Of a stretch of 36,801 bases of DNA, positions 1-36,801 are shown piece by piece. The notes under the pieces are model-generated. The model made no database searches, was not told the DNA's origin, and saw nothing but the letters and a program-made list of their open reading frames with translations. The stretch's first letter is position 1, and every line of letters begins with the position of its first letter. Both the position numbers and the translations under genes were made by a program. This DNA is from Campylobacter sp. (lineage in GTDB: Bacteria; Campylobacterota; Campylobacteria; Campylobacterales; Campylobacteraceae). The stretch covers positions 1 to 36,801 of the forward strand of contig JAFLRU010000004.1 of assembly GCA_022511325.1 (NCBI GenBank). The letters are read 5' to 3'.

Positions 1-285
1 AGGAAGATTATAAATTTCACCCTTATAGTTCGCAATAGGAGAATTGATAAAATGATTAAATTCACAAAATTCACTCATATAATCCCAAATTTTTTTATCA
101 CTTGTTCTAAAAATATGGGCTCCATAATAATGGATGTGGATATTTTCCTCATTCTTAGTATAGCAATTTCCACCGATATGATTTCTTTTTTCAAGCACAA
201 GGCATTTTTTCCTTATTTTACTCGCTTCATAGGCAAAAATACTACCAAACAAACCACTACCCACTATACAATAATCATAAAGCAT
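1..285 (-). CDS. glf: UDP-galactopyranose mutase, N-terminal part (cut by window edge)
   Basis: The minus strand is open from an ATG at 285 to the window edge, giving the first 95 residues. They begin MLYDYCIVGSGLFGS, an FAD-binding GxGxxG dinucleotide fold. An acidic end of beta-2 follows (VLEKRNHIGGNCYT), then a His-rich stretch HIHYYGAHIFRTSD near residues 51-64, which is characteristic of Glf proteins. The enzyme converts UDP-galactopyranose to UDP-galactofuranose in the cytoplasm for capsule or LOS synthesis. A possible ribosome site (AAGG) lies about 11 bases before the ATG. It follows tpx in the same direction after 89 bases. The position is odd, because glf normally lies inside a polysaccharide cluster, so such a cluster may continue to the left. 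The family call is firm; the rest of the gene is unseen. Confidence 0.9.
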   Translation of the reverse strand, partial: MLYDYCIVGSGLFGSIFAYEASKIRKKCLVLEKRNHIGGNCYTKNEENIHIHYYGAHIFRTSDKKIWDYMSEFCEFNHFINSPIANYKGEIYNLP

Positions 286-314
286 TTCTTAATAAACCTT
301 AAAATAAATTAAGG

Positions 315-344
315 ATTTAAGATATTAAAACTTAAATCTTAAAT
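315..344 (-). terminator. weak hairpin between tpx and glf
   Basis: Nine-base arms at 315-323 and 336-344 are perfect reverse complements around a 12-base loop. The stem is almost all A-T, and the minus-strand transcript continues into a T-rich stretch. It could end tpx transcription before glf, but it is weak and chance is possible in such AT-rich DNA. Confidence 0.3.
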
Positions 345-374
345 TATTTCTTTTTAAATAAAAAGTTTGTTCGA

Positions 375-872
375 TTAAGCTTTAAAGAAAGCTTCGAGTT
401 TTGCTAAATCAGGTAGATTTGTTACTTCGCTGACTAATTCTTTATAAACAATTTTTCCATCTTTTACAACAAAAACTGCTCTAGCAAGCAAGCCCTCAAG
501 AGGACCATCACCGATTAAAACTCCATATTTTTGACCAAATTCTTTAGCTAAAAAATCACTTCCGACAACTAAATTATCAATTCCTTCTGTGGTGCAAAAT
601 CTTCCCATAGCAAAAGGCAAATCAAGTGTTACAACAACAACTTCAGCTCCAGAAAAAGATGCGATTTTTTTATTAAATTCTCTTGCTTCAGTTGCACAAA
701 CTGCAGTATCTAAACTTGGCATAGAAAGTAAAATTTGGGTTTTACTAGATGAGCCGACCTCAATAGAACTTAAATCTCTTGCCTTAAGTTTCACAACAGG
801 TGCTTTATCATTCACCTCTACATTTTGTCCTTTAAGCGTGATAGGATTCCCTTTAAAATTAACTGAACTCAT
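375..872 (-). CDS. tpx: thiol peroxidase (Tpx, atypical 2-Cys peroxiredoxin)
   Basis: This 165-residue protein has the full Tpx layout. The peroxidatic cysteine is Cys59 in SMPSLDTAVCATEARE, and the resolving cysteine is Cys93 in MGRFCTTEGIDN. The family reduces hydrogen peroxide and organic peroxides using thioredoxin, in the cytoplasm or periplasm. No signal peptide is visible, so cytoplasmic action is likely here. The ATG at 872 has a good ribosome site (GGAG, six bases upstream). It lies 52 bases downstream of the helicase gene and faces the same way, with its own likely -10 box in the gap. Length and motifs match the family, and the call is firm. Confidence 0.95.
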   Translation of the reverse strand: MSSVNFKGNPITLKGQNVEVNDKAPVVKLKARDLSSIEVGSSSKTQILLSMPSLDTAVCATEAREFNKKIASFSGAEVVVVTLDLPFAMGRFCTTEGIDNLVVGSDFLAKEFGQKYGVLIGDGPLEGLLARAVFVVKDGKIVYKELVSEVTNLPDLAKLEAFFKA

Positions 873-900
873 TTTTTCTCCTTAAAAATTGATTGCTTAA

Positions 901-906
901 ATTGTA
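901..906 (-). promoter_or_regulatory. putative -10 box of tpx
   Basis: The minus strand reads GGATACAAT here, with hexamer TACAAT, about 29 bases before the tpx ATG. It fits a Campylobacter sigma-70 -10 box; no -35 box is evident. It would let tpx be transcribed independently of the helicase upstream. Confidence 0.45.
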
Positions 907-924
907 TCCATATAAAGTTAATAT

Positions 925-2940
925 TTATTCTTTAACCAGCCCTGCTTCAATCAAAAAACACGAAGGGGCATAACCTATTTTCTTACTTTTATCATATTTT
1001 GCATAACTTAAATAAAGCGTATTTTTCGCCCTTGTTACAGCAACATAAAAAAGCCTACGCTCTTCTTCTAAGCTTCCACTCATCGCTATAAGTTTTTGAT
1101 TAGGAAAGCGATTCTGTGCTAAATCCACCACAAAAACCATATCAAATTCCAAACCCTTACTTGCGTGGATACTCAACAAATTTACACCCTTGCCATTGCT
1201 CATCTCACTTGAACCTAAAGTAAGAAAATTATAATAACTATAAACATCGCTGTAATTTTTGCCAAGCTCTTTTAAAACTGCGAGTTTGGAAGAAATTTTT
1301 TCTAAATTTTCACTTTTTCTTAGTAAATCCACCTGCCCTGCTTTGTTTGTGGCTCTTTTTATGGCAAGATTTTCGCAAAGTTCTTTAAAAAAAGCATTAT
1401 TGCAAAGTTCATTTATAATGCTTAAAGAATGGTGGTTGTCTTTTGTATTTTTAATAAAATGATAAATTTTTTCTAAATTTTTAGCACATTCTTCGTTGAT
1501 TTTAGAAAGCTTTAAAATGGGGTGAGCATTAAATTCACTTTCTAAAATAAAACGTTTTGCGTCCGCAAATTCATCTAAATCCGCAAAAAGTCCTAATTCA
1601 TAGCTACTCTTTTTTTCGCTTTTTAAATCCGCATTTTTATCTGGATTTAAAAAACCTTGTATCAAACTCCCCTGCCCTAATTTAAGCAAGGCATCAAAAA
1701 TTTCCTTAGCCAAAACACTTCCAACCCCTTTAGTATGAGTGATGAGATGAATAAATGCCATAATGTCCTTAGGATTAACTACAAGGGCTAACATTGCACA
1801 AAAAGCTTTAACTTCTAAACTCTCAAAAAAACTTCCACTTCCCTTTCTTACGCAAGAAATCCCTTGTTCTCTTAAAGCAACCTCTAAACCATCAGCACTT
1901 GAATTGTTCCGAAAAATAATAGCAATATTTTCAAAACTCACCCCGCTTGTAAGGACCATTTTAGCAATATTTTCGTATTGGTCAAAATTCTCCTCAAAAG
2001 TCAGCAAAGTGGGTGCTTTAAATTCATCATTTCTTGTAACAATAAGTTCTTTTGGATACAATCTTTCGTTATTTAAAATGACTTTATTTGCTAAAGCTAA
2101 AATACTCCTAGAGGAGCGGTAATTTTTATTGAGTGAAAAAATTTGTGCATCTTTAAAACGATGTTTAAATCCACCTATTATATTAATATCTGCACCATTA
2201 AAGGCATAAATACTTTGATCATAATCTCCAACGCAAAAAAGACTCTTACTTTCAAAAGCTTCGATTAATGAGCTTTGCAAAGCATTTGTATCTTGATATT
2301 CATCAACTAAAATTTCATCAAATTCGTGTTTTTGGGTTTTTAAAAAGGATTTAAGCCTGATAAGCAAATCATTAAAATCTACATAGTTAAATCTTTCTTT
2401 TTCAAGCTCGTATTCTTTAAAAATATCCTCATAAATTTCAGCATAAACACTTTGTTCCTCGTAATTTTTGCAAAACCAAGTGTAAAATTCTTCATCAATG
2501 CTTTTGTTTTGAAACAAAGAATACAAATCATAAAGATAGCTTGGTGCATAAGGTTTTACTTCACTTAAATGTCTAAAAATTCTTTTTTCATAAAGACTTC
2601 TAAGCAAAATTTTTAGCTCTGAAGCTTGTTTTAAAGCTAAATTTTTATTTGCATTTCTAAGTAAAGTGTAAGCAACGCTATGGAAAGTTCCAGCTAAAAT
2701 TTCACTTGTAATATTTTTATCAAAATAATAACTCAAACGATTTATCATTTCTTTGCTCGCCTTATTTGTAAAGGTTAAAAGCATTATTTTTTGGGGTTTT
2801 ACTCCTTGTTTTAAAAGATGAGCAATCCTTGCAACAATGGTAGAAGTTTTACCGGTTCCAGCACTTGCAATCACTAAATTATGCCCAAAACTTGCAGTAG
2901 CTGCTTTGAATTGTTCTTCGTTGAGTTTAGAAAGTGGCAT
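925..2940 (-). CDS. UvrD/Rep-family superfamily 1 DNA helicase
   Basis: This 671-residue ATP-dependent 3'-5' DNA helicase has all SF1A motifs in order: Walker A ASAGTGKT at 25-32, motif Ia (LLTFTNKAS), Walker B DEYQDTN, motif III GDYDQSIYAFNGAD, NYRSS (motif IV region), motif V SIHASKGLEFDMVFVVD and motif VI ERRLFYVAVTRAK. Relatives unwind DNA in repair and replication restart. I chose the ATG at 2940, where the protein starts MPLSKLNEEQFKAA. It has an AAGGA ribosome site, and family homology begins there. The frame stays open another 27 codons upstream but that stretch is unlike helicases. It is probably the gene listed in C. jejuni as a putative ATP-dependent helicase. Whether it acts as UvrD, Rep or PcrA cannot be decided here. 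Confidence 0.92.
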   Translation of the reverse strand: MPLSKLNEEQFKAATASFGHNLVIASAGTGKTSTIVARIAHLLKQGVKPQKIMLLTFTNKASKEMINRLSYYFDKNITSEILAGTFHSVAYTLLRNANKNLALKQASELKILLRSLYEKRIFRHLSEVKPYAPSYLYDLYSLFQNKSIDEEFYTWFCKNYEEQSVYAEIYEDIFKEYELEKERFNYVDFNDLLIRLKSFLKTQKHEFDEILVDEYQDTNALQSSLIEAFESKSLFCVGDYDQSIYAFNGADINIIGGFKHRFKDAQIFSLNKNYRSSRSILALANKVILNNERLYPKELIVTRNDEFKAPTLLTFEENFDQYENIAKMVLTSGVSFENIAIIFRNNSSADGLEVALREQGISCVRKGSGSFFESLEVKAFCAMLALVVNPKDIMAFIHLITHTKGVGSVLAKEIFDALLKLGQGSLIQGFLNPDKNADLKSEKKSSYELGLFADLDEFADAKRFILESEFNAHPILKLSKINEECAKNLEKIYHFIKNTKDNHHSLSIINELCNNAFFKELCENLAIKRATNKAGQVDLLRKSENLEKISSKLAVLKELGKNYSDVYSYYNFLTLGSSEMSNGKGVNLLSIHASKGLEFDMVFVVDLAQNRFPNQKLIAMSGSLEEERRLFYVAVTRAKNTLYLSYAKYDKSKKIGYAPSCFLIEAGLVKE

Positions 2941-3011
2941 TTTTATCCTTAAAAAAGCTAAAATTATAAAAAAAATTTGCTTAAAAAATGTAAATTTTAC
3001 TTTTCTTTGTG

Positions 3012-3017
3012 TATAAT
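3012..3017 (+). promoter_or_regulatory. extended -10 box of the periplasmic-protein gene
   Basis: The sequence TTTGTGTATAAT gives a perfect TATAAT with an upstream TGn, 33 bases before the ATG at 3051. The complementary strand reads TATTAT at nearly the same place, so a leftward start toward the helicase gene at 2940 is possible from overlapping bases. Confidence 0.6.
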
Positions 3018-3050
3018 ACAAATTAATTTTAGTTTTTTAAGGAAATAAAG

Positions 3051-3938
3051 ATGAATATTAAGGTTTTTTCTGTTTTAACCGCAATTCTTATAATCGTTAT
3101 AGCAGTTCTTGGGGGAGCCTATTATTATCTTTTTGAATATTCTAGCTCGCCAGAAATCCCAAATTATTCTAATACCAACACTCCGCAAAACCAAAATTAT
3201 AATCAAAACGCAAAAAATAATATTCAAGAACAAAATATTCCATCAATTAACACACAAACACAAGAACCAACTTCTATTCAAGAACTAACTCCGGCTATAC
3301 AAGAAATACAAAAAGAGGTAAAAACTCAAAATTCACAAAACGATAAAAAAGATGAAATAAAAACTCAAAAAACTACTGAAAATACTCCAAAAAAAGATGA
3401 AAATCCTTTAAAACTTGTTCAAGATTCTCAAAATTCTAAAACCAAATTAAGCACCATAAAAGAATATCAAGAAAGAGGTAAAGATAGCCGCTTAGAACCA
3501 GAATTAAGCACTGAAACCATTAAAGTGTATGTAATGGACGGAAAAGCTTTAAGTGATTATAGAATAGGACTTTTAAAAGATATGCTTGAACCCGTGCAAA
3601 ATCGTTCAAAAGATTATAATCTAAGTGTTTTTATTGAAATGTTACCTCAAAATGAAATGAGTATAAGTATTTATAATAAAGACATCATTTTTTCAGACAG
3701 AAAAAAATCTTATAGATATATCACTATGGATAAACTCAAACCTTATCTTAATAATCCTGAAAGCCTTAATAGCAAGGTTAAAAGAGAACAAATCATAGAA
3801 AGAGTAAGTTTTCAAATCGATACGCATTCAGGTGGCAGTGCTTTTTCAAAACATATAAGAAGTCTTAAAAATGGGCTTAATACAGCTCAATATTTCTTTC
3901 CATTCTGCGAAATCATTTATATTGATTCTAAAAAATAG
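3051..3938 (+). CDS. membrane-anchored periplasmic protein of unknown function
   Basis: The 295-residue product has one hydrophobic segment at about residues 7-28 and a short cytoplasmic Lys start, so it is a signal anchor or an uncleaved signal. A long low-complexity linker follows, about residues 32-130, rich in Asn, Gln, Thr, Lys and Pro and almost free of large hydrophobic residues. The folded part is about residues 145-295 and contains no motif I recognise. C. jejuni has a comparable putative periplasmic protein at this place, next to valS. The layout suggests a domain held off the inner membrane by a flexible tether, perhaps reaching peptidoglycan, but that is inference. The start has a clear AAGGA ribosome site. 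It is divergent from the helicase gene and ends in a hairpin. Confidence 0.8.
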   Translation: MNIKVFSVLTAILIIVIAVLGGAYYYLFEYSSSPEIPNYSNTNTPQNQNYNQNAKNNIQEQNIPSINTQTQEPTSIQELTPAIQEIQKEVKTQNSQNDKKDEIKTQKTTENTPKKDENPLKLVQDSQNSKTKLSTIKEYQERGKDSRLEPELSTETIKVYVMDGKALSDYRIGLLKDMLEPVQNRSKDYNLSVFIEMLPQNEMSISIYNKDIIFSDRKKSYRYITMDKLKPYLNNPESLNSKVKREQIIERVSFQIDTHSGGSAFSKHIRSLKNGLNTAQYFFPFCEIIYIDSKK

Positions 3939-3957
3939 GCGAACTTTTGCCTATTTT
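3932..3957 (+). terminator. hairpin terminator overlapping the gene's stop codon
   Basis: Perfect nine-base arms AAAATAGGC (3932-3940) and GCCTATTTT (3949-3957) flank an eight-base loop. The TAG stop of the periplasmic-protein gene lies within the left arm. The right arm ends in four T, so it should work as an intrinsic terminator. Confidence 0.7.
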
Positions 3958-3981
3958 AAAAAAAAATTTAATTTTTATAGA

Positions 3982-3987
3982 TAAAAT
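3982..3987 (+). promoter_or_regulatory. putative -10 box of valS
   Basis: TAGATAAAAT contains a TAAAAT hexamer about 36 bases before the valS ATG, just after the preceding terminator. No -35 box is clear. Confidence 0.45.
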
Positions 3988-4023
3988 TTATTGCTAAAAA
4001 AACCAGTGAGTTAAGGTTAAAAT

Positions 4024-6633
4024 ATGTATGATAAAAATATAGAAAAAAATTATTATAAACTTTGCGAAGAACGTGGATATTTTGAGATAGATTCAAATAA
4101 AGCTATCCAAAAAGAAGGTAAAAATTTTTGCATTATGATGCCTCCTCCTAATGTAACAGGAAGTCTTCACATAGGACACGCTTTAACCTTTACTTTACAA
4201 GATATTACAACGCGTTATAAAAGAATGGATGGTTATAAAACCCTTTATCAACCCGGGCTTGATCACGCAGGAATTGCGACGCAAAATGTTGTTGAAAAGC
4301 AGCTTCTTGCACAAGGGATTAAAAAAGAAGAAATCGGCAGAAAAGAATTCATACAAAAAATATGGGAGTGGAAAGAACAAAGCGGGGGTAAAATTTTAGA
4401 TCAAATGCGAACACTTGGAATTACTCCTGCGTGGAGTCGTTTGCGTTTTACTATGGATGAAGGACTTGCAAGTGCTGTAAGAAAGGCTTTTGTAGAACTT
4501 TATGAAAAGAAGCTGATTGAACGCGGAAATTATATGATTAATTGGTGTACTCACGATGGAGCTTTAAGCGATATAGAAGTCGAATACAAAGAAAATCAAG
4601 GCAAACTCTATCATATAAAGTATTTTTTAAAAGACAGCAAAGATTTTGTCGTTGTTGCGACAACTAGACCCGAAACTTTTTTTGGGGATACTGCTGTAAT
4701 GGTTCATCCAGATGATGAAAGGTATCAAGCCCTTATAGGTAAGGAACTTGTTTTACCGATGAGCGAAAAAACGATTAAAATCATTGCTGATGAGTGCGTG
4801 GATAAAGAATTTGGAACAGGAGTGGTAAAAGTTACTCCAGCACACGATATGAACGATTATGAAGTAGGTTTGAGGCACAATTTAGAATTCATTAGCGTTT
4901 TTGATGAAAAAGGTATTTTAAATGAACATTGTTTAGAATTTCAAGGTTTAGAAAGACTAGCCGCTCGTGAAAAAATCGTGCAAAAACTTGAAAAATTAGG
5001 CTTTATCGACAAAATAGAAGAACACAAAAATCAAGTAGGATACTGCTATCGTTGCAATAACATAGTCGAGCCTTATATCTCAAAACAATGGTTTGTTAAA
5101 AAAGAGATTGCAAAAGAAAGTATAGAAAAAGTTGCCTTAGGTGAAAGTAAATTTTATCCAAACCACTGGATTAATAGTTTTAATGCGTGGATGAAAGATT
5201 TAAAACCTTGGTGCATTTCAAGACAACTTTGGTGGGGGCATCAAATTCCTGTGTATTATTGCGAATGTTCTTATGAGTGGGCGAGTGAAAATGAGCTTGA
5301 TTGTTGTCCAAAATGCAAAAGTAAAAATTTCACGAGAGACCCTGATGTGCTTGACACTTGGTTTTCATCAGGACTTTGGGCGATGAGTACTTTAGGTTGG
5401 GGAAATGGAAACTGGGGTAAAGATGAGCTTTGGTTTGAGAGTGATTTAAAAAACTTTTATCCAAATTCTTTACTCATTACAGGTTTTGATATTTTATTTT
5501 TCTGGGTTGCTAGAATGATGTTTCAAAGCACAAATGCCTTAAAAACTCTTCCTTTTAAAGATATATACTTACACGCTTTGGTTAAAGACGAGCAAGGCAG
5601 AAAAATGAGTAAAAGCCTTGGAAATGTAATTGATCCAACTCAAAGTATAGAAGAATATAGTGCCGATATTTTGCGTTTTACTCTTGCTTTACTAGCCATT
5701 CAAGGAAGAGATATAAAACTAAGCAATGAAAAACTCTTGCAAGTTAGAAATTTCACAAACAAAATTTATAATGCCGCTCAATATTTACTGCTCAATCAAA
5801 GTCATTTTGAGGATTTAGAAAAAATTAAACTCGAAAGCCCTTTAGCTAAATACATTTACGCTAAATTTACAGAGTGCATTAAACAAACTAGAGAGAATTT
5901 AGACAATTACCGCTTCAATGATGCGGCAAATACCTTGTATAAATTCTTTTGGGACGATTTTTGCGACTGGGGGATAGAACTAAGTAAGGCTGAAAAATCA
6001 AGTGTTAAAGAGCTTGGAAGCATTTTTAAAGAAGCTTTAAGACTCTTGCACCCTTTTATGCCATTTATTAGTGAGTATTTATATCATCTTTTAAGTGGTA
6101 CAAAGCTTGAAAATTCAAGCTCTATAATGATTAGCAAATATCCTGATTTTAAAAACAAAGATGAAAATATAGAAAAAACTTTTTCTTTACTCATTGAAAG
6201 TATAGTAAGCATTCGTCGTGCAAAAAGTCTTATCGAACTTGGAAATTCTAAAATTGGGAAAGCTTTTATAAAGCTTAATGATAAAGCCTTAGAACAAGAA
6301 CTTAAAAATTATAAAAATTTTATCACTTTGCTTGCAAAATGCGAAAATATAGAGTTTGTAAATGAAAAATTACAAAAAGCCATTTGTGATGTGAGCGAAA
6401 ATTTAGAAATTTTCATTACTCTTGAAAATATAGACTTAAGTGCTATGATTTCACGACTTGAAAAACAAAAAGAGAAGCTTACAAAAGAAATTAACAAACT
6501 TAATTCTATGCTTGAAAATAAAAAATTCATTCAAAATGCACCTAAAGAAGTCATCTCACAAAATACACAAAATCTTAATTCTTTAAAAACTCAACTTCAA
6601 AAAATCGAAGAAGAAATTGCAAGATTTAAATAA
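4024..6633 (+). CDS. valS: valyl-tRNA synthetase
   Basis: This 869-residue class I synthetase charges tRNA-Val with valine in the cytoplasm. The first signature, PPPNVTGSLHIGHAL, has HIGH at 49-52, and KMSKS lies at 527-531. Between them are the editing (CP1) domain, with TTRPETFFGDTAV, and Cys pairs around CYRCNN and CCPKCKSK that could bind zinc. Also present is the ValRS signature DVLDTWFSSGLW. The last 65 or so residues form a Lys/Glu-rich coiled coil, as in other ValRS, which binds the tRNA. Length is typical. The ATG at 4024 has an AAGG ribosome site. It stands alone between two terminators, with its own -10 box. Confidence 0.98.
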   Translation: MYDKNIEKNYYKLCEERGYFEIDSNKAIQKEGKNFCIMMPPPNVTGSLHIGHALTFTLQDITTRYKRMDGYKTLYQPGLDHAGIATQNVVEKQLLAQGIKKEEIGRKEFIQKIWEWKEQSGGKILDQMRTLGITPAWSRLRFTMDEGLASAVRKAFVELYEKKLIERGNYMINWCTHDGALSDIEVEYKENQGKLYHIKYFLKDSKDFVVVATTRPETFFGDTAVMVHPDDERYQALIGKELVLPMSEKTIKIIADECVDKEFGTGVVKVTPAHDMNDYEVGLRHNLEFISVFDEKGILNEHCLEFQGLERLAAREKIVQKLEKLGFIDKIEEHKNQVGYCYRCNNIVEPYISKQWFVKKEIAKESIEKVALGESKFYPNHWINSFNAWMKDLKPWCISRQLWWGHQIPVYYCECSYEWASENELDCCPKCKSKNFTRDPDVLDTWFSSGLWAMSTLGWGNGNWGKDELWFESDLKNFYPNSLLITGFDILFFWVARMMFQSTNALKTLPFKDIYLHALVKDEQGRKMSKSLGNVIDPTQSIEEYSADILRFTLALLAIQGRDIKLSNEKLLQVRNFTNKIYNAAQYLLLNQSHFEDLEKIKLESPLAKYIYAKFTECIKQTRENLDNYRFNDAANTLYKFFWDDFCDWGIELSKAEKSSVKELGSIFKEALRLLHPFMPFISEYLYHLLSGTKLENSSSIMISKYPDFKNKDENIEKTFSLLIESIVSIRRAKSLIELGNSKIGKAFIKLNDKALEQELKNYKNFITLLAKCENIEFVNEKLQKAICDVSENLEIFITLENIDLSAMISRLEKQKEKLTKEINKLNSMLENKKFIQNAPKEVISQNTQNLNSLKTQLQKIEEEIARFK

Positions 6634-6660
6634 AATATCAAAAAGAATTTTTGATATTTT
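6632..6660 (+). terminator. strong intrinsic terminator after valS
   Basis: A perfect 13-base-pair stem, arms at 6632-6644 and 6648-6660, has a three-base loop GAA and a T-rich right arm. It starts inside the valS stop codon. Confidence 0.8.
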
Positions 6661-6673
6661 ATTAATTTTAAGG

Positions 6674-6720
6674 TGAAATTTCAAATTTTTATGAATTTCA
6701 TATTGCAATATAAATTTCAA
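6674..6720 (+). promoter_or_regulatory. nested inverted repeats upstream of the metNI operon (possible operator)
   Basis: TGAAATT at 6674-6680 is the reverse complement of AATTTCA at 6694-6700. A perfect 12-base palindrome, ATATTGCAATAT, follows at 6700-6711, and a further AAATTTCAA lies at 6712-6720. They lie 50-100 bases upstream of the likely -10 box of metN. This could be a repressor or activator site. No Campylobacter methionine regulator is established to my knowledge, so the assignment is inference, and AT-rich DNA gives such repeats by chance. Confidence 0.3.
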
Positions 6721-6769
6721 AATTAAAAAATATTTTAGATCCTGCTTTTTAATTTAAGCTGCATTAAGG

Positions 6770-6775
6770 TAAAAT
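6770..6775 (+). promoter_or_regulatory. putative -10 box of metN operon
   Basis: AAGGTAAAATAAAG contains a TAAAAT hexamer 28 bases before the metN ATG. It is the best candidate in the 170-base gap after valS. Confidence 0.4.
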
Positions 6776-6803
6776 AAAGATTTTAAGAGAAATTGAGGTT
6801 ATA

Positions 6804-7817
6804 ATGATTAAAATTGAAAATTTAAAAAAATATTATGGCAAAGAACTTGTGATTAACGATGTTTCCTTAGAGATAAAAAAAGGAGAAATTTACGCCATTG
6901 TTGGACATAGTGGTGCAGGTAAATCCACCCTTTTAAGATGTATTAATGCCTTAGAAGCTTATCAAGAAGGAAAAGTTGAAGTGCTAGGGCACAATGTTAA
7001 AGACTTAGCTAAAAATAATCCTAAAGAACTTATCAACCTTAGAAAAGATATAGGAATGATTTTTCAAAATTTCGCTTTGATGAATAGAAAATCCGTGTTT
7101 GAAAATGTTGCAATGCCTTTAAGGGTGCATTATACAAGTTCAAAGCTTTATTCAAGCCTTTTTAAAAAAGAATATCTTAGTGAAGAAAGTATCAAAAAAA
7201 GAGTGAATGAACTTTTAGACATCGTGGGACTTTCAAGCAAAATTAAGGCTTATCCTAAAGAGCTAAGCGGGGGGCAAAAACAAAGAGTTGCTATAGCTAG
7301 AGCCTTAGCCTTAAATCCTAAAATTTTGCTTAGCGATGAAGCTACTTCAGCACTTGATCCAAATACGACTAAAAATATTTTAGAGCTTATTGCTAAAATC
7401 AATGTGGAATTTGGTATTAGCGTTGTTTTGGTTACTCACGAAATGGATGTGGTGAAGGATATTGCTTCAAAAGCTGTTTTACTTGAACACGGACAAATCA
7501 TCGGCAAAGGTAAAATCGATGAGCTTTTCTTAAAACCTAATGCTAAAATGAAAGAATTTTTGGGTGAGAGTGAGTTTTTACCTGCAAGTGGAGTAAATAT
7601 TCGTCTTTATTTTCCTAAAGAAGTTGCACAAAATAGTATAGTAACTCATATGGCAAGAACATTAAATATTGATTTTAACATAGTTTGGGGTAAGATAGAA
7701 AAACTCAATGATACAGCAGTAGGAAATTTGGTCATCAATATTGATGAAAAAGACAAACAAAGAGTTTTAGACTATATTGAAACAAGTGGAGTTTTATGGG
7801 AGGTGGCTGATGAGTGA
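6804..7817 (+). CDS. metN: methionine ABC importer ATP-binding protein
   Basis: The 337-residue ATPase has Walker [10 protein letters not shown] at 34-42, signature LSGGQ at 154-158, Walker [13 protein letters not shown] with D178/E179, and the switch His212 in VLVTHEMD. From about residue 260 a C-terminal NIL (ACT-like) domain follows. In E. coli MetN this domain binds methionine and shuts transport down when the cell is full. It powers uptake of methionine with the permease and binding proteins immediately downstream. The start has a GAGG ribosome site. Its end overlaps metI by eight bases, so the two are probably coupled. MetN is the best match because of the NIL domain and neighbours; substrate specificity is inferred. 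Confidence 0.93.
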
Positions 7818-8718
7818 GAGTTTAAAAGCTTTAAGTGATTTTTTCGGACGCATTAAGAAATTCTTAGACGAAAGCTCTTTAGAAGCTATCAAAGAAGTGA
7901 GTTTAAATTCCATTTATACTTTTGGTGAAAATTATGAAAATATACTCAAACAAGCTTTAAATGAAACTATTTTTATGAGCTTGCTATCGGTTTTTGTAGG
8001 ATTTTTACTTGCTATAATTCCTGGAATTTTACTTGCAATTTGGGGTAAAGAGGGTATTAAAGAAAATAAAATTGCCTACGGGGTTTTAGATTTTATCACA
8101 AATCTTTTGCGTGCTTTTCCTTTTCTTATCCTCATCGTTGTGCTTTTGCCTCTTTCTAAAATCGTAGTTGGCACGAGCATAGGAACAGCTGCTGCAACAG
8201 TGCCTTTAGCCATAGGTATAGCTCCTTACTTAGCCAAAATGTTAGAAAGTGCGTTTAAAGAGGTGGATAAAGGGGTTATAGAAGCCGCAAAATCCTTTGG
8301 AACAAGTAATTTTCAAATCATTTTTAGAGTGATTTTTGTTGAAGCTTTACCAAGCGTTATTAGCGGACTTACTCTTACTTTAATTTTCACCATAGGTTTT
8401 TCAGCACTGGCTGGAACGGTTGGAGGTGGAGGACTTGGAGATGTTGCAATTCGCTATGGTTATGAACGTTTTAATAAAGAAGTGATGATTCAAACCGTTG
8501 TGATTTTACTTGTTTTAGTGCAAGTAGTGCAAATTTTAGGCAATTTATTTTATATATGGGCTAAGGATAATAAAGAAAGTCTTATTTTGGCGACGATTGC
8601 TTTGCTTGTTGTTATTAAATTAGCTTTTTCAGCTTATAATAATGAAGAAATCTTTTTTGAAGGAATATTAACAGCTTTGTTAATTTTAGCTTTATTATAT
8701 AGATTAAAAAGAAATTGA
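7810..8718 (+). CDS. metI: methionine ABC importer permease, with extra terminal segments
   Basis: This inner-membrane permease has the conserved loop that docks on the ATPase ([16 protein letters not shown], about residues 151-166). The permease core runs from about 50 to 252, with hydrophobic segments near 55-78, 95-118, 130-147, 184-202 and 228-251. MetI proteins are usually about 217 residues; this one is 302. It carries about 50 extra N-terminal residues and about 50 extra C-terminal residues containing two more hydrophobic segments (256-274 and 281-297). I chose the ATG at 7810, which follows a strong GGGAGGT ribosome site inside the end of metN. A TTG at 7777 has no comparable site. 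The permease family is clear; the extensions have no known role. Confidence 0.9.
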
Positions 8719-8751
8719 GTTGAGCTATTTATCAAAATTTAAAGGATAAAA

Positions 8752-8772
8752 ATGAAAGTTTCAATGCGTTAA
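8752..8772 (+). other. six-codon mini-frame with ribosome site between metI and metQ
   Basis: AAAGGATAAAA precedes an ATG that opens only six codons (MKVSMR, then TAA). The pattern of ribosome site plus ATG-AAA resembles the start of a binding-protein gene such as those that follow. From memory, C. jejuni has three such genes here, and only two are intact in this window. It may be the stump of a deleted copy, a leader peptide, or chance. Confidence 0.3.
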
Positions 8773-8837
8773 TTTAAGATGATTGTTCTTAATGTTTAGA
8801 GATAAAGCAAGCACAAAACAATTTTAAAGGAGAAAAA

Positions 8838-9611
8838 ATGAAAATTAAATCTTTATTTATAGCAAGTTTTTTGGCACTTGGCTTAAATTTAAATGCCGCA
8901 GAAACCATCTTGGTTGCAGCGACACCTGTTCCGCACGCCGAAATTTTAGAGCAGATTAAACCGGATTTAGAAAAAGAGGGTTACAAGCTTGAAATTAAGG
9001 AATTTACAGACTATGTTTTACCAAATCTTGCCACAGATAGTGGTGAGGTTGATGCGAATTTTTTTCAGCATATTCCTTATTTAGAGGAATTTAATAAAAG
9101 TAGAGGCACAAAACTTGTCAAAGTAGCAGGTGTGCATATTGAACCTATGGCGGTTTATTCTAAAAAATACAAAAGCCTTAACGATATTAAAGAGGGTGCA
9201 ACCATTGCGATTCCAAATGACCCTGTTAATGGAAATAGAGCCTTAGATATTATCGCTAAAGCAGGACTTATCAAGCTTAATGATAAGCCTCAAAAAACTC
9301 CTCTTGATATTATAGAAAATCCTAAAAAGATTAAATTTGCAGAACTTAAACCTGCTCAAGTTCCAAGAGCCTTAGAGGACGCAGATTTTGCTGTGATTAA
9401 TTCTAATTACGCTTTATCAGCTAATCTTAATCCCGTAAAAGACTCTGTTTTTATCGAAGATAAAGAAAGCCCTTATGTTAATGTGGTTGTCGTTAAAGAA
9501 GGCAATGAAAATAGCCCAAAAATCAAAGCTTTAATTAAAGCCATTCAAAGCGATAAAATCAAACAATTTATCCTTAAAAGATACGATGGTGCTGTAGTTC
9601 CAGCTTTTTAA
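8838..9611 (+). CDS. metQ: periplasmic methionine-binding protein (NlpA/MetQ family), copy 1
   Basis: This 257-residue protein belongs to the NlpA/MetQ family, which delivers methionine to MetNI. Family features are the opening strand (ILVAATPVPHAEIL), YKLEIKEFTDYVLPN, the ligand-site region DANFFQHIPYLEEFN, IAIPNDPVNGNRAL and AVINSNYAL. The signal peptide is residues 1-20 and appears to be cut after LNLNA. There is no cysteine there, so this is a soluble periplasmic protein rather than the usual lipoprotein. A strong ribosome site (AAGGAG) precedes the ATG. It is followed 15 bases later by a close paralogue. Which substrate each copy prefers cannot be read from the sequence; D-methionine, methionine or dipeptides are all known in the family. 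Confidence 0.9.
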   Translation: MKIKSLFIASFLALGLNLNAAETILVAATPVPHAEILEQIKPDLEKEGYKLEIKEFTDYVLPNLATDSGEVDANFFQHIPYLEEFNKSRGTKLVKVAGVHIEPMAVYSKKYKSLNDIKEGATIAIPNDPVNGNRALDIIAKAGLIKLNDKPQKTPLDIIENPKKIKFAELKPAQVPRALEDADFAVINSNYALSANLNPVKDSVFIEDKESPYVNVVVVKEGNENSPKIKALIKAIQSDKIKQFILKRYDGAVVPAF

Positions 9612-9626
9612 AGGTCAATAACGAAA

Positions 9627-10400
9627 ATGATACAAAAAGTGCTCATAAGTTTTATCCTCTCATTTGTATTTGCATTTGCAAATGATGATAAAACCATAGT
9701 TATAGGGATTACACCCAATCCTTTTAAAGCTTTAGTAGAATCAAATTCAAAGGATTTTGAAGATAGAGGCTATAAAATCAAAATCGTAGAATTTACAGAT
9801 TATATCTTACCAAATACTGCTCTAGCAAACAAGGAACTTGACGCAAATCTTTATCAACATAAGCCTTTTTTGGAGCAGTTCAATAAAAATCACGGCACGA
9901 ACCTTGTCGCTATAACGCCAATTATCATAGCTCCTATGGGAATTTATAGCAAAAAAATTAAAAATTTAGATGAACTCAAATTTGGTTCAAAAATTGCTAT
10001 TCCAAATGATCCTACAAATGAAAGCAGAGCCTTAGAGCTTTTAGAAAAAACGGGGCTTATCAAACTTAATGACAAGCCTTTAAAGACTCCGCTTGATATT
10101 ATAGAAAATCCTAAAGAGCTTAAATTTGTAGAACTCAAAGCTGCGCAACTTCCAAGGGCTTTAGAGGACACTCCTTTGGCGATTATCCCCACAAATTATG
10201 CTTTAGGAGCTGGACTTAATCCTCCAAAAGATGGGCTTTTCATTGAAACTAAAGACAGCCCTTATGCTATCGTTATAGCAGTGCGAAAAGGTGATGAAAA
10301 CAATGAAAAAACTCTTATCATCAAAGAACTTTTACATAGCCCAAAGGTTAAAGAATTTATAGAACAAAAATATCAAGGTTCAGTGATTCCAACCTTTTAG
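9627..10400 (+). CDS. periplasmic methionine-binding protein (NlpA/MetQ family), copy 2
   Basis: This second 257-residue member of the family is the same length as its upstream neighbour and aligns with it end to end. Shared stretches include EFTDYILPNTAL, IAIPNDPTNESRAL and TPLDIIENPKEL. The signal peptide MIQKVLISFILSFVFAFA has no lipobox cysteine either. Ligand-region residues differ slightly (DANLYQHKPFLEQFN against DANFFQHIPYLEEFN), which leaves room for a different ligand. It is a tandem duplication in one operon with metNI, and ends at a clear hairpin. I give no symbol because the paralogues are not individually named. Confidence 0.88.
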   Translation: MIQKVLISFILSFVFAFANDDKTIVIGITPNPFKALVESNSKDFEDRGYKIKIVEFTDYILPNTALANKELDANLYQHKPFLEQFNKNHGTNLVAITPIIIAPMGIYSKKIKNLDELKFGSKIAIPNDPTNESRALELLEKTGLIKLNDKPLKTPLDIIENPKELKFVELKAAQLPRALEDTPLAIIPTNYALGAGLNPPKDGLFIETKDSPYAIVIAVRKGDENNEKTLIIKELLHSPKVKEFIEQKYQGSVIPTF

Positions 10401-10420
10401 ACAAATAAAGCCTAAAAATT

Positions 10421-10443
10421 CAAAAGCCTCCTAAGGGCTTTTG
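10421..10443 (+). terminator. intrinsic terminator of the methionine-transport operon
   Basis: Arms CAAAAGCC (10421-10428) and GGCTTTTG (10436-10443) pair perfectly around a seven-base loop. The right arm supplies the T-run. It lies 20 bases after the stop of the second binding-protein gene. Confidence 0.75.
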
Positions 10444-10458
10444 TTAAATTTAAAAAAG

Positions 10459-10464
10459 TAAAAT
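10459..10464 (+). promoter_or_regulatory. putative -10 box of flgA
   Basis: AAAGTAAAATTATAAA gives TAAAAT at this position, 26 bases before the flgA ATG. I see no sigma-54 (-24/-12 GG/GC) or sigma-28 motif, so housekeeping expression is the simplest reading. Confidence 0.4.
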
Positions 10465-10490
10465 TATAAAAATTTCATTTTAGGACTTTT

Positions 10491-11153
10491 ATGAATAAAG
10501 TATTTTTTTTTCTCTTTGTTTTTTTAAGTTTTGTAAGTGCTGGAAATTTAGACCAAATCAAAATTGCATTGAACAAAGAATTTACAAATAATTTTCCTAA
10601 GATTATCATCACAAAAATTGATTTAAAAACCTCTCCTTTACCCAAAGATTTTGAAGAATACGAATTTGTAAGATTAGGCAGTGGAAGATTTACGCGTTCT
10701 ATAGGTTTTGGAAGAGCTGAATTTAAAAATGCAAAAAATGAGCAAAAAAATGTTTTTTTTAAATACTTCGTAAAAGCTCGTTTAGAAGCTGTAAAAAGTA
10801 TTTCTGCTATTAAAAAAGATGAAAAATTACAAGCTTTTCATTACAAAGGTGTTTTACTTGATTTTGATAAAATTCCTCTTAATGCCCTTTCTTTAGATGA
10901 TGCACAAAATCTTATCGCCAAAAACAATATCAAAAAAAATACGATTTTAAAAGAAAATATGTTTAAAACAAATGCTTTGATTAAAAAAAACGATCCTATC
11001 ATCGGGGTTTTAAAAGATAAAGGCATTGATGTTTTAATCGAACTTGTTGCTTTACAAAGTGGAAATTTAAATGAAAAAGTGCGTGCTAAAAACAAAGACG
11101 GCAAAGTAATGCAAGGCATAGTTATAGCTAAAGATAGGATACTTTTACAATGA
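10491..11153 (+). CDS. flgA: flagellar P-ring assembly chaperone FlgA
   Basis: The 220-residue product has a signal peptide at residues 1-17 (cut near FVSAG) and a C-terminal SAF-like domain, typical of FlgA. This includes KTNALIKKNDPIIGVLKDKG and a closing KDGKVMQGIVIAKDRILL strand pair. FlgA acts in the periplasm to help FlgI build the P ring of the flagellar basal body. A run of nine T (10503-10511) lies within the signal-peptide codons and could slip. The gene overlaps ubiX by four bases (ATGA). Sequence conservation in FlgA is low, so the call rests on the domain pattern, the signal peptide and the place next to ubiX and coaD, as I remember it in C. jejuni. Confidence 0.85.
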   Translation: MNKVFFFLFVFLSFVSAGNLDQIKIALNKEFTNNFPKIIITKIDLKTSPLPKDFEEYEFVRLGSGRFTRSIGFGRAEFKNAKNEQKNVFFKYFVKARLEAVKSISAIKKDEKLQAFHYKGVLLDFDKIPLNALSLDDAQNLIAKNNIKKNTILKENMFKTNALIKKNDPIIGVLKDKGIDVLIELVALQSGNLNEKVRAKNKDGKVMQGIVIAKDRILLQ

Positions 11154-11707
11154 AAATACTTCTTGGAATTTCAGGTTCAAGCAGCGTTCATTTGGGCTTA
11201 AAACTGCTTGAGAATTTAGAAAAAAAAGCTAAGGTTTTTTGCATCATTACAGAGGGTGCGAAGCTTAGTTTTGAAGCTGAAAACAAAAAAAAGCTCGATA
11301 AAATTTGTAAAAAACGCTTTAAAAAAGTGGTTTTTTTTGAAGATAACGACCTTAAAGCTGCGGTTTCAAGCGGCTCTTTTGGCATAAAAAAAACCATTAT
11401 CGCTCCTTGTTCTATCTCAACTCTTGCTAAAATTCACGCAGGCATTAGTGATACTTTGCTTACAAGAGCTTGTGCTGTAGCTTTAAAAGAACAAAAAAAA
11501 CTCATTTTAGGAGTTAGAGAAATGCCTTTAAGCTTTTTGAGTTTAGAACAAATGACAAAACTAAGCTCACAAGGAGTTTGCATTGCACCTCCTATTTATG
11601 CAAGTTATAGCGGAGTTAAAGACTTAGAGGATTTAGAAAATTTCATTGTAGGAAAATGGCTTAATTTGCTTAAAATCAAGCACAATTTATTCAAAAAATG
11701 GGACTGA
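11150..11707 (+). CDS. ubiX: flavin prenyltransferase UbiX
   Basis: This 185-residue flavoprotein makes prenylated FMN, the cofactor of UbiD-type decarboxylases. The N-terminal phosphate-binding loop is LLGISGSSSVHLGLKLLENL. The central part carries the AAVSSGSFGIKKTIIAPCSISTLAKIHAGI block with the conserved PCS, and later VREMPLSFLSLEQM. This is the standard UbiX/Pad1 order. Campylobacter makes menaquinone, probably by the futalosine route, whose UbiD-like step needs this cofactor; that link is knowledge of the pathway, not seen here. It overlaps flgA by four bases and is therefore probably translated with it. Length is typical. Confidence 0.92.
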   Translation: MKILLGISGSSSVHLGLKLLENLEKKAKVFCIITEGAKLSFEAENKKKLDKICKKRFKKVVFFEDNDLKAAVSSGSFGIKKTIIAPCSISTLAKIHAGISDTLLTRACAVALKEQKKLILGVREMPLSFLSLEQMTKLSSQGVCIAPPIYASYSGVKDLEDLENFIVGKWLNLLKIKHNLFKKWD

Positions 11708-11755
11708 TTTTTAATAAATTTTTCCAAAAAACATTTTAATTTAAGTCGTTTTGAG

Positions 11756-11761
11756 TAAAAT
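11756..11761 (+). promoter_or_regulatory. putative -10 box of the coaD-cysE operon
   Basis: TTTTGAGTAAAATATAC contains TAAAAT 24 bases before the coaD ATG at 11786. It lies in the only gap (78 bases) between flgA-ubiX and the next five overlapping genes. Confidence 0.45.
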
Positions 11762-11785
11762 ATACATTTTAAATTGGGAGAATTT

Positions 11786-12262
11786 ATGACTTGTTTATAC
11801 CCGGGAACTTTTGATCCCATTACAAATGGACATTTAGATGTAATTGTTAGGGCTTTAAAAATTTTTGATAAAGTCATTGTAGCCATTGCTAAAAGTGAGC
11901 ATAAAAGCCCTCATTTTAGTTTAGAAAGGCGTAAAGAATTCGCAAAATTAGCTACGAAAAATTTAAAAAATGTAGAAATCATTAGCTTTGAAAACTTGCT
12001 GGTGGATTTGGCTAAAGAACTTAATATCAACACCGTAATAAGAGGGCTTAGAGCGGTGAGTGATTTTGAGTATGAGCTCCAAATTGGCTACGCAAATAAT
12101 GCTCTTTGGAAAGAATTTGAAACCGTTTATTTAATGCCAAATCTTAAAAATGCTTTCATTTCAAGCTCTATAGTGCGTTCTATCATTTCACACGGAGGCG
12201 ACGCAAGTAGCCTTGTGCCAGGTGAAATTCTGCCTTTTTTAAAGGATGAAACTTGTATGTAG
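11786..12262 (+). CDS. coaD: phosphopantetheine adenylyltransferase
   Basis: This 158-residue enzyme transfers AMP to 4'-phosphopantetheine, the penultimate step of coenzyme A synthesis. The nucleotidyltransferase motif [14 protein letters not shown] has TNGH at 13-16. The substrate-loop motif [13 protein letters not shown] follows, and the second nucleotide signature is [11 protein letters not shown] chose the ATG at 11786, where a GGGAG ribosome site lies six bases upstream and the family homology starts. The frame is open to a TTG at 11774, but that would put the ribosome site inside the gene. It overlaps tmk by ten bases. Length is exactly typical. Confidence 0.96.
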
Positions 12263-12834
12263 CCATTGAGGGAATTGATTGTATGGGAAAAAGCACACAA
12301 ATTAGACTCTTAAAAGAAAAATTTAAAAATGCAATTTTCACACAAGAACCCGGTGCAACAGAGCTTGGAAAACATTTAAGAAAACTTTTACTTCACAAAA
12401 GCTATGCTTTTGGGAAAAAAACTGAACTTTTACTTTTTTTGGCTGATCGTAGTGAGCATTACGAAAAAATTTTAAGTAAAAATAAAAACAAGCTTATTAT
12501 TAGTGATAGAAGTCTGATTTCAGGTTTGGCTTATGCAAAAGGTTTTGATAAAAATTTTCTTTTTGAGCTTAATGCTTTTGTCTTAAATCATTTTTTTCCT
12601 GAAAAAATTATATTTTTAGAGGGTTCTAGAGAACTCATAGAAAAAAGGCTTTCTAAAAAAAGACTCGATAGTATAGAAAAACGCGGAATAGAATATTTTA
12701 TTGAAATTCAAAAAGAACTCAAACAAAGTCTGATTTTCATTGAAAAAAAAATCAAAACTAAAATTTTAAACCTCAATGCCGCAGACACAAAGGAGAATTT
12801 ACATAAACAAATAAAGGACTTTATCGATGATTAA
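12253..12834 (+). CDS. tmk: thymidylate kinase (TTG start)
   Basis: This 193-residue kinase phosphorylates dTMP to dTDP. The P-loop [10 protein letters not shown] is at residues 6-15, the DR motif is in FLADRSEHY, and the later [15 protein letters not shown] block binds thymidylate. The start is a TTG at 12253: an AAAGGA ribosome site lies seven bases upstream, and the protein begins MYVAIEGID exactly where the family does. An ATG four bases later is out of frame and is the penultimate codon of coaD. It overlaps coaD by ten bases and hisS by eight, so translation is likely coupled across all three genes. Confidence 0.95.
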
Positions 12835-14053
12835 TGCTTTAAGAGGAATGAAAGATTTAGAAGGTAAAAACGCTTTTTATTACGAAAAAATCATCAAAAC
12901 TTGTGAAGAAGTGGCAAAAAATTATGGTTTTAGTTTTATTGCAACCCCTCATTTAGAACTTAGCAAACTCTTTAAACGAAGCGTTGGAGAAAGCTCTGAT
13001 ATTGTCGGGAAAGAAATGTATGAATTTATTGATAAAGGTGGCAATGAAGTTTGTTTAAGACCTGAAGGCACTGCAGGAATTGTGCGTTCTTATATCGAGC
13101 AAAAATTTGATAAAACTGGGAGTGTTAAACGTTGGTTTTATCACGGCTCTATGTTTCGCTACGAAAGACCACAAAAAGGACGTTTGAGAGAATTTCATCA
13201 ATTTGGAGTTGAAAGTTTTGGAAATCAAAGCGTGTATGAAGATGTGAGTTTGATACTAATGTTGGCTGAAATTTTTAATCGCCTTGAGATTAAATTTAAA
13301 CTCTTGCTTAATTCTTTAGGTTGCGTCTCCTGTTTGCCAAATTACCGCGAAAAACTTGTAGCTTTTTTAAACACCAAAGAAAATTTATGCGAAGATTGCA
13401 AAAGACGCATAAAATTTAATCCTATACGCGTTTTAGATTGCAAAAACGAGCATTGTGGGGAACTTCTAAGCAATGCACCTCTTTTAAATTCAAGTCTTTG
13501 TGAAACTTGCAAGAAGGATTTTGAACTTTTACAAAATGCTCTTAAAGATAATGATATAGACTTTGAGCTTGATTTTAGGCTTGTGCGTGGGCTTGATTAT
13601 TATAGCAAAAGTGCTTTTGAGTTTATCAGCGATGAAATTGGTGCAAAAGCTGCGATTGCAGGAGGTGGTAGATACGACAAACTCATCGAGCATTTAGAAG
13701 GAAAAAGTGGCTTTGGTATAGGTTTTGCAATAGGTATTGAAAGACTCATTGCAATCTTAGAACAAAAAGAGCAAGAAGCCTTAAGAGAGGGAATTTATCT
13801 TTGTGCTTTAGACGAACTTTATATCCCAAAACTTCTAAAAATTGCTACCAAGTTAAGAAAAAACAGAAAAGTATTTTTATCTTATGAGGCTAAAAAACTT
13901 GCAAAACATCTCTCAAACGCAGATGCTATAAATGCTCAAATTTTCTTATGTATGGGTGAAAATGAAGCTAAAAACAATGCTTTATTTTACAAAAATTTAG
14001 AAAATAAAACCGAAAAAGAACTTTTGATTATAAATTTGGAGAAAGAATTATGA
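12827..14053 (+). CDS. hisS: histidyl-tRNA synthetase
   Basis: This 408-residue class II synthetase charges tRNA-His. Motif 1 and the following loop (VGESSDIVGKEMYEF), the ATP-binding LRPEGTAGIVRSY, motif 2 RYERPQKGRLREFHQFGVE and the His-specific LVRGLDYYSKSAFEF are all present, as is motif 3 (FGIGFAIGIERL). The insertion domain carries several Cys pairs (CVSC, CEDC, CETC) that may bind zinc. The C-terminal anticodon domain is short, which fits the proteobacterial size range. The ATG lies within the last codons of tmk, and the stop overlaps the speA start by four bases. Confidence 0.97.
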   Translation: MINALRGMKDLEGKNAFYYEKIIKTCEEVAKNYGFSFIATPHLELSKLFKRSVGESSDIVGKEMYEFIDKGGNEVCLRPEGTAGIVRSYIEQKFDKTGSVKRWFYHGSMFRYERPQKGRLREFHQFGVESFGNQSVYEDVSLILMLAEIFNRLEIKFKLLLNSLGCVSCLPNYREKLVAFLNTKENLCEDCKRRIKFNPIRVLDCKNEHCGELLSNAPLLNSSLCETCKKDFELLQNALKDNDIDFELDFRLVRGLDYYSKSAFEFISDEIGAKAAIAGGGRYDKLIEHLEGKSGFGIGFAIGIERLIAILEQKEQEALREGIYLCALDELYIPKLLKIATKLRKNRKVFLSYEAKKLAKHLSNADAINAQIFLCMGENEAKNNALFYKNLENKTEKELLIINLEKEL

Positions 14054-15879
14054 TGGATTATGGCATAGACATTTGGGGTGATGATAATTTTATCATTAAA
14101 AACGGCAAGGTTTGCGTAAATTACGAAAAAAAACCTGCAATCATTGATATAGTCAAAAGCTTAAGAAATGATGGTTATAGAGGACCTTTACTTCTTCGTT
14201 TTCCTCATCTTATCCAAAAGCAAATTGAAAATATTTATGGAAGTTTTAATAAAGCCAGAAAAGAATTCAACTATAAAGGAAAATTTAATGCTGTTTATCC
14301 TCTTAAGGTTAATCAATATCCGGGTTTTGTTAAAAATCTTGTAAAGCTTGGAAAGGATTATAATTACGGACTTGAAGCAGGCTCCAAAGCTGAACTTTTA
14401 CTTGCTATGGCTTATAATAATGAAAATGCACCTATAACGGTCAATGGCTTTAAAGACAGAGAACTTATAAACATAGGTTTTATCGCCGCTGAAATGGGAC
14501 ATAATATCACTTTAACCATAGAGGGTTTAAACGAACTTGAAGCTATTATTGATATTGTCAAAGAAAGATTTCAACCAAAACCAAATATAGGATTAAGGGT
14601 GAGATTGCATTCTGCTGGAATAGGAATTTGGGCAAAAAGCGGAGGGATAAATTCTAAATTTGGGCTTACTTCAACCGAACTGATAGAAGCTGTAAATTTA
14701 CTTAAAGAAAATAAACTTTTAGAACAATTTACTATGATACATTTTCATTTGGGTTCGCAAATTAACGAAATCCATCCCTTAAAAAAAGCTCTTAATGAAG
14801 CAGGAAATATATACACAGAACTTAGAAAAATGGGAGCAAAAAATTTAAAAGCCATTAATCTAGGTGGCGGTTTAGCCGTGGAATACTCACAATTTAAAAA
14901 CGAAAAAAGCAGAAATTACACCTTAAAAGAATACGCTAATGATGTGGTTTTTATCCTTAAAAATGTCGCTGAACAAAAAAGTGATTTAGAGCCTGATATT
15001 TTCATAGAAAGCGGACGCTTTATTGCTGCAAATCACGCTGTTTTAGTTGCTCCTGTTTTAGAACTTTTTTCACAAGAATATACAGAAAGCAAACTGCTTT
15101 TAAAAAAGGATAATCCAAAGCTCATTGACGAGCTATATGACCTTTATAAAAGTATCAAAGCTTCTAATGCCTTAGAATACTTGCACGATAGTATAGATCA
15201 TTTAGAAAGTATTTTAACGCTTTTTGATTTAGGTTATGTGGATTTAAAAGACCGCTCTAATGCTGAAATTTTAACGCATTTAATTGCTAAAAAAGCCATT
15301 TCACTTTTGGGAGATAAACAAGCAGATTTACTTGCAATCCAAGATGAGGTGCAAGAAAGATATTTGGTGAATTTTTCACTTTTTCAAAGTATGCCTGATT
15401 TTTGGGGATTAAAACAAGGTTTTCCTATTATGCCACTTCATCATCTTGATGAAAAACCTACAAGAAGTGCGAGTATTTGGGATATTACTTGTGATAGTGA
15501 TGGAGAAGTTTCTTATTCTAAGGATAATCCTCTATTTCTGCACGATATTGATGTGGAAAAAGAAAACTATTTTTTAGGCTTTTTCTTAATCGGTGCTTAT
15601 CAAGAGGTTCTTGGAATGAAACACAATCTCTTTATCCACCCTACTGAAGCAACTATTAGCATCAATGAAAAAGATTATAAAATCGAAAACATCATTGAAG
15701 CACAATCTATCCTTGATACTTTAGAGGATTTAGACTATGATATACACGAAGTTATGGATATTTTAAATGAACGTATTTCAAGCTCAAAGCTTGTTAATGA
15801 AAAACAAAAAAAACATATTTTAGGAGAACTTTATCTTTTCTTAAATGATAATGGCTATCTTAAGAGTATAGGAGTATAA
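14050..15879 (+). CDS. speA: biosynthetic arginine decarboxylase
   Basis: This 609-residue PLP enzyme converts arginine to agmatine, the entry to polyamine synthesis. It is of the alanine-racemase-fold (SpeA) type: the PLP lysine is Lys86 in NAVYPLKVNQYPG. Later features include FGLTSTELIEAV, HFHLGSQINEIHPLK, NLGGGLAVEY and ESGRFIAANHAVL for phosphate and substrate binding, and a C-terminal barrel with TCDSDGEV. In Campylobacter, agmatine leads to putrescine and then spermidine by the carboxyspermidine route (pathway knowledge). Two ATG codons stand at the start, and either could serve. It overlaps hisS by four bases, and cysE starts one base after its stop. Confidence 0.96.
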   Translation: MMDYGIDIWGDDNFIIKNGKVCVNYEKKPAIIDIVKSLRNDGYRGPLLLRFPHLIQKQIENIYGSFNKARKEFNYKGKFNAVYPLKVNQYPGFVKNLVKLGKDYNYGLEAGSKAELLLAMAYNNENAPITVNGFKDRELINIGFIAAEMGHNITLTIEGLNELEAIIDIVKERFQPKPNIGLRVRLHSAGIGIWAKSGGINSKFGLTSTELIEAVNLLKENKLLEQFTMIHFHLGSQINEIHPLKKALNEAGNIYTELRKMGAKNLKAINLGGGLAVEYSQFKNEKSRNYTLKEYANDVVFILKNVAEQKSDLEPDIFIESGRFIAANHAVLVAPVLELFSQEYTESKLLLKKDNPKLIDELYDLYKSIKASNALEYLHDSIDHLESILTLFDLGYVDLKDRSNAEILTHLIAKKAISLLGDKQADLLAIQDEVQERYLVNFSLFQSMPDFWGLKQGFPIMPLHHLDEKPTRSASIWDITCDSDGEVSYSKDNPLFLHDIDVEKENYFLGFFLIGAYQEVLGMKHNLFIHPTEATISINEKDYKIENIIEAQSILDTLEDLDYDIHEVMDILNERISSSKLVNEKQKKHILGELYLFLNDNGYLKSIGV

Positions 15880-15880
15880 A

Positions 15881-16510
15881 TTGGGATTTTGGAGCATTAT
15901 TAAAGAAGATTTTGAACAACCTAAAAATCAAGACCCAGCTTTTAATTCTCGCGTAGAGCTTTTTTTTAATTATCCGGGTGTTTGGGCTATTGTTAATTAT
16001 CGTTTTGCACACTTGCTTTACGAAAAAAATTTCAAACGTTTAGCAAGAATTATCAGTGGATTTTCTCAAATCATTACAGGAGTGGATTTACACCCTGAAG
16101 CTAAGATTGGAAGACGCGTGTTTTTAGACCACGCAAATGGCATTGTAATAGGACAAACAACAGTTATCGAAGACGATGTTTTAATTTATCAAGGTGTAAC
16201 TTTGGGTGCAACGAGCTTAGAAAGAAATATCAAAAGACACCCTACCATTAAAAGTGGTGTTATCATCGGTTCAGGAGCTAAAATTCTTGGCGACATTACC
16301 ATAGGGGAAAATGCAAAAATTGGCTCAAATGCCGTGGTGGTTAAAGATGTCGGTGCGGGTTTAACCGCAGTTGGAATTCCAGCTTATATAGTTGAACACA
16401 ATAAAAAGAAAGAAAAAAGTCGTGCTATAGACGAGCTTTGCGAAAATAAACTCGATAAACTTGAAAGCGAACTTTTAGAGCTTAAAAAGAAAATTAAAAA
16501 AACAAAATGA
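15881..16510 (+). CDS. cysE: serine O-acetyltransferase (TTG start)
   Basis: This 209-residue enzyme acetylates serine with acetyl-CoA, the first step of cysteine synthesis. The N-terminal helices (FNYPGVWAIVNYRFAHLLYE) are followed by a left-handed beta helix of hexapeptide repeats from about residue 65 to 165, including LDHANGIVIGQTTVIEDDV and GVTLGATSLE with the catalytic His region. The last 35 residues are a charged coiled coil. The start is TTG at 15881, with GGAG six bases upstream; it is one base after the speA stop. No other in-frame start fits. It is the last gene of the coaD operon, and a small hairpin follows. Confidence 0.94.
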   Translation: MGFWSIIKEDFEQPKNQDPAFNSRVELFFNYPGVWAIVNYRFAHLLYEKNFKRLARIISGFSQIITGVDLHPEAKIGRRVFLDHANGIVIGQTTVIEDDVLIYQGVTLGATSLERNIKRHPTIKSGVIIGSGAKILGDITIGENAKIGSNAVVVKDVGAGLTAVGIPAYIVEHNKKKEKSRAIDELCENKLDKLESELLELKKKIKKTK

Positions 16511-16538
16511 AAATTTTAGATTTCTTAGCTTACCACTC

Positions 16539-16556
16539 CTAAAATCGCAATTTTAG
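16539..16556 (+). terminator. weak hairpin after cysE
   Basis: Arms CTAAAAT (16539-16545) and ATTTTAG (16550-16556) pair around a four-base loop CGCA. There is no long T-run after it, so termination may be partial. Confidence 0.4.
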
Positions 16557-16600
16557 TTAAATAAACTCAAAATAAAAGTCAAAAATTTAATAATTTTAGC

Positions 16601-16606
16601 TAAAAT
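16601..16606 (+). promoter_or_regulatory. putative -10 box of aspB
   Basis: TTTTAGCTAAAATAATAAAA contains TAAAAT 24 bases before the aspB ATG. A very similar stretch, GGCTAAATAATAAAAAATT, precedes the ankyrin gene near 31695-31713. Confidence 0.45.
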
Positions 16607-16630
16607 AATAAAAAATTCTAAGGATAAAAA

Positions 16631-17803
16631 ATGTTAAGCAAAAGATCGCAAGTTTTAGGAGAATCCATAACTCTAGCCATTACAGCTCTTGCTAATGAAC
16701 TTAAAGCAAAAGGTGAAAATGTTATTAGTTTTTCCGCAGGCGAACCTGACTTTGATACCCCGCAAATCATCAAAAATGCAGCCATTAAAGCCATAGAAAA
16801 AGGTTGTGGAAAATATACAGCAGTTGCTGGTATAAACGAAGTTTTAGAGGCAATAAAAAATAAACTTAAAAAAGATAATAAACTTGATTATGAACTTAAA
16901 GAAATCATCACAAATGTTGGAGCTAAACATTCTTTATTTGAGTGCATTGAATGCTTAGTTGAAAAAGGCGATGAAGTAATAATCCCAAGTCCATATTGGG
17001 TGAGTTATCCTGAAATGGTAAAATTTGCTGAGGGAGTGCCTGTTTTTATTGAAGGCTTAGAAGAAAATGGTTTTAAAATTACAGCAAATCAGCTTCAAAA
17101 GGCTATCACTCCTAAAACCAAACTTTTGATTTTAAACTCACCCTCAAATCCTGTGGGTTCTATTTATTCTAAAGAAGAACTTACTGCCTTAGCAAAGGTT
17201 TTAGAAGGCACAAAGATAATAGTTTTGAGCGATGAAATGTATGAAAAACTCCGCTATGATAATGTAGAATTTCACGCTTTTGCAAGCATAAGTGAAGATG
17301 CCTTGCAAAGATGCGTTACGATTAATGGACTAAGCAAATGTGGAGCTATGCCTGGTTGGCGTTTTGGCTATATGGCAAGTAAAAATAAAGATTTAATTTC
17401 AGCTGTAAAAAGACTACAAGGGCAAAGCACCTCAAATATTTGTTCTATCACTCAACACGCAGCCATTGTTGCACTCAATGGAGAATGCGATGCAGATATA
17501 GAAAATATGAGAAAAGCCTTTGAAAAAAGACGCAATATAGGCTTAGAAATGTTAAATAAAATTCCAAATATTAATGTTTATAAACCTGAAGGAGCTTTTT
17601 ATTTTTTCGTTAATATTTCTAAAATTGAAAAAGACTCTATGAAATTTTGTCAAAAATTGCTCGAAATTCAAAAAGTTGCTGTGGTTCCTGGGGTTGGTTT
17701 TGGAATGGAAGGGTATTTTAGAATTTCTTATGCAACAAGTGAAGAAAACATCAAAGAAGGACTGAAAAGAATTACCGAATTTATTAAAAGCTATAAATCT
17801 TAA
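16631..17803 (+). CDS. aspB: aspartate aminotransferase (class I, AspB type)
   Basis: This 390-residue PLP enzyme interconverts aspartate and oxaloacetate with glutamate and 2-oxoglutarate. Fold-type I landmarks: SAGEPDFDTP near residue 36, YTAVAGINEV, substrate-binding NSPSNPVGSIYSKEEL, SDEMYEKL with the PLP aspartate, Lys236 in TINGLSKCGAMPGWRFGY forming the Schiff base, and an Arg in FRISYATSEE binding the carboxylate. The start has an AAGGA ribosome site. It is transcribed alone between hairpins. In amino-acid-using Campylobacter it joins aspartate and glutamate catabolism to the citric acid cycle, which is family knowledge. It is the last gene of the first syntenic block. Confidence 0.95.
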   Translation: MLSKRSQVLGESITLAITALANELKAKGENVISFSAGEPDFDTPQIIKNAAIKAIEKGCGKYTAVAGINEVLEAIKNKLKKDNKLDYELKEIITNVGAKHSLFECIECLVEKGDEVIIPSPYWVSYPEMVKFAEGVPVFIEGLEENGFKITANQLQKAITPKTKLLILNSPSNPVGSIYSKEELTALAKVLEGTKIIVLSDEMYEKLRYDNVEFHAFASISEDALQRCVTINGLSKCGAMPGWRFGYMASKNKDLISAVKRLQGQSTSNICSITQHAAIVALNGECDADIENMRKAFEKRRNIGLEMLNKIPNINVYKPEGAFYFFVNISKIEKDSMKFCQKLLEIQKVAVVPGVGFGMEGYFRISYATSEENIKEGLKRITEFIKSYKS

Positions 17804-17818
17804 AGATTTGTAGCTTTT
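17786..17818 (+). terminator. strong intrinsic terminator of aspB with the stop codon as loop
   Basis: Fifteen-base arms at 17786-17800 and 17804-17818 pair with a single mismatch. The three-base loop is exactly the TAA stop codon of aspB. The right arm ends in TTTT, followed by GTTTT. Confidence 0.8.
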
Positions 17819-17829
17819 GTTTTCAAAAA

Positions 17830-17993
17830 ATTTATGACTTTGTTAAAGCTTCCTAGAAATATTTTTCTATGGTTATTTTTGTGTAATTTCTGTAATCACC
17901 CTCTTTTATTTTGGTTTAATTTGCTTAATAAATATTATCGCTATTTATAAATCTCGTCGACTAGAACACAATCAAAGAAATATAAAGGTTTAA
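17830..17993 (+). pseudogene. remnant of a small membrane-protein gene
   Basis: A frame open at 17847-17993 has no start codon but reads as a sensible small protein end: LEIFFYGYF, a hydrophobic helix of about 25 residues, then a basic tail IYKSRRLEHNQRNIKV. Just upstream in another frame, KIYDFVKA would join it naturally if one base were restored near 17850. No ribosome site or start is visible further up, and the aspB terminator begins there. A competing ATG frame (17834, MTLLKLPRN) shifts away and looks less protein-like. I read it as a frameshifted and 5'-truncated gene at the edge of a rearrangement. I do not recognise its family, and a genuine unusual gene is possible. Confidence 0.4.
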
Positions 17994-18011
17994 TTTCATT
18001 GAACGACCTTT
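17984..18011 (-). terminator. inverted repeat between the gene remnant and psd
   Basis: AAAGGT (17984-17989) and ACCTTT (18006-18011) are reverse complements around a 16-base spacer, 23 bases beyond the psd stop. They could form a weak hairpin ending the minus-strand phosphoesterase-psd transcript. Confidence 0.25.
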
Positions 18012-18033
18012 AATTAATAAAACAAAATTTCAA

Positions 18034-18843
18034 TCAAATAAAATCTGCGATTTTAGAGCCAAATTTAAGTTCATCAGTATTTTTTATATTGAAATTTAAA
18101 TGTCCTTTTTGTGAGATTAAAACTATAGTAGAACCTAGTTCAAAATACCCTAACTCCTCGCCTTTTTTAAATTTTAAATTTTCATAGACACGGCTAAAAT
18201 TATGAGAATTTTCAGCATTAGTTTTAATGCTTTCATCAAAATGAAAACGCATTTTACCTACATTTTGAGCTCCGACAAAAACAAGCCAAAAAATAAAACC
18301 TTTTTCACTTTTGCACTTTAAACTCACTCTTTCATTTTTCGTATAAAGATTGGAAATTTTCTCCAAATGCTTTTGATTGACGCTATAAAGTGAACCTCTT
18401 GTATAAACAGCTTTAAGAATTTCTAAATCACAAGGAGCGTGATAACGATGATAATCCTTAGGTGAAAGATAGATATTGACATAATCAAGCCCATTTTGAG
18501 TTTCATTTTTTTCGAAATTTTCTTTTAAAAGTTCCTCTACGCTATAAGTATGCCCCTTGATGCTGAAAGCAAAATACTCATCTTCAGCCAAAAAAGCTTG
18601 TCCGCTTTGAAACACCCTACCATCACTTGGGCTTATAAAACCACTTTCAAACTCACGAGTTTTTTGCAAGCTCCTTGTAAAAAGAGCATTAAGGCTCTCA
18701 TATTCACTAGGAGCTTTAAATTCACTCATATCGATTTTAAAATATCTTACATAATTTTCATTGATGAAATTTTGCAAAGGTTTAAAGAATTTAAATCCCG
18801 CTATAAGCCCAAAAAGCTTTGAACTTTGATTTGAACAACTCAT
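18034..18843 (-). CDS. psd: phosphatidylserine decarboxylase proenzyme
   Basis: This 269-residue membrane-associated enzyme makes phosphatidylethanolamine from phosphatidylserine. The self-cleavage site that generates the pyruvoyl cofactor is LGST, with Gly237-Ser238, in GYFELGSTIVLI. The catalytic aspartate is Asp74 in SPSDGRVF, and the conserved histidines are in SPKDYHRYHAPCD (residues 127-139). Length fits the short bacterial form. Its ATG overlaps the stop of the phosphoesterase gene by four bases, so the two form an operon. It is the first gene of the second syntenic block, and the DNA beyond its 3' end carries the small-gene remnant. Confidence 0.95.
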   Translation of the reverse strand: MSCSNQSSKLFGLIAGFKFFKPLQNFINENYVRYFKIDMSEFKAPSEYESLNALFTRSLQKTREFESGFISPSDGRVFQSGQAFLAEDEYFAFSIKGHTYSVEELLKENFEKNETQNGLDYVNIYLSPKDYHRYHAPCDLEILKAVYTRGSLYSVNQKHLEKISNLYTKNERVSLKCKSEKGFIFWLVFVGAQNVGKMRFHFDESIKTNAENSHNFSRVYENLKFKKGEELGYFELGSTIVLISQKGHLNFNIKNTDELKFGSKIADFI

Positions 18844-19961
18844 TCTTGTGCCTTTAAAGTTATAATCACAATTTCACTTTGAGCAAAGGTTCGAATACTA
18901 GGTCCCCAAAATCCAGCTCCAGTGCTAACAAAAAGTTTAGTTTTTTCACTTAAATCATAAAGCCCTCTAATAAAACCTTGATTGAGTTTTACCAAAAACA
19001 TAAAAGGAAAAATTTGCCCTCCGTGAGTGTGTCCGCTTAAAACTAAATCAAAATCACTCAAATCATAAAGTGAAGCAGTTTTAGGCTGATGAGCAAGTAA
19101 AATGCTTGGCTTGGAAGTATCTAAATCTACTTTAACTCTTGCTAAATCAGGAGCATAAATTCCTTTTTGTAAGCCTGCTAAATCACCAAGTCCAGCGATA
19201 TTTATAAAACCTAAATCGAAATTTTCATTGATTAAAATATTCATTTTGGTATTGTTTTTTAATAGCTCTAAAACTTCATTAATGCCGTGATAATACTCGT
19301 GATTTCCAAAAACATAAAAAGTGCCATATTTGGACTTAAAATCATCAAGTTTTGAAATATAATGCTCTAAATTTTTAGGTTCTGTATCCACTAAATCACC
19401 AACAATCATTACCATATCAGGCTTTTGCTCATTGACTTTGACAATGAGTCCTTCTAAAAAATCCTCGTGTAAATTCTTACCCAAATGTATATCACTAAGA
19501 ACAGCAATTTTTAAATCTTGTTTTAATCCTGCGATTTTTAGTTCTAGGTTTCTTACTTCAGGAATATTAAGAGCATTTTGAATGCTTGTGTAAGTTAAAA
19601 AAGCTCCTAAGGCAATAAATATTAAATCTAAAAGAATGCGTAAAGAAATGTGAGGAGTTTTGTATTTACCCGACAAAAGCAAAATAAGTTTAATTACATC
19701 AATGATTAAAGTCATAAAAAATAAGCAATAAGTTGGTGCATAAAGCATAGCCAAAAAGCCATACACTTCATCACTTAAAAATTCTACATTTCTTAAAAGA
19801 AAAAAAGACGCTTGAATAACAAAAAGTAAGCTTAAAATCGGAATAAAAATTTTGTGAAAATATTTAAAAATAAAGATTTTTTTAATCAATCTTTTATACA
19901 CATAAATATTAGCCAAACCAAAAATCAACGATACCACAAGGGAAAAAATTAAAAACATCAT
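18840..19961 (-). CDS. membrane-anchored metallophosphoesterase (YkuE/YaeI type)
   Basis: The 373-residue protein has about four hydrophobic segments within residues 1-125 and a calcineurin-like phosphoesterase domain from about 148 to the end. The two-metal site is visible: Asp157 and His159 in LSDIHLGKN, Asp189 in IVGDLVDTE, Asn220 and His221 in FGNHEYYHG, then a His in LLAHQPKT and both His of LSGHTHGGQIF. Relatives hydrolyse phosphodiesters or pyrophosphates of lipids at the membrane, which would suit the coupling with psd, but the substrate is unknown. The start is a double ATG at 19961/19958 with no ribosome site. A TATAAT box ends only seven bases upstream, so the mRNA may be leaderless. 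Confidence 0.88.
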   Translation of the reverse strand: MMFLIFSLVVSLIFGLANIYVYKRLIKKIFIFKYFHKIFIPILSLLFVIQASFFLLRNVEFLSDEVYGFLAMLYAPTYCLFFMTLIIDVIKLILLLSGKYKTPHISLRILLDLIFIALGAFLTYTSIQNALNIPEVRNLELKIAGLKQDLKIAVLSDIHLGKNLHEDFLEGLIVKVNEQKPDMVMIVGDLVDTEPKNLEHYISKLDDFKSKYGTFYVFGNHEYYHGINEVLELLKNNTKMNILINENFDLGFINIAGLGDLAGLQKGIYAPDLARVKVDLDTSKPSILLAHQPKTASLYDLSDFDLVLSGHTHGGQIFPFMFLVKLNQGFIRGLYDLSEKTKLFVSTGAGFWGPSIRTFAQSEIVIITLKAQE

Positions 19962-19968
19962 AAATATA

Positions 19969-19974
19969 ATTATA
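19969..19974 (-). promoter_or_regulatory. perfect -10 box seven bases before the phosphoesterase ATG
   Basis: The minus strand reads CTTGTTATAATTATATTTATGATG. TATAAT at this place would start transcription at about 19960-19962, that is, at or next to the first ATG, giving a leaderless message. Confidence 0.5.
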
Positions 19975-20010
19975 ACAAGTGAAATTAAATATTTGTATAG
20001 TTTTTTTTGT

Positions 20011-20016
20011 TATAAT
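20011..20016 (+). promoter_or_regulatory. extended -10 box of the gltX operon
   Basis: TTTTTGTTATAATTAGC gives TATAAT with an upstream TGn and a T-rich run, 32 bases before the gltX ATG. Confidence 0.65.
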
Positions 20017-20048
20017 TAGCTTTTTTACAAAATTTAATAAGGTTTTTA

Positions 20049-21344
20049 ATGTATCGTTTTGCACCCTCTCCAACAGGAGATATGCACATAGGAAATTTAC
20101 GAGCTGCTTTGTTTAATTATATTTGTGCCAGACAAGAAAATACAGATTTTGTTTTACGCATTGAGGACACAGATAAAGCAAGAAATATTGAAGGAAAAGA
20201 AGAAGAAATCAAAGAAATTTTGAAGCTTTTTGGCATAAAATGGCAGCACTTTTATATACAAAGTGAAAATTTAAAATTTCATCGTCAAATGGCTTTAAAG
20301 CTTGTAAGTGAAAAAAAGGCTTTTGCATGTTTTTGCACAGAAGAAAAACTTGCAAAGAAAAAAGAAGAAGCAAAGAAAAAAGGCATAGCTTACAGCTATG
20401 ATGGAACTTGTGAAAATTTAAGTGATAGCGAGGTTTTGGACAATGAAAAACCCTTTGTAATCCGCCTTAAAAAACCTAAAGAGAGTATTAAATTTACAGA
20501 TTTTATTAAAGGAGAGCTTACTTTTGAGCCACAAAATTTAGATTCTTTTGTGATTATGAGGGCAGATAAAACCCCGACTTATAATTTTGCTTGTGCGATT
20601 GATGATATGCTTGAAAATATCACTTGCATTATACGCGGGGAAGATCATACTTCTAATACACCCAAACAAGAGCATATACGTCAAAGTTTGGGTTATGAGC
20701 AAAAAATGACTTATGCTCACTTACCTATTATTCTTAACGAAGAGGGCGTCAAGATGAGCAAAAGAGAAGCTCACTCAAGTGTAAAATGGCTTTTGGAAAA
20801 TGGAATTTTACCCGAAGCGATTATTAATTATCTTATTATGCTTGGTAATAAAACTCCTTGCGAAATTTTTACCCTAGAAGAAGCTTTATCTTGGTTTAGT
20901 CTTAAAAATCTTTCTAAAGCTCCTGCAAGATTTGATCTTAAAAAACTTTTGCAAATCAATAGAGAACATATCAAAAAACTTAACAACGAAAGCCTAAATT
21001 CACTTTTAGGCTTTGAAAAAGACCTTGCTGATTTGGCTAAGTTTTACACTCAAGAAGCAAGCACTCTTAATGAAATCAAAGAAAAATTAAAACTTATCTT
21101 TGCTCCAAAAGATTTTAAAGAATTTAAAGAAGAATGCGAAATTTTGATAAAAACACTTAAAGAACATTCTTTAGAAGAAAATTATGAGGATTTTAAAAAA
21201 GCTTTAATGCAAAAAACAGGACTTAAAGGTAAAAATTTCTTTATGCCTTTAAGACTTATTTTAACTGGCAATACTCACGGACCTGAACTTAGCGATTTAT
21301 ACCCGCTTATTAAGCCTTTTATTGCTGATTTAGTAAGGATTTAA
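20049..21344 (+). CDS. gltX: glutamyl-tRNA synthetase (short, GluRS2-like)
   Basis: This 431-residue class I synthetase begins [19 protein letters not shown], with HIGN at 13-16. KMSKR lies in [14 protein letters not shown], and the GluRS signature ARIEDTDK-like block appears as [12 protein letters not shown]. Cysteines in CFCTEEK and DGTCENL could bind zinc. Epsilonproteobacteria usually carry two GluRS proteins and no GlnRS. One copy (GluRS2 in Helicobacter) charges tRNA-Gln with glutamate for later amidation by GatCAB. The short length and missing N-terminal extension suggest this is such a second copy, which is inference since the other copy is not in the window. It leads an operon with yggT and slt, each spaced 1 base or overlapping. 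Confidence 0.93.
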
Positions 21345-21345
21345 T

Positions 21346-21627
21346 ATGATATTTGACTCTTTAATTTTTTCTATTGTTTCTATCATTCAAATGGTGATTT
21401 CAATTTATACTTGGATTATTATCATTACAGCTCTTTTAAGTTGGGTAAATCCTGACCCTTACAACCCTATCGTGCAAATTTTATACAAACTTAGTGCTCC
21501 AGCTTATGAACTCGTGCGTAAAATTCCAACTCGCATAGGAAGCATAGATTTAGCACCTTTAATCATTGTTTTAGCCTTACAATTTATTAGTATCTTTCTT
21601 GGAAAATTAGTAGGGAGTTTATTATGA
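21346..21627 (+). CDS. YggT family integral membrane protein
   Basis: This 93-residue protein has two hydrophobic helices (about residues 8-30 and 68-90). Between them is the family signature SWVNPDPYNPIVQIL and a following LSAPAYELVRKIP. YggT/Ycf19 proteins are linked to membrane organisation and osmotic tolerance, but no biochemical activity is established. It starts one base after gltX and its stop overlaps the slt start by four bases. The place beside a lytic transglycosylase suggests a cell-envelope role, as inference only. Confidence 0.9.
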   Translation: MIFDSLIFSIVSIIQMVISIYTWIIIITALLSWVNPDPYNPIVQILYKLSAPAYELVRKIPTRIGSIDLAPLIIVLALQFISIFLGKLVGSLL

Positions 21628-23225
21628 GAAAAATTCTATTTTTAAGTTTTTTCACTTTAAGTCTTTTTGGCTATGAATACAGCTTAGATACCTTAAAAAA
21701 GCAAGAAAATTCTTTGGCTAAAGATTATTATATTTATAGACTGGCAGAAAAACATTCTTTAAATGTAAAAGATGTTAGAAGCCTTAGAGCCCATATTTTT
21801 CATTATGCAGGAAAACTTAAAACTGAACTTAGCAAAATCGCAGCTGTAAAACCTTATGTAGATCCAAAAACAGCTGTGTGTTTTAATTATAACAAACAAA
21901 GCATAATTGATGCGAATTTAACTTGTCAAAGCGAAAGATTAAAATCTCTTCTTTTTATTTCAAGCCTAACTCCCCAAACAAGAAACATTTTAGCTAAAAA
22001 ATTAAGCACAACAAGAGCGGATTTAAGTACTCTTTTACTCGCTTTTAACACTCCAAATCCTATGGCTTATGTCATGCAAAAAGAAGATACGAATAGTTTT
22101 TTTAGGCTTTATAATTATTCAAAAAAAATGGATGCGGATTTAAGTATACGTTTTCTTAATAAACTCGCATCTCACCCTTCTTTTAAAACTTTTGCACAAA
22201 ATATCATCATCAAAAAAGAAAATCCAAAAATAAGACATTCTTTACTTCAAATCAAACCCATTTCAGCAAATGAAGATTCTGCCTTTTATCTTGGAATTAA
22301 TGCTCTAATTTATCAAAATGAAAATTTAGCTTATGAGTTTTTCAAAAGAGCTTATGAAACTTTTGGAACGCAAGAAAATAAAGACAACGCTTTATTTTGG
22401 ATGTGGCTTATCAAAAAAGAACCTGCATTGCTTGAAAATTTAGCTAAAAGCGAGGGGATTAATATCTATAATCTTTATGCCAAAGAGCTTTTAAATAAAC
22501 CTTTACCAAAGATTACTACCCCAAATCCAAGCAAAGAAAAAACTTCTTTTAATATGCAAGATCCTTTTGCGTGGCAAAAGCTTTTTAAAGAGATTAAAAA
22601 CTCTGATGAGGCTAAGCTTTTAAAACTCGCAGAGCAATTTAACAGCAAAGAAACCTTGCCTATTTACACCATAATCTTAGAAAGAGCCCATAAATTTAAG
22701 AAAAATTATTTTATAATGCCTTATTATGAGCATATCAAAAATTACGATACTCAAAGACAAGCCCTTATTTTAGCAATAGCAAGACAAGAAAGTCGCTTTA
22801 TCCCAACAGCCATTTCAACTTCTTATGCCTTAGGCATTATGCAATTTATGCCATTTTTAGCCAATCATATCGGTAAAAAAGAACTTAAAATTCCAAATTT
22901 TGACCAAGATTTTATGTTTGAGCCTAAATATGCTTATGAATTTGCCAATTATCATTTAGATTATTTGGAAAAGCGTTTAAATTCCGTGCTTTTCATAGCT
23001 TACGCATACAATGGCGGTATAGGTTTTACAAACAAAATGTTAGCAAGGGAAGATATGTTTAAGGCTGGAAAATTCGAGCCTTTTTTATCAATGGAGCTTG
23101 TGCCTTACCAAGAAAGCCGTATTTATGGGAAAAAAGTTTTAGCTAATTATATTGTATATCGACATCTTCTGAACGATAATACAAAGATTTCGAATATTTT
23201 TCATAATTTAATTCAAAACAAATAG
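21624..23225 (+). CDS. slt: soluble lytic murein transglycosylase
   Basis: This 533-residue periplasmic enzyme has a signal peptide at residues 1-17 and a long helical superhelix domain. The C-terminal SLT domain starts near residue 375, with catalytic Glu389 in IARQESRFIPTAIS, then LGIMQFMPFLANHIG and IAYAYNGGIGFTN. It cuts the glycan strands of peptidoglycan, forming 1,6-anhydro-muramyl ends. It overlaps yggT by four bases. Its last 83 bases run antisense to the end of a convergent lipoprotein gene. C. jejuni has a comparable slt in the same setting, as I recall. Confidence 0.94.
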   Translation: MRKILFLSFFTLSLFGYEYSLDTLKKQENSLAKDYYIYRLAEKHSLNVKDVRSLRAHIFHYAGKLKTELSKIAAVKPYVDPKTAVCFNYNKQSIIDANLTCQSERLKSLLFISSLTPQTRNILAKKLSTTRADLSTLLLAFNTPNPMAYVMQKEDTNSFFRLYNYSKKMDADLSIRFLNKLASHPSFKTFAQNIIIKKENPKIRHSLLQIKPISANEDSAFYLGINALIYQNENLAYEFFKRAYETFGTQENKDNALFWMWLIKKEPALLENLAKSEGINIYNLYAKELLNKPLPKITTPNPSKEKTSFNMQDPFAWQKLFKEIKNSDEAKLLKLAEQFNSKETLPIYTIILERAHKFKKNYFIMPYYEHIKNYDTQRQALILAIARQESRFIPTAISTSYALGIMQFMPFLANHIGKKELKIPNFDQDFMFEPKYAYEFANYHLDYLEKRLNSVLFIAYAYNGGIGFTNKMLAREDMFKAGKFEPFLSMELVPYQESRIYGKKVLANYIVYRHLLNDNTKISNIFHNLIQNK

Positions 23226-23634
23226 TCTCATTGACGCAAATTATAGTTTTAAGGCTCGTTTCGCTTTTTACACTTGGAAGAGAAATTTTAAAATAATCTG
23301 AAAATTCATTACTAATGAGATATTTTAAAAGCTCATCATTTGCACTTAAAAGCTCTATATTTGCAAGTTTATTATTGACAAAGACTTCTAGTTTTTCTAT
23401 ATCAAGAGTGTTTGGAGTGATAGTAAGGGTAAAAACATCATCTTTACTTTTTAAATCTAAAACAGGATTAAGATAACTCATCGTAAAAATCGCACTTGTG
23501 CCATTAATATCGACTTTTTGTTTTTGGGAAAACATCAAAGTTTGAGTTTTTAAATTTGTTGCAACGACTTGCTCATCTTTTAAAGAACAAGCACCAAGCA
23601 AAAAAAGACTTAAAAATAAGCTATAAATTTTCAT
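23143..23634 (-). CDS. small outer-surface or periplasmic lipoprotein of unknown function
   Basis: The 163-residue product starts MKIYSLFLSLFLLGAC: a lipoprotein signal with lipobox LGAC and Cys16 as the lipidated residue. The rest is mostly beta-strand-like and polar, with no motif I recognise. I chose the ATG at 23634, which has GGAAG about eight bases upstream; the frame is open four codons further, but that start is worse. Residue 17 is Ser, not Asp, so sorting to the outer membrane is more likely than inner-membrane retention by E. coli rules. Its last 83 bases lie inside the end of slt on the other strand. Confidence 0.85.
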   Translation of the reverse strand: MKIYSLFLSLFLLGACSLKDEQVVATNLKTQTLMFSQKQKVDINGTSAIFTMSYLNPVLDLKSKDDVFTLTITPNTLDIEKLEVFVNNKLANIELLSANDELLKYLISNEFSDYFKISLPSVKSETSLKTIICVNETICFELNYEKYSKSLYYRSEDVDIQYN

Positions 23635-23660
23635 TTTATCTTCCAAAAATTTTTAATCTA

Positions 23661-23666
23661 ATTGTA
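23661..23666 (-). promoter_or_regulatory. putative -10 box of the lipoprotein gene
   Basis: The minus strand reads TATAGCTACAATTAG, with TACAAT 26 bases before the ATG at 23634. Confidence 0.45.
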
Positions 23667-23699
23667 GCTATATTAATCCTATTTTTTGCTTTAAAAAGA

Positions 23700-23705
23700 T
23701 ATAAT
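23700..23705 (+). promoter_or_regulatory. -10 box of mobB
   Basis: AAAAAGATATAATTTTC carries a perfect TATAAT 38 bases before the mobB ATG, divergent from the lipoprotein promoter. Confidence 0.55.
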
Positions 23706-23743
23706 TTTCAAAAAATTTCAAAAACAAGGCAAATATATAAACT

Positions 23744-24223
23744 ATGCAAAGAAAAATCATAGCCTTTAGCGGTCCTTCAAATTCAGGAAAAACAACACTG
23801 ATAACAAAAATTGCAGATAAATTTATTAAAGAGGGCTTAAAAATTATTATTATCAAACACGATCCAAGTGATAAAGCACAATTTGATTTTAATGGTAAAG
23901 ATAGTTTTAAATTTTTTCAAAGTGGGGCTGAAGTAATGGTTTTAAGCCCTACTCGCACGACTTTTTTTTCTCATCAACAAAGAAGTGTCTTAGAAAGCCT
24001 TAAAATGATAGATGATTTTGATTTATGTTTAGTTGAAGGTTTAAAAAACCTTGATTTACCACGCATTAGTGTTTTTTGCAAAAAAATTGATGAAAGCTAT
24101 TTTAGTTTTTCAAACGCGGTTGCAAGTTATGAAAAAATCGAATATAAAAATTTAAAATGGCTTGATTTAAATGATTTAGAAAGCATTTGTACTTATATAC
24201 TTGAAAATGCTAAAATTTTATAA
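23744..24223 (+). CDS. mobB: molybdopterin-guanine dinucleotide biosynthesis protein MobB
   Basis: This 159-residue GTP-binding protein has P-loop GPSNSGKTT at 10-18. The MobB family patterns are LKIIIIKHDPSD with the conserved KH, FDFNGKDSFKFFQSGAEVM and LVEGLKNL. It assists MobA in attaching GMP to molybdopterin for enzymes such as nitrate or formate oxidoreductases. The ribosome site is poor; an AAGG lies about 14 bases upstream of the ATG. It is followed by fbp after 13 bases, probably co-transcribed. Confidence 0.9.
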   Translation: MQRKIIAFSGPSNSGKTTLITKIADKFIKEGLKIIIIKHDPSDKAQFDFNGKDSFKFFQSGAEVMVLSPTRTTFFSHQQRSVLESLKMIDDFDLCLVEGLKNLDLPRISVFCKKIDESYFSFSNAVASYEKIEYKNLKWLDLNDLESICTYILENAKIL

Positions 24224-24236
24224 CTAAGGAGAGTAG

Positions 24237-25076
24237 ATGCAAGAACTTATTTCTTTTATCAAACAAGCGGTTTTACAAATCTCAAATGAGCTTAAATTTC
24301 CAGATACAAGCTATGAAAAAAGTCAAAATCATACGGGTGATACTCAACTTAAATTTGATATTTTAAGTGATAAAATCATCGAAAAAACTCTAAGTAAATG
24401 TCCTAAAATTAAAGCTTTAATCAGTGAAGAAAAAGAAGAAATGCTTATTATCAATGAAGGAGCAGAATTTATCGTTGCTTACGACCCCCTTGATGGCTCC
24501 TCTTTAATGGATGTTAATTTTGCTATAGGTTCCATCTTTGCAATCTATGAAAAAAATCCTAAAGCTTCAAATTTAAAAGCAGCTGTGTATAGCATTTATG
24601 GAGCAAGACTTGAACTTGTAATTTGCGAAGACATTCCTAAACTTTATCGTCTTAATCAAAACAATGAATTTATCTTAGTTAAAGAGCTAAAAATGGAACA
24701 AAAAGGCAAAATTAATGCCACAGGTGGAACACAAAAAAACTGGGATTTAAAACACGCAACTTTTATCAAATCTTTATTTGATGAGGGATACAGATTAAGA
24801 TATTCAGGAGCTATGGTAAGCGATATACACCAAATTTTACTCAAAGGAGGAGGAATTTTTAGTTATCCAGCTACAAAAGATTCTCCACAAGGTAAATTGA
24901 GGGCATTTTTTGAGGTTTTTCCTTTGGCTTTTATCCTTGAAAAAGCTGGAGGTAAAACAAGTAATGGGCAAAATAATTCTTTATTAGAGCTTGAATTTAA
25001 CGATATACATTCTACCACGCCTTGTTTTTTTGGCTCAAATTATGAAATTCAAAAACTTTTAAAGGCTTATCAATGA
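24237..25076 (+). CDS. fbp: class I fructose-1,6-bisphosphatase
   Basis: This 279-residue enzyme hydrolyses fructose-1,6-bisphosphate in gluconeogenesis. The metal-binding motif [13 protein letters not shown] has D83-S89, and SEEKEE supplies the upstream acidic ligands. The substrate-binding stretch [20 protein letters not shown] and the closing [15 protein letters not shown] are typical. Campylobacter generally relies on gluconeogenesis rather than sugar use, so the enzyme is expected. The start has a strong GGAG ribosome site. It ends by a four-base overlap with the small Cys gene, so the two are translationally coupled. Confidence 0.95.
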
Positions 25077-25267
25077 ACGAAAGAGATGAATTTGAACAAG
25101 AAATGGATACAAAAAAAGAACTTTTAGAGCAATGTCAAAGCTCAAAAAACTTAAATTCTTGCTATAATTGTGCTGAACTTTTTGACTGCCTTACGCGTAA
25201 AGATTATGTCGATGCAGTTTATAATAGTATGTCTAAGGGTAAAACCGAAGGCGGATTTGATTTTTAA
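25073..25267 (+). CDS. small cysteine-containing protein of unknown function
   Basis: This 64-residue protein has a charged N-terminal helix, and four cysteines at 21, 30, 33 and 39 ([22 protein letters not shown]). The spacing C-x8-C-x2-C-x5-C could hold a metal ion or a cluster, or form disulfides. I do not recognise the family. C. jejuni carries a small hypothetical at this place. It overlaps fbp by four bases and precedes metG by eight, so it is part of this operon. Its conservation within an operon and good coding character support it as real. Confidence 0.8.
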
Positions 25268-25275
25268 GGAAAAAT

Positions 25276-27156
25276 ATGCGTTATATCACTACACCGATTT
25301 ATTATGTCAATGATGTGCCGCATTTAGGGCACGCTTATACAACCATAATTGCGGATACTTTAGCAAGATTTTATCGTTTGCAAGGTTTTAAAACTTGTCT
25401 TTTAACAGGAACAGATGAACACGGGCAAAAAATAGAACAAGCCGCAAAAGCAAGAAATTTCACTCCTAAAGAATACGCTGATACTATCAGCTCTGAATTT
25501 AAAAAACTTTGGGACTCATTTGAAATCAGCTATGATATTTACGCTAGAACAACAGATTTAAGACATATAGAATTTGTTAAGTCAATGTTCTTAAAAATGT
25601 GGAAAAAAGGAGATATATACAAAGATAAATATGAAGGATTTTATTGTATTTCTTGCGAAACTTTTTTCACTAAAACCCAACTTGTAAATGAAAATTGCTG
25701 TCCTGATTGTGGTAAAAAAACTGAACTTTTAAAAGAGGAAAGTTATTTTTTCAGACTTTCAAAATACCAAGATGCTATTTTAAAATGGTATGAAGAAGCA
25801 GACCCTATTTTGCCTAAAAACAAAAAAACTGAACTTATCAATTTCGTTCAAAGCGGCTTAAAAGACCTTTCTATAACAAGAACAAGTTTTGATTGGGGTA
25901 TAAAACTCCCTGATGAAATAAAAGATGAAAAACACATCATTTATGTATGGCTTGACGCACTTTTTATTTACATAAGTTCGCTTGATTATGGAACAAATGG
26001 AGAAAATGCAAAATTTTGGCCTGCTCATTTGCACTTAGTGGGTAAAGACATTTTGCGTTTTCACGCCATTTATTGGCCTGCTTTTTTAATGAGTGTTGAT
26101 TTACCTTTACCTAAATTTATAGGAGCTCACGGCTGGTGGACTAAAGACGGCGAAAAAATGAGTAAATCTAAAGGCAATGTTATAAAACCTAAAGAAGTTG
26201 CAGATACTTATGGCTTGGAAACTTTTAGATATTTTTTATTGCGTGAAGTGCCTTTTGGAAATGATGGAGACTTTAGCGAAGCTGTGCTGATAAACCGCAT
26301 AAACTCCGAACTTAGCAATGAATTTGGAAATTTGCTTAGTCGCATTATAGGAATGAGCTCGAAATATTCAAATGGTATAATTTCAAATGAAGGAATTTTA
26401 GAAAATTTCAAAGCTGAACTTGATTTAGCGCAGAAATATCTTGAAGATTCCATAGCTTTTTTAGAAAATTTGCAACCTAATCGCTATTTAGAAGAACTTT
26501 TTAAGGCTTTAGGTATTGCGAATTTAAGCATTGCTAAGTATGAACCTTGGAATTTAATCAAAAAAGGTGAAGAGAAAAAAGCTAATGCTTTGGTTGGACT
26601 CTGTGCAAATATTTTGGCTAAAGTAAGTATCTTGCTAAGCCCTACCCTACCAAAAAGCACGCAAAAAGTTGCACAGGCTTTAAATTTTGAGATTAGCACA
26701 AATACCTATCAAGCTTTAATCCTAGAAAAAAAGCTTTCAAATTTTAAAGCAAATGCGTGGGAAGCTTTATTTACTAAGATTGAAAAACCGCTTTTAGCCA
26801 CAAAAACCCCACCGCAACAAGAGCAAGAACAAAAAATCAAAATTGATGATTTTGCTAAAATTGAAATCAAAGTTGCTACGGTAAAAGCTTGCGAAAATAT
26901 AGAAGGAAGCGAAAAGCTCTTAAAATTTCAGCTTGAACTTGAAAATGGGGAGTTAAGACAGGTTCTTTCAGGTATAGCAAAACATTATAAGGCAGACGAG
27001 CTTGTCGGTAAGCAAGTGTGCGTTATTACCAATCTTAAGAAAGCCAAAATTTTTGGCTACGAAAGTGATGGTATGATACTTTCAGCTAAAAGTGGAGACA
27101 AACTTGTGTTAATAGGTCCTAATGAGCTTGTATTAAATGGCTCAACGATAGGCTAG
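25276..27156 (+). CDS. metG: methionyl-tRNA synthetase
   Basis: This 626-residue class I synthetase charges initiator and elongator tRNA-Met. HLGH is at 16-19 in PIYYVNDVPHLGHAYTT, and KMSKS at 294-298 in GEKMSKSKGNVIKP. The connective peptide carries CISC and CCPDC zinc knuckles. From about residue 525 a C-terminal EMAP-II-like tRNA-binding domain follows (FAKIEIKVATVKACENIEG, then GKQVCVITNLKKAKIFGYES). The ribosome site AAGGA is well placed. It lies between the small Cys gene and a hypothetical gene that begins one base after its stop. Confidence 0.97.
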   Translation: MRYITTPIYYVNDVPHLGHAYTTIIADTLARFYRLQGFKTCLLTGTDEHGQKIEQAAKARNFTPKEYADTISSEFKKLWDSFEISYDIYARTTDLRHIEFVKSMFLKMWKKGDIYKDKYEGFYCISCETFFTKTQLVNENCCPDCGKKTELLKEESYFFRLSKYQDAILKWYEEADPILPKNKKTELINFVQSGLKDLSITRTSFDWGIKLPDEIKDEKHIIYVWLDALFIYISSLDYGTNGENAKFWPAHLHLVGKDILRFHAIYWPAFLMSVDLPLPKFIGAHGWWTKDGEKMSKSKGNVIKPKEVADTYGLETFRYFLLREVPFGNDGDFSEAVLINRINSELSNEFGNLLSRIIGMSSKYSNGIISNEGILENFKAELDLAQKYLEDSIAFLENLQPNRYLEELFKALGIANLSIAKYEPWNLIKKGEEKKANALVGLCANILAKVSILLSPTLPKSTQKVAQALNFEISTNTYQALILEKKLSNFKANAWEALFTKIEKPLLATKTPPQQEQEQKIKIDDFAKIEIKVATVKACENIEGSEKLLKFQLELENGELRQVLSGIAKHYKADELVGKQVCVITNLKKAKIFGYESDGMILSAKSGDKLVLIGPNELVLNGSTIG

Positions 27157-27157
27157 A

Positions 27158-28105
27158 ATGAATATTAGCAATCTTAGCGAACTCTTAAATGCTTTAGTGA
27201 TTAATGAAGGAAGCACTTTAAGTGTTGGCGGATTTGCTCTAAATTTAAATGAGGTTAAATCAAGCTTTGCATTTTTTTCTAACACCCAAGATGAAGTAGA
27301 AGAAGCAATAAAAAAAGGAGCTTTTGTTGTAATTTCTGATCAAAATATCAAAATTACAGATTTAGAAGTCTTTTATCTTAAAGTTGAAAATTTAGAAAAT
27401 GCACTTTTTAGACTTTTGCGTTTTTTATGCGAAAATAAAGAACTTCATTTTTTGCTTACAAATCACAACGAATTTAATTTTTCAAAGGCTTTTTATTTTA
27501 AAATTTTAAGTGGAAATGTTTTTTTAGATTTTGAGCTTTTAAGCAAAGCAAAAAAGGGAGACTTTTTTTGCTTTTATGATGAAAACTATCTCTTAAAATT
27601 CTGCGTTCATTATGAAAAATTGAAAGAGGTTTCTTATACAATTTTAAATCACTCAAGTTTATTTTATACAAGCTTAATTTGCGAAGATTTATATTTCAAA
27701 AATCTTAATTTTCCTTTTATTTATGCAGAATTTTTTGCTAAATTTATAGCCTTTTTAAAAGAAAAAAAAATAAAACTTGACTTTAATACAAATAAATTAG
27801 ATTTTTTTAAAATTTATTTTGTAAATGAAACTATGCAAATTACGAAATTTGGAGGAAGTTCTAAAACTTTTATTTTGGTCTTTAACGAAATGGATTTTGA
27901 ATTTTTTGAGCAAAATTGCAAAGACATAAAGGGTTTTAAAAGTTCTAGAAAAAATTCTCTTTTTTGTGATTTTTCTTATAATAAAATTGAGGATTTAAAA
28001 AATTTTAAATCTTATACTCATTGTCTTGTTTTAGCAGATAATGAAGAGGATTTTTTAAACTCTTTTAATCCTAAAAAAGAAAAAGAGCCAAGTTTATTTG
28101 ATTAA
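27158..28105 (+). CDS. conserved hypothetical protein, Mur-ligase-like N-terminus
   Basis: This 315-residue protein is cytoplasmic by appearance. Residues about 15-75 (FALNLNEVKSSFAFFSNTQ, then EEAIKKGAFVVISD) resemble the N-terminal domain of MurE or MurF ligases. The central and C-terminal parts are rich in Phe, Lys and Asn, and lack the GTxGKT-type ATP loop, so ligase activity is unlikely. It starts one base after the metG stop and is the last gene of the operon. An eight-A run near 27763 lies in the coding sequence. It may be a degenerate or repurposed Mur-like protein; this is a weak resemblance judged by eye. Confidence 0.7.
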   Translation: MNISNLSELLNALVINEGSTLSVGGFALNLNEVKSSFAFFSNTQDEVEEAIKKGAFVVISDQNIKITDLEVFYLKVENLENALFRLLRFLCENKELHFLLTNHNEFNFSKAFYFKILSGNVFLDFELLSKAKKGDFFCFYDENYLLKFCVHYEKLKEVSYTILNHSSLFYTSLICEDLYFKNLNFPFIYAEFFAKFIAFLKEKKIKLDFNTNKLDFFKIYFVNETMQITKFGGSSKTFILVFNEMDFEFFEQNCKDIKGFKSSRKNSLFCDFSYNKIEDLKNFKSYTHCLVLADNEEDFLNSFNPKKEKEPSLFD

Positions 28106-28122
28106 GAGGAGAATTTATTTAG

Positions 28123-28631
28123 AATTTTTCCCTCATAATAAAAATTCAATGCCTGATTATTTTAAAAGATGAAAGCGAATATCTTAGATTTTTCTTACAA
28201 GAAAGAACGCTAAAAATTTACTCAAAAAAGTTAAAATTGCCCATTTTTTAATTGTCCTAAGCCATAGAATACAAGCTTGGCCTACGATGATAAAATATTC
28301 CAAAAGCAAACAAGGTTACTTAAACTTTCTTTTACACTTGCTAAAATAGCTATTAAATACAAAATTGCAAAGATAATTTATGAAATTTTAAGTTTTTATC
28401 ATCCAAAATTTAGAAGCGACATTGTAGAACAAATTTTACAAAGATATAAAAATTACTCTGAAATACTTAATGCTAAGGAGTATTTAAGTTATAGATTTGG
28501 AGTTAGCACTCATTAAAGCACATAAAACTTGGTATAAAGGTGGTATATTAAACTTTTTAAAGAACTTAAAGGCAATAAAAAAGATTTTATATGATAAAAG
28601 AAACCATTTGCTTAAACTAAATTTAAATTAA
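28123..28631 (+). pseudogene. decayed gene in three frames between the metG operon and ogt
   Basis: This 500-base gap holds three consecutive reading-frame fragments. The first (28123-28251) includes LKDESEYLRFFLQERTLKIY. The second (28277-28516) has only a TTG without ribosome site and includes SFTLAKIAIKYKIAKII and LNAKEYLSYRFGV. The third (about 28506-28631), one frame over, includes ALIKAHKTWYKGG. Moving one base near 28503 joins the last two as YRFGVALIKAHKTWYKGG, a fluent protein. Tails of this kind remind me of variable Campylobacter surface-carbohydrate transferases, but I am unsure. The remnant runs into the 3' end of ogt. It is probably a relic of an acquired or lost accessory gene. 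Confidence 0.6.
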
Positions 28632-29076
28632 TCCCCTCAAGTTTAAGCAAAAATTTCTTAATTTCCAAACCTCCGCTATATCCTCCAAGTCCTTTACTTG
28701 CCACAACTCTATGACAAGGGATAAAAATAGGAAGTTCATTTTTAGAATTTGCATTTCCAACAGCACGAAAAGCATTTTTATGCCCTATTTTTTCAGAAAT
28801 TTGCTTATAACTTGCGACTTTACCATAAGGAATTTGAATCAAAGCTCTATAAACTTTTTGCTCAAATTCACTTCCTTGAATCTTTAAAGGAGTCTTAAAA
28901 ATCTTTAACTTCCCTAAAAAATAAAGTTCAAGTTCTTTTTTAGCAAATTCCAAAAGTTCGCAAGTTTTTTCTTCTGCTTCTTTTTTCTCCTCATAAAAAT
29001 CAAGTTTTATAAGAAATTTTCCATCACTGTGTAAAGATAAGTAACACATAGGAGATTTATAATAAAGTTTAAACAT
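28612..29076 (-). CDS. ogt: methylated-DNA-[protein]-cysteine S-methyltransferase
   Basis: This 154-residue repair protein removes alkyl groups from O6-alkylguanine in DNA and transfers them to its own cysteine. The acceptor site is FIPCHRVVASKG, followed by the LGGYSGGLEIKKFLL loop. The DNA-binding helix region IPYGKVASYKQISEKIG and the Arg finger in NAFRAVGNANS are present. Length matches Ogt, without the Ada N-terminal part. A strong AAAGGA ribosome site precedes the ATG at 29076. It is divergent from acnB, and its -10 box overlaps that of acnB. Its last bases overlap the decayed gene. Confidence 0.95.
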   Translation of the reverse strand: MFKLYYKSPMCYLSLHSDGKFLIKLDFYEEKKEAEEKTCELLEFAKKELELYFLGKLKIFKTPLKIQGSEFEQKVYRALIQIPYGKVASYKQISEKIGHKNAFRAVGNANSKNELPIFIPCHRVVASKGLGGYSGGLEIKKFLLKLEGINLNLV

Positions 29077-29095
29077 TTTTTATCCTTTTACTTGC

Positions 29096-29105
29096 TATAA
29101 TTATA
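29096..29105. promoter_or_regulatory. palindromic shared -10 box for divergent ogt and acnB
   Basis: TATAATTATA is a perfect ten-base palindrome. It reads TATAAT at 29096-29101 on the plus strand (with TTGC before it) for acnB, and TATAAT at 29100-29105 on the minus strand for ogt. Predicted starts would lie near 29108 and 29093, giving leaders of about 23 and 17 bases. Confidence 0.6.
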
Positions 29106-29130
29106 CAAAAATTTTAAAAAGGGGTAGAAG

Positions 29131-31677
29131 ATGTCTTTTATACAAGAATACAATAAACTAGTCGAAGAAAGAAAGGCTTTAGGTGTTCCTCCCTTGCCTT
29201 TGAATGCAGCTCAAACTAAAGAACTTTGCGAGTTGCTTAAAACAAACAATGATGAGGAATTAGCCAAACTTTTACAAGAAAGGGTTAGTCCGGGTGTTGA
29301 TGATGCAGCCTTAGTTAAATGCGAATTTTTAGATGGAATTTTAAAAGGTAAAATCAAAGCTGCTAATATTGACAAAAAAAGAGCTTTATCTATGCTTGAA
29401 ACAATGCTAGGCGGATACAATGTAAAAGTTTTAATCGAAGCTTTAAAACAAGAAGATACCGCTAAAGACGCTGCAGAAGTACTTAAAAATATCATTTTCG
29501 TTCACGATGATTTTCACACCATAGCTGAACTTAGCAAAAGCAATCCTCACGCTAAAGCAGTAATTGAAAGTTGGGCAAATGCTGAATGGTTTTTAAAGAA
29601 AGATAAATTACCTGAAACTATAAAATGTGTTGTATTTAAAGTCGCAGGTGAAACCAATACCGACGATTTAAGTCCAGCTGGAGATGCTTTCACAAGAAGT
29701 GATATTCCTTTGCACGCTAATGCTATGCTTAAAGTGCGTCAAACAGGTTCTTTAGAAAAAATTAAAGAACTTAAAAAGAAAGGTTTAGAAGTTGCTTATG
29801 TGGGCGATGTTGTAGGAACTGGCTCAAGTAGAAAATCTGCGATAAATTCCATACAATGGCATTTAGGGAAAGAAATCAAAGGAGTTCCAAACAAACATAG
29901 CGGTGGTATTGTGATAGGTTCAACCATAGCTCCGATTTTCTTTAATACCGCACAAGATAGTGGAGCTTTGCCAATCATTTGTGATGTAACAGGACTTGAA
30001 ATGGGAGATGAGTTTGAAATTCACCCTTATGAAGGAAAAATCATCAAACATGGAAAAAGTATTGCTGAGTTTAAACTCACTCCAAATACAATTTTAGACG
30101 AAGTTAGAGCGGGTGGAAGAATCCCACTTATCATCGGTCGTGGGCTTTGTGCAAAAGCAAGAGAATTTTTAGGACTTGAAGCAGAAAAAATCTTCATCAA
30201 ACCAGAACAACCAAAAGAAAGTAAAGGCGGTTACACTCTTGCTCAAAAAATGCTAGGACGTGCTTGTGGAGTTGAAGGCGTGCGTCCGGGTATGTATATA
30301 GAACCTAGAACTCTAACCGTTGGTTCTCAAGATACTACAGGTCCTATGACTAGAGACGAGATTAAAGAACTTGCAAGTCTTGGATTTAATGCGGATTTTG
30401 TAATGCAAAGCTTTTGCCATACTGCAGCTTATCCAAAGGTAAGTGATTCTAATTTACATCAAACTTTGCCGGGCTTTATGACAAGTCGTGGTGGGGTAAG
30501 TTTAAAACCGGGAGATGGCGTAATTCACTCTTGGCTTAACCGCTTTGTATTGCCTGATACAGTAGGAACAGGTGGAGATTCTCATACAAGATTTCCTATC
30601 GGAATTTCTTTTCCAGCAGGAAGCGGTTTAGTTGCGTTTGCAGCTGTAACAGGTTCTATGCCTTTAAATGTTCCAGAAAGTGTTTTAGTGCGTTTTAGTG
30701 GAGAACTTCAACCAGGAATTACTCTTAGGGACCTTGTTAATGCGATTCCTTATTATGCTATCAAACAAGGACAACTTACTGTTGAAAAGAAAAACAAGAA
30801 AAATATCTTTGCAGGTAAAGTTTTAGAGATTGAAGGTTTGCCAAATTTAAAAGTCGAACAAGCTTTTGAACTTAGTGATGCAAGTGCTGAAAGAAGTGCA
30901 GCAGCTTGTAGTGTAGATTTAAGCGTTGAAAGTGTAAGCGAATATATACGTTCCAATATTTCTTTGATTGAAGCAATGATTGAAGCAGGATATGAAAATA
31001 AAGCCACTCTTGCAAGAAGAGCAGATAAAATGCGTGAATGGCTTAAAAATCCTACTCTTTTAAGAGCGGATAAAGACGCAAACTATGCTTATGTAATTGA
31101 TATTAATCTTAATGATGTAAAAGAACCGATTTTAGCTTGCCCAAATGACCCTGATGATGTGGCAACTTTAAGTGAAATTCTAAAGGATAGCAACAGACCA
31201 AAAAATATTGATGAAGTTTTCGTTGGTTCTTGTATGACAAATATAGGACATTATAGAGCTTTGGGTGAAATTTTAAAAGATAAAGGTATGTTAAAAACAA
31301 GACTTTGGGTTGTGCCTCCAACAAAAATGGATAAAGCTGAACTTACTAAAGAAGGATATTATAGTATCTTTGGTGCAGCAGGTGCTAGAATTGAAGTTCC
31401 GGGTTGTTCTTTGTGTATGGGAAATCAAGCAAGAGTCAATGATGGAGCTGTAGTTTTCTCAACTTCAACAAGAAATTTTGACAATCGTATGGGAATGGGT
31501 GCAAAAGTCTATTTAGGAAGTGCTGAACTTGCTGCAGTTTGTGCATTGCTTGGTAAAATTCCTAGTAAAGAAGAATATCTACAAATTGTAAAAGACAAGC
31601 TTAGTGATGAGAAAAAGGCTAATATTTATAGATATTTAAATTTCAATCAAATTGAGAATTTTAAACTAGCTAATTAG
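29131..31677 (+). CDS. acnB: bifunctional aconitate hydratase B
   Basis: This 848-residue iron-sulfur enzyme isomerises citrate to isocitrate and may also hydrate 2-methylisocitrate-type substrates. The cluster ligands are Cys701 in [13 protein letters not shown] and Cys759 and Cys762 in [12 protein letters not shown]. The N-terminal HEAT-like domain (residues 1-160) and the swivel domain ([20 protein letters not shown], near 170) come before the catalytic core, which is the order specific to Acn[20 protein letters not shown] is also present. The ribosome site is AAGGGG. In the epsilon group AcnB is the sole aconitase and apo-AcnB can bind mRNA, as shown in relatives. It is monocistronic, with a palindromic hairpin after it. 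Confidence 0.97.
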
Positions 31678-31700
31678 TCAAATTTTAAAATTTTGGCTAA
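31674..31700 (+). terminator. near-palindromic hairpin after acnB
   Basis: TTAGTCAAATTTT (31674-31686) and AAAATTTTGGCTAA (31687-31700) form a long near-perfect inverted repeat starting at the acnB stop codon. Without a T-run, and with a possible -10 box just after it, termination may be partial. Confidence 0.4.
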
Positions 31701-31724
31701 ATAATAAAAAATTTGAGGTGAAAA

Positions 31725-32972
31725 TTGAGATTTTTACTATTTCTTAGCTTATGCTTTGTATTTTGCTTAGCCGAGGAGCAAATGAGCTGCGATTACATCA
31801 AGGCTCATCAAGAAACTTTTTTTAAAAATAATCCTGATTTAAATCAGGATTTGCTTAACACTATTTCTAGCTGTGAAGATTCTTTAAAAAATCAAAAATT
31901 CACAAAAAAACTCTACGAACTTGCTAATGAAATTCGTGGAAATAACAGCATTTGTTCGGGAATTTCTTATTTGCCAAAATTGCTTAATTTTGATTATTTA
32001 CTTTTAGAAATTCCTCTTGATCCTATAAGTTATCAAAAGACACTTGACACTCCTCAAAATTTAGAAAAAAAATACAATGAACTTAGGGCTTATTTTAGAT
32101 ATTGGGCTTATCAAAGTATAGGAAATTTTAGACTTCATCGTGCCTTTTGGCAAGAGTACAATAATGCTATTGAGCCTTTAAAAATCTATTTTCAAACTCA
32201 TTTTAACTTCGATGAAGGAAGTAATATTTATTATACTTCAAATGCTTTAAATGAGTTTTTAAACTGGGCTGTTGGGGAGACTAAAATTTTTAGAGATATT
32301 TCGCCACTTTCGCAAATCGTAGCAAATAAAAATTATAACAGCATTCGTTTGCAAGATTATATCTACACAAACAATCCTTCGAGAGCTGAACTTACTCTTG
32401 CTTTAAGAGCAGCCTTACTTAATCAAAGGGACTCTGAAATTTTAGAACTTCTTTTAAAATTTGGGGCTAGACTTGATGAGGGTTATGAAAGTGCGATTTT
32501 TTATGCCTTAGAAAATTATGAAAATACCAAATTTTTGATAGAAAAAGGAGCAGATGTCAATCAAGCTAATGGTTTTGGTAAAACTCCGCTTTTTTACGCT
32601 ATAGAATTTGGAGATAAAAAAATCATTGAACTTCTTATAGAAAATGGAGCCAATGTCAATCAAAAATACATCAATAATAATGAAAAACTAGCTTTAAGTG
32701 CAAATGTTGGAAAAGAACTCCCCTATTTTATCACTTTTTGTTCTTTAGAACACACTTCTAAAAATATTTTAATGCAAGCTGCAGCTTATGGTGATACTGA
32801 AATTTTAAAACTTCTTGTTAGCAAAGGAGCAAGTCTTTTTGATGTTGATGATTTAGGATTTAATGCTTTAGATTTTGCTTTAGCAACTCATAAAGATGAA
32901 AATGCAAAATACCTAAAATCTTTAGGATTAAAGGCAAATGAAAATTTATTTTACGGAGGAAGCTTAGAATGA
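31725..32972 (+). CDS. exported ankyrin-repeat protein (TTG start)
   Basis: This 415-residue protein has a signal peptide at residues 1-16 (FLLFLSLCFVFCLAEE), so it is probably periplasmic. Residues about 225-405 contain ankyrin repeats: NTKFLIEKGADVNQANGFGK, TPLFYAIEFGDKKIIELLIE, NGANVNQ, and later AAAYGDTEILKLLVSKGA. The N-terminal half is not a known domain to me. The start is TTG at 31725 with a GAGGTG ribosome site; the next ATG is inside the mature part (residue 20, EEQMSC) and would lose the signal. Ankyrin repeats bind proteins. The partner is unknown. It overlaps the SDR gene by four bases. Confidence 0.9.
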   Translation: MRFLLFLSLCFVFCLAEEQMSCDYIKAHQETFFKNNPDLNQDLLNTISSCEDSLKNQKFTKKLYELANEIRGNNSICSGISYLPKLLNFDYLLLEIPLDPISYQKTLDTPQNLEKKYNELRAYFRYWAYQSIGNFRLHRAFWQEYNNAIEPLKIYFQTHFNFDEGSNIYYTSNALNEFLNWAVGETKIFRDISPLSQIVANKNYNSIRLQDYIYTNNPSRAELTLALRAALLNQRDSEILELLLKFGARLDEGYESAIFYALENYENTKFLIEKGADVNQANGFGKTPLFYAIEFGDKKIIELLIENGANVNQKYINNNEKLALSANVGKELPYFITFCSLEHTSKNILMQAAAYGDTEILKLLVSKGASLFDVDDLGFNALDFALATHKDENAKYLKSLGLKANENLFYGGSLE

Positions 32973-33715
32973 AAAGTGCTTTAGTAACAGGAGCAAGTTC
33001 TGGTTTTGGAAAATCTTGTGTTAAAGCTTTAATCGAAGAAGGTTTCAAAGTGGTTGCTCTTGCAAGACGCAAAGAAAGACTTGAAGCTTTAAAAGCTGAA
33101 TTTAAAGATAAAATTCATATCCTAAACCTTGATGTTCGCAATCAAGAAGAAGTTTTTAAAGCCATAGAAAATTTACCCGACGAATTTAAAGAACTCGAAC
33201 TTTTACTTAACAACGCAGGTTTGGCACTTGAACAAAAAGAATTCGATGATTTAAGTCTTGATGATATTAATACTATGGTGGATACAAATATTAAAGGTTT
33301 CTTATATGTAGCAAGAGCTGTTATTCCATTGCTTCGCAAGCAAAAAAGTGCTTATATCTTTAATATAGGCTCGGTTGCAGGAAGAAATCCTTATTTTGGC
33401 GGGAATGTATATTGTGGCACTAAAGCCTTTGTAGGGCAATTTTCTTTGGCTTTAAGAAATGATTTAAGAGGAAGCAATATTAAAGTAACTAATATCGCTC
33501 CGGGACTTTGTAAAACTGAATTTAGCGAAGTTCGTTTTAAAGGAGATAAACAAAAAGCTGACGCACTTTATGAAAATACTAAATTTATCAGTGCTGAAGA
33601 CATTGCAAAAGTTTTAATTGCTCTTATTAAGCTACCAAGTCATATTAATGTCAATGAAATTGAACTTATGCCTGTTACTCAAACTTGGAATGGTTTTCAT
33701 ATAGAAAAAATTTAA
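32969..33715 (+). CDS. short-chain dehydrogenase/reductase (YdfG-like)
   Basis: This 248-residue oxidoreductase has a classical SDR fold. The cofactor loop TGASSGFG is at 7-14, an Arg-rich segment ALARRKERLEAL follows beta-2 and favours NADP, NNAGLAL is present, the catalytic Ser is in NIGSVAGR, and the Tyr148-Lys152 pair is in VYCGTKAF. The nearest family by eye is YdfG (3-hydroxy acid dehydrogenase, for example serine or malonic semialdehyde), supported by PGLCKTEFSEVRFKGD and NEIELMPVTQ near the end. The physiological substrate here is unknown. It is coupled to the ankyrin gene by ATGA overlap and followed after 16 bases by the antiporter. Confidence 0.92.
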   Translation: MKSALVTGASSGFGKSCVKALIEEGFKVVALARRKERLEALKAEFKDKIHILNLDVRNQEEVFKAIENLPDEFKELELLLNNAGLALEQKEFDDLSLDDINTMVDTNIKGFLYVARAVIPLLRKQKSAYIFNIGSVAGRNPYFGGNVYCGTKAFVGQFSLALRNDLRGSNIKVTNIAPGLCKTEFSEVRFKGDKQKADALYENTKFISAEDIAKVLIALIKLPSHINVNEIELMPVTQTWNGFHIEKI

Positions 33716-33731
33716 TTTTAAAGAATATCTG

Positions 33732-35459
33732 ATGATTAGAATTTTTATACTTTGTTTTTTAAGTTTCTCTCTTTTGTTCTCTAATTCTCCGGCTGAAAAC
33801 GCTAATTTTTTTGGATTTTTTACCTTGTTTCCACCTTTAATTGCAATCATTTTATCTTTCATTACTAGAAATGTGGTTTTATCTTTGTTTATAGGCTGTT
33901 TAAGTGGAACATTTATGTTAAGTTTAGTGAATGAAAGTATTTTCTATGCAATTGTTTCTAGTTTTACAACTTTTATTTCAAAAGTACTTCAATCCCTAAC
34001 AGATAAGGCGAATGCTGGAATTATTTTACAAATGCTTACTATCGGTGGCGTGGTAGCTCTCATTACAAAAAATGGAGGCACCAAAGCCGTTGCAATTTGG
34101 TTTGCTTCCAAAGCAAAACAAGCCAAAAGCTCACAATTTGTTACTTGGGCACTTGGCATTTTTATCTTTTTTGATGATTATGCAAATTCTTTTATCATAG
34201 GACCCATTGTGCGTCCTTTAACAGATAAATTCAAAGTCTCGCGAGAAAAACTTGCTTTTATTATGGATTCAACCGCTGCACCTATTGCTGGGATAGCTAT
34301 TATTTCAACTTGGATAGGCTTTGAACTTTCAGTGATTTCAAAAGGCTATGATTTGATTGATGATGCAATTTTTAGTCATCTAAATATAGCTAGAGAAAAT
34401 ATCAACGCTTTTGAAATTTTTATACAAACTTTACCCTATCGTTTTTATAACCTCTTTATGCTCATCTTCGTATTTTTAACCATATTTATGGGTAGAGAAT
34501 TTGGACCTATGTTAAAAGCTGAACTTAAAGCAAGAAAAGTTCAACTTTATGAAAATTATCAAAACCAAAACGAAAGCCTTGAGGATAAACTCTTAGAACC
34601 TAAAGATGATATTCGTTTAGAGCCTTCAAATGCTTTAATTCCTCTATTTGTTTTGATTTTATTTTCTTTTGTGGGTTTTTATTTTAGTGGATATGCAAAT
34701 ATTGAAGATCTTAGTATAAAAGCTCAAATTGACGCCTCTCCTTTGAGTCTTTTTTCTCTAAGAGAAACTTTCTCATCTGCAAATACTGCAACTGTGCTTT
34801 TTCAAGCTGCGTTACTTGCAAGCATTACAGCTATTGTTATGAGTGCATATAAAAAAATTTTTAGTGTTAAAGATGGAATTATTGTTTGGACTTATGGTTG
34901 GAGAATGATGATTATCACAGTGATTATCTTATTATGTGCTTGGCCATTATCTCTAACCATTAAAGAACTAGGAACTTCAATTTACTTAGTTGATTTGCTC
35001 TCGGATAAAACTCCTCTTAGCTTACTTCCAGCGGCAATTTTTATCCTTGCTTCATTAATTTCTCTTTCAACGGGAACAAGCTATGGAACAATGGGAATTT
35101 TAATGCCTCTAGCCATTCCTTTATCCATAGGTGTAGGTGTTTTTAATGAACTTCATTCTACACAATTACATCATTATATGATTATAAATATTTCAGCTGT
35201 TTTAACAGGTGCAGTTTTTGGGGATCATTGCTCTCCAATCTCTGATACCACTATACTTTCTTCTATGGCAAGCAAATGCGAACTTTTAGCTCACGTTAAA
35301 ACTCAAGCACCTTATGCTATCAGTGTTTGTCTCATTAGCATTGTTCTTGGATATTTACCTGTAGCTTTAGGATTAAATGTAATCTTAAGCTTAATTTTAG
35401 GAATTTTAGCGATGATTTTGCTTTTAAGGATATTTGGTAAAAAAGTTGATGAATTTTGA
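33732..35459 (+). CDS. Na+/H+ antiporter of the NhaC family
   Basis: This 575-residue protein has a signal-like first segment and then about 10-12 hydrophobic helices. The conserved family core [18 protein letters not shown] and [15 protein letters not shown] match the NhaC (COG1757) group, as does [18 protein letters not shown] and [16 protein letters not shown] near the C-terminus. A hydrophilic stretch (about residues 255-300) links two halves. It should exchange sodium for protons across the inner membrane. Relatives with this core also include malate/lactate antiporters (MleN), so the substrate is not certain. The stop overlaps the trmA start by 11 bases. Confidence 0.88.
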
Positions 35460-36489
35460 ACAAAAGGCAGAAACAAGCAAACTCCTTTTTAAAGACTTTT
35501 ACGAAGGAGATTTTGAGCTTTTTTCTTCTCCTAAGACGCATTTTAGAACAAGGGCTGAACTTTCTTTTTTTCATAATGATGAGGGAATTTTTTATGCAAT
35601 GTTTGATGAAAAAAGTAAGAAAAAATACCTCGTTCAAAATTTAGCCTTTGCGGACAAGAAAATTTGTGCTTTTATGCCCCTACTTTTAAAAAAACTTAAT
35701 GAAAATTCAAATTTAAAACAAAAGCTTTTTGGAGTGGAATTTTTAGCAACAAAGCTTGATTTTAGCACAACTTTACTTTATCATAAAGATATAAGCTTAA
35801 TCATGCAAGATTTAGAAAAACTAAGCAAAGAGCTTGATTTAAATCTCATTGCAAGAAGCAAGGGTAAAAAGCTAGTTTTTGGAAAAGAAAATTTAAGGCA
35901 AAGCTTAAACATCAATGGCAGAGAATTTTTCTACGAGTTTAATAACGATTGTTTCATTCAGCCAAATACTTTTATCAATGAAAAAATCTGCGAGTGGATT
36001 TTAAAACTTTTAGAAAAACAAGAAAAGAAAGATTTGCTTGAGCTTTACTGCGGATATGGAAATTTCACCCTGCCCTTATCAAAACATTTTAAAAAAGTCT
36101 TAGCCACAGAGCTTTCAAAGATTAATATTCATTTTGCTTTAAAAAACTTAAACGAGAGTTTTAATACCACTTTTGTAAAAATTTCTAGTGAGGATTTAAG
36201 CAAAGCCTTTAACAAAGAAAGAGAATTTTACCGCCTTAAAAATATCGATTTAGATAGCTTTGATTTTTCCCATATTTTACTAGACCCTCCAAGAAGCGGA
36301 CTTGATGAAAGCGTCATAAAACTTGCAAAAAATTATGAAAATATTATTTATATTTCGTGCAATCCTTTAACTCTCAAAGAAAATTTAAAAATTCTTAGTC
36401 AAACTCATAGAATTACTCATTTTGCTTTTTTTGATCAATTTGTCAAAACCCCACACTTAGAATGTGGGGTAATGCTTAAAAAGAAATAA
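35449..36489 (+). CDS. trmA: tRNA (uracil-5-)-methyltransferase TrmA
   Basis: This 346-residue enzyme methylates U54 of tRNA to ribothymidine. The SAM loop is [16 protein letters not shown], the [15 protein letters not shown] helix is typical of TrmA, and the catalytic site is [10 protein letters not shown], with nucleophile Cys304 in [14 protein letters not shown]. The final general-base Glu lies in [12 protein letters not shown] chose ATG 35449 ([10 protein letters not shown]); a TTG at 35434 in frame has a ribosome site too close (three bases) and no family homology. It overlaps the antiporter gene by 11 bases. A GC-rich hairpin lies inside its last codons (36448-36470). Confidence 0.95.
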
Positions 36490-36518
36490 ATATATTCAAT
36501 TTTTTGCTAAAATTCCCA

Positions 36519-36590
36519 TAAAAAGATGAATAGGTCTTACAAAATTTAGTTTTTATCCTAAATTTTGTAAGAAAACGTTACAAGGTTTTT
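36519..36590 (+). ncRNA. candidate small RNA or terminator structure after trmA
   Basis: TTTTTGCTAAAAT provides a -10 box at 36508-36513, with no gene on the plus strand after it. Downstream is a perfect 15-base-pair hairpin (arms 36535-36549 and 36558-36572, eight-base loop). Then comes a weaker stem with arms AAAAC and GTTTT, ending in five T near 36590. Together they fit a short independent transcript of about 70 bases. The 15-bp stem alone could instead be a terminator of trmA and the convergent gene. No known RNA family is recognised. Confidence 0.3.
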
Positions 36591-36598
36591 AAAACAGG

Positions 36599-36801
36599 CT
36601 AGGGGGTAATATCTACCCTCTCAGCATTAAACCAAATTAAAGCGTTAATGTCTGAGCAATCACTTGAGATAATATCCACAAACTCTCCATCTAAACCTAT
36701 ATCAAATAATAAAGGAATTTCATAAATCTTAAGTTTTTTTGCTTCTTTAACACTAGTTGGACTAAATACAGAATCTATCTCATTAAATAAAAAGAATTCT
36801 C
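36599..36801 (-). CDS. 3' end of an unknown gene (cut by window edge)
   Basis: The minus strand is open for 66 codons from the window edge (first full codon at 36799) to a TAG at 36599-36601. The end reads acidic and hydrophobic: EIPLLFDIGLDGEFVDII, then ALIWFNAERVDITP. I do not recognise the family. The composition is plausible for a cytoplasmic protein. It converges on trmA across a 109-base gap holding the hairpin structure. It could be a hypothetical or accessory gene. Only the C-terminus is visible. Confidence 0.6.
   Translation of the reverse strand, partial: EFFLFNEIDSVFSPTSVKEAKKLKIYEIPLLFDIGLDGEFVDIISSDCSDINALIWFNAERVDITP

Follow-up and report, generated by a model that had tools for sequence, protein, structure and literature searches.

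The 230-bp gap between aspB and psd in this Campylobacter sp. genome is very probably an ordinary chromosomal rearrangement junction behind two converging genes, and its content a terminator hairpin followed by a non-coding spacer. The window that we analyzed is the entire contig C90 (36,801 bases). The draft genome to which it belongs comprises 155 contigs with a total of 1.245 Mb, at 89.5% completeness. On the plus strand, aspB (16631-17803) encodes a class I/II aminotransferase of 390 aa (PF00155, E 7e-71) and closes a block that runs from tpx. On the minus strand, psd (18034-18843) encodes a phosphatidylserine decarboxylase of 269 aa (NF003038, E 2.8e-115, above the cut-off of the family; PF02666) and opens a block that extends to trmA. 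The two genes are thus arranged tail to tail and, since aspB ends at 17803 and psd at 18034 on the opposite strand, positions 17804-18033 are the space separating two 3' ends. The AspB protein is 84-86% identical to its nearest jejuni/coli-type orthologues, which identifies the organism as a Campylobacter related to C. jejuni and C. coli; identity amounts to 75-86% across most of the genus and to 68-71% in the lari-type group. In a tree built from AspB and Psd it also falls close to the jejuni/coli group. The closest sister is weakly supported (49%), so that the branch on which the rearrangement occurred can be placed only approximately.

The earlier note took the aspB and psd blocks to be separated in C. 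jejuni, and comparison with C. jejuni subsp. jejuni 414 (hereafter C. jejuni 414) confirms this. Window positions 383-17798 are colinear with positions 714122-695035 of that genome and positions 18082-36493 with 774900-757049, the 3' ends of aspB and psd being there the outer ends of one segment of about 80 kb, whereas the two blocks are contiguous here. The distance between the two genes is about 78-80 kb in jejuni/coli-type genomes; as in C. jejuni 414, it is about 80 kb in G015, G026 and G031. It rises to 139-308 kb in G004, G017 and G027, whereas G032 has about 73 kb and the lari-type group about 8 kb, with both genes on the same strand. We did not find aspB next to psd among 58 relatives, as judged where both genes share one contig, and wherever the direct 3' neighbours of either gene could be read in relatives they were other genes. 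The possibility that this adjacency is simply the normal order in the closest relatives, which would have spoken against a breakpoint, does not therefore apply.

The neighbours themselves are variable. In most jejuni/coli-type and lari-type genomes, fhlB2 (TIGR00789) overlaps or abuts the psd stop codon, tail to tail, and the genes found 3' of psd in one species or another include fhlB2, icd-like, tpx and heavy-metal-ATPase-like genes and others, several of these names having been given by eye. Behind aspB, likewise with several names given by eye, stand a gene for a 113-aa cupin-like protein (no family match), dnaK, rpiB-like and tgt-like genes or a binding-protein gene; dnaK directly adjoins the 3' end of aspB in Campylobacter sp. 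MIT 21-1684 (G014) and in G005. We also observed in MIT 21-1684 a 104-aa exported-looking gene between psd and fhlB2 (L044, 2368-2682), and in C. jejuni 414 (L166, 6643-14928) a type I restriction-modification-like cluster that, together with metallo-hydrolase-like and cupin-like genes, separates dnaK from aspB. The ends of the window deserve a mention as well. At its left end (1-312, minus strand), the start of a glf-like gene (by eye a UDP-galactopyranose mutase, with a match to NAD_binding_8 at E 1.5e-20) lies beside tpx, the partner of which is napA in C. jejuni 414, and this makes a second non-jejuni junction in the window. At its right end (36490-36801, minus strand), a 66-residue open piece beyond trmA has no Pfam match and no match to the compared C. 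jejuni 414 region.

The gap begins with a hairpin. It spans the aspB stop codon (17786-17818, plus strand), so that the first 15 bases of the gap belong to it, and is followed by GTTTT; its 16-nt arms are 94% complementary and its folding energy is -16.6 kcal/mol (z -5.4), a stability that no shuffled sequence equalled. Comparable hairpins are found just 3' of the aspB stop codon in several relatives, and we consider this one as the probable intrinsic terminator of aspB. A G+C-based terminator scan did not call it because the T run is short and the stem rich in A+T. On the psd side of the gap, we found no significant structure (z -0.2), and a search of the gap as RNA against Rfam returned only matches far under the gathering scores. 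With the low-complexity filter off, blastn aligned 66 bp of this side with C. jejuni 414 (E 6e-4), which we dismissed as an AT-rich chance match. The remainder of the gap looks like an AT-rich non-coding spacer.

This reading differs from that of the earlier note, which saw in the gap a small membrane-protein gene broken over two frames, without a start, and took the damage as a mark of the junction. The quoted peptides are indeed present in the sequence. The main plus-strand open frame (17847-17993) has 48 residues and ends in FYGYFCVISVITLFYFGLICLINIIAIYKSRRLEHNQRNIKV; the second frame, likewise on the plus strand and of 48 residues, does hold an ATG, which opens an ORF of 38 aa (17834-17950). 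By eye, no purine-rich ribosome-binding sequence precedes this start codon, and immediately 5' of it is the hairpin. What favours a decayed gene is that the two hydrophobic frames overlap and that the main one is more hydrophobic than most shuffles: the value is slightly to moderately unusual, being reached in 0.6% of shuffles at a frame length of at least 40 and in 2.5% at any length of at least 20, for a frame that was picked after inspection. This is also the one observation that stands against a purely non-coding spacer. When the gap is shuffled with its dinucleotides preserved, on the other hand, 26% of the shuffles contain a frame of 48 codons or more, and codon usage is poor. As controls we took from real genes of the window 34 hydrophobic segments of 48 codons each, which are membrane segments. 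Their full codon score averages +10.2 bits with a minimum of -6.8, whereas the main frame scores -10.3, below all of them, and the second frame -8.0; by synonymous codons only, the scores are -5.2 for the main frame and +1.1 for the second, against a control minimum of -0.2.

Homology searches, carried out with the open pieces unaltered (no base inserted or removed), gave no significant homologue in the 58 relatives. The best matches there had E 0.0019, with an internal stop in the target, and E 0.005 at 27% identity on contigs carrying neither aspB nor psd. Pfam and NCBIfam gave no match, for the 38-aa ORF as for the open frames, and plasmids (best E 2) and phages nothing credible. A gene damaged when the junction formed is accordingly not supported, the frames being short, without relatives and without the codon preferences of the host, and a decayed small membrane-protein gene appears to us unlikely. 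Still less probable is that the gap encodes a small hydrophobic peptide of 38 or about 48 aa specific to this species, either newly formed or decayed. The plus strand of the gap is 43% T, and codons for Phe, Leu, Ile and Val are therefore favoured; the open frames could well be a chance product of such a T-rich stretch, whose translation is hydrophobic. A word of caution follows for similar cases, as T-rich spacers can mimic membrane-protein fragments.

We then have to ask whether the joint itself is genuine. The other half of the break could be located: fhlB2 lies on another contig, C82, tail to tail with gmhA (L165, 3437-4327). Since this contig is colinear beyond fhlB2 with positions 774945-782769 of C. 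jejuni 414, the psd-fhlB2 joint of C. jejuni is here split over two contigs; the genome has one copy of psd and a single close aspB, so the ancestral joint has not been kept elsewhere. The gmhA-fhlB2 junction was not seen in the relatives that we read, in which other genes follow gmhA, with LOS-type genes nearby. As for the genes that follow aspB in relatives, dnaK is on contig C77, 370 bases from the contig end, with no aspB end in those 370 bases, which puts its new neighbour past the end of C77; a search of this genome for the 113-aa cupin-like neighbour did not find it. The gap compared with the junction ends of C77 and C82 gave only short chance matches.

An assembly chimaera would be conceivable in a draft broken into 155 contigs, but we regard it as improbable, somewhat more so than a decayed gene. 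An independent contig resolves the second side of the break between psd and fhlB2, and divergence from C. jejuni is similar in both blocks. The longest exact repeat shared between the gap and the rest of the genome is about 17 bases, and a repeat-driven misassembly is consequently unlikely, no repeat being long enough to mislead an assembler. Least of all can we retain a tandem duplication or an excised circle of the segment bounded by psd and aspB, the ends of which, correctly oriented and lying at the outer limits of one stretch of about 80 kb in C. jejuni 414, would give exactly such a joint: we rejected it on the copy number of psd and on the fhlB2-gmhA joint, by which the original psd-fhlB2 joint is gone, and at tpx, where the aspB block ends on its other side, the partner is the glf-like gene instead of napA, so that the segment is not intact.

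Altogether, because fhlB2 and gmhA are joined on an independent contig and both psd and the close aspB are single copy, the data support a true rearrangement rather than a duplication or a misassembly, and the past rearrangement that the earlier note suspected is borne out by a psd separated from its usual partner, itself placed at another junction. The evidence that the junction is real is good but not complete; in a draft assembly of this kind, the junctions of the event are seen in part. We propose for the rearrangement that one or more inversions or transpositions could have broken the DNA in the tolerated space 3' of the genes. Such breakage would have left both aspB and psd whole, and the gap would then consist of the aspB terminator hairpin and AT-rich non-coding spacer.

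A new joint of this type is ordinary for the genus, because the 3' neighbours vary between species, poor synteny has been published and a second non-jejuni junction exists at the left end of the window. The 3' ends of aspB and psd have changed neighbours repeatedly across Campylobacter; block breaks thus fall again and again behind the same genes, leaving them unharmed, and this matters little. Gene-order reshuffling of such kind is already known in these bacteria. C. lari and C. upsaliensis show little if any synteny with C. jejuni RM1221 (Fouts et al. 2005, PMC539331), and the rearrangements reported between species resemble the present one in that conserved blocks are reordered relative to C. 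jejuni. They differ from it in the particular joint, the aspB-psd junction not having been found in the relatives searched. The genes at the joint are the same as those in C. jejuni 414 and the lari-type genomes, but psd usually faces fhlB2 there, whereas in this genome psd faces aspB and fhlB2 faces gmhA on another contig.
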